From: Undaria pinnatifida | Taxonomy: Eukaryota > Sar > Phaeophyceae > Laminariales > Alariaceae | Length of the DNA: 64,000 nucleotides | Direction: 5' to 3' | Assembly (NCBI GenBank): GCA_012845835.1 | Contig: JABAKD010000009.1 | Coordinates: 8,707,413-8,771,412, forward strand | Shown here: positions 1 to 64,000 of the stretch, one piece after another | How positions within the stretch are numbered: position 1 is the stretch's first letter | Layout of the letters: each line of letters opens with the position of its first letter | Notes under the pieces: model-generated | What the model saw: only the letters and a program-made list of their open reading frames with translations | Databases searched by the model: none | What the model was told of the DNA's origin: nothing | Translations under genes and position numbers: made by a program

Positions 1-345
1 GCAGATGGAAGTTTCCATGGCAATAGTGGAAGCTTCCATGGAAGTAGATGGGAGGTAATGAAGATGAAAGCTTCCATGGCAGTAGTGCAAGCTTCTGTGG
101 AAGTAGATGGATGATTCCATGGAAGAAGATGGAAGCTTCCATGGAAGTTTAGTCGACCTACCATGGAAGTAGTGGAAGATTCTGTAGGAATGATGGAAGC
201 TTCCATAAAAGTGGTGAAGCTCCCATGGAAGTGGCGGAAGCTTCCATGGAAGTAGTGGAAGATTCCATGGAAATACTGGAAGCTTCTGTGGGAATGATGG
301 AGGCTTCCATGGAAGTGGTGGAAGATTCCATGGAATCCATCTACT
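1..345. repeat. Satellite built on GGAAGCTTCCATGG-like units
   Basis: Short palindromic words (GGAAGCTTCCATGG and variants GGAAGATTCCATGG) alternate with AAGTAGTG or AAGTAGATG spacers from the first base to about 345. The array is cut by the window edge. Translations across it are only low-complexity Met/Ser/Glu-rich peptides, so it is not treated as coding. Confidence 0.85.
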
Positions 346-3300
346 TCCACGAAAAAAGCTACAACGCGTAAAACCATACGCCGGCTTGAAACGTCAACAT
401 CCTTATCGATCTCTTTACAGCTATAAAAATATAATATCTCGAGCATCTGACGTCAACCCTGCCGCATACCAGAACAGACTGACACAACTGATGTAACCTT
501 GAGTAAGCGATCATTAGCAGCTCGGGCACCACGGAAAAGTTGTGCAATGTTGCTGTGGTTTACTGGGATGCCTCCTCCTGAGTAAGACACGCACGAAATT
601 ATGTTGATCTAGCGCTCCTTTGTGGGAGACAGAGTCGATGGATTTCAGAGTCACCAAGACTGAGTACACGACTAAACGGCAAACAAACGCAAACAGAGTG
701 AACGGACATGCGAGGCAGGCACGAAATAATCATTGTAGTAAAATGTGGGATCATCGGAGATCGTGCAGCCGAGAGTTCCCCACAAACAATACGCCCCGAG
801 ATAGGCGCGTCCCCTTCCCCTCCCTCCCTCCATCCCTCCCTCCCTCCCTCCCTCCCTCCCTCCCTCCCTCCCTCCCTCCCCTCCTTTTCCCCCTCCCCCT
901 CTCGCTAAATATCCAGGCCTGCCCCTTCACACCAGATATCAGCACCGAACAGAGGCACCCCGTATCGATCGAGAAGGCTAAAAACAATGGTACGTGTTTG
1001 TGTTTCTGTGCTGAAACAAGGACGCGCCGCGAATGTCGCACTGGGACATTCTTACTGCGGCAAAGCTCCATTCAGTACTTTTTAATATCGATCATAATGT
1101 GTCTTTCAATTTTGTCGTGGATGACAAGAAAAATACGACGAACGTTTGAAGCGTCATCTTACACAAAAAAAACATAGGCTTGCAAGAGGATGGGCATCGA
1201 TGAAATCCTCGATATTGGAGACGTATGTTGTGTAAAACGGCAAACACTTCGTATACTGCCTGATGGAAATTATGTGAATAAGCTGCACCCCAGGATTCCT
1301 TTAAGAAAGGGCAGCCAAAAGATATGCCCCGTACGGCGAAACTGCAGCAAACCGAGAGCAAACACGACAAACAGCAGCAAGCATAGTTGCTGCTGTGGTA
1401 TCCAGAAATTTACCGCTGAGACAGGGCCGACCTTCGTATTATGACGGTGGTGCTGATGTTCTCAGCTCTCATGTATTGTAGTCTAATAGTAGGTCACTTC
1501 GCTGCAATCAAGCCCGTCTGTAATGGAGTGCCCTCCGTAGAAGGATAGTTTGTAGCTTCGACGTGAAACCATTTCATGGTTGAGGTGAAACCACGTGACA
1601 TTAGATGTCACATTCACGTCAAGGCCATCATAGATGGGCGATAATGTAGGTGACGATGATGGGACAAGCAGGACGCCCCACATCTCACTACCTGCTCTAC
1701 CTGCTCTACCTGCTCTACCCAGCCCTATCGTGCCTAGACCTGTTTTGTCTGTCTTTTAGAGTTTAATGTAGAGGAAATAATGTAAAAGCTTTTGAGTCTA
1801 TCCAGCGAGCCACGAGGAGAGACCAAACAAGGGCACCGGAACCCATGAGGAGCACGCTTCCCAACACCGATCAACCACGCATCCCCCACTCGGATTACCA
1901 CCACAATTGGCGTCGTCGGAGCAGTGAACGTGTCGACCTTGGGCTGCGTGACCTTCTCCCCGGTGCTCTTCTCTCCCCAAGGCAAGCTCTTTTCGCCTTG
2001 CATAGCTTTGCCTTTTACTCTTCCCGTTTTTTTTTGGTACTTTTTCTTCACCTATTTATCTTTTCCTATCGTCTTTTAACATACTCCCTTTCATCCAGTA
2101 GCGAACTTGGTTATCTATTTGTCTCCTATCCGCAAACCACGGGCCCCTCCTGGCCTCTGCTTCGCGACAGAAACGTTGGGTCTGCAACTACCACGGCTTT
2201 GTGCAGTAGCTTTCGGCTATATTGTCTTCCCGTGCTCTCTCTTCGTGGGACCCTACTATGACAATCGAACGAAGGAAGTGCTCCCATATAGTGCTGTACT
2301 TGTCTTCACCTCTTTTCCACTGCAAAAGCGTTCCTAGTCTAATTCCAAGTGGTTTGTGCCCATGTTGGGAGTCCTGTCCAGAAGAATGCCCCGCCAGGTT
2401 AATCAAACCTTGTGAGAAATTTCGCAGTTGGAACTCTGTGAGCTGTTTGCACTCGACTGATTCGAGTGGCCGGCTCCGTTGCACCACACCTTACTAAGTG
2501 TTGTATTAATACCGTGTCGTTACGGAATAAGGGTACATGTGCAATAGTTTGCCCTACCACACCCTCCCGAGTACGAGTTGCGCGCCTCGGATGAAGGCAA
2601 TAACTCGCCTTTCTCTCTCCTACTTTTGGTCATCCCCTCGCATTTCTGCTAATAATCTATATTATAGACAGCAGTGCGTGACTATTTTTCGGGTTTCGTT
2701 TTTCAGCTGAACCATGTTTGGGTTTTGGTTTCTTGGCATATTTTTACCAGGTACCAGCACGCTGTGTGCTGTAACCTTTCGAGCATTGCATCTGACCTAT
2801 GAGACACTCCACCTTTATGTGTGTTCACACAAAGTACGGCTCATCTACTCGTATAGGCCCACCACCAGCGGTGCGCGACGCCTACGGCTGTACTACTGCT
2901 GTGTTGGCCTTTTCAGCGAGCCCTAGTGCAGGTCGCGACTACTTTTACTAGTAGTAGTGTTCGTTCTGGTAATCTTCTATTAGGCTTTGATGAAACTTTC
3001 GAAACATTTCGTTTGCCTTATTAACGGAAGTTTTGAGGCATCCTGTATTTGAGATGGACGCTCGCAAGTGTGAGATGGACACTAGTACAGTACCAAGCAC
3101 CAAGCGTCCTTGTGGTGTGCTGCTGTTGTTATCTCACATTGCTATAACATACATACCACTACACGTCGACGTCACGAACATAATAGCTCAGAAATAGCCT
3201 GCTTCTAAGAGTGACCCTGTCTGTACCTGAGTTACGTCCACTAGGTAGGGAGGTCCCGAGAAAAAGGAACAACGGTGCGAAGATAATAGATGGGATCGAG

Positions 3301-3469
3301 CCAAAAAAGAGGAGAAAAAAAAGCTTCCAACAACAAAAAGTCTCGATTGTTGCGCCATTCCCCAAGAAATGTCCACACCGAGAGTACGGGCCACATCGTT
3401 TATCGACCTTTCTTTGAATAGGTTTTATAATTGACAATTACCTGACCGGGAAACGGGTTTTTCTCAGTT
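346..3469. other. No recognisable gene
   Basis: About 3.1 kb in which the open frames are short, overlap on both strands and show no domain. Apart from the CCCT microsatellite nothing structured was found. One copy of the TACCAGGTA word lies at 2745-2753. Confidence 0.5.
811..905. repeat. (CCCT)n microsatellite
   Basis: A nearly pure CCCT/CCTC run. It makes artificial Pro/Ser/Leu-rich frames on the plus strand and Gly/Arg/Glu-rich frames on the minus strand. Confidence 0.9.
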
Positions 3470-3678
3470 CAGGGCTTTTCGCGGGTCGGTTCACCACTCA
3501 CTCACGGGTCGGTATGACCCGACCCGATCCGTGCGCTGTGAAAAACTGCTGACCCGACCGCTTCTGACCCGTGTGATTTCGAACTATTAATATCTATCTC
3601 CTGACTGACTCGACCCGCGATATTTGGCAACTTCCTGAGACGATCCGCGGATCGGATCATGACCCGAGGAAAGCGCTG
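3470..3678. mobile_element. Short hAT-like element with GGGTC subterminal repeats
   Basis: The left end reads CAGGGCTTTTCGCGGGTC and the reverse complement of the right end CAGCGCTTTCCTCGGGTC, an imperfect 18-bp terminal inverted repeat. Between them are several GACCCGACCC/GGGTCGGGT words in both orientations and no coding capacity. The terminus matches the elements at 30.4 kb and 37.2-39.0 kb. CAGGG ends suggest a hAT-type non-autonomous element, but no clear 8-bp target duplication was found here. Confidence 0.6.
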
Positions 3679-3935
3679 TTTTTCCTCATTTCGACATCAA
3701 TCAGTTCGGTATTCCAAATTTTTTAACCGACGGCAAACTCACGGCTGACGTCCTTGAAATATTTCTTATAAAATAATGCACTGCCGGCGCAGCAACAAAT
3801 GTGGCGGAAATTGGAGTCATAATAGTAATCGTTATCGTTCCAAATGGTTGCGAACATGTCGGACGAGTAAAAAATCGAGTAATGACCAACCCAGCCTGTA
3901 TAAAGATAACATTCCCTGGTGGGACCCGTTTGATC

Positions 3936-3958
3936 TACCTGGTACATGATACCAGGTA
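3936..3958. repeat. Paired TACCTGGTA / TACCAGGTA words
   Basis: Two inverted copies of one 9-bp word, 3936-3944 and 3950-3958, separated by 5 bp, just left of the pogo-like element. The same word recurs across the window (see findings). Confidence 0.6.
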
Positions 3959-3975
3959 TGTTGATAGTCTATATA

Positions 3976-5955
3976 CAGTCGACCCCGCTTTAAGGAAACC
4001 AAAATTAAGGAAACTCCCCGAGTAAAGGAAACATTTTTTCGCCGAAACACAATACCCCGCAGAATGTAATATATACAAGGGCTCCGCTCCGCGGGCGGCT
4101 GACGCCGCCCGCTACGCTCGCGCAAGGCAGGGAAGAATGCAACTAAAAACATAGACTATCTAAAGGGGGCAGAAAGAAGAGGCCCACGATTTGGTGCGAA
4201 CAGCGATTTGATAATGCCAAGAGCTGCTTGTGCAGAGCAAATTGCCCTGTTGTGCTCAGCTGTGCTGTGTGCTTTTGTTACCGGTGTTACGTTCTGATCG
4301 GCAGTACGGGGGTAATTTGCGTGGGGGAAAAAACAGGGGGCCGTGAAAGATCAAATACATAGTCTATAGAAGAAGAAAAAAGAGGAAAAGTAGTACTCCG
4401 TACACAACAACACACGCATTATACCCGGTACTGCTCTATGTTCGAAAGAAAGCACACAGCGCCCGCAGCGACACAGCACCACAGCGACACAGCACCGCAG
4501 CGACACAGCACCGCAGCGAAGGGCACGGCACCGCACCGCATGGCTCCGCACGGCTCCGCACGGCTCCGCACGGCTCCGCACGGCGCTACGCTGCGCTGCT
4601 GGGCCATATATAGCCGGATTGATCTGAGCTGGGCGTGCATGTGATCCAACGGCGTAGTATCTGATGGTACGTACAAACCTGGTGTAGTAGTACAGGTATG
4701 TACTATTGGCGTTTCGTATATCGAACGGCTCCGCACGGCGCTACGCTGCGCTGCTGGGCCATATATAGCCGGATTGATCTGAGCTGAGCGTGCATGTGAT
4801 CCATCAGCGTAGTATCTGATGGTACGTACAAACCTGGTGTAGTAGTACCGGTATGTACTATCTCGCCCTCCGAGTTGTAAAGTGGTGGGGAAGCGCTACG
4901 GCGACAGGTGGCCAGCGTAGGGAGCTGAAAGTCGGTGCCTACTCGTAGAACACTAAAAAGCCGGCAGTCAACTTCAACATCTCACGACTTTGCGCCGTAG
5001 ATGCGTCGTAGAGTCGTAGATCATACGTTGGATAAAGTTACGGAATGAAGAAAATAAAAAGAGAACGGGAAAAAAGGAAACGAAGAAAGCGAAGAAAGTA
5101 AGGAACGCGAAGAATGCCGGGAAGGTTCTCCGAGAGGGGGGTTTAGGCAGGCGTGTTCCAAGTGGGAGCGCTGAGAGCGGAGCAGGTCCCATTAACCAAG
5201 TGAATAAGGTTTAAAAAAAAATCGAGGACAAATGTAATTATATCTATGGGGGGGTCCAGATTCTAGTCCGCGGGCCCCCCTTAAAACACGTCTCAGCGTA
5301 TCCTCTTCGCCAGCAGAGAGTAGTCTGCTGCTTCACCTGCTGTCTGCGGTACGCAAAGATTCGTTTCACCTACCGGTGCGTCCTCTGCATCTGGGTTAAA
5401 ACGGTGCGGGGAACCCACGTGCACGATCACGAACCTCGTCTCGGGTATCCACAGCACCTCCTTTCGAAAACGGTGCATTCGTTCACGCATGAAACACAAG
5501 TCAAGCGCAGGTCCAAGGAGGGGGGGGAGCTGCAGGCAACTCTTCGCGATATGTGGAGGAAGTCGTAGCGTTGAGTGTTCGCGGATTGTCGGCCATACGC
5601 CGTATTGTATGCTTGTGTCTGAATGGCGCTCCAGTAGAGAGTAACGCAGGAGAGTTTCTGCGTGCGCTCCCCCTGGGGTAAACAAGAGTCACCAGGTGAA
5701 GTTGAAGTGTCCATCAGGTATTTTCCGTGCTGTGCGGTGGTGTTCAGCAATAAACAATTACTTTCTCGCCGAGTCCCAGCCTCTTTTTTTATTCCAACAA
5801 TGCCCTGCCCAGGGCGCACCTTTTGACGTATGTACCACCACCATTGACCCCGGGGATGGTGCGTTCTGATCCCCTGAAGTTTAAGGAAACTTCCTCGCGT
5901 TATGGAAACATTTTTCGAAGCAAAACCATAAGTTTCCTTAAAGCGGGGTCGACTG
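3976..5955. mobile_element. pogo/Tc1-mariner-like element with TA target duplication
   Basis: Both ends carry the inverted repeat CAGTCGACCCCGCTTTAAGG (left from 3976, right complement ending 5955), continuing as AAAC. Each is flanked by TA (3974-3975 and 5956-5957). CAGT ends plus TA duplication are typical of pogo/Tigger elements. AAGGAAAC words recur inside each end as subterminal repeats. The 1,980 bp interior holds a tandem repeat (4445-4860) and minus-strand open frames around 5293-6020, the longest running out through the right end, none recognisable as transposase. It is probably non-autonomous. Confidence 0.75.
4445..4862. repeat. Direct repeats inside the pogo-like element
   Basis: A short CAGCGACACAGCAC and GCTCCGCACG array (about 4465-4580) is followed by two copies of a roughly 130 bp sequence, starting near 4574 and 4731, each containing GGGCCATATATAGCCGGATT and ending in a TACNGGTATGTACTA motif. 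The copies differ by only a few substitutions. Confidence 0.8.
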
Positions 5956-8900
5956 TACCTGGTATAGTATACAAGGTTCCCCTTCGGGAGGTGGACACGT
6001 GCCTCCCGGGGGCGACGCAAGTCGAATGACTACAACTGATGATGAAGTATTTATGCAGAAGGTGTATATCGGAGGGATGCGTAGTGGAAAGAATGTGGAT
6101 AATATAAGATATCACAGACATTTGGAGGAGGAGGGTTGGGATATTGCTGAGGCTCGGTGTGATAAGTTATTCGAAAGTCCACTCCGTATAACTGCGTGGC
6201 AGCAATTAATTCTACGTTTGTAGCATATATATGCGTAAGGCTGTGACATGAAGTGGAGATACTCTTCAATACTCGAATATGTAGTAGGTTGAGATCCAGC
6301 GACTTCCACAAGTTCTTGATTTGCTCCAGCGTATTTAAGCCTGACGATATGCCTATATTTTTGGCTCTAAACCAAATTAAGCCCTATCGTGTTTTAAATG
6401 TCTAAAAAATAGGGGGTTTTTTTCGACCTGACGACCACGGCAGACCACGGTGAGATGTGGATTTTCCCAAAATATGCACTTGGGCACATTTTGGCCCAAG
6501 TGCATATTTGAAGCAATTTTCCGAGTATTTTCCAGCAAACAACAGCATTTCAGACGACAAAAGCTCGAGGAAACATCAGACACTCTGCAGCAGCAGCACA
6601 GTAGCACAACACCCACGCAGTAATTGCAACGCTCAACCTAGCAAGCCGCTTGGTGTATCCCCAACCCGGGTTAATCAACCTGCGTGTACAACACGATCAG
6701 AAACGTTGGCGGTGGTCAGAGGCGACCCACTCTCGTGGAGCGGCATGCCTCTACGTACTATTACTTGAAAAGGAGTCCTTGTTCATTCACGAGGATCGAG
6801 CGCACACACAACACAACACGTCACACCACAAAACAAAACAACACAGCACAACACACAGACAACCAGCACCCCAGCAGCCAACCCAACTACAGCACAACTA
6901 GCCGGTGGAAAACGCCCGCGAGACTCCTCCTACCCTGGCGTTCTCTGCGGTCAGAGAACTGGGACTCTGACATAGTTCGTCGCGCGCTCGTGCTCCTGCT
7001 CTCTCGTCCTGAGAGGCTGTAATTTTTCGATGACACATTTTTTTTGTTTGGTTTTTGTGCCCGATGTAGCGCATGGCCGGAGCTGCTGCTGCAGTTTACA
7101 ACCCTGTTGCCTCTTTCCCGCGGATGCCTACAGTTCGAGGGTGGAAATTGAACCGGGTTGAGGGCCAGTCCTGCTGTGCTGCTGTACTGACTGCCACACT
7201 GAGGCACACCGAAGGCGGCAGACGCCTGCGAGGTATCCTACATATGAAGCGAGTATGGAGTACGAAGCACTCAATGTTTTTGCCAGGCACCAGTTATTTG
7301 TTTTGGCCGTTTGTTCAAGCTCGCACAGCATGGGCAGGGGAGGGTCTTTCTCGAAGTTTCCACCCACTCATGTGCTGACTCATGACATAAATCCTCGTCT
7401 TGCCATCTGCGTCTGGAGTAGTGCAGAAATATCATAGTCTATTTTCAAGTAGTTTGATCTTTCCTCGGCTTTTCTTTTTATGCGTACTGAAAGAGACCAC
7501 TATTTCGAGTTTTAGACATATGGTGTTTTTTTTATGCGTTTAAGGTCGAAATATCGAATGGCCTAGCTCTTTCAGTTGGAAGTACTTAAGACCTAACCTC
7601 GAGGCTTAAATACGTCTAGTGTGTGGTTGCCCGGGGACAGAAGTGTCTCATACCCCGCAAAATAGAGCCAGTCTCGGCGGCTTTCCGCGGCCATAGCTCG
7701 CGCCACGGACGTCCCATGAGCCCGGCACACGGCTGATAATATACCGACGGGTAGTCTGATCGCATTGCAGAAGAAAGCACACAAAAAAACTCTGCGCCGG
7801 CGGAGAAAAAGGGACGGACTAGGCAAAAAAATCAAAATGGTACATATGCATATAGCACATATTCCCTGGGTTGTATCCGTACTGCGCAGATTCTGCACAG
7901 CACATCTTTATCATGTCGACACATATGGGATCCTGCAGATCATCTAGATAATAATCTAGATCATCTGCTACTACTGTAGATCATGTAGGTCGTGATCTGT
8001 CGGATGCGTGCAATTTTCCAACCATGGGTGTCACCCATTGCCGCCCTCAACCGCTAGCAACACACCGCCGCCGACTACTACCCCGTGACCTACAGTAAGG
8101 TCGTGCCGCAGCGCGGCCGTAGGTCCAGGTACAGAACGAAACGTGTGCATGCAAACGAGTCATCTACTGCTGCTTTTGCTGCTGCTGGCGCAAGGGTGGG
8201 GGTTGTACCAAAAGCGAGGCTAGGACGCCTTGTTACCTCAACGATGTTTTTCACATTCTAGTCTACGCGCGCAAGCCGAGTTTGTTCATAAACAAGTACT
8301 GCTGCTACTCGTACGACGTAGATCGTACGCGTAGAGCCTGCCCGTTTGGCTGCATGATGTCGGTGATTTCCATCACCAAATTGCAGGGAAGTATCCGTAA
8401 TATGCGGGAGTGCACTGCCGTCCATATATATATATTGATAGCAGTGCAGAACTGCTGCTGTAGCATTACCGGTACTAAATCCCTCAAGGATGCGTGCATC
8501 GGATCTACTGTTGTTGTAGTACCAGCCGCACGGTACAGGGCTCGGGAGCCGCAACGTCTACGTACCATACGTACAACAGGACTCGTCTATACCCGGTACA
8601 GCAGTACCTTGTACCTGGTAGGCTCTGTGTGTCATGCATATGAGTGTATGATGAGTAAGAATATCAAACACGTCATACTGGTATGATACGGTAATTAATA
8701 CTTAGTAATACGAACACTCACCCGCTCATGATACCGCACTACCGCATCCGGATCGTCGGCTGCCTCTCCCCTCCGCGCCACGAGCAGCAGCCGCGACAGG
8801 CTGCTTCGTCCACCCTGCTTCTCCAGCCGAGCGTCTAGGTGGTCGAGATAGCTTGACGTGAGACTCATGGGATCTTCGGCGCTGTGAGCATGGCGCAACG

Positions 8901-9250
8901 AGCTGGTGCCTTCGTACAGCTACTACTGGTGCCGCAATGGAATGCCAAACCTGAACAACATTAAATATCCAGGAATGTAACCGTTTCAAGTTTTCTCAAT
9001 CAAACGGCATAATCATCAGGGGACACAACCCAAGGTGGTTGGGATATTTTTTCATGTGTAATTTTCATGATGTGATTATTTTTACTTTTGTTACCGGCAT
9101 GGATCCTAGATCATCAGATTGGGCCCACGAGCAAAACGCGTACATAGGGAAGGAGGTACGCTGCGAGCTGTTCCTGGGACCTGTACCCCCTCCCTGACGA
9201 AAATTGTGGCCGTTCGCATTTACTGTTGCAGACAGTGGTGGTTGTTCCTC
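5956..9250. other. No recognisable gene
   Basis: Open frames are short and overlap on both strands. The region holds the hairpin at 6470-6509, a weaker palindrome of ATCTAGAT words near 7930-7965, a CA-rich stretch at 6805-6900 and TACC palindromes near 8600-8620. Nothing supports a host gene. Confidence 0.5.
6470..6509. other. Perfect 16-bp hairpin, 8-nt loop
   Basis: The arm AAATATGCACTTGGGC (6470-6485) is exactly complementary to 6494-6509, with an 8-nt loop. It is not flanked by other inverted repeats. It could be a small-RNA precursor stem or the relic of a palindromic element; the sequence does not decide. Confidence 0.7.
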
Positions 9251-9252
9251 TT

Positions 9253-9345
9253 GGGTTGCGGCGGATTGACATGACGTCACGTAAAATTAAATTCGTAGCG
9301 CAATGCTGCTTAAGTCTGTACAACTCCACCAGTCAATCCACAGAA
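9253..9345 (+). repeat. Dispersed repeat, possible LTR fragment
   Basis: This stretch resembles 24890-24965, sharing GTTGCGGCGGATTG, CATGACG, CACGTAAAAT and GTCTGTACAACTCCA in order. The second copy follows the gypsy-like element, so both may be pieces of its long terminal repeat or of a related solo LTR. Confidence 0.45.
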
Positions 9346-10552
9346 AGCGTCCCCACAACAGATAGTCTCAGTCCAAATAAATACACACAAAACCAAACGA
9401 GGGAAAAAGGAACCTGAACTTGATCTGACACGAGCGTGAGTGACTGCGAACCGAGCCTGAGTACAGCGATCGTTACCGTAAGGTATTGTAGGAGGTTTCA
9501 TCCGGATATCTGTTACAAGCGGACGGGGCCGCCTCAACGGCGGCCCCGTCATCCAGTAGAGACGCCCCGGTCTGAGGGCGAGGATGGGAGATATGTGAAA
9601 GTAGAGGTGGTTGTTGTTACATATTGAGCTGTATCGGGGGATACCAAGAGGGTGAGGCTGTGGTGGTTTGTGGTCACGTACAGGGGACTGTGAGATGCCA
9701 CCTTGCGATGCGACGTCCGATCGAATCTAGCGTTGGCGGAGATTCACCTATGTTTCTCCGCCTCAGAGGATCTGTCAGGGACTACTGTGAGGTGCTACCT
9801 TGCGATGGTGAAAACGAACACTACTTGAGGCAGATGTAACTTGCTTGTAGACCGACTTTTCGCGGGTCTGAACACCGTGCCGTGATGGAAAAACTTTGTA
9901 GAGCACGCCCAGCCTTTTCAAGGCCTTTCAACTTGTAAGGGCGCGTAGAGGTGAAGGGTTCCTGTATTGTACTGTTTTCAGAGTAGGCTAAGTTGCGCCG
10001 CTTCGCTCTGGTCAGCCGCGTTCTGCTCTCTCGTTAGCGCTCAGCCTAAAACGTCATCCTAGGTACCCATACAAGGATTGGGCGGGGTCGCCTATCGGCG
10101 GCCCCGCCCTCCGAAACAGTTGCGCAAAAAGGATGTGACTGAGAGAAGGGGAAGGTAATGGACGGTACCAAGAGGTTGAGGTGCTACATGTATTTGAAAC
10201 ATATGTCATTAAAAATGGTGGGTTTTGTCGGGAGTGGTTTTGCGCGCAGCGTTTGTGAAGGTAGGTGTCGGTGCACTGCATAGAGGAATTGAAAATACGA
10301 AACAAAACCCAAATAAGGAGGTTGTGGATAGGCGAGAAATAGACGGGAAAAAAATAGAAAGAAAACAGCGGTTGAAAAAATAAATAAACCGTGGCTGAAA
10401 CGTAATATATAAGGAAAGCTCAATTGGCAAAGGTAGTAGCCAGACCTTGGCTGAATCCGGAGAAGGATTCGGACGGCATGGCATGCGCCGCGAGCGCTGA
10501 AGAATGGGAGACGAATTCCGTATGTTTATCAAGTGGAAAAATCCTATCGCAA

Positions 10553-10645
10553 CTGCAGGAAAGAAACACAACGTTCATTAGAGCAATCAGACCAACTTAA
10601 CTGCAGGAAAGAAACACAACGTTCATTAGAGCAATCAGACCAAGT
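10553..10645. repeat. Tandem duplication, about 46-bp unit
   Basis: The sequence CTGCAGGAAAGAAACACAAC... through GCAATCAGACCAA is present twice in immediate succession with no internal differences seen. Confidence 0.85.
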
Positions 10646-10699
10646 CCATGGCACCAAGGTACGCGAAAAATGCAAATCTACGCCGGAAGGCAGACCATT

Positions 10700-11320
10700 C
10701 ATTTCTTTTAGCAGCAGCAGCGGCGGGGGTAGAGGTGGCCGATGGCCCATCGAGGAAGTGCGGCACAGCAGCAGTAGTGTCTACAGTAGCAGTCGTCTGG
10801 CAAGGGGGAGGGGGCACACACACTGGCTCCGCGAGCTCAAGACCGCAGACAGCTGATTTTTCATTATTCGAAACGTACTCACCGGAGACACCAACAGCAG
10901 CGGCAGCAGCAGCACAGCAGCTACACTTCACAAAAAAACATGATTCTATAAATGAATGTGTAAAACATCAGCTCTGAGTACGACCGATTGAATGGTTGAA
11001 ACTCAACTTTGCAAGCTGCGTGGTACATGGTTATAAAAACAACACAAGAAAAGGCGGAAAAGTTTTGGAACATGCACAGAAGAGAGTGAAAGCAGCACCA
11101 GCAGCAGCAACACACAGCAGTAGCAGCAGCAGCGGCGGCGGCGGGCGCAGAGGCGGGCGATAGCCCAGCAAGGAATTGCGGCACAGCAGCTGTAGTGTCT
11201 ACAGTACTGTCTACAGCAGCGGCCATCCGGCAGGAGGAGGAGCACACACAGCACTGGCACAGGCTAGGCGAGGTCATGACCACAGAAAGTCGATTTTTTA
11301 TTTTAAGAAACAAACGCAGT
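10700..11320. repeat. CAG-rich diverged duplication
   Basis: Two copies of roughly 220 bp (about 10705-10870 and 11095-11305) share CAGCAG runs, GGCGGGNGNAGAGG, GTGTCTACAGTA and a block ending in ...GATTTTT. Frames across them are Ala/Ser or Cys/Leu runs produced by the trinucleotide repeat. Further CAG runs follow to 11400. Confidence 0.7.
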
Positions 11321-12494
11321 AGTCAGCATCAGGAGCAGCAGCAGGAGCAGCAGCTGTAGTAGCAGCAGCAGCAGCAGCAGCAGCGGCGGCACTACCACAG
11401 CAGTACAACAGCAGTGGAGCAGTACGTACCGACCAATCCACAACGGCAGCACACAGCAGTACGGCAGGAGCTGGGTGGGATTTGCACTTTCTTACGATTC
11501 TCCAGCTTCCAGGGGAGAGCGCGAGCCGTCCCCGGGAGAGGCTTTTCATGCCCCCCGCTCGCGGAGTTGGGACTCGTCGGCGTGCCTGAACACCGTGCCG
11601 TGATGGAAAAACTTTGTAGAGCACGCCCAGCCCTTTCAAGTTCTTTCAACTTGTAAGGGCGCGTAGAGGTGAAGGGTTCCTTTACTATACTATTTTCAGA
11701 GTAGGCTAAGTTGCGCCGCTTCGCTCTGGTCAGCCGCGTTCTGCTCTCTCGTTAGCGCTCAGCCTAAAACGTCATCCTAGGTACCCACAAGCGGACGGGG
11801 CCGCCTCAACGGCGGCCCCGTCATCCAGTAGAGGCGCCCCGGTCTGAGGGCGAGGATGGGAGATATGTGAAAGTAGAGGTGGTTGTTGTTACATATTGAG
11901 CTGTATCGGGGGATACCAAGAGGGTGAGGCTGTAGTGGTTTGTGGTCACGTACAGGGGACTGTGTACCTCTACGGGCAAAAAGACAGTACGGAGCCACTT
12001 GGACGGTCGCACCCCACCATCACAGCAGTAGTACAACAGCAGTACAACAGCAGTGGAGCAGCACGTACCGACCAATCCATAGCGGCCGCGAGTCGACGGG
12101 TACTTATACCGTAACTGAGACTCATACGGTACAGGAGTACGATGAAGAAAACCTTTGCTGCAAGCTGCAGTGAGCTGGGTGGGATTTGCACTTTTTTTAC
12201 GATTCTCTACCTTTCGGGGAAGATCGCTAGCCGTCCCCGGGAGAGACTTCTCATGCCCCGCGCTCGCGGAGTTGGGACTCGTCGGCGTGCCTGAACACCG
12301 TGCCGTGATGGAAAAACTTTGTAGAGCACGCCCAGCCCTTTCAAGTTCTTTCAACTTGTAAGGGCGCGTAGAGGTGAAGGGTTCCTTTACTATACTGTTT
12401 TCAGAGTAGGCTAAGTTTCGCCGCTTCGCTCTGGTCAGCCGCGTTCTGCTCTCTCGTTAGCCCTCAGCCTAAAACGTCATCCTAGGTACCCATA

Positions 12495-13860
12495 TATATA
12501 GCACTACTAGCGCTTGGAAGGGGACTGCGTGAGACAAGACTGTTGTTTGCAGGCAGCTATTGTAACAAGCAGACGGGAGGAATCATCCTGAAGGCATACA
12601 CGAAGGAAGCGAACTAGAAGCGGTGAGAGACTAGGGACAAGGGATTGGAGACCTGGGTGCGCGTGTCTAAAATAGCTCTTGCCCTTCGTTGCCATGGCGC
12701 TTCAGCTGAGATCCGTGTGGGTCGATAATCTCGCTTGACTCACAGGTAGAAATGCAGACGTAAATACTACAAAGAAGGTAGAAAAGTACAGCAGCAAGCC
12801 GGGCCATCTTTGGTTGAAATTCATAAAATAATGTACGGAAAATAAAAACTTGGCAGTCTAGACAAGTCTTCTATATGAATGATTTTACGGGATGTTGAAG
12901 AAAGTTCCATAACAGTTCAACTCTAATTTATCGTTGAAAATCTCGCTTGAAGCAGTATCACGAACCCCACACGCTTCAGGATAACCGAGGCAGACACTGC
13001 AGAAATAGAAACAACAGCAGGCCACGCGAGTGATGAGAATCGGTGGTCGTGATCTCTAGATGGTGGAGGCGAGGAATGAGACGCCATCAAGTTTTATACA
13101 AAAAAATGACGGAGTCACGCAGTCCATGCTACGTACAGCAGTAGTAGTGTAGTACAGAGGGCAGGAGCGAGATTCTCCCCGCTTTGACTCACTTATTTTT
13201 TTTTTGTACGATGCGATGTAGACAAAACATTAGTACCAGGTATGCATCAATGGTATGAATTGCTTCGCAAGGCATGCATTTTTTGCTTCCATTGCTTTAT
13301 TTCGTGATCGTACTTTTACGACGAGTACTACTACTGTATTATTGTTGTATGTACCAGGTATGTATGCCATCCTCGAGAATCGCTTGCACACGGCGCCGCG
13401 AAGTTCTTTTGCTGTATATACGTGCTATTGCTCGTAATACAATCAAAACTGAGTCGACCTCCATGTGACAAACAAACTGCAGTCTGTGTCCATTGTGCTG
13501 TATACGCGCGTATCATATGTTCTGTAAGTCGTTGCAGGTTGTGGCAGGTCTTTTGTACATAGTGTGGTACGTAGTAGTGTGGTGATGTCTTCGTGTCGGG
13601 CGTGTAGGAGACAGTGCACGTATGGCCTCTGGCTGGCTCAAAATGCGCCAAAATCAATTGAAAGCTAGACAGAGTAGACAAATCCAGGAGGCTGGCCCAT
13701 GACAGGTGTCCTAGCGTGTGATATTTACTTGGTTTTAGTGCTGTACCTGTTTTGACACCAAACTTACCAGGCATACCTGATTTTGACTAAAAAAAAATAT
13801 TTTGTTTGTTTTGTGTATAAGTACGTACTCAATCGATAAGGGATGCATACAGCAAGCGAT
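12495..13860. other. No recognisable gene
   Basis: Frames are short and unsupported by any motif. Two exact TACCAGGTA words lie at 13234-13242 and 13352-13360. Confidence 0.5.
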
Positions 13861-14300
13861 GGTACAATCCAGCCCCTCCCCCCCCCCCCCCCCCCCCGGC
13901 CCCCACCCCCCACCTTCCCCACCTCCCCAGCCCCCCCACCCCATCCCACCCCCACCCCCTCGAACACTCCGCCCTCTCTCTACTCACTGATTGTACGACT
14001 TACCCCAGCATATACATGATAAACTGATGCATTCTTTCCAAAACCGTCACATTTATCCCCTCAAAATAGAGTATAGATTCCATGCACAAATTGTTGAGCT
14101 GCCCCACCCGCCCCACCCCCGCCCCACCCCCCCCCCCTATGATAAACAGGTGCATTTTTTTTTTTTTTTTTTTTTTCCCAAAAAACCGTCAGATTTATCC
14201 CCTTAAAGTATTTATAGCTTCCACGCACAAATTGCCCGCCCGTCCGCCCCCGCCCTCCATTCCCCCCCCCCCCCCCCCCCCCCCCCTTCCCCGCCCCTCC
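13861..14300. repeat. Poly-C blocks and short dispersed repeats
   Basis: Long C homopolymers (about 13877-13898 and 14262-14287) alternate with copies of a 40-50 bp motif containing ACCGTCA(G/C)ATTTATCCCCT and TTCCACGCACAAATTG. The same motif recurs near 15890, 16770 and 16990. A poly-T run is at 14156-14176. Confidence 0.8.
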
Positions 14301-14643
14301 AACCCCGCTCTCGCTTTTGATCAAAACCAGCCCCCCACGTCCTTCAAAACTCCGCCCCCCCCTCACCGGTTATTCGACTTACAGGATTCACTTGATAAAC
14401 GGATACATTTCCCTCCACAGCTGTCAGATTTGGTCCCCCTCAGAAACGGATTTTATAGTTTCCGCGCACAGACTGACTAACATCACCCTGTTGACCCTGA
14501 TAGCTACACTGTAGTTGTAAGGGGAGTCGCCGACCTATATCCTTAATGAGGACACACAACCCGTACTGCGCGCGATTGGAGTATCACACACAGCTTGCAA
14601 AGATGAGTTTCGACAAAATGTTCGATCTCACAGCTGGAGTGTA
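14283..14643 (+). repeat. Long direct repeat, copy 1 (about 360 bp)
   Basis: Nearly identical to 16826-17170. It starts in CCCCTCC-rich sequence before TTTTGATCAAAA(C/T)CAG and runs through GGAGTCGCCGACCTATATCC to CACAGCTGGAGTGTA. Partial copies occur near 16340-16440 and 17610-17645. The pair is 2.5 kb apart in the same orientation, like the ends of a small LTR-type element, but no TG...CA ends, primer site or coding region was found. Confidence 0.75.
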
Positions 14644-15069
14644 TTATAATTTTCATGATATCCGTAAACCAATTTTTTCAAATTTTGAACTGGGAGAGGT
14701 ATTATACATGCACCCCTGCCTGCTAGTGAGCGTTTTCTACTGGCAAACTGGGGGGGTATTTATGTAAGCAGGATGGTGAGAACGGAGTAACATGAACTGT
14801 TGAGCCAGCAACATAATATTAAATGTAGTAATAAAATATTATACATCATTTGCTCATACATAGTATATACCTAGTCGTTTTCGAGCAAGCGGTTTCGTTG
14901 ACATATATATACTACCTGGCTTGATGCAAAGGAAAGGAACACCACTCGGCGATCATCTACTACACGCTAGGGCATGTTTTCAGGAGCACCACTAACAAGA
15001 GCACCAGACATGGACGCGGCATCTACAGGACCACAACATCTTCGACGACAGTGGGGAGAAAACAGGACG

Positions 15070-15690
15070 TATAATCGTACACTAGATAATAACAATGTGA
15101 AAAAGAAGTACAGACAGATATGTTAACACTGCGGTAGACCACACTACCAACCTATTACGCAGGGTATTTCGTGCCTCCGGCCGTTTGCATGATCGCCTGA
15201 CAACCTCTACCAAACGCAGTAGCATATGCCTAACAAAGTAAAGTCAACCTCGCGTTCAATAGTGGCGACATCGCATACCACGTCACCTCGCTTGGTGTAT
15301 TTGTAAGGTGCATCATCTCTGTCTTAGAGTTGGCGACCTCAGAGCCCCACATCGGCACGGTAAAAATCATGGGCATAAAATCGTATATGTGAGACAACAA
15401 TAATGTGAAAAGGAGATACAGACAGACATGTTAAATTGGGGCAAACCGCACTACTACCAACTTATTACGTAGGGTATTCCGTACATACCGTCTGCATGAT
15501 CGCCTCCCAACCTATCTATGCCAGGCGAAGCATGACTAACGAAGTAACGTAATTGAGCGCGTGTACACTACGCGTTTCTTTCAAAACAATAACGATTCGC
15601 TTTTCTCCCTTTCGTTCTCATCGGCGGTGACATTGCACGACCACATCACCTCGCCTGTTGTATTTGGCAATAAGTATATCTTTCTTATAA
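15070..15690. repeat. Tandem duplication of about 315 bp
   Basis: Two diverged copies (about 15070-15335 and 15385-15690) share AATGTGAAAA(G/A)(G/A)AG(A/T)TACAGACAGA, TTACG(C/T)AGGGTATT(T/C)CGT, GCATGATCGCCT and CACCTCGC(T/C). It lies between the two 360-bp direct repeats. Confidence 0.75.
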
Positions 15691-16825
15691 TTAGCGATGT
15701 CAGAAAATAATGGTATTTACATTATTGTACCTATCTTTTGAAATATTCTATCTTTCGATCCATGTACAATAACAAATTATGAAGCTTTTTAACACGTTGT
15801 TTAACTGGGTTGCATACTACATGTAACATCGAACCTTCTAGAATAATAAACATTACCAGGCGGGTGATATAAAGAGGTGTCTTCTTGCTAAAACCGTCAG
15901 ATTCGTCCCCTTTAAGGGTTTATAGTTTCCGCGCACATATTGAAATGCCCCCCCCTCCCGCCCCCCCCCCCTATCCCTCTTGTTCAAACGCCCCACTTAA
16001 AATCAAAATCTACCAGAGTAGTAAGCACTACCAGCCAGCTGATATCATCTCATTATCCTTCTAGCCATCCATGCCGTAGCTCCAACTCATCTCCGCCCTC
16101 CTCCCCCCCGCCCCCGACCCTTTTGTTCCCCGCCCAGTTCGTTCAAACGCCCCACTTACAATCGAAATCGGCCAGAGTAATAAACACTTCTAAGCAATTG
16201 ATATCACGCCATTATCTTTCCAGCCATCCATGACGTAGCTTTCATTCATCTCCCCTCCCCCCCTCCAACGCCCCCTCCTTCCCCACACCCCGCACCATCG
16301 CTTAGACCCAGCACCGCGCGTATAGCAAGCCCCTACATATATGATTAATACGCGCGATCGAAGGATCACACAAAATGTTGCGAAGATCAGTGTCGACCAA
16401 ATCCTTCATCTCATAGCTGGAGTGTGTTTTAATGTTATATGTGACCTAAACCTCTTGAACCCCCCCCCCCCCCCCCCCTCCTTTTTTTTTTTTCCGTTCT
16501 CTTGCTCAAACGCCGCACCTAATATCGAAATCCGCCAGAGTAATAAACACTTCAATGCCCTGGATATCACCTCATTATCTTTCTAGAGCCGTCCATGCCA
16601 CTGCTGCAATCCCCCCCCCCCCCCGCCCCCAACGCCCCCTCCTTCCCAACCACCCGCACCATCGCCTAGACCTACGTCGTAGCACCACGCGTATAGCAAA
16701 CCCCTACATCTATGCGACCTAAAGCCCTCCCCCCCCCCTGCCACATCCCCCCCCCCTCCCCCACAAGAGGGATTCATAGTTTCCACGCACAAATTGAGCT
16801 GCCCCACCTGTCCCTCCCCCCCCTC

Positions 16826-17170
16826 CCCCCCTCCCGCCCCCCTTTTGATCAAAATCAGGCCCCTACGTCCTTCAAAACTCCGCCCTCCCGTCGCCGGTTA
16901 TTCGACTTACAGGATTCACTTGATAAACTGATGCATTTCCTTCCACAGCTGTCAGATTTTGTCCCCCTCAAAAACGGGTTTTATAGTTTCCGCGCACAGA
17001 CTGACTAACATCACCCTGTTGACCCTGATTGCTACACTGTAGTTGCAAGGGGAGTCGCCGACCTATATCCTTAATGAGCACACACAACCCGTAATACGCG
17101 CGATCGGAGTATCACACACAGCTTGCAAAGATGAGTTTCGACAAAATCTTCGATCTCACAGCTGGAGTGT
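16826..17170 (+). repeat. Long direct repeat, copy 2
   Basis: Partner of 14283-14643 with scattered substitutions, followed after 440 bp by a third, truncated end (17610-17645, ATCTTCGATCTCACAGCTGG). Confidence 0.75.
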
Positions 17171-17694
17171 AATTTAATTTTTACAATATACCTACTACTG
17201 CTGTATATGTGGTCAAAATAGTGTACGGTTGTGAGTATAAAGTATTATATGTATATGTTATTATTGGGGATACTTGTTTGTTGTACCTTGTATGGTGTGA
17301 GAAATCGATTGGTCTGGAGGATTAGCTTCTTTTTTTTTTTTTTCTATCCTCCGGCGGATGGGGAAAAATAAAGCTTGAGCTCACCACACTTCCACGTATT
17401 TTCATACGCGTCGTGTGTCGATTTAACTCAGTTGCTTTCGCAGCCCAACGCTAGCTGGCGCACCCTTCGGGTCTTATTGTAGGTATAGCGTATGGAGGAT
17501 TAGCAATACAGAAGAATAGAACACAGGTTGGTCTTGTTTATTATACCTTATTATAACTAAGTACACTGGTTGGTATTTATACTACGCGAAATCGTAATCT
17601 ACATATATATATCGACAAAATCTTCGATCTCACAGCTGGAGTGGATTTTTATTTCTATAATATATCATATACAGATACGAGTAATGAAGGGAAA

Positions 17695-18440
17695 CCGCGG
17701 TGGATGAAAGTAGGAAGGAGACCGCAGACAGGGTAGCAAGGTACCAGGCCGACTAGTAGGTGGAACCTTTCTATCTATGCCACTCGTACCGCCAACTGCT
17801 GCGGCTGCTCGGAATGTGATGTCTTGGTACTTTGATTTTTCCGTGAATTTATTTTTTTCTTTCTTTTTTTTTTTTTTTTTTTTTTTTCTTCCCCCTTCTT
17901 ATCCTTATGAAGGGAGTCTTGCATGGTGGGTAGGTGACGAGCCTGTTTTATTTGGCCCTCCCAGTCTTCCTTCTTCTACTTGTTTCTTTTTTCCGGGGTA
18001 TTTTTTCCCTTTCTTTCCCCCTTGCATGTCCATTTTGGCTCATGCTCGGGGTATGTATCTATCTCCCGTGCTTTGGCTCCCCTTTTTATTTATTTATTTA
18101 TTTATTTTGTCTTGGTTTCTTTCGTTGTTTCTCTCTTTTACAAGGTATTTTGGTTTAATGAGAAGAACACAAAGGGGGGAGGGGGGGAAACAGAAGGAGT
18201 AGAAGGAAAGCCGTCCAAGGGAATGGGGGCAGGGGGGGCAACAGGAGGAATAGAAGGGAGACCGCGGTGGACGAAGGCAGGAAGGAGATGGCAGACAGGG
18301 TAGCAAGGTACCAGGCTGACTAGTAGGTACATAGCACTTTTCGTCTTTCTCTGGGGTATTTTTTTCCCCTTTGTTCCCTCCTTGCGTGTCCAGGTTTTTG
18401 GCTCGTGTTCGGATTATCTTATTTTGGTTTTACTTTACTT
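17695..18440. repeat. Local duplication in T-rich DNA
   Basis: An 80-bp block (AGGAAGGAGA..GCAGACAGGGTAGCAAGGTACCAGGC) occurs at 17695-17765 and 18240-18330. After each copy, T/C-rich DNA with GGGGTATTTTTT and TTGC(A/G)TGTCCA follows (about 17994 and 18352). The hydrophobic Phe/Leu-rich frames here come from poly-T and are not taken as membrane proteins. Confidence 0.7.
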
Positions 18441-18934
18441 TATTTTATTTCATTTTATTATGTTTCTTTTCCGAGCTTTGGCTCTCCTTTCCGGTTGGGT
18501 TGTTTCTTCGATTTCCCCTTCATTTTGTTTGTTTCATTTTTTGTTTTATTTTTATCTTTGTTTTTATTTGTTTTCTTATTTTGTTTTTGTTTTTTGTTTT
18601 TTGTTTTTGTTTTTGTTTTTGTTTATTTCGTATTTCTCTCTTCCAATGTATTTCTGTTGCTGACGTATGTATGTTGTGCCTGTCGTACCCAGTACTAGGG
18701 CATGACATTGCGTTGTCGAATGCATTACGATGCATTATCTCTGTGTCGTGGCTTGTGACCACAGAGCTGATCTTTCTAGGGTGAAGAATCAGTACGGACA
18801 CTGGGTGTGCTGGATGTCGACGAGTAGAAGAACGGTTTAATGTGAAGAACACACACACAATGAAGGGCGAAGACACCTCTAGAGGCACAACTAACTAATC
18901 TACATTGCTGACGAATACGAGTCACCTGAAATCG

Positions 18935-20070
18935 CGTGCTCGCATGTATGTGTGGTATACGTGCTCGTAATTTTGTAGGTAACATACCAGTGCTGTCAAC
19001 CATGACGAAGAATCCTCGAAACCAACGCCCGAAGACTCAGCTCACCGTGGCAATACACGTCAAGAAGTATCGACTCTCTTTGCCCCTTTGTCGACAGATA
19101 TGTACTATTAATACCACGTCTCAATATCTGGACTAAAGGTGACCGATTTCCGTTCTCGATTCTTGTTGTGGGTAGTTTTAACAGCTGATTTGATCTTGGT
19201 CTTGGTTGCTGGTTTTGCCATTTCCTTCGGGATTCTGACTGTAAAAGTAGTTTTGGTGGCTGTGTCTTCTTTTTCTTTTGATGAAATCCCGTGCTCCCAT
19301 GTGTGGTATACCTGCTCGTAATTTGGAGGTAACATACCAGTGCTGCCAACCATGACGAAGAATCTTCGAAACCAACGCCCGAAGACTCAGTTCACCATGA
19401 CAATACACGTTCAATCAGCCATCTTCTCTAGAAGAAGCCCTGCTCGTAGTTTGTAGGTAACATACCAGTGCTGCCAACCATGACGAAGAATCATCGAAAC
19501 CAACGCCCTAAGACTCAGTTCACCATGGCAATACATAGTGAACTGAGTCTTAGGGCGTTGGTTTCGAGGATTCTTCGTCATGGTTGGCAGCACTGGTATA
19601 TACTGGTATACATAGTGAACTGAGTCTTAGGGCGTTGGTTTCGAGGATTCTTCGTCATGGTTGGCAGCACTGGTATGTTACCTACAAATTACGAGCAGGG
19701 CTTCTTCTAGAGAAGATGGCTGATTGACGTGTATTGTCATGGTGAACTGAGTCTTCGGGCGTTGGTTTCGAAGATTCTTCGTCATGGTTGGCAGCACTGG
19801 TATGTTACCTCCAAATTACGAGCAGGTATACCACACATGGGAGCACGGGATTTCATCAAAAGAAGAAGAGGAAACAGCCAACAAAAACTTCTTTTACAGT
19901 CAGAATCCCGAAGGAAATGGCAAAAACAGCAATCAAGACCAAGATCAAATCAGCTGTTAAAACTACCCACAACAAGGATCGAGAACGGAAATCGGTCACC
20001 TTTAGTCCAGATATTGAGACGTGGTATCAATAGTACATATCTGTTGACAAAGGGGTAAAGAGAGTCGATA
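18935..20070. mobile_element. Fold-back palindrome element
   Basis: About 19064-19535 is repeated inverted at 19547-20070 with only a few differences, separated by roughly 12 bp, giving a hairpin with arms near 0.5 kb. Inside is a block of about 100 bp (GTAACATACCAGTGCTG... to ...CCATGGCAATACA). It is present three times forward (near 18950, 19300, 19440) and three times reversed (near 19550, 19615, 19735). Long modular inverted arms are typical of Foldback-type elements. High arm identity implies recent formation or gene conversion. Confidence 0.75.
19788..20033 (+). CDS. 81-residue frame in the right arm, mirrored in the left arm
   Basis: An 81-residue frame in the right arm has a counterpart of equal length on the minus strand of the left arm (19108-19353). 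The C-terminal 45 or so residues agree in both: a basic Lys/Thr-rich stretch beginning TVRIPKEMAK and a tail RKSVTFSPDIETWY. The N-terminal halves read in different frames because of a small indel. I do not recognise the protein. Similarity follows automatically from the palindrome, and the few arm differences include amino-acid changes, so coding is not established. Confidence 0.25.
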   Translation: MAALVCYLQITSRYTTHGSTGFHQKKKRKQPTKTSFTVRIPKEMAKTAIKTKIKSAVKTTHNKDRERKSVTFSPDIETWYQ

Positions 20071-21400
20071 ATAGGGCTGGGTTATTTTGGAAAATTATAG
20101 CGAGGGCTGACTAAGTTGTATAAAATGTAGGAAGTAGATTAAGGAATACGAGACCAATAGGACATCGGGAAAGGAGGATCATCATCACCGATTACGAGTA
20201 AGTTCGTACGTGATATATCACTGTAGGAATGAATGTGCTTGCGTCCATCATACAGGTTGAAAATGAGTGCAGGTCTGTTAGTTGATCTACATTTGATGCA
20301 TACTGTGAGACGATCACAAGACAAGAGCTTTTGCAGGCAATTTGGTTTTGGCCTTTGTGATGGGGATTTTATGTCTTCGCAGGTTCTACAGGCACTGCAA
20401 GGTCGTTCTCACAGGTGTTTCAGGAGCAATGGTGCTGCAAACTGGTTCTAGTCTTTAATTCTGTATGAGGAATGTAAGCCTTTCTATAGCTGCTCTTTCT
20501 CATGCTAAAAACTGACCGGAATTGGAAACATGGTTTAGGGACATTATCATATTGGAATGGGAACGGGGGAAGCTCGATAAGTACGTTGGAATTTTGAGGA
20601 TTGTAAAGAATGCATTAATATTAATCAATGGAAACAAAATAATATTCCAGATGTCAGTGGAGCTATACACGTCGTGGGAATTACTGCATACAGCGGAGCT
20701 GCTTACATCTGGGGAGCTACTACACAAGTACTTTCAAGGCGCGTAGGAATTTACTACCTATAGTTATGCATGAATAAATGTAGACCTTGAAACTTTTATC
20801 GGTTGTTACCTTAATATGCATGGATGTTTATGCCTCGATAGATGTTTACAAAATGATAGATTCAAAATGATAGATTCTGCTGTTCCAAATCCGTTCCGAT
20901 AGTGTGTAAAGGATGTACAACAATGACAGACATAGCGAATGCCTACAATGAGATTGATGTGTCTTGGACACCTCACCTGAGGGATTCCATACGTTACTCT
21001 GTTAGTGAAGACTCGAGCTTTCGAAGGGCAGCATTTTCGAAGGTTTGCATATATATATTATGGCAAGGGGACAACTTTCAATAAACCAGGAAGGCAAATA
21101 TACATGTACTCGAAACGTTTTCCCACCCCCCTTGTCCCAAGCCACTGTTCATACCCGTTTGGTGGGGACAACTCGGTGTTACTAGATTCCATCGACCCCC
21201 TGCACTCCACTCGTCTCCCTAGGCTACATCGTTGGATACCATCTTCACCTTGTACGACGCAGCTTCGTCGAGTACATCGTGCACCACGAAGCCTCGTCGA
21301 GTCCGTCACATACTGCACAGCTCCTACTGCACAGCTCCATTCATATCCACACCCGCAGACCCATCGGAGGCAGATACTCAACAGGCCAAGCTTGTCATTG
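20071..21400. other. No recognisable gene; upstream flank of the gypsy-like element
   Basis: I looked here for reverse transcriptase or RNase H sequence expected upstream of a gypsy integrase and found none. Frames are short. The segment 20640-20735 has short imperfect repeats (GTGGGAATTACTGCATACAG, GGAGCTGCTTACATCTGGGG). Confidence 0.45.
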
Positions 21401-21407
21401 CACCAGA

Positions 21408-22800
21408 GCTTCCAGTGGTGGTCATGCTCGACTGTGGGGGGGGGGCAGCATCCTTGTCTCAGAGGGATTGCTGACGATCAAAGGAGCAGTAGACAAGGAC
21501 TGGAGAGCATTGGAATGCACCAGAGCAAACATACTGGACAACGGCGCGAGGCAACTTAGGGTGACAACAGGGTCGCAGGAATGCCTAAGCATGTTGAGAA
21601 AGGTGAGACCAGACGTGGTGGTCGGTGACGCCTGCACGAGGTTTGAAGGGGTGCGAGAGGAGGAGGGAGTATCCAGAGCGAGTAGCTTAGCCCAAGCTTC
21701 CATCGCCTCAGACGCGCAAGTTTTTATACTCGAATGTTTGGGCAACCTTCTGCGAACAACGGAAGGAAACGACGAGATTCTCCCCGCTCGTGGACAAAGC
21801 GGAGATACTGGCGAGCCAAGTAGGGATTCCGTGGAGAAGGAAACGGACGTTCGTGGTAGGAATCAAAGGAGGTCTTGCCACGAAGGGGAAGCTAGCCGTT
21901 TGGAAGCGAAGGTTGGAGAAGGTAAAGCAACCAGTTCAGGAATTGAGGGTAATTCTGGGACGAAGGGGCGCATACTTCCTGAAGAGAGGTAACGGAGAGC
22001 GAGCGATTTATTCGTTCAACGAACCCATCGTCTCTTTGAACCGTGCTCACATCATGAGGGAAAAGCCAACCGAAAGGTATATCGCACACCCAGCGGATGC
22101 GGCACGCCTTGAAGAAGCTGAAGAGTTGCACTTCAACGACTACGCCAAAATCACCACAGGGCAGGAACACTACATGATCCCGCATACGGCCAGCAAAAGC
22201 GCAGCGGCAAACGTCATCGCATATTTCACGTCTCCTCCGATGCTACGAGCAGTATTAGTTGAACTAGCTGTTCAAGGCTTACTGGGAAAACCGGTACCAG
22301 AGGTCGTGGAACTGGAAGGATTGGCCTGCATGGTGTTTGAGGATTACCTCGCAGCAGCAAAAGCCTTTGAGGTGACAAGAGCGGTCACGAGATCGCAGGC
22401 AAAGGCCACTTCCCAGGAACCGGAGGTTGTCTGGGAGGCAGAACCGCCGTTACCTGAGGAGAAGATGGAGAATGCACCGGCGCAGACAATCACTACTACT
22501 GAGCTACCAGTGAAAGTTGATCACCCACGCAAACGCAGGGGACAGAGGGAGCCCATCCCGAAACCGAAACGGCAACGTGATCTGTTTGAGGAACCACCGA
22601 AGGGCACCAGCAGCCGTTCAAGTGGATCAGGGAAAGAGACCAAGGGGTCCCAGCGGTCGGAGCCATCCATGCTAGAAAGGGTGACAGCTATTCTCCAGAA
22701 TATGCCACAGCTGATGCAGAGGCAGCGCGAAGATATGGTACTTGTCAGGATTCGGAAAGAACTCCAGGAAGCGGGAAACCGAGGGGTGGCGAATATGTGA
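21408..22800 (+). pseudogene. Decayed C5-cytosine DNA methyltransferase-like domain plus linker
   Basis: Motifs appear in the order of bacterial-type C5 methyltransferases, which methylate cytosine using S-adenosylmethionine. A motif I-like VVMLDCGGG sits just before a 10-G run where the frame shifts. AVDKDWRALECTRANIL resembles the motif II region. DVVVGDACTRFEGV corresponds to motif IV and keeps the Cys, but not the usual Pro-Pro before it. FILECLGNLL stands where motif VI ENV is expected and keeps Glu. RRKRTFVVG resembles motif VIII. HPADAARLEEAEEL and a Ser/Ala/Asn-rich stretch match motifs IX and X. A second frameshift falls near 21770. The 336-codon frame from 21790 then carries a Pro-rich, strongly basic linker. 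Identification rests on motif order only. Confidence 0.6.
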
Positions 22801-23545
22801 TGGATGATAACGGCCTCTTGTGGGTAGCACCTGGGAAAGGTCCCACGACTTGCAGTTCCCCAATATCTCGTTCCAGGGATTATGGCACTGGCGCACAGCA
22901 CCTATGGACATCCAGGGACGGCGAGAACTGCAGCTTTGATTAGTCGTCGGTACTGCTGGCCCACCCTCATTAGGGACGTTAGAGACTACGTCCCCTCGTG
23001 TGGGTGCAGGCGTCGCAAGCGGTCAGCGAGTCAGCGGGTTGCCATGCTACCGGCGAGGTTTCTGCGACCCGGCGAAGTACTCGAAGTCGGCATTCAGGAC
23101 ATGGGGGTAAAGTCGGACGCAGGCAACAAAGTTCTACTGGTGGCGGTCGACAAAGCCAGCAAGTTCTTGTTCAGCTTCCCGCTCCCCACGAAAGAAGCAC
23201 TCGGAGTAGCGAGGAAACCGCTCGAAGTGATGGTTACTTTTGGGCTACCGCTCTATGTTCGCAGTGATCCGGGATCCGAGTTCACGGCAGAGGTGATGCA
23301 ACACTTATGCAAATGGTTGAACGTGGCCATCGCATATGGGCCTGCCGACCATCCAGATGCACAGGGGACGGTGGAGAGACTGGGGGGTGGCTACACGAAT
23401 CACTAGGGGAACTGTACAAGACTTGGCCTCGCAGATGAGACGAGTATGTACAGTCGGCACTGTGGATCCATCGTACCACGCCGGACCTGCGCTTACCGGG
23501 GAAGCCAACTTCCTTCCGTCTTTTCTTCGGTCATGATGCACGCAT
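22801..23545 (+). pseudogene. Gypsy-type integrase: zinc-binding domain and DDE core
   Basis: The long frame at 22882-23406 opens with AHSTYGHPGT and ends its first domain in YVPSCGCRRRK, the HHCC zinc-binding fold of retroviral-type integrases, here with CxC rather than CxxC. The catalytic core follows: Asp in GIQDMG, Asp in VRSDPGSEF, Glu in GTVERLG, with spacing typical of a D-D-E transferase. After the Glu the frame shifts at a 6-G run (about 23381-23386) and continues as HESLGELYKTW and a proline-rich segment to about 23540. Upstream of 22882, VPRLAVPQYLVPG is the usual gypsy lead-in and is in frame with the core. Such enzymes insert the element's cDNA into chromosomes. Confidence 0.8.
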
Positions 23546-23596
23546 GAAACTTGATGCTACGCCCCCCTAGGTCGATGGTGGTGATTCAGAGGCGGG

Positions 23597-24469
23597 ATGC
23601 ACAGTTACGTGGCCGACAAACGTCAAGCGTACAAGGAGGTACGGGATGTACGGGTGGCTCTATTGAAAAGACATGAACACAGACAGAAAAGTCGTGAGAG
23701 TCGGAATGCTGAAATCGGTCGGACCTCGGCGGGAACCCGTGTTGTTGTCGGAGACAAGGTGCTGGTGAAGGATGCGGAGTCTGTGATGGCAAGGGAGGGC
23801 ATACATCATAAACTATCCCACGAGCACTGGACCGGTCCTTGGGAGGTGATTGAAGCTATCTTACCAGGACTCAGCTAGATCGTCACGATGAATGGGAGAG
23901 GGATTCGCCGACGACGGGCGTCAGCAGCGAATATCAAGATGTTCCACTTACGTCCGGACGACGTTCGTCACGACTTCGAAAACGAATATGCTCACCTGGC
24001 ATGGGGAGTTGACTTCGGACTTGGGGAGCCGTCGATTGTAGTGTCGCCTATGTATACCCTAATAGACAGAAAGGCTGTGATGGGTCAGGGCAATGCTTGG
24101 AAGTGGCGATACAAGGGACGATTCGTCGATGGCACGGAGTCGCAATGGCTGTCCGAAGAAGAGGCATGAGACAGTTTCACCCCTTTACAGCTGGACGTTT
24201 TCCATGCGCTGTGGGAAACATATCACGGAGCGGAGTGCCAGGCAAGGCCGACTTCGACGCTAACGCGGAAGGAAAGCGATGGGATCGATCGCGAACATGC
24301 GTTGAAACAACACCCCGTGGGGACCGTGATCTGGAGGGAATTTGCGGACGCTGAAGGAAACAAGAAGCGTCACCTTTTAAAGGTCTTCGACAACAAGTCA
24401 CCGTACTGGCGGGTTCGGTACGCAGACGGAGATTGGGAGGGGCTCATTGAACGTGAGATCCTGAAATAA
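23597..24469 (+). pseudogene. Integrase C-terminal region with chromodomain-like and Tudor-like segments
   Basis: Three in-frame pieces are separated by stops at 23876 and 24166. The first has a basic coiled stretch, then GDKVLVKD and HWTGPWEV, the beta-barrel signature of gypsy integrase C-termini. The second ends in WKWRYKGRF..ESQWLSEEE, which resembles a chromodomain. The third ends in YWRVRYADGDWEGLIEREI, a Tudor-like motif common in stramenopile proteins. Chromodomains on integrases usually guide insertion to particular chromatin, which is inference here. The stops may mark decay or base errors. Confidence 0.6.
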
Positions 24470-24889
24470 AGGAGGACCGGAAAATCGCAATCTAGTTCCC
24501 CGTAAACACGAGGAACGTGAAGTGGAGTTCGATGGAGAATTGGAGAAGATGCTAGGCGAAGATCGACTAGCGAGCAAGATCAAGGCCTCGGCCTACCCAG
24601 GTCAACGGGAAAAGCCGGGAAGTGGTGGATAAGAGGCTTTCAGCTGGTGCGCTTGATGGGAAATTCTAGCAAGTCCAGCAGTACTGATCTGGGACCTAAT
24701 GCGGAAAAGTGCGAGGCCCAGGGTCCCTACCCCCAAAGAGACGCCTTTCCCTGAAAATGGTAGACGCCACTCATTCGAGCCTTCGGGTAATTGAAACACG
24801 ACTAAGTGTGGGAAAAGGCCCTCAGTCTTACTCCAGTGTATCCGCAGCCCGGTTAGCACGGTATTCTTAGGAAGCCGTGCTGGGGGCGT

Positions 24890-24965
24890 GTTGCGGCGGA
24901 TTGCCATGACGCCACGTAAAATACGCAGCGGAATGCTGCCTAGGTCTGTACAACTCCAGTCAGTC
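24890..24965 (+). repeat. Possible 3' LTR start after the gypsy-like element
   Basis: Begins TGTTGCGGCGGATTG after the G-rich run GCTGGGGGCG and matches 9253-9345. The position 420 bp after the last coding block suits a 3' LTR, but no 5' partner was found near 21 kb. Confidence 0.35.
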
Positions 24966-25159
24966 TCTGGACATACAAGCCGCGGTCACAGGTGTCGTTC
25001 TTCCTCCCCCCTCCCCGGTTGTTGTCTTCAATATTTTTGGCGCATAGGGTTCAGCACCCACTGATCGTCGATTTTTATCGAGTGTTGCTAACTCACGCTC
25101 TCGTGCTTTCCGCAAGCCAATTAGTGCACAAGACGAAAAATTATTCGAGTACGCACTCG

Positions 25160-25237
25160 GGGGAATTCGAACTCACGAAGCTGACCTGTACCAGGCTCGG
25201 GCATATAACCTGATACGCCACCGGGGCAGTGAGTATA
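25160..25237 (-). tRNA. tRNA-like sequence (probable SINE head or tRNA relic)
   Basis: On the minus strand it begins GCCCCGGTGGCGTATCAGG, resembling a tRNA acceptor stem and A box, and about 45 bases later has GAGTTCGAATTCC, a good B box. The 3' acceptor strand does not pair well with the 5' strand, so this is more likely a tRNA-derived promoter or pseudogene than a working tRNA. Confidence 0.4.
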
Positions 25238-25249
25238 TAGAGCCGGTCG

Positions 25250-25320
25250 CCCCGGTGGTCTAGTGGGGTTACACTCGAATACACTAGCGTTGGTCCTTGA
25301 GTTAAATAACCACCGTTGTG
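25250..25320 (+). tRNA. Second tRNA-like head, divergent from the first
   Basis: GCCCCGGTGGTCTAGTGGGG looks like an acceptor strand plus A box on the plus strand. With the minus-strand copy it forms a 10-bp inverted repeat (CCACCGGGGC / GCCCCGGTGG) around a 20-bp spacer. A B box is poorly preserved near 25305. Confidence 0.3.
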
Positions 25321-26734
25321 AGCTTTGCTGGCTTTATTTATTTGCAGAAATAAATGAGGAACAAAGGATCAACTAACTGCTGAAATCTCCTAGCAGCGTG
25401 GGTAGGTACAAATCGACTCGAGTCGACGAGGGAAGAAAATGCTGAGTTCTTCTCGCGAAAAAAGTTAGGGCAGGTACCGTAGTGGGGAGGGGGGGCGGGA
25501 GCCCGCCATATGACCCCGGATCTAAGTTATCCTACTGGGAGGGCTCGAGAGTAATGCGAGCATCACAATAAATGGGATGGGAAAAAGAAAAGAAGTGAAG
25601 TGTATTACTGCTGCTGTAATAATACGATACCCAAGCAAGTTGCTCCGATCGACTCGATCTGGACTGACTGCTGTTGTATTATGCAATTGGTCCATGTACA
25701 ACTTTTCTAATCACACGCAGCGGACATTGTCAGTCACCTTACTGGCCCCGGATGCTTGATTGAGTAAAACTACCATAAGAAACGCACTCGACACGTTTCG
25801 TCGCCAGACTAAAGGGTCAGTCGGCGTGTGCTCGGATTTATCCGATCGAAATCTGATTAATGAAGCTCGGAATCGGATTCGCTTAAAAAACGGTAGCTGT
25901 TAATAGTAGTACATTGTTATGATTGTTAGTCTATATCGAACTCTTGGCATTTCCTTACATACTGTACGCGCAGACTATGTGTGTGGTGACTTTTTTTACT
26001 CTCCCAAGTATTGTGAATCGAACAATTCGAAGTGCTGCCCTGCCCTACCCGAAGCATGGGTGCCTGTGTATGCCGGCACCCATGCGGAACCCTTGTGATA
26101 ATTTGAACATGCTATGTATGACTCTGCGGCGATCATTTCCCAATTTCCTTTCCCCATTTATTCACGAATCGGAAACCAAGTTAAGTTCGTCTTGGCGCAA
26201 GTAACATGTCCCCTGGTGTACCCCGCAATATCCATACGACTATCATATATATCTAGGAAACCCGGGGGGTGCATCTACTGTAGGATGTCCCCTGGCGACC
26301 ACACACACAGCGATCGTTCAGTCCAAGATGCGGGGAGGTAGACGCAGAGACCTCAAACAACTGACTGTTGAAACGTCGAAACTGCCGGGGGTGATTACTA
26401 AAAAATCCCAATATCCCAACGAAATGAATGAGCCCTGTTATTATTGTAGCGGAGCTGACCCGGGCCACCCAACAACTGAACGTCGGCGGCTGATGATATC
26501 CTACCGTAAGCACCCGCAGCTTTCTTCCACGTATGGACGCGTTGCTGGTTAGACTGTAAATTAACGCACAACAACAAGTACCAACCTAGACTCGCTTTCA
26601 TGGGCCTGGACATTCCGCATTAGCGCGCCAGGAATATGGGGGAGAGTAAGGGGTGGTCTGCGTCCAGCTCGGGGCATGCCAACATGTATACCCCAGCGCT
26701 CTTTTTAGGCGAACCGCCGCCTTGAAGCCGACGC

Positions 26735-26960
26735 ACAATCACCGCTTCCATTCCTAGATGCATGGGTCTACTCAGTCTGCTTCTGATTGTCTGCAAAGGA
26801 GCATATCAAGAAAAAAAGGTGCTGCACCGTGTCCACCACGTCAACGCAAATCGCTGCTTCCATTATAATATTTATGGTCTACGCCGATTGTCTGCAAAAG
26901 GAGATCGGCAAAAGAAGGTGCTGTACCGTGTCCACCACCTGCAGCACGCCCACTGCCCTT
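26735..26960. repeat. Tandem duplication of about 110 bp
   Basis: CGCTTCCATT...GATTGTCTGCAAA, a purine-rich stretch and GGTGCTG(C/T)ACCGTGTCCACCAC occur twice in succession (about 26740-26840 and 26852-26940). Confidence 0.75.
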
Positions 26961-27142
26961 CTCGACGCAGGCTACCAATCAAAACTGCTGCGGGGGCAAC
27001 ACACCATGCTGAGAGCAGTGCCTGTGGTCGGAAACACACCACGATGCGGTCTTGGAATAAGGTATCCGCGCAGAAAGCAGCCAACCTTTTTCGGGTAATA
27101 GCACACCACTATAACATACTGGTACCTACTAGTCTATACCAC

Positions 27143-27162
27143 TGCTACTACTACTACTACTG

Positions 27163-27229
<67 letters not shown>

Positions 27230-27232
27230 TAA
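27143..27232. repeat. (ACT)n microsatellite
   Basis: A nearly uninterrupted CTA/ACT run. It yields a poly-Tyr frame that is not a protein. Confidence 0.95.
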
Positions 27233-28110
27233 TATTCCCACTTCTACCACTTGACGTCTTGATGGCAATTGTTGTATAGTCGCGATCTACCGGTGCGCTT
27301 GCACTCTGTCACAAAAGAGTAGCAAACATGTATTGTAATTTTTCCACGAAATAACGCAAGCCTGAAAAACCAAATCATGGTACACGCGTTAAAAAAAAAA
27401 CTCCTCTGCTTGTAAGTAACGGAAGCCGTTCATAAGCACATTGATACAAGATGGGCATAAACGCCAAATATACTGTGCGTAACATCATAAAAGCATGAGA
27501 GGCCAATCCGGATATTGCATCGTCCCTCTCTTACGAGTACTGTACTCAGATTTCTATCACGAACTTCCGCGTGTCAACACACCCCCCAAAAAAAACAGTT
27601 GCGTAGTAAAAAGCCAGGTTGCAGCCGCAACAGACGTACACACCAAAAATGCATTACAGTAGTGGGCGCCCCGCTTTAAAAGCACCCACAACAAGAACAT
27701 TCAGTACTTGAGAGCGGTCAATTCCGCACGCCCCGCCATAGTAAAAGCCATACATTCCCACTACTGATAAGAGCAATGCGTAGTAAATAGATAGCGTCTG
27801 TTTCAGGCTGTCACAGGGTGCTCTTAAACCGGGGTAACCACTGGATGAATATCTCGGTCATCGAAACATGAAACAAGCGGACAATTTTCCGCCCACACCG
27901 CGTAAACCCTGTTGGTGCTGGCTGCGCGCACGCACAATTCCTGGGCCACACGCTCCACTCCCCATCCGCTACGCACACTAAGAAACGCGCAACTGAACTT
28001 AGCAAAATCACAAACCACGAACAACACACAAAAAAAGACTCCCGTCGCCTCACGGAAGTAAAAGGACGCCATCCCCCCTATACCTAGGTGCCCCCCCCCC
28101 CCGCCCAGCC

Positions 28111-28245
28111 ATGGAAGAAACGTAATGAGCGCCTAGTTGTTGGAGGCGTCTCTAAAAGGAGTAGAAATGGTGCTCCGCCTCGAGAGGGGTGTGTGGTCAA
28201 TGGTCACATGGCTTATCGCCTGCAACAAACGAGTACGCCCCCCCC
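28111..28245 (+). mobile_element. Truncated LINE 3' tail, copy 1
   Basis: ATGGAAGAAACGTAATGAGCGCC... through CAACAAACGAGTACGCCCCCC matches the 3' end of the non-LTR element at 50474-50610 and is read in the same direction. Only the last 135 bp is present, as expected of 5'-truncated LINE insertion. It ends in a C run, not poly-A. Confidence 0.7.
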
Positions 28246-28308
28246 GTCCCCTGGAACCCACAGTAAGCAGATTGGAGTCATACCTCATGCCCGACGTGTA
28301 AAATATAC

Positions 28309-28517
28309 CTACTTCAAATGTTGCATCGCCAAGCACGTGGACGGGTATCCGATGATGGTTGTCTGGATAAACCAGAGCGGGGCGGTGTCCTTGTGCCCGG
28401 CCCGATGGGCAAGAGTATAGGCGTACAACCCTTCCACCACGTGTAACAGCCAGAGAAGAACGGCGACCGTGCGCGCGATAACCAACCGCCGACAGATGAC
28501 CAGGTGGATGTACAAAG
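28309..28517 (-). CDS. Gene A last exon: end of DUF4499-like domain
   Basis: 209 bp after acceptor TCAAG. It encodes a hydrophobic segment (VAVLLWLLHVVEGLYAY), then HRAGHKDTAPLWFIQTTIIGYPS and a stop. Gene B has a 209-bp exon at the matching place; gene C's is 221 bp. This DUF is known in association with 3beta-HSD domains (recalled, not searched). Confidence 0.8.
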
Positions 28518-31500
28518 CTTGACGGAAGCAGCGCCAATATTGCGAGATAGAGAGGCAACGGAGCGTGGGGGGCAGGGGGGCGGGAGGGGTGTGTTCATGC
28601 GCGTTGGGGGGGGTGCCGAACAAAAAAGTGGCGGGAGGAAAGGCAAGCGTAGGGAAGGGGGTGGAAGGGAGATGAGCGGAGTCTCGCCGTAAACACTTGC
28701 AATGACTCGGCTAGTCCTTGAACGAGGAGAAAGAAGGCAAAACAAAAAAGAGTACCAGGAAAACCGGAACGACTACGCGTGAACGCGCTCCCCGAGCAAA
28801 GGCCAATAAGTCTAAAGGGCGTGGCCAACGTCGCCATAAAACCATACGGCTGCATTCCACCAAGGCCTCTTGTCACACGACTTCGCCGCCGGGGGCGATA
28901 ACAGTAATCTCGAGGCCGAAGTTGCAACGCTGTTCATGTTCCCATCGCCCTCCCCGCCCCCCGCCCCCCCAAACGCACTAAACGCCCCGCCATGTTCAAA
29001 CGGAAGGCTGCAACATGTAATGCATGGAAAATAACCATCAGACGGACGTCCGACACTAAAATCAATCAGCACCGAGCACCATCAAAACGCAAAGGTCAAA
29101 TCCCGAAAACACACCCACCCATCACCTTCACACGAAAATAAATATATTGCAAACAGACGCACACACTAAACCATCCCCAGCAAAGCCGGCTGAAAACCAT
29201 AACTCAAGCATCTAAAAACAAAGCGGAGGCAGCTGCGAGCGTCGCACTTCCCTTCCAAGGCAACGCCGCGGCGTCTTGAAATCCTTCCAACACGGCAAAA
29301 ACCGTCCCACACTAATACCAAGTAGTGTCCCCGTCCGAAAAAAATACGGTGAAGTTCTAGAAAATGGCAAACGCACTATTAATAGCTTTTTTGGACCAAA
29401 AAAAAAAGTAGGTGCAGTTTTATAAAGATTATACTTACAAGCTTTTTGCACTGGCGCCAAGAACCCGGGACACATGCCCTCGAAGCCAGCAATGGCTAGG
29501 AACCACAGGTAAAAAGGGATGACGATCCAGTAGCCGAGACCCGGGGTTAGGATGGTGTGTCGTCCCCATCCGTCCTCCTTCAGCTCCTTCACGGTGCTTA
29601 CCAAGGCCGCGCCCGGATCGACGCTATCATTTGTTCGTCGACGGGCGGAGGGGGGTGAGGGAGGGGGGTGGGGGATGGGGAGGGGCTGTGAGGGGAGGTG
29701 GGTGGGAAGGGGTGAGCATGGAGGTAGAGGTGGGGATGGGGCGGGGGTGGGCGGAGGGAGCAAGGGGCCGCGGATTCGACATGAGCAGTGAGCCCAAAAG
29801 CACGAGGGTGCAATCCAGCCGCGCCACAAGACGCACAATTACTTAGTAGAACCAATTGCTAGCTTAACATGTGTAGCCTAGATGAGTAGAGCCTGCAAAA
29901 TAGGGCTCTGTGCCCCGTGTATCGCCTGCAAAATAGGACTCTGTGCCCCGTGTATCATCGCTTGCCCCCCCCCCCCCCCCCGATGGATGCAGTGTGTGTT
30001 CTGAGCAGCGTGCAGCAAATGGCACAGGGGCACAGTACCGTCTCCTCAACCGCCGCCGCCGTTTTCGCCCCCGCTGCCCATCACCGCTATCCTATATCAA
30101 CGTGTTCCGCGAGGCCGCGTTTCAGCGCACACACTCTACTTTCTGTAGGCCCGGCCGGCTTGCGAGTGATCCATTCAGCACGATTAGCGACCAAACATCA
30201 CCGTCAACACCAATGAGTTTGTTTTACCGTTTTACAAAAAAGCAGCCATGCTGTACCGAACAGGAGCACTCGGTTTTTCGAAACGACAACTTCCGGTGCT
30301 GCGGTACATCGCGGAATATGGTCAGCAGTATGCCTCACCCATGGTTATATACATGCACGACGTTTCATGGGACGGGTCACTTCTCGCGAGTCAGAACGGG
30401 TCGGGGCGCCTCAACCCAACTCGTGAAATTTGATCACCTCCTGACTCTACCCGTGAGTCATCCCACGGCAGAGGTGCAGCTGAATTTCCTGATCTCTCAT
30501 GAGGAGCTCCATATCTCACCCGAGGCATAACTTCGAAGGCATTCGATCGCACGACCGGACCAAAAATTATACCAGGTAGGCCCTAGTCCTGAAACAAGCA
30601 CGCCTGTAAAAGGATCAGATTAACCAGGAGTTTCCTCAATGGAAGAGCTCAACTGGCCAGAAAAAACATTTGACCCAAAACGTACAACCCCTATATACCG
30701 TGGGGTGACTCCCGTAGGATTTCGAGCACCCCTGACCCGACGTGACTTGACCCGCGAGACTGGGACAACCTCCAGACCCGACCCGCTCGCTGGTTGGGAC
30801 ATGCGCGACCCACGAAAAGCCCTGAATATATGCCCCGCTTGCTCACATCGGTTCGTATCCCAGGTCGGCTTGGATTCGGGCGATGCTTAACGTCCGGTTC
30901 TCGGTGAGCGTCCGGACTTCTTTGCGCGTCAACAGGGGTGTTCCGGTCAACCCTACCTGGAACATGGCGTCGACATATCGAGGGAATTGGTGACGACGAT
31001 CACCTCACGGGGCAACTTCGATGGACACAACACTTGCGTGCATTTTTTGCTACATACGCGAAGGGAGGAAGGAGGAACTACACCCCCCCCGCCCCTCGAC
31101 CATAACAGCAACAGCTCGGTGCAATGCAGATTCTGGGATTCCTTTTTTTTCCCCAATGAGCCTTGAAATAAGCTCGGGTCGTTTTTACAGATGTTTTATT
31201 CTTGGACGATATACTACTCCCATGGACATCAACAACAAATTATCACCATTCAATAACAACAATAATGGTGGCTACTACACGTACGTACTCAATTCCAAGG
31301 CAGTAAAGTGTTACATGATTCATAAGATGTCACTGCTAATAGCAATCTATCAAGTACAACAGAGAGTAACTCACTATTTTGTGAAACTAGTCTAACGAAG
31401 TCAACTGTGAGTTCGACAAATATACTGGGTCGATACTCATCTTTGCCAGCTGAGTGATACACCGGCTTATATGTTCAACGAAGTATGCTGCAAAACATCG

Positions 31501-34500
31501 AACGCATCCCAACGATTATGGAGTACTTCCCCAGGCAGAGGAGCCCCGTCAGCGCGAAAACGTGTTTTTCGTCTACTGCTGGAACCTCTTTCGTGGCACG
31601 CAACACCCACTCACAGCCCTCCTAACCTTGCATGCCAGCTCGGCCACCCCCGCCGCCGCAAGCGCGACTATCTTCGGCACCCGAACAATCTTCGAGGTCG
31701 AAAATTCTGCGGCGACAGGACACACGCGAAACAAAGGAAGCGCGAGCAAAAAGAGAGAACCGGGTGGCGACAGAATATAAAAAAAGGCACCGGCATTATC
31801 GAGAGAAATTAACGACACACCCGAAGAAAAAAGCAAATAATCAGAGAGTGCGCTCGCTCAACCCAGTAGTTAATTGTATCGCGTTTGCGAATTACAGGTG
31901 CCTGGTAGGCTGTAAATACCGGTAGGATTCTATCGAAGCGCTCGTCGGCGCGAACAGGCACAACATCTGTACGCCGCGAGAGCGAGCTCTTCGCGCAGAT
32001 TCGGCGTGTCGAACGCTCACGTAGAAAAAATGCCACGGGCCGGGCACGCGCCCTCAAAGCTGCCGACGGTGTTAGGGATGCAATGACGACAAATCTCGCC
32101 GTGCTCGATCAATCGAGACGGCGGCGCGACCCCACCGAACCTATTACACATATACAGATGCAACGACGGGAAACGTCGATTTGCTCGATCAAACAACAAG
32201 AACGCGACCAAGCCACGCCAACACCTGTCTCCTTCAGATATCTACAACCCATCCCGGCAGCCAGTTGCCGGAAGAGTATGCTTGTACGTATTATCTAAAC
32301 ATGTTGAGGCTTACTGCTGTAGGTATAGGTTCCACCGCATTATCATCTCAGGTTGCGCCGCATTTTTGTGCGTAACGCATCTACCGCATACCCACGAGCA
32401 CAGAGTTAAACGTCGGATATTCTTGCTCCGCTCTTCGTCTGCCTTCCCTGCGACCCTTTCTTTGGTTGCGACGCCTGTAGCTCAACCAAGAGGCTCTACT
32501 GCATTGACACAGGACGAGCGTATTGCCGGCATCACCAAGTTTAACGTGTATGAAGCGAAGTGAAGTGAAGGAAGGCATAGTCTAAAGATACCGTGCTTCA
32601 ACCCCACCAGAACTGCACTCACGTTTTTGGGGACAAAATACTTGGAATTAGTATAGTTTTTTTTTTCCGTGCCTTGAAAGGGCTAACAAGCATCAAGTCC
32701 TACTCTGTTGAAAGCTGCACCTGTGGCATCACCCACACATGCGCAGACACCTGTTCTGCTGCAGCCCTTGCAAGCGTCCCTGCTGGCAGCTATACACAGG
32801 TACCATGCAGATCCAAATATTGTCGACATCCTCAAGCCTGCTTCAATACAGACAAACAGCCCGCCCAAATCATACAACATCCCGTTCCGGCAGCCAGATC
32901 GCCAAAGTCGACGCACCAACGTGGATAAACAGCCACACCCAATCGTCGAAAGGCAATTAACCTACCGAGGCCATCGAGAACGCCGTCCGCAAATGCCTGC
33001 AGATTGCACGGCCGGCCGTCCGTGACAAAGTACGCCTGCCCCGAGCACGCGGGGGCGTGCGTGACCCACTCCCCCCCCTCGGCCTGCGCATTCGCGACAC
33101 CCTCCATGAGCTTGTTGCCCGCCAGCACCTGTGCCTCTACCTTCACTCAAAGATGATGAACGGAAACGGCGGGGGATATTGCATCATTATTCGCGTTTTT
33201 TTAACGAGGAACTTGTGTTTTTCTCGTCATTTATTTTTTTATCCTCCGGCGGATGGGGGAAGATTGAACTTTTTCTCGCGTTTTTTTTCAAGGTACAGTA
33301 TAAGGACACCTAAACAGAAACGAAGGTAAAAATAAAGGCAGGCTGATGTTTGCAGAAGATACGGGAGCCGTTACACCAAAGTCAGTATATACAACACACC
33401 CAATCCCAAACAAGAAACCCAGCACCCGTCAGTATTTCTAATTTTCGTCAGGTGACCTGTGCTGTAGTCTGCATCGTCCGCTATGTCCACGAGAATACAT
33501 GTATCTACATCAGGGTGGCATTAAGTGTCAGGAAGGCCGTACGAAGCCTACGCTATCGAATGACTCGTCAAAACCGCGCAGAAACGGACCGTTGTCGCCG
33601 ACTAGAAGCCTCTGACCAGACCCACCACAAACCACAGCGCAAGGAACGCGCAGTCAACTGTTACACCTCCCGCAACCGGAGCCAAGAGACGGCACAGCCA
33701 AGGTTTCACCCAAAACGATAACTAGAGCAAAGAAAAGGAAGGGGGTGTTCACGCGCAAGACGCACCAAATTGTCCACGTATACCATGTCGGACTGGACGT
33801 TATCGCACCCAAGGGCAACGCGGTTCAGCCCCCACCCTATCCATCCCAGCACGCGCCGCAACGGTCTGGCCAAGGGGTGCATGACGGCGACAAAAAACGT
33901 TCGAGTCTGGGCGCAATGACTGCACCGAATGTATCTGGTAAGCAGCAAACAAATACAGGCCGAGCACAACCCTTTGGAAAACGGCGTACGGCACAGGCAG
34001 CGGAGCGCGATCCATTGAAACCCGGCGTACGGCGCAAGCAAAACGGGGGTGCAGCAGGTCCACCGCGAGAAACGCAGACGAGGTATCGAGACAGAGCAGA
34101 TGCTGCCACATTCAGACAACAAGCGAATTTATACCCTCAGGTCCTTGTTTTCCATCATGTTACCCCAACGACGGACCAGAGACAAGAGTTACTCGCGCCG
34201 AATGGGAGAATAACGCTGCTTACTTGTATCCCTTCGTTCCGTAGATAGCGACTGGGCGCAGAGCGCAGGTGTATAAGCACGACGTTCCTCCGAAGGTTTG
34301 CGTCCCGCTGCGGTGTCGCGGCGGCCCCCGAGACCGAGAAAACACGCGACCCCGAGGCAGAAACAAGCGCGATTTTTTTTTCACGCAGAAAAACGGTGCA
34401 GAAACGAGAGGGGTGGGGACAGGAAAGGGCGGGTTGGGAGGAACCTTGTTGTTATTAATAGTTCTAAATACATGGTCACAACTTGAGGAGTACACACACC

Positions 34501-37500
34501 CGCCCACATGCGTTTGCTCGTACACATCGTGTCCCGCAAAACCCGTTTGCTGCGGTATAGACATTGACGGGGCGGCCTTCGAAGACTACGCCGGCCAAAA
34601 AACGGCGGGCCGCGTGTTATCGAACCCCGTCTGGATGAAAGCATGGACGCCTTCGCCGTCATCGCCACGGCAAGCGCGGGCGTGGCCGAGCTCGGCTTGG
34701 CTTGCGCCCACACGCTACAGAAAAACACACGCCATCAGCGACACCACAACCGATGTACATAACATATACCAGGTATATTGCACTTTGCAAAGTTGAGCGT
34801 AGTATCGACCACTCAACCCGTCAAATCCACAGCTGACATACTCGAACTTTACGAAACGTGTACGTACGCGACGGAGACATTATCGCTAGAGGACAACGAA
34901 GGAAAAAAAAAAAAAAAACGACGCAAAAAAACAAGCAACCTCGAGGTGCACCGAAGGTATCGACGAGTCTCTTGCCTGGCGTTGAGGGCCACGGCTTCCG
35001 CCGAGGCGATGGCGTGTGCCGTTTCATCCTCCTGGCTGGTCACAAAAGGCACGTTTTCATCCGAGAGGTCGAGCCCGTTTCTGCTCGACACGACCTTGGA
35101 CGAGCTGATGAAGACGAAGGCGCCGACCCCGGACTCCTGGCAGCATTGCACCACCCTGTTCACGGCTAGCGGTACATTCACGTCGAGGATGAGGTGCGTG
35201 GGTGGGTGAGTAGGTGGGTGAGTGGGACAGTGGGTGGACGGGAAGATGTGTGGGTGGGTTGGTGTTATGGGCGAAGCAGATCGAGGCGAGAGTCCAACAC
35301 AAGTGGTGCGAGAGGCACGGTGTGGGCAGGGACGGGGCGGGTGACTTGGATTGTCCCACATTTCACGGAATGCTCTATGGTCCAAGGATGTACGTGTCAA
35401 CCCCACCGTCGCTTGGACGACAAGACTACTGTAACAACTACGTAGAATCCTGCTACACCTGCTACATACAGCTGTGTATAACAATAGTGCCCCCTTGTAC
35501 TACGTGGTGGGCCTCCGTGCGGCGGCCAACATGCAGGGCCATGTTACCACACACTCACTGCGTCGATATTTAGACTGCCCCCCCCCGCTTGAAGCGGATG
35601 GACAACCGCACTTAAAATATGCGGGTGGTGTATTGCGTTGCATGGGAGGCATACTACCGATATGCGTGAGAGCAACAGATGCCACAACAGCGTACGAAAT
35701 ACGTACTCGTGGGTCAAGCTTCTACATTTTTTGGTTGGCGTTGCTTACCGGCGCTAGAATGAGATACAGCAGTATACATACGAGACTAACAAATTGCGCG
35801 ACGTACCAAGTATGGCTGGTGCAGGCACGCAGATCACACGGCAACTACTGTACCACAGACGAACCAACACACGTACGACTCGTACATCAATTGCACATTG
35901 CTCGCAAAAAGACAGGTTGCGCTTGCTCGCTATAATAAACACAGGTGTACTGTACACCCAAACGTAGACACAGCGCGACTACTCGTGCAGTACAGGAAAC
36001 CTACAATAACAAGATAACCACCAAATTCAGTGCTGGGTTTCTTACTCGGGAGAGGGTTCGTTTTACATGAAACGTCAATATAGCAGCCCCGTAACGTATT
36101 ACTTTCCTGTAAAAGTCGACCTGCTGTTCTGGCAACCCTGATTCTTATCAGGTGCCCTGTACCACTGTATACAAGGCACAACCTCCAGGCTCAACCTCCA
36201 GGCTCGGCGCATTTTCAACCAAAAGCCGACAAACAAGAACGAGCACGGAAAACAGCACATGTGCCAGGTGATAAGTGACACGCACCTGCCCTGAAGTCTT
36301 GCAGGTCGCTCGCGTCCGGCGAATCCGGAAGCTCGATGGCGGACAGCAAGTACACGATGTCCGCGCCTCTGCAAATCTGCACCGCAGACAGACAGCAGAA
36401 GGAGTTCAGGTTTTCGACAGACAGGGGGGGGCATGTTAAGGGGGGGGTACTCATTTGTTGCTTGCCCCGTAGTCATTTGACCATTGAACACGCACCCCTT
36501 TCGAGACAGAGCACCGTTCCTACTCCTATTAGAGACACCTCCAACATTTGGGCGTTCTCGAACAGGGAGAGACAAATGTGAAAATGAAAGCGAAAAGAGC
36601 ACGAGAAACGTGGCACCTACAGGAAGAGAGGTATAGAGTACAGAGAATACTAAGCTCACACATTACGAGACACCTGCAGAAACAACTAACCTAATGTCCA
36701 GAGTGGTCGTTAAAACAAAAAAAGAATATTAGTCGAGGAGGGCAAAAATAATACAAAAATAATAAAACTAGATACAATTAAAAAAAAATCACTTTTGGTC
36801 GTTTTCACGGCTTTTTTTGTTTATTTTTCATTTTTTAATAAAATCGTTTGGGGTTGTTGTTTTCGCTGTAGTTGCAAGAGCTTATTACACTATACCTGGT
36901 TACATCTGCTAGGAACGCCTGTGTTCTCACTTTTCAACTTGCGACACCCCCGCAATTTGAAGCCAATGACATCCCGCAGGGGAACCTTGTACCAGGTATA
37001 TAAAATAAGAAACAGGGCAACAAGAAAGGGAGGCTGATACTTGCAGGTATAAAATAAATCCGGGAGTCGTCATACTGAAGTTAACAATGTATAACGCACC
37101 CTCTCCCAAAATGAGAAACTCAGCCTGGGGCAGTATTTCTGTTTCCTACTTGGTGTCCTGTGCTGTAGGGGAAGAGGCTGAGGGCAATCGCATTAAAAGG
37201 GGCGGTGCGGCAGAAGTGCAATTTTTTCAGGGCTTTTCACGGGTCAGGGGGGTTTTTTAAAGTCGCGGGTCGGGTCCGGTCGGGTCATTGGGTCGGGTCG
37301 GGTCGGGTCGGGTCAAGAGGTTTTGAAATCTCGCGGGTCGGGTCGGGTCGAGTCAAAAGGTTCGAAATCTCGCGGGTCGGGTCGGATCATGACCCGCGAG
37401 ATACGGGTCACTCGCGGGCCAAGCCACCATGACCCGCGGGATGTTTTTGGCTGACCCGCGGGTCGACCCCGCGGATCTGGCCTGCGTATCCGCCTCTTTC

Positions 37501-39098
37501 AAACTTACTTACAGCTGCCTGCCGGGGGGTCCTTATCGTGCCAGCGCCTCGCGGGTCGGATCCGACCCGTGGGTCCGAAAATGATACAAAAAACTTGCTG
37601 CTTCCTGCGTGAAAGCCTCTCTCGTCCCGACACTCCGATCTTACGTTACCATAGCGTCCAGAAACATCAACCAAACAGCAACTTCTCGTACCAGGCATGA
37701 AGTATTACCTCGCGAATCCCCCTGTGGGATGAAGCCGTAAGTATTATTCAGGTATATTGACATCCATCCAAGTCCGCTAAAACAACCCAGGCCACAAACT
37801 ATTGCTGCATTGTAGGGTGCAACAATAAATACGACAAATGGCAATATAAGAACCCATGTACGACGTATACATACACACTAGATACCCGGTAAGGACTTAA
37901 TCATACCGGTACGAAATGTGATCAAACGTAAAAAAGCAAGGGCAGTCGTCGTCGAAGCAGCAGCAGCAGTAGCAGTAGCAGCAGCACTGGCAGCAGCTAG
38001 CACCAGCAGCAGACCCCGGACCCTCGCGGATCGCAGCCCCTGCTGACAGATCCACCGCCCCAGATGTGGGCTTGCTGCCGGAGGGGGCTCAGCTAGGCTG
38101 CCTACCGAGGCCGGAGACTGCATAATAAATAGATACAGCAGTAGCAGCTAGCTCGAGAATTATCATACCAGTACGAAATGTGACCAAACGTAAAAAAGCA
38201 AGAGCAGTAGTCGTCGAAGCAGCAGCAGGAGGAGTACAGCAGCAGCAGCACAGGCAGCAGCAAGAACCAGCAGCAGACAACGCACCCTCGCGGATCGCAG
38301 CCCCTGCTGACAGATCGACTGCCCCAGTTGTAGGCTTGCTGCCGGAGGCGGCTCAGCTAGGCTGCTTGCCGGGGGCGGAGGCTGCATAGAAAACTACTGT
38401 AGCTCGCTCGTCGGGTCGCTCGTCGGGTCGACCCGATGGTCTAGCGCTATAGGCGTGGCTAATTGCCCATGCGTGGGTAGCGGTCTCTTCCTCATTTTTC
38501 GCGCGCACACCACATAATAATGCTGCAAACAACGCCGGAAAAAAAAGCAGAGAACACGACATCGTGGGAAAAGTACGAGGGACCAAGGACCAACAAACCG
38601 ACCAAGATACATATCTAGACGTGTTTGATCCGTGACTTTACGAGTATGACCCGTGAGATATATCACGCGGTTCGGTCGACCCGACCCGCATGAAACCCGT
38701 ACCTCACGGGTCACTCGGAGTATGGCGGGTCGGGTCGGGTCGGGTCAACAGGCTTTCAAATCTCGCGGGTCGGGTCGGGTCGGGTCAAGATTGTCAAAAT
38801 CTCGCGGGTCGGGTCGGGTCGGGTCGGGTCGGGTCAAGACGTCTCGAAATTCTCGCGGGTTGGGTCGGGTCGGGTCAAGGCCTCTCGAAATTCTCGCGGG
38901 TCGGGTCGGGTCAGAACCGACCCGACCCGATCCGACCCGCGAGGGGTGACCTGACCCGTGAAAAGCTCTGATTTTTTATATGTCATGCGCAACGATCATG
39001 CCTTCACATCACATCATACCAACACGAACCCCTCGATATGTTGGCCATTCGGCTGGTTTCACTGAGAAAATAATTAACAAACGGACCGCGAAGTGTTC

Positions 39099-39130
<32 letters not shown>

Positions 39131-42100
39131 GTTTTTTTTTCTTCGTTTATTGATCAAAGCCGACCGAAGCCGACCGATATTTTCGGCGAAAAACCAAAAA
39201 ACCGGCCGAGCCAATTTCCGAGTCGGCTAATATATTTTGGAACGGCAGACGGCAGAGGGCAATAAAAGCACGAGTAAACAGCACTACGTGTGAGGCTGGA
39301 TCTTAAGTGTTGTCTTTTTGAAACGTGATTTTGTCCTTAGGGGGGTTTCAGGGTATTTGGGGTAATTTCTGACCATTTCTGATCAGAACGGCATCTTATG
39401 GGGGCTTTTTATGGAAAAAAGTTTCTCAGGGCTGTTTCTAGCGTACACAAAAAATGTCAGGAATTGTGACAAAAATCGTGACATATTTTTTCAAGAATCG
39501 CGATGATAGTTGTCAGGACTCCGGACTTGAATCGTTTTGACATTTTCCATAAAATATATATATATATTAGGGTTTCTGACAAAAAAACATGATTCAATTT
39601 TTTTTCGAACATATTAGAATTTCAATTGTCAGGAATGATGACACTTTGTCACGATTCGTGATTTTTTTGCGTTCGTTAGGAACGACCGTCAAAGATTTTA
39701 TGAGTGATCAAATCTGCTGGTTTGATCAAATTCGGACTCTAAGATTTGATCAAACCAAAACGAAACCAAAACGTGATCAAATTCGGCTTTGCTCGATACC
39801 TTGCAGGCATTGTACGACGGGAATATAGGAGACACGCTACGTATAGAATTGTCCACAGCCCACAGCCTACTGCTCATGGCACAGCTGGGACACAACACCC
39901 TTGCATCGGCCACCACCAAGAGGAAAATAACCCTTATGCCCTTGCCACCATCGCGCGTGTTGTGGCCACTCTACAGCTGCTGTAGGGAACGTAAATTCGT
40001 CTCCTCACGGGGGCGGTTTTGAATCGGACGACGATCAAAACACGCCAACGTGATTTTTTCTGACTCTAACAAGTCAACAGCAGCGGATATAGGCGCTCAA
40101 GCTCCACGAGATAAGGCTCCTCTGTCTTCGACAAAGAGAAGCCAAACATTTCCTAGTTCCGTGTCCTTTTGCGGCGAGCTGGTGGTGAAAGGAGGACGAT
40201 TGCCGTCCTGGCGTTGATCACTCGTGGAGGTCAAAATCTTGCTTAACTCAAGAAAAGTATTATCCTGAAATTGTTGATTTCCGGACGAAGAAAAGCTGAA
40301 TAAAACAAAACTACGATAAGATAGCGCACGGAACAACGAAAATAATGTTTTTTTTTGCCGTTTAAAAATCCACCTTTCTTCTTCCATTTTTGATCACTAC
40401 TCAAAAAAAAAAGAACAGCAGGCCGACCAATGTGGTTGCACGGATCTTGGGGGGTAGCTTTTACACTCTTCTCATTGGCCGAGGGCTATGTGGTGGTCCG
40501 CAGAAGATTGGAATATTAAACAACATCGAAAAACGACGCAGCCGTATTTAATCTCTCCCGTTTCTGGCCCGTGTTGGGGTCAGGGTTAGGGTTAGGGGTT
40601 GGGGGTCTACATCTGTACCTTGACCCCACCAGGAAGTGCTTCCTAGCTCACAAACGCGAACGGCCTACCACCCCAAACATCCGCGCGACCGCATGGTTAG
40701 GCGAGAAAAAAATAAAATGCATAATAAGAGTCGCCCTGACACGAGCATTAATTGAATACTTTGCAGCCGCCCAAAATTGACGATAATCGGTTGCAGCATC
40801 GGCCACATGAAGCAATGCGAGCGGCTGCTGGTGTCGAGATAGGTGTACCACCTGCAACGCAGGAATCTGCGAGGCAAGCGTGAGGCATGGCGATACGTAC
40901 TCGGATTGCCTAAAGCTTTTACTAAACGCTTGATGTGCACGCGCTCGTCGCTTTTTGGTCTGTCTGTGTGGATGGGTCCAAAAAAAACTCCAGAAGGAAA
41001 ACAAAAAGTGACCGTTTCAGCATCGACCACATGAAGTAACGCTGGCTGCCTGGCTGGGTAAACGAAGTACCGTAATTGTGCGAGTCATCGCACAGGCCGG
41101 AGTCATCGCACATGCCGGAGTCATCGCATCCCTGTGCGTTAATTTTTCAAGTTTGGAATCATTTAATTCATTTTCCGCACAGGGGTCGGAGTCATCGCAC
41201 AGGGGTGCGATGACTCCGATATTGGTGCCACCTTCGAGCGTGAGGTTGCATGCTGTGGCGTGTGGCCTCAGGATAAAATTTGTGCCACGATCCGTTTTTC
41301 TACGAGCGGTTTGTAACCGGGGCTCACCGCTGTTTATAGAAGGTGCATATCATACATACATGAAAAAAAACTCTCCCTTTTGTTATTTTTTATTCGGCGG
41401 TGATTTTTTAGTTACCAGTAATTCGCCGCTTTTGCCCTTTTCCGCCGCTTTTTTGTCGGTTGGGTTTTTTGTGTTTTTGTGCTGTGTGTGCTCTGGGTGC
41501 GGTACGGACGAACCGCAGGAAGGCAGGTAGAGTTAGGTATCGCACAAGGAGGACGTTCAAAAGGTGCGCCACCAGTACGGCAGTGGGGGGTGTGGTTTCC
41601 TCCGTATCGCACATACATGTCGGCCGTACAGGGGTGTGCGTTCACATCACAGCACGGCAGGGTGTTTGAATTGCTCGGAATCGCACATGTCGGAGTTACC
41701 GCACAGCGGTGTGCGTTCACATCACAGCATGGCAGGGTGTGTGATTTGTTCAGAGTCGCACATGTCGGAGTTACCGCACAGGGGTGTGCGTCAGAACGGG
41801 AAATCAAATCATATTAATTCATTTTCCGCAAAGGGGCCGGAGTCATCGCACATGCCGGAGTTATCGCACCCCTGTGCGATAAAAATCAAAGTTAGGAATC
41901 ATTTAAAAATCGATCGCACGGGGGTGCGATGACTCGCACAATTACGGTATAGGGGGAACCTGGTGCCAGTATGTACGAACGCACGAAGTGCAACGGTAGG
42001 TGTACGGCACGCACGCGTTGCCGTTGTATACACAAGTTTTACTTGTTATGTTGCAAACTCCACTCGTCTATTAATAGTACAAAATATGATGACCACTCTC

Positions 42101-43413
42101 CTCCTCGTCGCTTACGGTAGAGATGCTAGAAAATTTTAGAAGGTCGCCGCGTAAACCTGGGATCACAGCGACCTGAAAAATGGCAGATAATAATTGCTTT
42201 TTTTTTCATCAACCATTGTTGTTGGTTCGATTGCTTCTTTTTCACTGCATGCCCGCGGGTTATAACTGACAGCAAGAACTCCAGACAGCAGGCATTTCGT
42301 ACGGTGCAGGCAGCACTCCAGACAGCCAACCACCACACTGACCACTCACTGTGGTCAGTAGCCACGAGTTGGTTAGTTGTGGGAGCGGGAGGACACTACG
42401 CTGTGCCTGGTAGTTGAGTGGATACCCGCGGCCATGTCGTTAGTTCAGTTCACACGTTGATTTCGTTTCACTTGTGCGCCTTCTTCGTCTCCTCGTGTGT
42501 TTATTTACGTGGGAAAGCGTGCGCACTAATTGTACGGCCGAATTTTTATTTTAGTTCACTATTAAATAGCATGATTTTTCGGATTTTCCCGGTAGGGCTC
42601 CAGCACCTTCTAAACCACGGACTCCACATTTTGGACAAGAAAGAGTTGTGATGAGACCAATACAACAACCACTGCTCCCTACGTTGCACTTCGCGCACAT
42701 CCTCTAGTTTACACCAGCAGCCGCCCGGGCTGCTCCGTGTAGCGGGGCTGATGATCGTATTTTTTTTTCGACGTTAGTTCGTGTTCTGTACGAGAGATAT
42801 CCAAGGAAAAATTGGAACAGTAGTAGTTGTGCTGCAGGCAAGAGTCGAGGCGTCGCATCATCAAAAGGTATATAAGAACAGGCGCGGAACAAAATTCAAG
42901 AGTTTGAGCCTTACGTACCCGTACAGCACAACAACAGCAGTATCTTTCGAATTGTCACGAGGGCAAAGGGCTCCCCTGGCTCCACCCTCTGTTAACCGCA
43001 CGTTATAGTATTAATAGCTAGCAGCAGCAGCGCCCGTCGCACCGTCGCCCGGCCTGGCACAGCAGGCAGCTGCCGCAAAACAAGCCAACAGCAACACAAC
43101 TCTGTATGTCGTACGATATGGTATCCTGGTTTTACGGCTGGTACTACTGTATGTGCCAACAAAACGGAACAACAGGAGGACTTCAATCAAAACATGACCA
43201 AAAATCGACCGCAGCACAGCAGTTAGGTAGTTCGAGGCTACGAAGAGCACTCACGTCCATAAGCCCGTCCAAGCAAAGCACCGGAGAAGACCGGACCTTT
43301 GATGTCCGTCCTCCTCCTCCCAGTTCGGTCAGGCGGCGACGCAGAGCCGAGCCAACACCGCCGTCGTACCCTTCTGTTAGAACAACGCTCACTCTCGGTG
43401 TTCCAGACATCAT
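28309..43413 (-). CDS. Gene A: 3beta-HSD-like extended SDR with C-terminal membrane domain
   Basis: Exons on the minus strand: 43255-43413, 36286-36368, 34976-35165, 34224-34307, 33766-33934, 32966-33140, 31627-31706, 30847-30956, 29439-29623, 28309-28517 (stop TAG). One short exon linking the first two was not found. Phases join correctly at every other junction. The protein is about 480 residues plus that exon. It has a degenerate Rossmann start (VVLTEGYDGGVG), then GADIVYLLSA, FVFISSSKVV, YTCALRPVAIYG, VYVDNL and QAYFVTDGRPCN, as in the 3beta-hydroxysteroid dehydrogenase/isomerase family. A two-exon DUF4499-like tail with hydrophobic segments follows. The YxxxK pair reads T...I. Family members act on sterols at the ER; activity here is doubtful. 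Introns carry several mobile elements. Confidence 0.75.
29439..29623 (-). CDS. Gene A exon: SDR C-terminus and first membrane segment
   Basis: 185 bp between TAG and GTAAGT. It encodes VDPGAALVSTVKELKEDGWG, the usual end of an extended SDR, then GLGYWIVIPFYLWFLAIAGF, a likely membrane helix, then CPGFLAPVQ. B has the same length, C is 6 bp shorter. Confidence 0.8.
30356..30824. mobile_element. hAT-like GGGTC element beside a splice donor
   Basis: The right end is the complement of CAGGGCTTTTCGTGGGTC and the left end is CACGACGTTTCATGGGACGG, matching it at about 14 of 19 positions. The inside carries GGGTCGGG/GACCCGAC words in both directions. At the same intron position gene B reads TACATGAATATATA; A has the two halves split by this element. 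It sits about 22 bp inside the intron from the gene A donor at 30846. It lacks coding sequence. Confidence 0.6.
30847..30956 (-). CDS. Gene A exon: near C-terminus of SDR domain
   Basis: 110 bp, CCAG acceptor and GTGAGC donor. It encodes LLTRKEVRTLTENRTLSIAR..ADLGYEP, the segment in which extended SDRs end with a D-L-G-[YF]-x-P motif. All three paralogs keep exactly 110 bp. Confidence 0.85.
33303..33459. mobile_element. 170-bp MITE family, diverged copy
   Basis: Starts TA|AGGACACCTAAACAG and ends GGTGACCTG followed by TG. The body shares CAGGCTGAT, GGGAG(C/T)(C/T)GT and CAGTATTTCT with the copy at 36992-37160. It lies in an intron of gene A. Confidence 0.6.
34224..34307 (-). CDS. Gene A exon: LRP-x-x-IYG substrate-loop segment
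   Basis: 84 bp between CCGCAG and GTAAGC, encoding GGTSCLYTCALRPVAIYGTKG. The LRPxxIYG motif after the active-site helix is a hallmark of 3beta-HSD-like SDRs. It joins the preceding exon in phase only if that exon ends at a GC donor (intron starting GCAAGA at 34975). Confidence 0.85.
34976..35165 (-). CDS. Gene A active-site exon lacking the YxxxK dyad
   Basis: 190 bp. VVQCCQESGVGAFVFISSSKVVSS keeps the conserved serine strand. In EDETAHAIASAE, aligned with the family's DPYA-x-x-KA-x-AE helix, Thr replaces the catalytic Tyr and Ile the Lys. The start is set by phase at a CTAG acceptor; the frame stays open upstream (LDVNVPL, then Pro/Thr/His repeats), so a longer exon is possible. It ends at a GC donor. 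Confidence 0.8.
35993..36159. mobile_element. 170-bp MITE family, TA-flanked copy
   Basis: 167 bp. The left end is CAGGAAACCTACAAT and the right end is the complement of CAGGGCACCTGAT, flanked on both sides by TA (35991-35992, 36160-36161). There is no coding capacity. Its orientation is opposite to the 33.3 and 37.0 kb copies. Confidence 0.65.
36286..36368 (-). CDS. Gene A exon: GADIVY strand
   Basis: 83 bp between TTTGCAG and GTGCGT, encoding GADIVYLLSAIELPDSPDAS then DLQDF. It corresponds to the strand following the nucleotide-binding fold, where the family has G-[AV]-D-x-V-x-H. Length and both phases are identical in gene B. Confidence 0.8.
36441..36556 (-). mobile_element. Truncated LINE 3' tail, copy 2
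   Basis: The complement of the 3' end seen at 50474-50610, from GCCCAAATGTTGGAGGTGTC to AACAAATGAGTACCCCCCC, again ending in C. It lies just upstream of the 36286-36368 exon of gene A. Confidence 0.7.
36992..37160. mobile_element. 170-bp MITE family copy with a TACCAGGTA end
   Basis: 169 bp. Left end TA|CCAGGTATATAAAATAAG, right end GGTGTCCTG then TG. The body shares CTGATA, ACGCACCCTCTCCCAAA and AGTATTTCTG with its relatives. Here the TACCAGGTA word coincides with the element terminus. Confidence 0.6.
37228..38970. mobile_element. hAT-like element with GGGTCGGGTC arrays
   Basis: The ends form an inverted repeat with one mismatch in 21 bp: left CAGGGCTTTTCACGGGTCAG, right complement CAGAGCTTTTCACGGGTCAG. 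Both are directly flanked by ATTTTTT, a possible 7-8 bp target duplication. Dense GGGTCGGGTC arrays fill 37235-37400 and 38720-38945. The centre holds a CAG-rich tandem duplication. No transposase was seen. It lies in the large first intron region of gene A. Confidence 0.7.
37908..38385. repeat. CAG-rich tandem duplication (about 215-225 bp)
   Basis: Two copies (37908-38122 and 38161-38385) run from ACCGGTACGAAATGTGA or its variant through CTCGCGGATCGCAGCCCC to GGCTCAGCTAGGCTGC. They lie inside the hAT-like element. Confidence 0.85.
38971..41069. other. Intron of gene A with further low-complexity elements
   Basis: 39100-39235 has a GGTTTCGGTTTC array with CCGACCGAAGCC words, probably another G-rich subterminal-repeat element. 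39420-39680 contains repeated TGTCAGGA, CGTGACA and CGATTCGTGA words in inverted pairs. 39695-39785 repeats TTTGATCAAA. 40576-40600 has two and a half TTAGGG-like units. No coding exon was identified, although a short gene A exon may be hidden in this intron. Confidence 0.5.
41070..41947. mobile_element. TA-flanked element with GTCATCGCAC repeats
   Basis: Both ends read CCGTAATTGTGCGAGTCATC and continue GCAC, as an exact 24-bp inverted repeat, flanked by TA (41068-41069, 41948-41949). AGTCATCGCACA and GGAGTTACCGCACA words recur as subterminal repeats. Three tandem units of about 70 bp (around 41600-41795) fill part of the interior. TA duplication suggests a Tc1/mariner-type non-autonomous element of 878 bp. 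Confidence 0.75.
41948..43254. other. Start of gene A first intron; no other gene seen
   Basis: No domain-bearing frame. On the minus strand this is the donor-proximal part of the first intron (donor GTGAGT at 43254). Confidence 0.4.
43255..43413 (-). CDS. Gene A first coding exon: degenerate nucleotide-binding loop
   Basis: ATG ATG at 43413, ending GAC|GTGAGT. It encodes VSVVLTEGYDGGVGSALRRR then LTELGGGG, the first strand and glycine loop of an extended SDR. The canonical TGGxGFxG is changed; a Glu takes the place of the first Gly. The frame is open to an earlier ATG at 43524 and similarity to gene B continues upstream, so the true start could be earlier. Confidence 0.6.
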
Positions 43414-44607
43414 GAAAAATCCAATTACGCCTCCACACGTCGGCAAGCTTTTTCTGCCGTTGTCGTGCCTAAATGCAGGGTGTTTTACAAATTCCTCTCG
43501 GATGGAGAAGCTCCACACACACACCCACGGCAGGTGTCAACTACAAAGCTCTCCTCGCTACGACGTACGAGCTGGTCTGGTGTACAAATGGCTTTTGGTA
43601 AATCTTTGGCTCGGGTTTTGTACTCTTCTTGGGTTGTACTCAGCTACAACGCCACTACGTATGGAAACCCCTCTAAAGAGGGAAAAGGGGTAGGCAGCAA
43701 GCTGCGACGCACCATACGGTGGCCAGTGGCAAGTGGGCTGTGGCGGTTGGATTTGTTGACAGGATGACATGCCTTAGCATGCATTGGACTTGCGTGCTCG
43801 TAGCGCTATCGCTTGTGGTTTATCAGCACTCCTACGTTGTTTGCATGCGTACAATGAGATGCTGGATACATGGATACCCCAGGTCTCGCAATGCGAGCGG
43901 TAGGGAATACCAGATATGTATGAGCGTGAGTGTAATAATAGAGCAAATAATGCACAACAACAGTCTGTTTGCGTTGTCACGAAAATGCACAAGCACGTAC
44001 GAGAATGAATGCCGCCCGGGGGCACGAGGCACTCTGTGCGTACTACTGCTGTACAACTGACATCATCTCTGTCGTAGTGTATGCTCTACCTGGGATGATA
44101 TTCTCTCTTTTTCTCATACATTATAGATAGACTATTCCCCGTCCCTGAGTATATGATTGAGACCACTAACACGCGGTATACCGTATCCAGTACAACAATC
44201 CTTTTGTATAGACACAACCATATGTGCGAGTGCTTCGGGGGAGCTACGGCAGCAACAAGATCACGTTGAGATATGTCGCACATGTCAACGAAACACATTT
44301 GTCATGGGCGCCAACTGCGGATCGCGATTGTTGAATTCTGACTTCGAACCCCGCTCCCCCCTCAAAAAGGGTTTCCATGGCAACGGCGTTTCAGTTGCAC
44401 ATGGGCTGATCAGCTGATATACGCCGTGCAGATACTTTACCAATCATCTATACGCCAGCTCGCACGTTGTACCTACTCGATACCTGTAGTGGGTGCGCTT
44501 GGCGAGCTTCTCTGCCCGGAAGGTATCCCTTCTTTAGGCGCGAAAGAGGTACAAAGGCTTGCGGAAGTGTGCATATTTGGCGGAGGGTTTCAGATTTCAT
44601 GTTGTTG
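43414..44607. promoter_or_regulatory. Shared intergenic region between divergent genes A and B
   Basis: About 1.2 kb separates the two start codons. The 170 bp upstream of each ATG are recognisably similar in inverted orientation (CCAGCTCG(T/C)ACGT(C/T)GTA, GTGGGTG, GAGCTTCTC and TTTAGGC words in the same order). The duplication therefore includes 5' UTR or promoter. No TATA box or known factor site can be claimed. Confidence 0.5.
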
Positions 44608-44751
44608 ATGTCTAGCGTTGTTCTTACAGGTGGGTGCAGTGTTGGCTTGGCTCTGCGACGCCGCCTGAGCGACTTGGGAGGAGGAGGAGGAGGAGGGACT
44701 TTGAAAGTTCGGTCTTCGCCGGTGTTGGACAGCTGGAACGAACTTGTGGAC
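44608..44751 (+). CDS. Gene B first coding exon
   Basis: ATG at 44608 (another in frame at 44599), ending GAC|GTGAGT. SSVVLTGGCSVGLALRRRLS is followed by a poly-Gly run from GGA repeats. Compared with GxxGxxG-type SDR loops the spacing is short, so nucleotide binding is uncertain. Confidence 0.65.
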
Positions 44752-47700
44752 GTGAGTGCCGGCCCCAAGCTACTGCTGAACCGCTTCTCAGGTTTGATCA
44801 TTGTTATGTCGCCCAAAAATATTCGATACGAGGTATACCACCAATGCCAGAGTACACAATTTTTTTAATTTTGATTTTGAAAAAATTGAAAACGTCATCT
44901 GTGAGTACGACCGATTGAATGAATATAAAAAGGTACCAGGTGTAGTCTAATACACGTGTAGTCTAATACCCATATATACGATGTACTTGGATGTACCAGA
45001 TTTTATCCTGGATTTATTATCCCGAAAACGCGTACCATGTGCTTGTACGCAGTTCTAAAGTTCGCGCCTTGGCATATGGTACAATTGTAGTACCGGTACC
45101 ACTACTGTTGTAGTACCACCACGACTTGGGCGAAACCCTCTTGCCCACCACGTACCAAGATGTGATGACGTTTTTATGCGAGCGATCCGAAAACAAACTC
45201 CCAAGTTAGTTGACTGTGCGTCGGCGGCTGTTGCTACACCGGTACCTTTTTTATACCAAATACCTGGTGCCTGACAGCGGCAGCTGCCTGCTGCACCGCG
45301 CTGAGCCATAGGCGTCACTCGCGCCGCTGCGTTTAGCTAGGGATGGCATAATATGCTTCACAGGTAGGACCCCATTGCTCTCGTGTCAACCCGAAATGTT
45401 TCACAGCAAGCAGCACTGCTGCACTCGTGTTGATCTACCGGTACGATTCGACTTGTTTCTCTTCCTTTCAACCTTTTTGTGCGTTGTGCGACATATTTCT
45501 TGCACGCTCAGGTATTAGACTATTAGTTTTGTTATCTTTCCTGATACATACTTCGAAGGATACACTTGTGATGATGGCAGAAGGCCAGTATACCGGTGCA
45601 GCCAGCTACTCTTGTGTACAGAGCAGTATACACGTACAACTACTGTGTAATACGAGTATGTAGTTCTCGTAGTTCTGTTTAGTTGTATTGCTGTCTGCTG
45701 TCTGTCGCTTCCAGGCGCATTGCGATGATCTAGCTTTGGGGCTGGAGATTTTGTCACTGTTTCTCCCACGAGTGAGCGCAAGCCCGAGCCAGTCGAACTC
45801 GCGATACCAATAATGCTGCTGTAGACAAGTGCACCTACTGCCTTCCGCCCCCTTTGACGCGATTGTCGTCGGCCTCTCACACCTATATACCCCCCATTCG
45901 GCAGTTTCACGCCTCACGCGCTCTTTTCACGAACAATTTGCCAACGTTTTATTTTATCATCTCCACGCTTGTCAACGTTTGTTTGTTTTTCTCTGGCGAA
46001 AAAACAAACTCCTGCCTGTGTAGGTTTGCAGAGGCGCCGATATCGTGTACGTGCTGTCCGCCCTCGAGCTTCCGGACTTGCCGGACGCGGCCGACCTGCA
46101 AGACTTCAGGGCAGGTGCGTATCGCGTGTCACTCGTCATGCGTGCCGTTTTTTTCGTCCTTACTTCATCCGTTTTCGGTTGAGAAAGGCACCGGACTTGG
46201 AGGTGGTGGCCTACGCAGCTCGTCGCTTGTATAGTCGTATTGGCTTCGGACGCTGTCCGATTGCTGTACGAGTCGTACACGCGTTTGATTGGCCCGTAGG
46301 GCCGTTGCCGTGTGATCTGCGTGCGTGCACCACCCGTAGCTGATACATCGCACACGTTGTAAGTCTCGTGCATACATGTATACCGTACACGACATCTGGT
46401 ACATAATGCTGACCAGAAGCCGCAAACGCTTTTTTTTTTCGAAACCCGAGTGCGTACAATATGACAAGCCCTGAAACTGTGACATCTGTTGTTGTTCCGT
46501 ACAGCGCGGCAGTAGTGTTAATAGCTCTCCCATGCAAAGCAACACGCGACCCGCATAAGTCATGCGCGGTCGGCCATCCGTTTCAAGAACGAGGAGGGCA
46601 ATCTGAGCGTCGACGCGGTGTGCGTGTGGCAGCATGGCCCTGCGTGTTGGTCGCCGCATGGAGATCCACAAAAAAATTGTATGTGGGACATTGTTCGCAC
46701 AGCTGTCGTGGGTGTAATAGAACTGACGTAGCTCTTATGTTTTTGTGAGCCAAGCGGTGGAGGGGTTGATACACACGTTCTTGGACCACAGAGCATGCCA
46801 TGAAACGTGAAAGTCGCCAGGTCGCCGCCCACACCGTGCCGGCCGCACTGTTTGTGCTAGACTCACCTCGATTTGCTTCAACCAATCCACCCACCCACCC
46901 ACCCACCCACCTACCCACCCACCCACCCACCCACCCACCTTCCCACCCACCCCATCCTTGACATCAATGTTCCGCTAGGTGTGAGCAGGGTGGTACAATG
47001 TTGCCAGGAATGCGGGGTCGGCGGCCTCGTGTTCGTCAGCTCCTCCAGGGTCGTGTCGAGCAGAAACGGGCTCGACCTGTCGGATGAAAACGTGCCTTTT
47101 GTGACCAGCCAGGAGGACGAGACGGCGCACGCCATCGCCTTGGCGGAAGCCGAGGTTCTCAAGGCCAGGCGAGAGACTCGTGGATACCTTCGATGCAACT
47201 CAACGTAACACATTTTGTTTCGTTAGCATTCTCCTTTTGCGGCATAGTCGTCGTGTATGCATGTACAGCTGTTGCGGTGTCGCTGATGGCGTGCAATTTT
47301 TTACCATTTGGGCGCAAGCCCAATTGGATTTGGGCACGCACCCGCTCGCCGCGTAGATGATGGCGAAGGCTTTCATCATTCACACAAAGGGGTTCGATAA
47401 CGCGTCGTCCGACGTTTTTGGGCCGAAGTAGTCTTCAAAGACCGTAGTTAATGTCCATCGCGGCAAACGAAATATGCGGGATACGATAAGCGCGACCCGA
47501 AGGTATATGGGCAGGTGTGTGTACTCCTCTAGTTGTCATGAATACCAGGTACAGTAGCGGCCCCGATATAGCGGCACCCTGAATAGCGAAATGCCCTAAA
47601 TAGCGGCACGAAAATCTCTTGACACCATCTTGACCCGATATAGCGGCAAATGCCCGCTATTCAGGATCGGGCCCTCATTAGCGGCAATTTGAGGTATTTC

Positions 47701-50700
47701 GCCACCGCGATAGCGGCAATCTGCTGTCCACAGGACCCCCTACAGCAGTAGGATACAGGATCCATACAGCAGTACAGCTGCAGTACAGCAGTACAGTACA
47801 GTACAGCAGTACAGCAGCAGTACGCACCACGACGGTGGTGGGCGCCACAAGCACCTGCTTGCAAGCATCATGCCGGCATGCGCCGATCAAGAACTACGAG
47901 GCGCGACTCGCGAGCGACGTGGGGAAGGGGGCGTCGAACAGTTCCAAGGACGCCGGGGTGGCGGAGCTCATGGCAGCTCTTAATGCCCTTAGCTTGGGCG
48001 TGAAAGAGGCGACGGCAGGAGTTGTAGACTCAGAGATGTCGGATGTCTTGGCGCACCTTAACATGACCGCGGGCAGGCCTGCCCACCCTGCCGCCGTCAA
48101 GGCGATGAAGGAATGGGCAGAGTTGGAGGAGCAAGAAGAAATTGCGAAGGCTTTGGCTCAAGACGCGAACGACGTCCTCGTTGAGAAGGTTAATAACTCG
48201 TACGTCGAGGAAGACATCTGCCCTTCTGACGAAGAGCTAGAGCCGAGCACCATCGAAGACGATGAGAGCGGAGACGATGACGAAATTTCGCCGCCGTCGC
48301 ATGCGGAGCTGTCTTCTTATTTTGGTCCTCTAGAGAATTACGCAGAGGCGTACGGTATGCGTGAGGCCGGATACTTGCTACGTAGGGTCAAGATGGCATT
48401 TCTCGCATCAAAGTCCGCTACACCGGGACGGCAGTCGGACATCAGAGCGTTCTTTTAATCACTGCGGACTTTATTCGGCAGAAACCTGCGCCAAAGCGTT
48501 AAGGCAGGAGTTGATGTACTGTCACAGAGGGGTGATGTTTGATGTCATCATTTGATGCATCAATTGGTTCAGCGTACGAAATGTTCGGCCGGTTCTGGTA
48601 CGTGTAGAGGTGATCAATACATGGTCCGTGATGAAAAAACATGCGCGCTACGCTGTGTGGCCTTTCTTTCCGACTGATTCTTTTTTTTATCCTTTGTACA
48701 TCAGGTTACACTCGTAGGCTGCACAAGAGTAGGAGGCCTCGACAGCAGTACGAGTACAAGTACAGTACGGGGAGTGGTGGGTAGGAGATGGAGAGACCGT
48801 CTGCATGGATTCACGAGCAATACACGAGCAATACACGAGCAGTGAAGGCAATAACAATGACACAGCATCATACCTTGTCAGTAGAACACATGCCACTAAC
48901 TTACAGCGCGCAGAGGCGAAGATTCCGTGAGAATCAATCTGGCGTTGTAAACACAAGTACGAAGCTGTTTTCCCCCATAGCGGCAAATATACCGCTATTG
49001 AGGACTCATTAGCGGCTAAATCACCGCTATATGGGTATAGCGGAGTTGCCCTGAATAACGGCAATTTTGCCGCCTGGCACTACATGCCGCTATATCGGGG
49101 CCGCTACTGTATGTAGAATCAACTGAGACCCCCCCCCTCCCCGCCAATGTAGTATGTGCACTTATCACCCAATCTATTAAAGGTATATATTAATGACATG
49201 ATAGTAGCAGTCGAAGCCGCAAAGCAAGGAGTCACGATGGGAGAAGATACGGTGTCGGGGTTGATGTTTGCGGATGATTTCGTGGGGATATCAAAACCAC
49301 CCGAAGGATTGCAGAAACAGATAAAGCACTAGAGTACACTGGGAAGTGGAACGTGACAGCGAACGTGAAAAAATGCGCAGTAGTTGTATGTAACGAAGAT
49401 AAGGTGAATCCGGTAAATGTCAAATGGAAGTGCGGAGAAGATGAGCTACCTATCGTAGACCAATACACGTACCTTGGCGTAGAGATCTCAAAGGGCTGCT
49501 CTTGGGATGCACACATAGCGAAAGTAATAGGAAAGGATAAATCACAAGCAGGCAAGATGGGTGCGATCCTAACAGACCCGCACCTTGACACTAGGATTAA
49601 AATATGTATTCTGATGAACTGATTGTGCCAAAATTAAAGTATGCAGGAGAAGTATGGGAAAGAAACGTGAAGTTCGTAAAACAACTGGAAACAGTTCAGA
49701 TAACAGCAGCTAAAAAGATACTAGGATGCTAAAGAACGACGAGTAATACAGTGTTAAGACCAGAACTAGGAATGTACCAACTTGAAACAAATAGAGACGT
49801 GAGAAAGTTGAAATGGCAATATAAAGTAAAGAATGTGCCAGAAAAGAGGTTGCCAGCCATAGTTGATAGGGCTGTATGGGAGAAAATAACAAGAAGGCGA
49901 GCTGGAGTAAGATGGGATAACGTAGTCGAGAAAACTTGGAAGGATATAGGGGCAGACGAAAAAGCAGTATTGTCTACAGAGAAGTTTGGCGGGTACAAGA
50001 CAGAAGTAAAATAGGAGAAGAAAGGGAAAGGCAAGCGCTTAGAAATAAGGTGAGAGAGGAGAAGCGCTTAGAGATATACGGGGGGTTAAGAGAAGATGTT
50101 GGAATGAAAACGTATCTGCACGGCCCAATGGACTACGCGAAAAAGCTGAAACTGCGATTCGTGTAGGGGACCTGAACCTACCAGAAGGAAAGATATGTGC
50201 CAGTAGTCGGGAGGAGGACGTGGCTACAAATATGTGCCCGTGTGGCACAACACTACAGAGCAGGACTCACATAGTAGGAGAATGTAAAATGTACTAATAG
50301 GAACGGGATGCGTTAGAGGAGGAGATGAAGAAATTGACGTGTGTGACGTGGAAGAGATTGGTGGACTAAAGAGTATCGAAAATACGATCGCTACCCTATT
50401 AATAGGAGAGATGGTGGCGGCAGACGGCGAAACAGGACGGGGATAGGATAAGCGAACAGTTTTTATGTAGTGTATGGAAGAAGCGTAATGAGCGCCCAAA
50501 TGTTGGAGGTGTCTCTATTAGGAGTAGGAACGGTGCTCCGTCTCGAACTGCGTGGTTAATGGTCATATGACTAAGGCAAGCAACAAATGAGTACGCCCCC
50601 CCCCCCCCCGCCCTCCCCGCTAACGTGCTCTTCCTCCTCTCCATTGTCTCCTTACCACACCGTTGCTTTGCGTGTGATCGCGCTTTCCCCGGGGCTGTAC

Positions 50701-53700
50701 GCTCTCTCGACGTTGTTGCTGCGATACCGCAGCGAAACGCAAAACATCGGAGGTTCGTCGTGCTTGTACACCTGCGCTCTGCGCCCCGCCTCTATTTACG
50801 GAACGAAGGACGACAGGTCAGCAGTTTTTTTCTCCCATATGGCACGAATAGCTCTTGTCTCTGGTACGTAGTAGGAGTGGCATGATGGAGAACCAGGACT
50901 GGTCCGTCTACAGGCTGGTTGAAGTAACAAAAAAACTCCCCACCAATGCCGCTCTCAATATCTAGTCAAAGAGTGAATATTTGGTATCATAGTGACCCCC
51001 ATGACCAGTGGACAAGGTGACATGGCCAAGAAAAGGTAACGGCCTCAGGCTGTCTCTAGGAGCGAAACTCGTATCGACCAATGATAAACCTTCAATTTTT
51101 CAATAGTATTTAGTTTTTTTTTCAGCGGGGGCGAAAAAAAAATAATTGCGCGGCAATTTGCACGATCCGGTTGGACGTACTCCAAGGCATGTCTGTAGAA
51201 AATTTCGCGCAAAAAATCGAAGATCTAGCCTGCCTGTGTACAACATGAAGCAGAATCTAGCGAAAAAACTCGGTGGACCCTAAAACCGAGTCATTTGAAG
51301 GAAATAACGCATCTTACTGATTTTTAAGCACAAAAGTCCAAATGTCCACGCCGTTTTTGACAGATAGACCCAGAAATTTGCACACGTGTTCTACATGCCC
51401 ATCCCGAGGTCTGACCTCCTGTTTTTCTTTTTTCGCAGAAAATACTTGGGCTAAGATGGTCCACATTTTCCGAAAATCTCAACTGACGAAAAATCAGACA
51501 ACAACAAAAAAAAAATCATAGGGTAAGGTCTTCGAAAGGCACATAGAAGACGTGCGCAAAAATTCAAGGTCTGACTAAAAAAAAACGGCTTGGACATTCG
51601 CCGGGGAATAAATTTGTGGTTTTTAACGTGAAACAGCTTGTATGATATATTTGGGCTTGTACTCTCATTGTGGCAACATCTCCGTCTCCCTGTCTCGTTT
51701 GCCTTACTCGCCATCCACCTGCTGCACCACCCTCTACTCACTCCGGATAGCAAAGGATCGTGCTCCATTCTACTGGTTGCTATTTAATAGATACGTTCGG
51801 CACAATCGCTCTGCCCATACCCCCACGTTGGTCGCCTTTTTGCATCCCTTGTCCAGGTCTCTGCAACGCGCGTTGGGGTGGGTAGGGTGGGGGCTGAACC
51901 GAGTTGCCCTCGGGCGCGAGAACGTGCAGTCCGACATGCTGTACATTGACAACCTGGTGCGTCTTCCGCGTGAATCCTTACTCCCTTGTAGTTGCATTAT
52001 GGTTTGGGTGAAACCTTTAGCTTGTCACCTCTTGGTCCCTGATGCGGTGGCAGTTGGTTGCGGTTCTTTGCGGCATGATTTGTCGTGGGTCTGCTCAAGG
52101 GCTGAATGCAGCGACGGCCGTCCGAGTCCTCGCGGCTTGGTGAGTCACTCGACAGCGTACGCTACGGCCTTCCTGACTCTCCATTTCACCTTGTTGTAGA
52201 AACACACTCGTAGACGTAGTGGACAATGCCAAGACTACAGTACAGGACACCTAAAAAAGAAACAAAAATATTAACCCAAGCTATGTACGTTTGTTATTTG
52301 GGAGAGGGTGCGTTCTACACTAAAACAAGGAAAACAGCTCCCGAATTTCTTATATTATTGCCGGTATCAGCCTGCCTTTCATATTTCCCTAATTCTTTGT
52401 TAGGCGACCTGTACCGAAACACCAAAAAACCCCATGAAAATGAGTTTTTCCCCCGCCATATCCGTTCGTGCCTGCGAGCAGGTAGAGGCACAGGTGCTGG
52501 CGGGTAGAAAACTCATGGAGGGGGCCGCGGACGCGCAGGCGGGGGGGGCGGGGTGGAGCACGCACGCCCCCGTGTGCTCGGGGCAGGCGTATTTTGTCAC
52601 GGACGGCCGGCCGTGCAACCTGCAGGCGTTCGCGGACGGCGTCCTCGATGGCCTCGGTGGGTGCCTTGCCTTTCCTGGCGTGACGGTTGGGTTGGTTGTG
52701 TAAGCCTGATGGCTTGGCATAACGGCTGCTGGGATTGGTTTGTACGTTTTGTTGTGGCTGTTGCCTGTAATGCAGTGGTGTGAGGGGCCGGCTGCTGGAA
52801 TGATTTTGCTGCTTGGCGATGTATTGGACTGGCTTGATAGCGCGGTTTGTCTTGGTTGATCGCGCAATGCGAGATTTTTCATCGCTACGTCTGCCACGGG
52901 GTCGGCCGTTTTGAGGGAGCGTACGGCCTGCCGATTTTTCTTGTGTGGGTGCACGTATCGGAGCCGCACGAAGAGCTCTTCTCGCGGCGGGCAATTTTGT
53001 GTCCTTTGGCGCCGACGAGCGCTTCGATAGGATTATGATTGCACTTATCTGGTATCCCTCCTGCGCGCTGCAATGTATGCTGGGTTGGGTGCACACTCTT
53101 CCCATCATTTTTTGCTCTGATTAGCTTTTTTTCCTTAGGTGTGCCAATGATACTTTCCGTCACTACCGTTTTTCGTACGCGTTTTGTTTTGTTCTGTGCT
53201 CTAACGCTTCAGATTTTCCGACATCGAAGATTGTGCGGGTACCAAAAATGGTCGCGCTTGCGATGGCGGGGGCGGCGGAGCTGATATGCAAGGTTAGCAG
53301 AGGGCGGCAATATGACCGTTCACGGCCGTCCTAGCTCGATGTACGAAATAACAATGCTTGTGCTGTATACGCCCTTGTGTTGTCTATTGCCCAGCGTTTG
53401 TGTTCATTCTTTCGCGGTTTTCCGGAACACTTCGTAGTGCCACTGGTGTAACGGTGCCTGTTTCAATGCTTCCGGGGACGACCAGAAGTTTAGTTGCACC
53501 GCTGTTGCTGTTTCATTGCGGGGAGAGAAATTTAGCTCCTCCCCTCGCGTATGGACTCACAGCTGACATGTCTGCAATAGTTTTACATATGCACGCGAGA
53601 CTTCTGTTGGTCGATGTTGCAGTTTCGGCTTATACCGGCAATCCGTACTGATCTCGGAGAAAAGTAGTTCCTCCCCTTGCGTATGAACGCGTAGCCGACG

Positions 53701-55935
53701 TGTCACAGTTGAAGTATTTGTAGAAAATGCACAAAATGCTAGTGTTGTGCCTGTCGATGTTGCACGTTTGGCTTATACCGGTGGTCGTACTGATTTCCTG
53801 GACTGTTGACGCCATGCTCCAGGTAGGGTTGACCAAAACACCCGTGTGGACGCGCAAAGAAGTCCGGACACTCACCGAGGACCGCACGTCAAGCATCGCC
53901 CGAATCCGAGCCGACCTGGGATACGAACCGATGTGAGCAAGCAGGGCGTATATATTCATGTATGTGGGACATATACAACTTTTTGTGGGCATCCTGCCGA
54001 GCATCTTCCGCAGTGTACCGCAGCACCGAAAGTTACAGTTTCGAAAACCGAATACTCCTGTAGGATACGGGATATCTTCTTTGTGTCAACGGTTACATTG
54101 AATGCTGGCACTACTGTTATTTTGGTCGCTAATCGTGCCGGACCGCGCACAAGCCGGGCCTACGAAGTATTTTTTTCGCGCTCAAATGCGGAGGTGACGG
54201 TGACGGCGTTGGGGGAGACGTTATGGAACGCGTATCGAATTTTCCGTACGTGGTCTGGAATGCAAACTGCGCCAATCCGGGGGGGAAACCAAGCGTTGGA
54301 ACACGGGCTCAAATGTTGGCGCGACCGGAAGGCACCCACGAGCTCTCGTGTCCACTGCTCACCTCGGCTCCGCTGCCGCTGTTTGCCCCCCCACCCCCCC
54401 ACCCCGCCCTCTCCCCTGCCCCCCTCCCCCACCTATCGCCGAACGAATACAGCGTCGATCCGGGTACAGCCTTGAGAAGCACTGTGGAGGGGCTGAAGGG
54501 GGCCGGATGGGGACGACACACCTTCTTGGTCCCGGGGCTCGGCTACTGCATCCTCATCCCTTTGTTTCTGTGGTTCCTGACCATCGCGAGTTTCGAGAGC
54601 ACTTGCCCGGCATTTTTGGCGCCAGTGCAAAGAGCCTGTGAGTTAAGAAGCTGCGACGTGCGGGGCCCCCGACTGACATCACCGTCCGAGATGGCCGAGG
54701 TTTTAGACCCACCCTGCTGGGTCGCGTGCGGCCGTGCAGTATAGTTGTTGTGGTGTGTCGGTGTTTTCAGGACCTAGCCTTGCGCCATGCGGCTCGTTTG
54801 GCGGAGCGCAGTACAGATTTTGTTTTCGTGTTGCATGTCCTGCTGCGGGTGTTGAACACAAACGACTGGGTTTTCGCTTGTACATAGCGGCGGGTTTATT
54901 CCGTGTGTTTGGGAGGGGGAGACGACACCGCAAACAGCGTTGGAAAGCGTGTTTGATGCGTGCGTTTTTCGGAGAGGGCGACAAAACCTTGAACAGCGTC
55001 ACAAATTCGGCATTAAGGTGTCTACCCTGTAGTTGCACTCGGCGGCGAAGGTGGGCGACAAGAAGTCTCGGTGGATTGCGGCCGTGTAGTTCTAATGCCG
55101 GCGGGGGCTAAAAGCACTGCAGACTGTTTGCCTGTAAACACCTGTTGGCCACTACCCGGAGGACACGTGCAAGAGTAGTGAGTCCGGCTTTCGTTTTTTT
55201 CTGTTTTTTTTCTTTCTCTTCGTCCACGGAGCAATAATCGAGTTGTTGCGAGTGCTAACCGTGCGACTACACCCACATATCAGGGGTTAAAAGCACTGCA
55301 GACTTTTTGGCCTGTACACACCTGTTGTCCACTACCCGGAGGGCACGTGCAAGAGTAGTGAGTCCGGCTTTCGTTTTTTTTTTCTGTTTTGTTTTTTTCT
55401 CTTCGTCCACGGAGTAATAATCGAGTCGTTGCGAGTGCTAACCGCGCGACTACGCCCACACCTCGGGGGTTAAAAGCACTGCAGACTTTTTGGCCTGTAC
55501 ACACCTGTTGTCCACTACGCGGAGGGCACGTGCAAAAGTAGTGAGTCCGGCTTTCGTTTTTTTTTCCTGGATTTTTTTCTTCTCTTCGTCCACGGAGTAA
55601 TAATCGAGTCGTTGCGAGTGCTAACCGCGCGACTACGCCCACCCCCACCCCCCTCCCCTTCCCTTGCTTTTCCACTTGCCACCCCTGCCGCTCCCTTGCC
55701 TCTGTATTTGTGCTGGTTTAATTTAGCGCTGCACGTTCATCTCGCTGTCTTTCGGCGGCTCGTGCTCGTACGTGTAACCCTCGTCGCGGCCGTGCTGGCG
55801 CACGTGTTGGAAGGGGTGTACGCGTATACTCGCGCCCAACGGGCCGGACACAAAGACACTGCCCCCCTCTGGCTCATCCAGACGACCATCATCGGCTTCC
55901 CGTCCACGCGCTTAGTGATGCGACTTTTGTCGTAG
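44608..55935 (+). CDS. Gene B: 3beta-HSD-like extended SDR with C-terminal membrane domain
   Basis: Exons: 44608-44751, 46032-46114, 46979-47168, 50733-50816, 51791-51956, 52482-52656, 53213-53292, 53823-53932, 54453-54637, 55727-55935 (stop TAG). A short exon between the first two is unassigned. Donors are GT except the GC at 47169. Motifs: VVLTGGCSVGLALRRRL (reduced glycine loop), GADIVYVLSA, LVFVSSSRVV, YTCALRPASIYG, MLYIDNL, QAYFVTDGRPCN, ADLGYEP, then a DUF4499-like tail (GLGYCILIPLFLWFLTIASF; LEGVYAYTRAQRAGHKDT). EDETAHAIALAE lacks the catalytic Tyr and Lys. Eight of ten exon lengths equal those of gene A. The 3.6 kb intron after 47168 holds a pogo-like element and a LINE. Confidence 0.8.
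46979..47168 (+). CDS. Gene B active-site exon lacking the YxxxK dyad
   Basis: 190 bp, the same as gene A. It keeps LVFVSSSRVVSSRNGLDLSD but has T and I at the Tyr and Lys positions. The acceptor is CCGCTAG by phase; no AG occurs in the CCCA-rich 95 bp before it. It ends at AG|GCGAGA, a GC donor supported by the phase of the next exon. Confidence 0.8.
47552..49109. mobile_element. pogo/Tigger-like element with TAGCGGC repeats
   Basis: Ends CAGTAGCGGCCCCGATATAG then CGGC form an exact inverted repeat, flanked by TA (47550-47551 and 49110-49111). ATAGCGGCA words recur through both ends (47570-47720 and 48975-49100). At 1,558 bp it keeps only the end of a transposase-like frame and is a deletion derivative. 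It inserted at the TA of a TACCAGGTA word, in an intron of gene B. Confidence 0.85.
47835..48458 (+). pseudogene. C-terminal part of a pogo/Tigger-type transposase
   Basis: A 207-codon frame with no clear ATG at its start. It has an alanine/glutamate-rich helix region, an acidic stretch (SDEELEPSTIEDDESGDDDE) and a tail ending GRQSDIRAFF. Tigger/pogo transposases commonly have an acidic region after the DDE domain and a Q-[ST]-x-I-x-x-F-F ending, which this matches. DNA-binding and catalytic domains are missing, presumably deleted. Its place inside pogo-like ends supports the call. Confidence 0.6.
49176..50610 (+). mobile_element. Non-LTR retrotransposon (LINE) remnant, 5'-truncated
   Basis: Broken plus-strand frames in order: the end of a reverse transcriptase with GLMFADDFVGIS (catalytic FADD) and YTYLGVEISKGCSW, then LKYAGEVWERN..VQITAAKKILG, then a long basic C-terminal region and CPCGTTLQSRTHIVGEC, a CCHC-type zinc motif usual near LINE ends. 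At least four frameshifts or stops are present. The 3' end (about 50474-50610) runs into a C tract and matches the truncated tails at 28111 and 36441. It lies in an intron of gene B. Confidence 0.8.
50733..50816 (+). CDS. Gene B exon: LRP-x-x-IYG segment
   Basis: 84 bp between ACCGCAG and GTCAGC, encoding GGSSCLYTCALRPASIYGTK. Homologous to 34224-34307 of gene A with equal length and phase. Confidence 0.85.
52243..52411. mobile_element. 170-bp MITE family, best-preserved copy
   Basis: 169 bp. Left end CAGGACACCTAAAAAAG, right complement CAGGTCGCCTAACAAAG, TA on both sides (52241-52242, 52412-52413). Intronic in gene B. Confidence 0.75.
52482..52656 (+). CDS. Gene B exon: QAYFVTDGRP motif
   Basis: 175 bp, acceptor GAGCAG, donor GTGGGT. 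It encodes VEAQVLAGRKLMEG and CSGQAYFVTDGRPCNLQAFA, matching the G-[EQ]-x-Y-[FI]-[IV]-[TS]-D segment of 3beta-HSD proteins. Equal length in gene A (32966-33140). Confidence 0.85.
55109..55650. repeat. Three tandem units of about 180 bp in the last intron of gene B
   Basis: Units start near 55109, 55287 and 55470 with TAAAAGCACTGCAGAC and contain ACACCTGTTG(G/T)CCACTAC, GTGAGTCCGGCTTTCG, a T run and GTTGCGAGTGCTAACCG. Confidence 0.9.
55727..55935 (+). CDS. Gene B last exon: end of DUF4499-like domain
   Basis: 209 bp after TTTAATTTAG. It encodes a hydrophobic helix (TLVAAVLAHVLEGVYAY), then TRAQRAGHKDTAPLWLIQTT, IIGFPS and a stop at 55933-55935. Confidence 0.85.
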
Positions 55936-57845
55936 GTTCGCGTCGACGCTTTTGTTCTTCGAGGCGCGGTTTTGATGTCGTGTGGCTGGCTGGCAGTTAG
56001 GGTACTGCCCTTCCCTTGTTGATCGAGACGACCATCATCGGCTTGCCGCCCACTCGCTTGTCGATGCGATTTTTTTCCTAGGTGTACGTGCTCGTCGACG
56101 TTCTCGTCGTCACGGTGCGGTTTGATGTGACTCGTCGTCACGGTGTGGTTTGATGTGACTCGCCGATTTTATCATACGTTTGGCAGTAACGGTGCGGTCT
56201 GTTTTCGCCCGGAAACATGCGGACCTTGGGAAGTTTCGAGTCAGAGTTATGCGAATAGCATGGAGCGTGCGCCTGCGGGGCTTTCAGGCCCTCGAATGAG
56301 AGCCGGTTTGAGGCATGGGGTGACTCCCCTCTGCTCGCGGCGAGATGGCGAGGGGTGGGGGGAGGGAGCGCACAGTGCTCCTAGATAAGGGGGAGAAAGC
56401 TTCCTTTACTTCCGTGACGGGATGGGAGTATTTTTAGTGTTCGTTGTTGTGGTTTGCACGTTTGCTGTCCAGCTTCGTTCTGTACATGGCGAATGGGGTT
56501 TGGCTTCCTTGCGTACGTGGCGAATGGGGTGTGAGTGTGTGCCCGGAGATGTGCGTGAGCGCAGCCAGGGTTAACACGGTCTCGACGGAGATGTTATCCA
56601 CTGTGGTGGTTTTGCGATGGCCGAGAGATGAGGCTAATGTGTTGTGTGTGTTGGTTATATTACACTTTTTCCCAGTGCTGTTTAACCAATACAGTTCTGG
56701 TTTCGGTTTCGACATATATCTCTGACTAGTAGCATTGATCTCCGGGGCACTCCCATCGCCACGGACCGATCTGGGAAATCAAGAACCTTCGAGCCTTGTT
56801 CACACAAGAAAAGTGAACGTGCCGGGAATTGAATCCACGCACCTCATGCTCAGAAGCGCAGGATCTTCTCACCAACCCGCCGCTGAAAAAATAAGGGTCC
56901 CTGTTCATAATATTTGTGGAGGAGGATGTGTTGCATCGGGTTATTTTCTAAGTTTTTTGGTGGACAGCTTCAGTGTGTTTGGACAGACGTTCTGTTGGTC
57001 TATCCGTCGAGAGCAAATAGCAAATATCGTTAGTGAAAGCGGTACCTCTGCATGTGCTTACGGTTCTGCACAGACGCCCCTCTACATCTACTGTACTGGT
57101 TCGGTTCGGACTCCTAATACCGTGTGGAGACCCTCTCGACTATACCGCTACGTTAATATGTGACACTATCGCCTGTTGCTGCTACGACGTGGCGATATCC
57201 CAAACTAGACCATACGATGAAGGACAGAGTACCTTCGCAATGTTCTAATCGGAAGCCCTGTGCGCAGTCTATGACGGATTGTAGATCGCAAGACTCGGAC
57301 TTCGAGCAACGGCTGTACGTCCACCAATCCCACGACAGCTGCTACGCTGTAGTATTAGGTGTTCTGTACGTCGATTCACGACGAGATGTCAAGTCGGAAA
57401 GTCTCTTGGACTCCCGTCCGATCGTACGGCGACAATCAGAACTTCGCGATCATTGTTGAAAGTTTGGTTGGTCGCCACATCTACGATGAACCGTAGAGTA
57501 ACAGTCTCGGGATTCTCAAGCAACTGGGGACACCATGCTGCATGTACTGTTGTTGTGGCTGCATGTACTGTTGTTGTGGGTAGGAGGTCTGCTGTTGTTT
57601 GTGATTTACGATAGACTAAACCTGAAGCGTCGGGGGCCCCATCCCATCGGTACGGCGGCAACTTCATCACGAAGCTCTGCAGTGCGTATTCAACACCGCG
57701 CATTCGGCTCGAAAACTGCGGTTGTTGTAGTTTCACTACGGTTGGCGCCGACTGCGGGAACTCGCCGAGACCGCTCTGCGGAGTACTGCCAAGATGGAAG
57801 ACTGTTCGAATAGCAACGGCAACTTCACCAACGCCACGAAGGGGC
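55936..57845. other. 3' flank of gene B and unassigned sequence
   Basis: 55936-56140 repeats parts of the preceding exon (GACGACCATCATCGGCTT again at 56028-56045). 56370-56570 matches the downstream flank of gene A. 57530-57580 has a direct repeat of CTGCATGTACTGTTGTTGTGG. No further gene is recognised. Confidence 0.5.
56819..56884 (-). tRNA. tRNA-derived SINE-like sequence
   Basis: The minus strand contains a tRNA-like A-box region (GTTGGTGAGAAGATCC), GCGCTTCTGAGCATGAGG and a B box GGATTCAATTCCCGG. The acceptor stem pairs imperfectly, so this looks like a tRNA-derived SINE head rather than a functional gene. Confidence 0.4.
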
Positions 57846-58137
57846 TCAGACAGGAATGTAGCCGATTTCCGAGACTTGTTCAAGAAGCTCGCCGTAGTCC
57901 TTCACGTAACACACCGCGACATCGACAAAACTAGCTTCATTTAGGGAAGGACCAGACCGGCCGAGGAAACGCCCGGCGCGGAGATCTACCGTGCGCTCCT
58001 TTATAAGCTTGGAGCGCAGGCTTCTCTCGACCAGGGGATCATTGGGTACGATAGGGCCAACGAGGACCTCTACACGGTTATTCTCTTGTATACGGAAAAG
58101 TCTGCGTCCCTCCCAGTTATTAAGCGCGAGGAAGACA
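57846..58137 (-). CDS. Unidentified open frame, possible terminal exon
   Basis: On the minus strand an AG acceptor (TTTCCAG, ending at 58138) is followed by 97 codons without a stop and without Met, ending in TGA at 57846-57848. The composition is protein-like: ALNNWEGRRLFRIQENN, VEVLVGPIVPNDPLVERSLR and ASFVDVAVCYVKDYGELLEQ. A second frame upstream (58330-58530, MADVEGQVAVYHQLNVL..) may belong to the same gene or relic. I do not recognise the family. Confidence 0.35.
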
Positions 58138-58759
58138 CTGGAAATATCAGGTGGCCAAGTTCAACAATATCTCCACGAACAGTCGTTCGTGCAACCATGG
58201 AGTGGCTGGTCAACTCAAGCATGCAGCCTGGCCAAGATCCGATTCGGACCACCATTTCATGGAAAACACTCTCGCGCGCTGTGAGCCGAGAAACTCTCAC
58301 GCGCTCTGAGCCCGAGAAGACACGCAAACCTATTTCCGACCAAAGACATTTGCGTCCAGGGGTTCATTGCGGGGTATAAGGACGTTAAGCTGGTGATATA
58401 CCGCGACCTGACCTTCGACATCGGCCATAATCAAAGCACACTCCCGATCGCATTTTGCGTCACCTGTACCCTGACTACTTCTACGCCACGATTGAGTACA
58501 GGGGGCAACAGCTGGTCCTGGCATCGTCACGACAGCTGAAACATCGGCCTGCTACAGCCGTGGCAAGCATGTACGAGTGCAACCGCCCAAATACCAAGAA
58601 CAAGAAAGGGCAAGGTCGGAGTCAAGGGTGCGGCGGGACAGAATTGGTTGTCTGTACACGGGACCACTTGTGTCAACGACGAGGACCATAGCTTCAAGAC
58701 AAAGACAAACAGGTAACAGCATACTGAAACAAGGCATTATTAAAAGTAACCCTCGTCGT

Positions 58760-58983
58760 GAACCAAAAAAACACCCCTATAGCTGACGCCCGTGGCGACC
58801 CGCTCTCCCAATCCAGTCGAACCCGTGTGGGGCACCCATAAACCGCTGCACTCCTCGTTGAGACGGTTAACCAACTCAAAAGATGGAAACTCGATAAAAA
58901 ACGTTTGAGCGAACCAAAGCAGAGCGGTGTCCCTGTGGCCGGCCTGTTTGGCAGCTCGGTAGGCGTAGACGCCTTCCGGCACG
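58760..58983 (-). pseudogene. Extra copy of the gene C last exon
   Basis: A tandem duplicate (unit about 223 bp) of the 3' part of the last gene C exon, encoding EGVYAYRAAKQAGHRDTALL then WFAQT. The stop present in the upstream copy is lost, so the frame runs on, and the hydrophobic start with its splice acceptor is missing. It is probably untranslated or a 3' UTR duplication. Confidence 0.75.
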
Positions 58984-59058
58984 TGAATTATTTAGACCAT
59001 AGCTGACACCTGTGGCGACCCGCTCTCCCAATTTAATCAAACCCGTGTGGGACACCCA

Positions 59059-62000
59059 TCAACCGCTGCCCTCCTTGTTGAGGCGGTTAACCAAACCAAT
59101 AGATGGGAACCCGATCAAAAACGTTTGAGCGAACCAAAGCAGAGCGGTGTCCCTGTGGTCGGCCTGTTTGGCAGCTCGGTAGGCGTAGACGCCTTCCAGC
59201 ACGTGAATTATATAGACCGCGAAGCACAAAGCGCGCACCGTCGATACTTGGCCAAGCAGCAAGAGCCCGACGTGTTCGGCTGGGGCAGCGAACGAGAGCG
59301 GGGTGGGGGCGCACGGACAGCAGTGTACGTGCAACGAAAAGCGACGCATGCTCAGATGCAGGGAAGGCACCGATCGACACCTATCCGAATCACGATGCAA
59401 ACAGAACGTTGCATCCTTCCGGGGGGTTCATAAGTATCAATGCAAGGCTTATGCGCGAGAAAAACCAACAGAGCAGTTGTGAGAGGTCGAAATAGAATCT
59501 ACTGCTGGGAATCATCGCAGAGCTAATTCATGCTACCGGTGCACTCTGATTCTTTGGGGGTATGTCGGCGTATGATACATGCTCTGCACTACCCACCGTT
59601 CGCACACAGCGATATCCCCCTGTTTATTGATCCCTAAGCGTAGAGGGCTTACCCGTTGAGCGAACGGTAGTGGGGTAGTGGAGTCACCGGTATGAAGACA
59701 AGTAAAAGATGTACAAATACATATGAAGTTGCTCCTAGCCAAGGCACAGCGCGGAGTGCGCTCGCCAGGAAGAAAAGGCGGCTAAATAGGAGTACTTCCC
59801 AAGGGTGGTCATGGGACGGGTTTGCTCGCCGCAGGCGGGAAATGTTTTGGGTCCCATTGTGTGCGTTATGGGATCCCGCGGTCAGAATATTACGGTCCCA
59901 CTTCAATGGGATGGGATGGGCCCACTTGGGTTGTGTGTGGGATGGGGATGGGACGGGAAGCTGGGACGCCTTTCATCAATGGGGACCACATGGGAATCCA
60001 CAAAAACCGAGATGGGATGGGATGGGATAATAATAATATGTCACACGGTGGGGGGACGCCGCTGGGACTGTGTCATTGGCAATGTGGGATTGTACGTAAG
60101 ATCCAGCACGGGACCACACGTCCCCAACAATCAACTCCGAACGAGAAGCAAACCATATACTGTACGGTAATTATTTGCAGGTTGTTGTCGTATTCTGCAT
60201 TCCCCAAGGATGAAGGGCTGCACCAAACAAAATGCACAATGCCCCCAAACCTAGCCACTCAACCCCAAACCCAACACAAGCAAGTAGACGAGAAATGAGA
60301 ATTGAAGGAACTAAGGTTTCGTCCCTCCGCTTCAGATGCTCTTGCTTGAGTCAGCTCTGACGTACTTCATCAAGTGGCCGCAGGTTACCTCGCGTTCTGG
60401 AAGCGTGTCTACCGCGGGAAGCGTTCTTTTCACCAGGCACTTGACGTTCTCGCCGGCCGCCGTTGGTGGCGTGAACTCCACTACATGCTTCCAAATCCCT
60501 GAGGTCTGGCTGTGTCTCCCTTTCCCAGCACCGACCAGTCGTACCGTAAGACCGCCTATCTGCAACATATCTGGCCGTACCGACACAGGCTGAGCTGGCT
60601 GTGCTGACACAGGCTGAGCAGCAGAGCCGCCGCCGCCGGTAGAGTCCGCCATGGGGCTGTGTGTGTGTTTCCCTGCTGCCTGTCCGCAGTGCGGATGAAC
60701 ATCGGAGATTTGAATATATATATATATAGGTATACATTATGAAATACTCCGTATATGACATCCCCCGAAGAAGATTCTATTGTAGTTTCAAAGACTCTTG
60801 TGTGTGCGTCCTGAAAGCTGCACATCATTCTATTTGTGGAAGGTATATGCTCTATTTGGATGGGTAAGTCTCTCGCCAAGAGTTCCCATGGGACGGGAGT
60901 AGCTGCGTTGACAGCGGGGTTGGGGCGGGAGTAGCTGTGCCAATGCTGGGATGGGAAGCAGGTGGGATGAGCGGAGATTTATCGGTTATGTGGGAGCAAG
61001 TGGGGTAGGAATTCGCGATGGATGGGAATGGGGTGGGATGGGCAGCACAAATATCACTGTGGGATTGCCGTCCCATCCCATCCCATCCCATCCCCGTCCC
61101 ACATGCCCGTCCCATTCAATCCCATGACCACCCTTGCAAACTTTCAGCCGAACTATACGTATTTCCATCATCCCGATGTCCCGCTATCATGTGGCCAACC
61201 TATCACTGGAAACCCCTACAATACTCAACCGTCATCATATCCGCATCATATCCAAGCATACAATCAACAGCCTCCCTGCTTCGTAACTGATACGGTATGA
61301 TGCTATATTGTCATATCATCAGGGTAAAACGATTCAACGAAAAATACCGTCAATCGATATTCTCCCAGCTCTACTGTGACGCGAAAGAAAGGTTGCAGCA
61401 CCATAGTCCTTGAAAAGAACTCCATAAATCTAGAGATACAATTCAGGGACAGTATCCAACATCAATCTTTGCGAACCTAAGATCTAAGTCGTAAATCCCA
61501 AGTCCAAAAACAAAAACTCAAAGCCGAAATCCATAGACCAAAAACTCAAATCTGAAATCCAAATTTCAAAAACTCGAAAACTCAAACATCGGCCCTATAA
61601 CCAGCACTCAGACTTCCTTATAAAACGGTTGTCAGCTCCATAGAATAGGGATTCCAACAAGTGTGATCGGACAGCAGTCTCAAAACTCACTTTCGAATTA
61701 GACAAATGCCTCCCGGCTGGGTACATCCTAAAAATCCATTCAGATTCCAAATGCTCAAATCCAGAGCAAAATAATGCCATACTAGACAACGCAATCGTGA
61801 AAAAGTAATATTTCAAAAGTCAAGGAACAGTTACTTGCCTCCCTAAATACCGTGCAATTTTAAAAGTACCAAAATCCAGCTCATATATGCAGAATAATCT
61901 GTCAAAAAAACATTCAAATCAGCTCGCGAAAAAGTTAGTCGCCCTCGGGCTCAGATGTGTCGAATTCGTCGACTTTGAGACCTTTTTCCTACTTAACGAG

Positions 62001-63687
62001 CCTTCATCCTCTTTAGTGGTCAAGCGAATCCTACCCAGCACAATCGGTAACAGGTGGGCGTGACCCCTCCTTGCAGGATAAAAACTAAACGATTTGGCTC
62101 AACTGGGTCTCATTACGGGGCTAGTTGAAAAAAAAAATATTATCGTGTTTGTTGATCCCTACGAAGCGTAGAGGATTTACCCGTTGAGCGAACAGTAGTG
62201 GGGTAGTGGAGTCACCGGTATGAAAATAAGTAAAAGACGAACATATATATATGAAGTTGCTTCGAGCCAAGGCGCAGCGTGGAGTGCGCTCGCCAGGAAG
62301 AAAAGACGGCTAAATAGGCGGAGTATCTCCACCATCCCGATATCCCGTTACCATGTGGCCAACCTATCACTGGAAACCCCTACAATACTCAACCGTCATC
62401 ATATCCGCATCATATCCAAGCATACAATCAACCGACCCCTTTCACGGTGGCACTAAAGCAGTGGCATCAAATTGGCTACTATTAATAAAGGGTGGTGGCG
62501 TCACTTGGGCGACACCATTTCACCGACAACTCACCGTTACTCGCAAGCGGTGCCAGAAAACTCGGACAAGGCCCACGGAAGCCCGCGAGGGTCAGCAACC
62601 AGATGCCCATAGGGTTGAAGATGCAGTAGCCGAGGCTTGGCCTGGGAACATGGTGCCTCGCCCATCCCTTACGTTTCAACGAATCCACGATGTTTTTCAA
62701 GGCCGTTGAGGGGTCGATGCTAGAAACGTTTACGGACGATCGAAAGCAGGCGAGGAGGTGCCAGAACGCACGTCGGAAGAGAAAAGCGCAGAAAATATGT
62801 CGGAGCGTAGGTTCGCTCGACGGTTTCGCTTACCCGTACAAACGAGAGGAACACCGGCCTATTCCGTCCCATGCCCAGAGGCTCGACGGACAGTAGTGGT
62901 GACAGTGCCACTTATTCCTGTCAGCCTTGCAATGCACCGTGGCATGCGTGTTCTATCTTCTTGGCGAACGCCGACCAAAATGTTGATATGGAAGCCCACC
63001 GCCAAAACGCGGAATAATCTTCGACCCACTACATCCTCCTCCACAAAAACTATTAATCGTTAACCTCACATTTTCAGTTACTCTACGTATGTACGTGTTC
63101 GGGGTGTACGCGTTCAGATAGGGGTGCCAAACAAGCGCCGCCAGAGAGGACGTCAGGCGCGTGGTGCAATACCAAACCGCATGACTCACATTGGCTTGTA
63201 TCCTAGATCTGTGCGGGCCCGGGCATCGCTGAAGGTTCGGCTGTCAGTGAGGCTCCGGACGTCTGCCCTGGTACACAAAGGTGCTGCCGTCAACCCCACC
63301 TATCAGGCGTGCATAAAGACATACGGGTAGACGCAATGAAATTGTTAGGGAAGAAGGCGACACGCCGGGGAAGGTTGCCACACGGCCCACCTTGCGATGT
63401 TCTCAGCGTTCTCGCCCAACCGCCGAAACACTCCGACGAGCATTCGCAGAAGGGGCGTGAAACAACCGCCGGGGCGTATTTCCCAGGAGGAGGAAGTGTT
63501 GTGTCCGCGTGTTCAGGGGCGTCTTCAGTAGTGCTCGGGGAGGCGGGGCTTACGCGCACGGCGCGAGTTACGAAAGCAGTGAGTTTGATGGACGGTGGAC
63601 ATTTCACCTTACACGCCACCTCCGCCATCCAAGCGGTACAAAGCGCCACCCTTGTCGGCAACCGTATGATCTTGGAAGTCGAGTAAC
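59059..63687 (-). CDS. Gene C (partial): third 3beta-HSD-like paralog
   Basis: Four C-terminal exons on the minus strand: 63608-63687 (STSKIIRLPTRVAL), 63190-63299 (LCTRADVRSLTDSRTFSDAR, DLGYKP), 62541-62719 (GWARHH.., LGYCIFNPMGIWLLTLAGF) and 59059-59279 (IIHVLEGVYAYRAAKQADHR, stop TGA). The first two have the same lengths (80, 110) and phases as in genes A and B; the others differ by whole codons (179, 221). Upstream exons, including the active site, lie beyond the right edge. It is more diverged than A is from B. The 3.3 kb last intron contains nested repeats. Confidence 0.75.
59800..61158. mobile_element. hAT-like element with GGGAT subterminal repeats
   Basis: CAAGGGTGGTCATGGGA begins at 59800 and its exact complement ends at 61136. 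GGGATGGGAC words crowd both ends. Flanks GTACTTCC (59792-59799) and GTATTTCC (61159-61166) correspond to the single GTATCTCC in the uninterrupted copy, an 8-bp target duplication with small changes. The right boundary then lies 22 bp beyond the inverted repeat, which is unusual. Confidence 0.65.
60332..60652 (-). CDS. 106-residue frame, possibly a BED zinc-finger exon
   Basis: Inside the hAT-like element, starting MADSTGGGG. SGIWKHVVEF, VKCLVKRTLP and CGHLMKYV are arranged like a BED finger (W..F, C, H), the N-terminal DNA-binding domain of hAT transposases. The second Cys and last His are not evident. This could be an exon of a decayed transposase; no catalytic part was found. Confidence 0.35.
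   Translation of the reverse strand: MADSTGGGGSAAQPVSAQPAQPVSVRPDMLQIGGLTVRLVGAGKGRHSQTSGIWKHVVEFTPPTAAGENVKCLVKRTLPAVDTLPEREVTCGHLMKYVRADSSKSI
62146..62432. repeat. Uninterrupted copy of the 59.6 kb element
   Basis: 287 bp from GTTTGTTGATCCCT to CATACAATCAAC. It aligns across the insertion point of the other copy and serves as its empty site. It lies in the last intron of gene C. Confidence 0.8.
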
Positions 63688-64000
63688 CTGACACCGGTGG
63701 GTCACGGGCATGCATTGAGGAACTGTTTGCTTCAAAAGATGCTGCTGCAGTGTAAAATCCAGCGTACGAATGGGCCAACGCTCACGTGATCGGGCGACAA
63801 AACCCAGGTGCAAAAAATGTACCAATATAACTGAAGACTTCTTCCAGTGATGCACGCCACGCGTTTGGCAACGAGTGAGACTGTTACCGCTCCGCAGCCA
63901 CTGCTTCTGTGGAAAGCACCGCTCTCTATCACCCGCTACGAAAAATCCTACACGCACCGTCTCCCCCTCTTTTCCACCCCTGAAGCAAGCGCTCACCGAG
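63688..64000. other. Intron of gene C at the window edge
   Basis: Minus-strand sequence upstream of the 80-bp exon (acceptor GTGTCAG). The preceding exon with the TDG-type motif is not within the window. Confidence 0.5.

Follow-up and report, generated by a model that had tools for sequence, protein, structure and literature searches.

The locus raises the question of whether a brown alga carries a C5-cytosine methyltransferase inside a retrotransposon and, if so, what such a domain would be doing there. A preliminary description of the window (the whole 64,000-nt stretch of Undaria pinnatifida DNA that was analysed) had read a series of methyltransferase motifs directly upstream of a Ty3/gypsy-type integrase, and had suggested that the element might use the enzyme to mark its own or host DNA. 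In Symbiodinium, LINE and DIRS elements that carry C5 methyltransferases have been described, and in Klebsormidium a Gypsy; the accessible part of that study describes their DNMTs as able to methylate CGs de novo (PMC5890265). A 2025 survey, in the portion available, mentions for streptophytes and dinoflagellates DNMT3 members that lie within LTR Copia and DIRS elements (PMC12344493), and the available part of an opinion paper speaks in general terms of methylase-bearing Gypsy and DIRS elements in stramenopiles, with no element named (PMC6338049). For Ectocarpus, the accessible sections of another 2025 survey mention an N4C/N6A methylase in a DNA transposon and no C5 domain in Gypsy (PMC12477816). 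According to the excerpts at hand, brown algae are reported to be without DNMT1, 3 and 5, with DNMT2 as the exception (PMC13076208), and Saccharina to have DNMT2 only (PMC6916402). No such element is named in the available portions of PMC9998398 and PMC3145265, and we found no report of the kelp family among the open-access titles and abstract openings listed.

The copy in the window is a dead, old and internally deleted member of its family (Table 1). The methyltransferase motif order that had been described is indeed encoded on the plus strand, but it runs across three frames (21391-21459, 21438-21788 and 21775-22266) with two frameshifts; the pieces are free of internal stops. The integrase, with its zinc finger and DDE core, also lies where it had been described, and its frame starts 0.56 kb downstream of the domain. 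By blastn against a recent copy of the family, L031, the internal deletion (21342/21348) took out the gag/protease frame, RT and RNase H. The two copies are 90.7% identical across 3.66 kb, and the domain pieces in the window are 79-90% identical to the domain of the open copy (tblastn). By itself the window copy matches PF00145 only at E 0.058, and the claim for a methyltransferase rests on its relatives.

Table 1. Features of the retrotransposon copy in the window (positions are those of the window).
Feature	Position	Strand	Basis and remarks
5' LTR, first part	9255..9515	+	blastn, 81% to LTR of recent copy L031
5' LTR, second part	12505..12690	+	blastn; ~3 kb of other sequence after first part
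5' leader, overall	12691..21342	+	blastn with L063 and L031; broken up by other sequence
5' leader pieces, first half	12691-13371, 13491-13533, 13717-13868, 14623-14862	+	blastn
5' leader pieces, second half	17196-17326, 17490-17602, 20074-20620, 20976-21342	+	blastn
Internal deletion junction	21343..21347	+	L031 (oriented) jumps from 1230 to 4827
C5-methyltransferase-derived domain	21391..22266	+	tblastn; residues 646-944 of L031 pol frame
Motif IV Cys codon	21633..21635	+	GDAC where GGPPC expected
Motif VI Glu codon	21732..21734	+	ECL where ENV expected
Motif VIII RRKR	21835..21846	+	two canonical Arg kept, at 21838-21840 and 21844-21846
Linker with VTRAVTRSQ	22267..22827	+	VTRAVTR common to domain-free sister pols L067 and L069
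Ty3/gypsy integrase frame	22828..23406	+	Pfam; frame ends at 23406
H2C2 zinc finger	about 22855-23019	+	Pfam E 2.2e-13
rve/DDE core	about 23065-23349	+	Pfam E 1.4e-7, slightly below its cut-off
Integrase C-terminal part, two successive open pieces	23585..24169	+	alignment to L031
C-terminal tail, PTM/DIR17 Tudor-like match	24170..24469	+	Pfam, sub-threshold E 0.0016
3' LTR, first 79 positions only, then truncated	24889..24966	+	blastn

We searched for relatives in the same Undaria pinnatifida genome (511.15 Mb). The domain as query picks out at least 136 stretches, with 131 of 331 candidates scored; in this number broken copies count more than once and the window copy counts as two. PF00145 finds 35 places in the genome at E <= 1; 32 belong to this family, and the remaining three are all in one C33 region. 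In six-frame translation, 15 of the 35 places score above the PF00145 cut-off (13 of these are family members) and 20 score below it.

The recent copy L031 (C26:15246000-15255999) has an open pol frame of 1694 aa. Its order by Pfam is RVT_1 (188-348), RNase H (421-548), the domain (646-944), H2C2 (1145-1199) and rve (1215-1309), so the Ty3/gypsy order of RT, RNase H and DDE integrase, from which RT and RNase H have been deleted in the window copy, is present here. The domain matches PF00145 at E 0.0059 (19.4 bits, below the 22-bit cut-off), and a Tudor-like tail at 1654-1680 is under the Pfam cut-off. Both LTRs are 441 bp long, are identical to each other and have TG..CA ends (TGTTG..TTACA). 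The element is flanked by TGTC on either side, though within a TTATGTC repeat. The 5' LTR is followed by TGGGGCTTCAGC, a putative tRNA primer site, and the 3' LTR is preceded by GGGGGGA, a candidate polypurine tract. The identical LTRs mark L031 as a recent insertion, unless conversion or assembly made them alike. To this extent the preliminary description is supported: a Ty3/gypsy pol in a brown-alga genome does contain a domain derived from C5 methyltransferases.

Judging from its sequence, the kelp gypsy pol domain descends from C5 METHYLTRANSFERASE. At E <= 1, PF00145 matches 16 of 28 natural family pieces (best 7.7e-6), and the best match to any other family among the 28 is a single one to AraC_binding_2, at 0.0017. 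TIGR00675 (dcm) matches 10 of 17 pieces (best 0.0017) and PHROG 363 matches 11 of 17 (best 1.2e-4) at the same threshold. The pieces in these counts are related to each other and for that reason the matches are not independent. Run against a protein database, the 28-piece profile gave 89 proteins at E <= 1 (best 7996 candidates scored); 88 of those listed are the family itself by identity (38% or more), and the other one is a C5 enzyme, P0088, at E 0.034. Compared by hhalign with 27 C5 enzymes, the family profile aligned across motifs IV-VIII with a probability of 91 and an E of about 1e-6; none of 60 column shuffles exceeded 2.6, and reversing the profile gave 0.6. These 27 enzymes, mostly unnamed metagenome proteins, were gathered via P0088, and because P0088 came from a search with this family, the template was not blindly chosen. 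The shuffles do not control for that choice, and the profile libraries (PF00145, TIGR00675, PHROG 363) are free of this flaw.

Motif names follow textbook usage. Motifs IV, VI and VIII are colinear with those of C5 enzymes, with similar spacing. Motif IV reads DVVVGDAC against DVVVGGPPC, motif VI reads VFILECLGNLL against VFVMENVPQLL, and motif VIII reads GIPWRRKRTFVVG in the family against GVPQQRQRAFIVG in the C5 enzymes. The GN(A/S)V of motif X is absent, with IADFTSPP aligned against IGNAVPP. The catalytic PCQ (IV) and ENV (VI) are altered, and the RxR (VIII) is kept in subfamily A, which is the window copy's own. We made two AlphaFold models, both of low confidence (pLDDT 50.8 and 57.7, pTM 0.42 and 0.62; the alignment behind the second included real methyltransferases), and at that low confidence we read their strand and helix order as Rossmann-like. 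The family profile had no hit among PDB sequences up to E 10. Queried with the entire pol frame and with a region of it, the protein search for a donor found nothing, and among viral contigs 33 stretches matched, of which 0 were relatives.

We compared L031 with three sister pols of the same genome, L067, L068 and L069. They were chosen among at least 151 integrase matches listed, with 150 of 2344 candidates scored, and are the three relatives from outside the family that the comparison covers. In each of them RT, RNase H and integrase follow one another as in L031, with RT-RNase H identities of 66.5% (L067), 53.6% (L068) and 65.1% (L069). We found no Pfam match to a methyltransferase in L067 or L068 up to E 0.1, and the domain segment is absent from L069 by BLAST comparison only. 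The distance from RNase H to the zinc finger is 241 aa in L067 and L069 and 266 aa in L068, vs 587 aa in L031; therefore about 320-345 aa would have been added, which is the size of the domain. On this evidence the domain is an insert relative to the three sister pols.

That the segment is an ordinary gypsy linker, which by the preliminary description itself would have refuted it, was rejected because the three sister pols that we fetched are without it. With L069 the BLAST alignment does run on for some 40 residues inside the domain. This does not show a domain stub in the sister linker, because shuffles score as high as the real alignment (390/2000 and 211/2000 for L069, 1703 and 867 for L067).

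The domain is kept in all three subfamilies of the family. In the domain, subfamilies A and B share about 40% identity (37-60% in the comparison with RT, where RT is 68-72%). Subfamily C is 30-38% identical to a B query, and one of its loci, L066, is 34-37% identical to A. At the five C loci examined the post-protease segment is joined directly to motif I, and L066 keeps the integrase and has no RT or RNase H match. Subfamily C is a deletion derivative that multiplied. In the RT tree, A and B stand together apart from L067, L069, L068 and the outgroup with support of 1.000. In the INT tree, a fast-evolving C piece falls beside L067/L069 (0.889), and because of this pairing it is possible that there was an early single capture with later loss in L067/L069.

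There are 47 loci with a domain match, of which we counted 28 (L031 and the window included) as A copies. The 19 others comprise ten repeat cuts of copies already counted (L003, L004, L008, L009, L012, L016, L026, L028, L029, L030), two members of subfamily B (L043, L044) and seven additional A-type loci, mostly badly broken (L007, L010, L024, L027, L045, L046, L047). The motif IV Cys is present in 28/28 counted A copies and the motif VI Glu in 28/28; of the motif VIII Arg pair, one is present in 28/28 and the other in 27/28, although 24 of the 28 were found through a PF00145 match, which favours these residues. Subfamily B has the Cys in 6/6 and the Glu in 0/6, and subfamily C has the Cys in 0/5 and the Glu in 2 of 4 visible cases. 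Outside the count, the A-type L007, L045, L046 and L047 differ at the Cys, partly via frameshifts, as does P0004, and L010, L024 and L027 retain it.

By eye, the block best kept across A, B and C is that of motif II (D.DWRALEC.R.NG, with single-copy exceptions). By eye we could recognise neither a motif III acid nor motif X, so that we can only infer cofactor binding. One copy, L051, has an intact 1194-aa frame with a natural in-frame deletion of everything after motif IV. Because this frame is open without all that follows motif IV, the domain may be dispensable. A separate observation is that A copies keep the Cys, the Glu and the motif VIII Arg, which an outright pseudo-enzyme need not do; this is a weak sign, given the PF00145 ascertainment, the invariance of 84/299 residues and the A-type sequences outside the count that differ at the Cys.

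The domain is under purifying selection. We calculated pN/pS against L031 using codons that are gap-free in L031's register, dropping stops and gapped codons. In eight copies that have RT, domain and integrase, pN/pS is 0.27 for RT, 0.31 for RNase H, 0.38 for the domain (bootstrap 0.26-0.56) and 0.30 for integrase. Over all 27 copies besides L031 that have the domain, it is again 0.38 (0.28-0.53). The linkers in the eight copies have values of 0.59 and 0.47, with intervals that overlap the domain's, and the two kinds of segment are not distinguishable by pN/pS. Selection on the source elements was probably stronger because several of the compared copies have decayed. When the domain is divided into nine blocks, the one with motif IV varies most among 27 A copies (3.89 differences per residue), and the least variable are VIII (0.95) and I-II (1.35); in the core, 84/299 residues never differ among A copies.

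We looked at CpG depletion as a footprint of methylation and found almost no excess of C-to-T changes at CpG in 24 copies. The changes per site are 0.0322 at CpG (353/10977), 0.0277 at CHG (240/8662) and 0.0280 at CHH (689/24622), to be read with the reference L031 being itself derived and A/T transitions (0.039) being commoner than C-to-T. Inside the domain alone, CpG (0.0201) is below CHH (0.0312). The domain-free controls are single pairs, among them L069 vs L067 with 0.0112 at CG and 0.0165 at CHH. The CpG observed/expected ratio is 0.96 for the L031 pol, 0.82-0.95 for the domain-free sisters and 0.99 for the window. Rates this close and ratios near 1 show no footprint of lasting CG methylation; RNA or transient methylation would leave no trace of CpG decay. 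The suggestion that the element marks its own or host DNA found no support, with PPCQ, ENV and GNAV altered, B without the Glu, C without the Cys and almost no excess of CpG decay.

We lean, if only slightly, towards the view that a kelp gypsy lineage captured a C5 methyltransferase separately and has kept it as a binding or accessory module and not as a maker of lasting methylation. A whole C5-cytosine methyltransferase domain would have been taken into pol between RNase H and integrase, probably once. The captured domain would no longer make lasting cytosine methylation, and may still fold, in the pol polyprotein or released from it, and bind S-adenosylmethionine and/or nucleic acid. It could then assist the complex that carries out reverse transcription or integration, for instance by keeping hold of cDNA, and together with the Tudor-like tail it might perhaps help in the choice of target sites. 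We believe that the domain most likely serves binding (of SAM, cDNA or RNA) because catalytic residues erode in two subfamilies and the cofactor-side block stays. There is, in our estimate, about an even chance that, in a lineage reported to be without DNA methylation, this selected C5-methyltransferase fold with its altered active site is either a cofactor- or DNA-binding part of the integration machinery (a DNMT3L-like pseudo-enzyme) or, on a bolder reading, the nucleus's only remaining C5-type DNA methyltransferase, with a non-canonical GDAC active site.

An active enzyme of the sort reported for KnitGypsy-Dnmt3 and Symbiodinium elements, through which subfamily A would methylate cytosines of its own cDNA or RNA, or at a few sites in the host, with a non-canonical motif IV, is in our judgement unlikely. 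Such an enzyme would fit the retention of the Cys, the Glu and the two motif VIII Arg, each present in 27 or 28 of the 28 A copies (24 of which a PF00145 match had brought up), as would the purifying selection on the domain and the de novo CG methylation by the precedent retrotransposon DNMTs in the part of the report available (PMC5890265). However, the Pro before the Cys, the Asn of ENV and the GN of motif X are gone, the Glu is absent in B and the Cys in C, and the block most variable among A copies is that of motif IV. The C-to-T rate at CpG (0.032 vs 0.028 elsewhere) and the CpG ratios near 1 also argue against it, as does the reported lack of DNA methyltransferases other than DNMT2 in brown algae, as far as the accessible text of that report goes (PMC13076208).

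We consider it quite improbable that the domain is a captured fragment that contributes nothing, decays slowly and has stayed open only through its position in the middle of pol. An open frame is indeed needed to reach the integrase, and the domain diverges faster than RT between A and B, has a pN/pS like that of the linkers, is partly deleted in L051 and has lost catalytic residues in B and C. Against this, the interval of its pN/pS excludes 1, about 300 aa have been kept past the A/B split and are recognisable in C, and motif blocks I-II and VIII are the least divergent (0.95-1.35 differences per residue, 27 copies).

It is scarcely credible, and largely refuted, that the segment has nothing to do with methyltransferases, being either an ordinary gypsy linker or some other fold whose motifs are alike by chance: single-copy profile scores are mostly under curated cut-offs (19.4 vs 22 bits for L031; 20/35 places), the PDB search was empty, the models are of low confidence and the hhalign template was reached via the family's own best distant match, but three profile libraries agree on the enzyme class, motifs IV, VI and VIII come in the same order at similar distances, shuffles and reversal fail, and three related gypsy pols lack the segment.

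The reported capture of C5 enzymes by retroelements now widens to a kelp, and the element is a test case for what use a methyltransferase can be to a retrotransposon that has little or no host methylation to exploit. A multicopy retroelement domain derived from a C5 methyltransferase is also a candidate source or confounder for surveys.

Among described elements, Gypsy-10_Ec32 of Ectocarpus is likewise a Gypsy of a brown alga whose Pol ends in a Tudor domain; the comparison is with its description, and the accessible part of that description mentions no C5 methyltransferase domain (PMC12477816). The kelp Tudor match is below the Pfam cut-off. SymbioDIRS-Dnmt3 and SymbioLINE-Dnmt are, like the kelp family, algal retrotransposons with captured C5 methyltransferases. 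They belong to other element classes, however (a tyrosine recombinase DIRS and a LINE), they are described as keeping the functional residues, and the Symbiodinium host genome is heavily CG-methylated (PMC5890265, accessible part). KnitGypsy-Dnmt3 of Klebsormidium nitens resembles the kelp family in having a C5 domain in a Gypsy Pol frame, several copies and purifying selection. It is a DNMT3 with key residues kept, DIRS-like repeats and a Ka/Ks of less than 0.2, and the same study also profiled DNA methylation in its host (PMC5890265, same part), whereas the kelp family has plain 441-bp LTRs, altered motifs, a pN/pS of 0.38 and key functional residues that are not conserved, in a host group for which DNMT2 is the one 5mC enzyme reported. 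The colinear motifs IV, VI and VIII, with their similar spacing, are shared with bacterial and phage C5 enzymes (TIGR00675 dcm, PHROG 363); compared with twelve aligned C5 enzymes, the kelp domain is 20-26% identical, has PPCQ, ENV and GNAV changed and is fused into a retroelement polyprotein.

Subfamily C of the domain-bearing gypsy family is an amplified non-autonomous derivative. Among its copies L054, L055, L058, L059, L060 and L066, five loci have the post-protease segment joined straight onto methyltransferase motif I, with an identical junction. One of these copies, L066, gave no match to RT or RNase H and has retained the integrase. Subfamily A includes a copy, L051, with a natural in-frame deletion that runs from just 3' of motif IV to the end of the methyltransferase-derived domain, and its 1194-aa frame is still open.

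We examined 11 subfamily A copies and found that four (L031, L032, L033 and L038) share one in-frame stop, which is absent from the remaining seven. It lies in the post-protease segment, immediately ahead of the pol frame. The carriers are L031 and the copies nearest to it. Because the stop is present in L031 although the LTRs of this copy are identical, we suggest that elements of this type either read through the stop or are mobilised in trans. A Pfam search with the L031 frame upstream of pol gave no match; that frame contains 24-bp repeats.

There are also C5-methyltransferase fragments on contig C33 that do not belong to the domain-bearing family and adjoin a different gypsy element. PF00145 matched two of the four pieces scanned from this region (E 4e-8 and 5e-10). 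These fragments are perhaps derived from an endogenous large DNA virus.

Separately, we observed long inverted repeats in the window (10 arm pairs, arms of 62-190 nt, 93-98% complementary).

Coordinates of the features in the window and at other loci
Feature	Sequence	Position	Strand
Deletion copy	L051 (C27)	22-3603	
24-bp repeats	L031	~7864-8209	minus
C5-methyltransferase fragments, region	C33	~9.58-9.60 Mb	
C5-methyltransferase fragment	L039	3857-4613	
C5-methyltransferase fragment	L040	5230-6454	
Inverted repeats	window	18972-20070	
Example inverted-repeat pair	window	19068-19257 with 19881-20070
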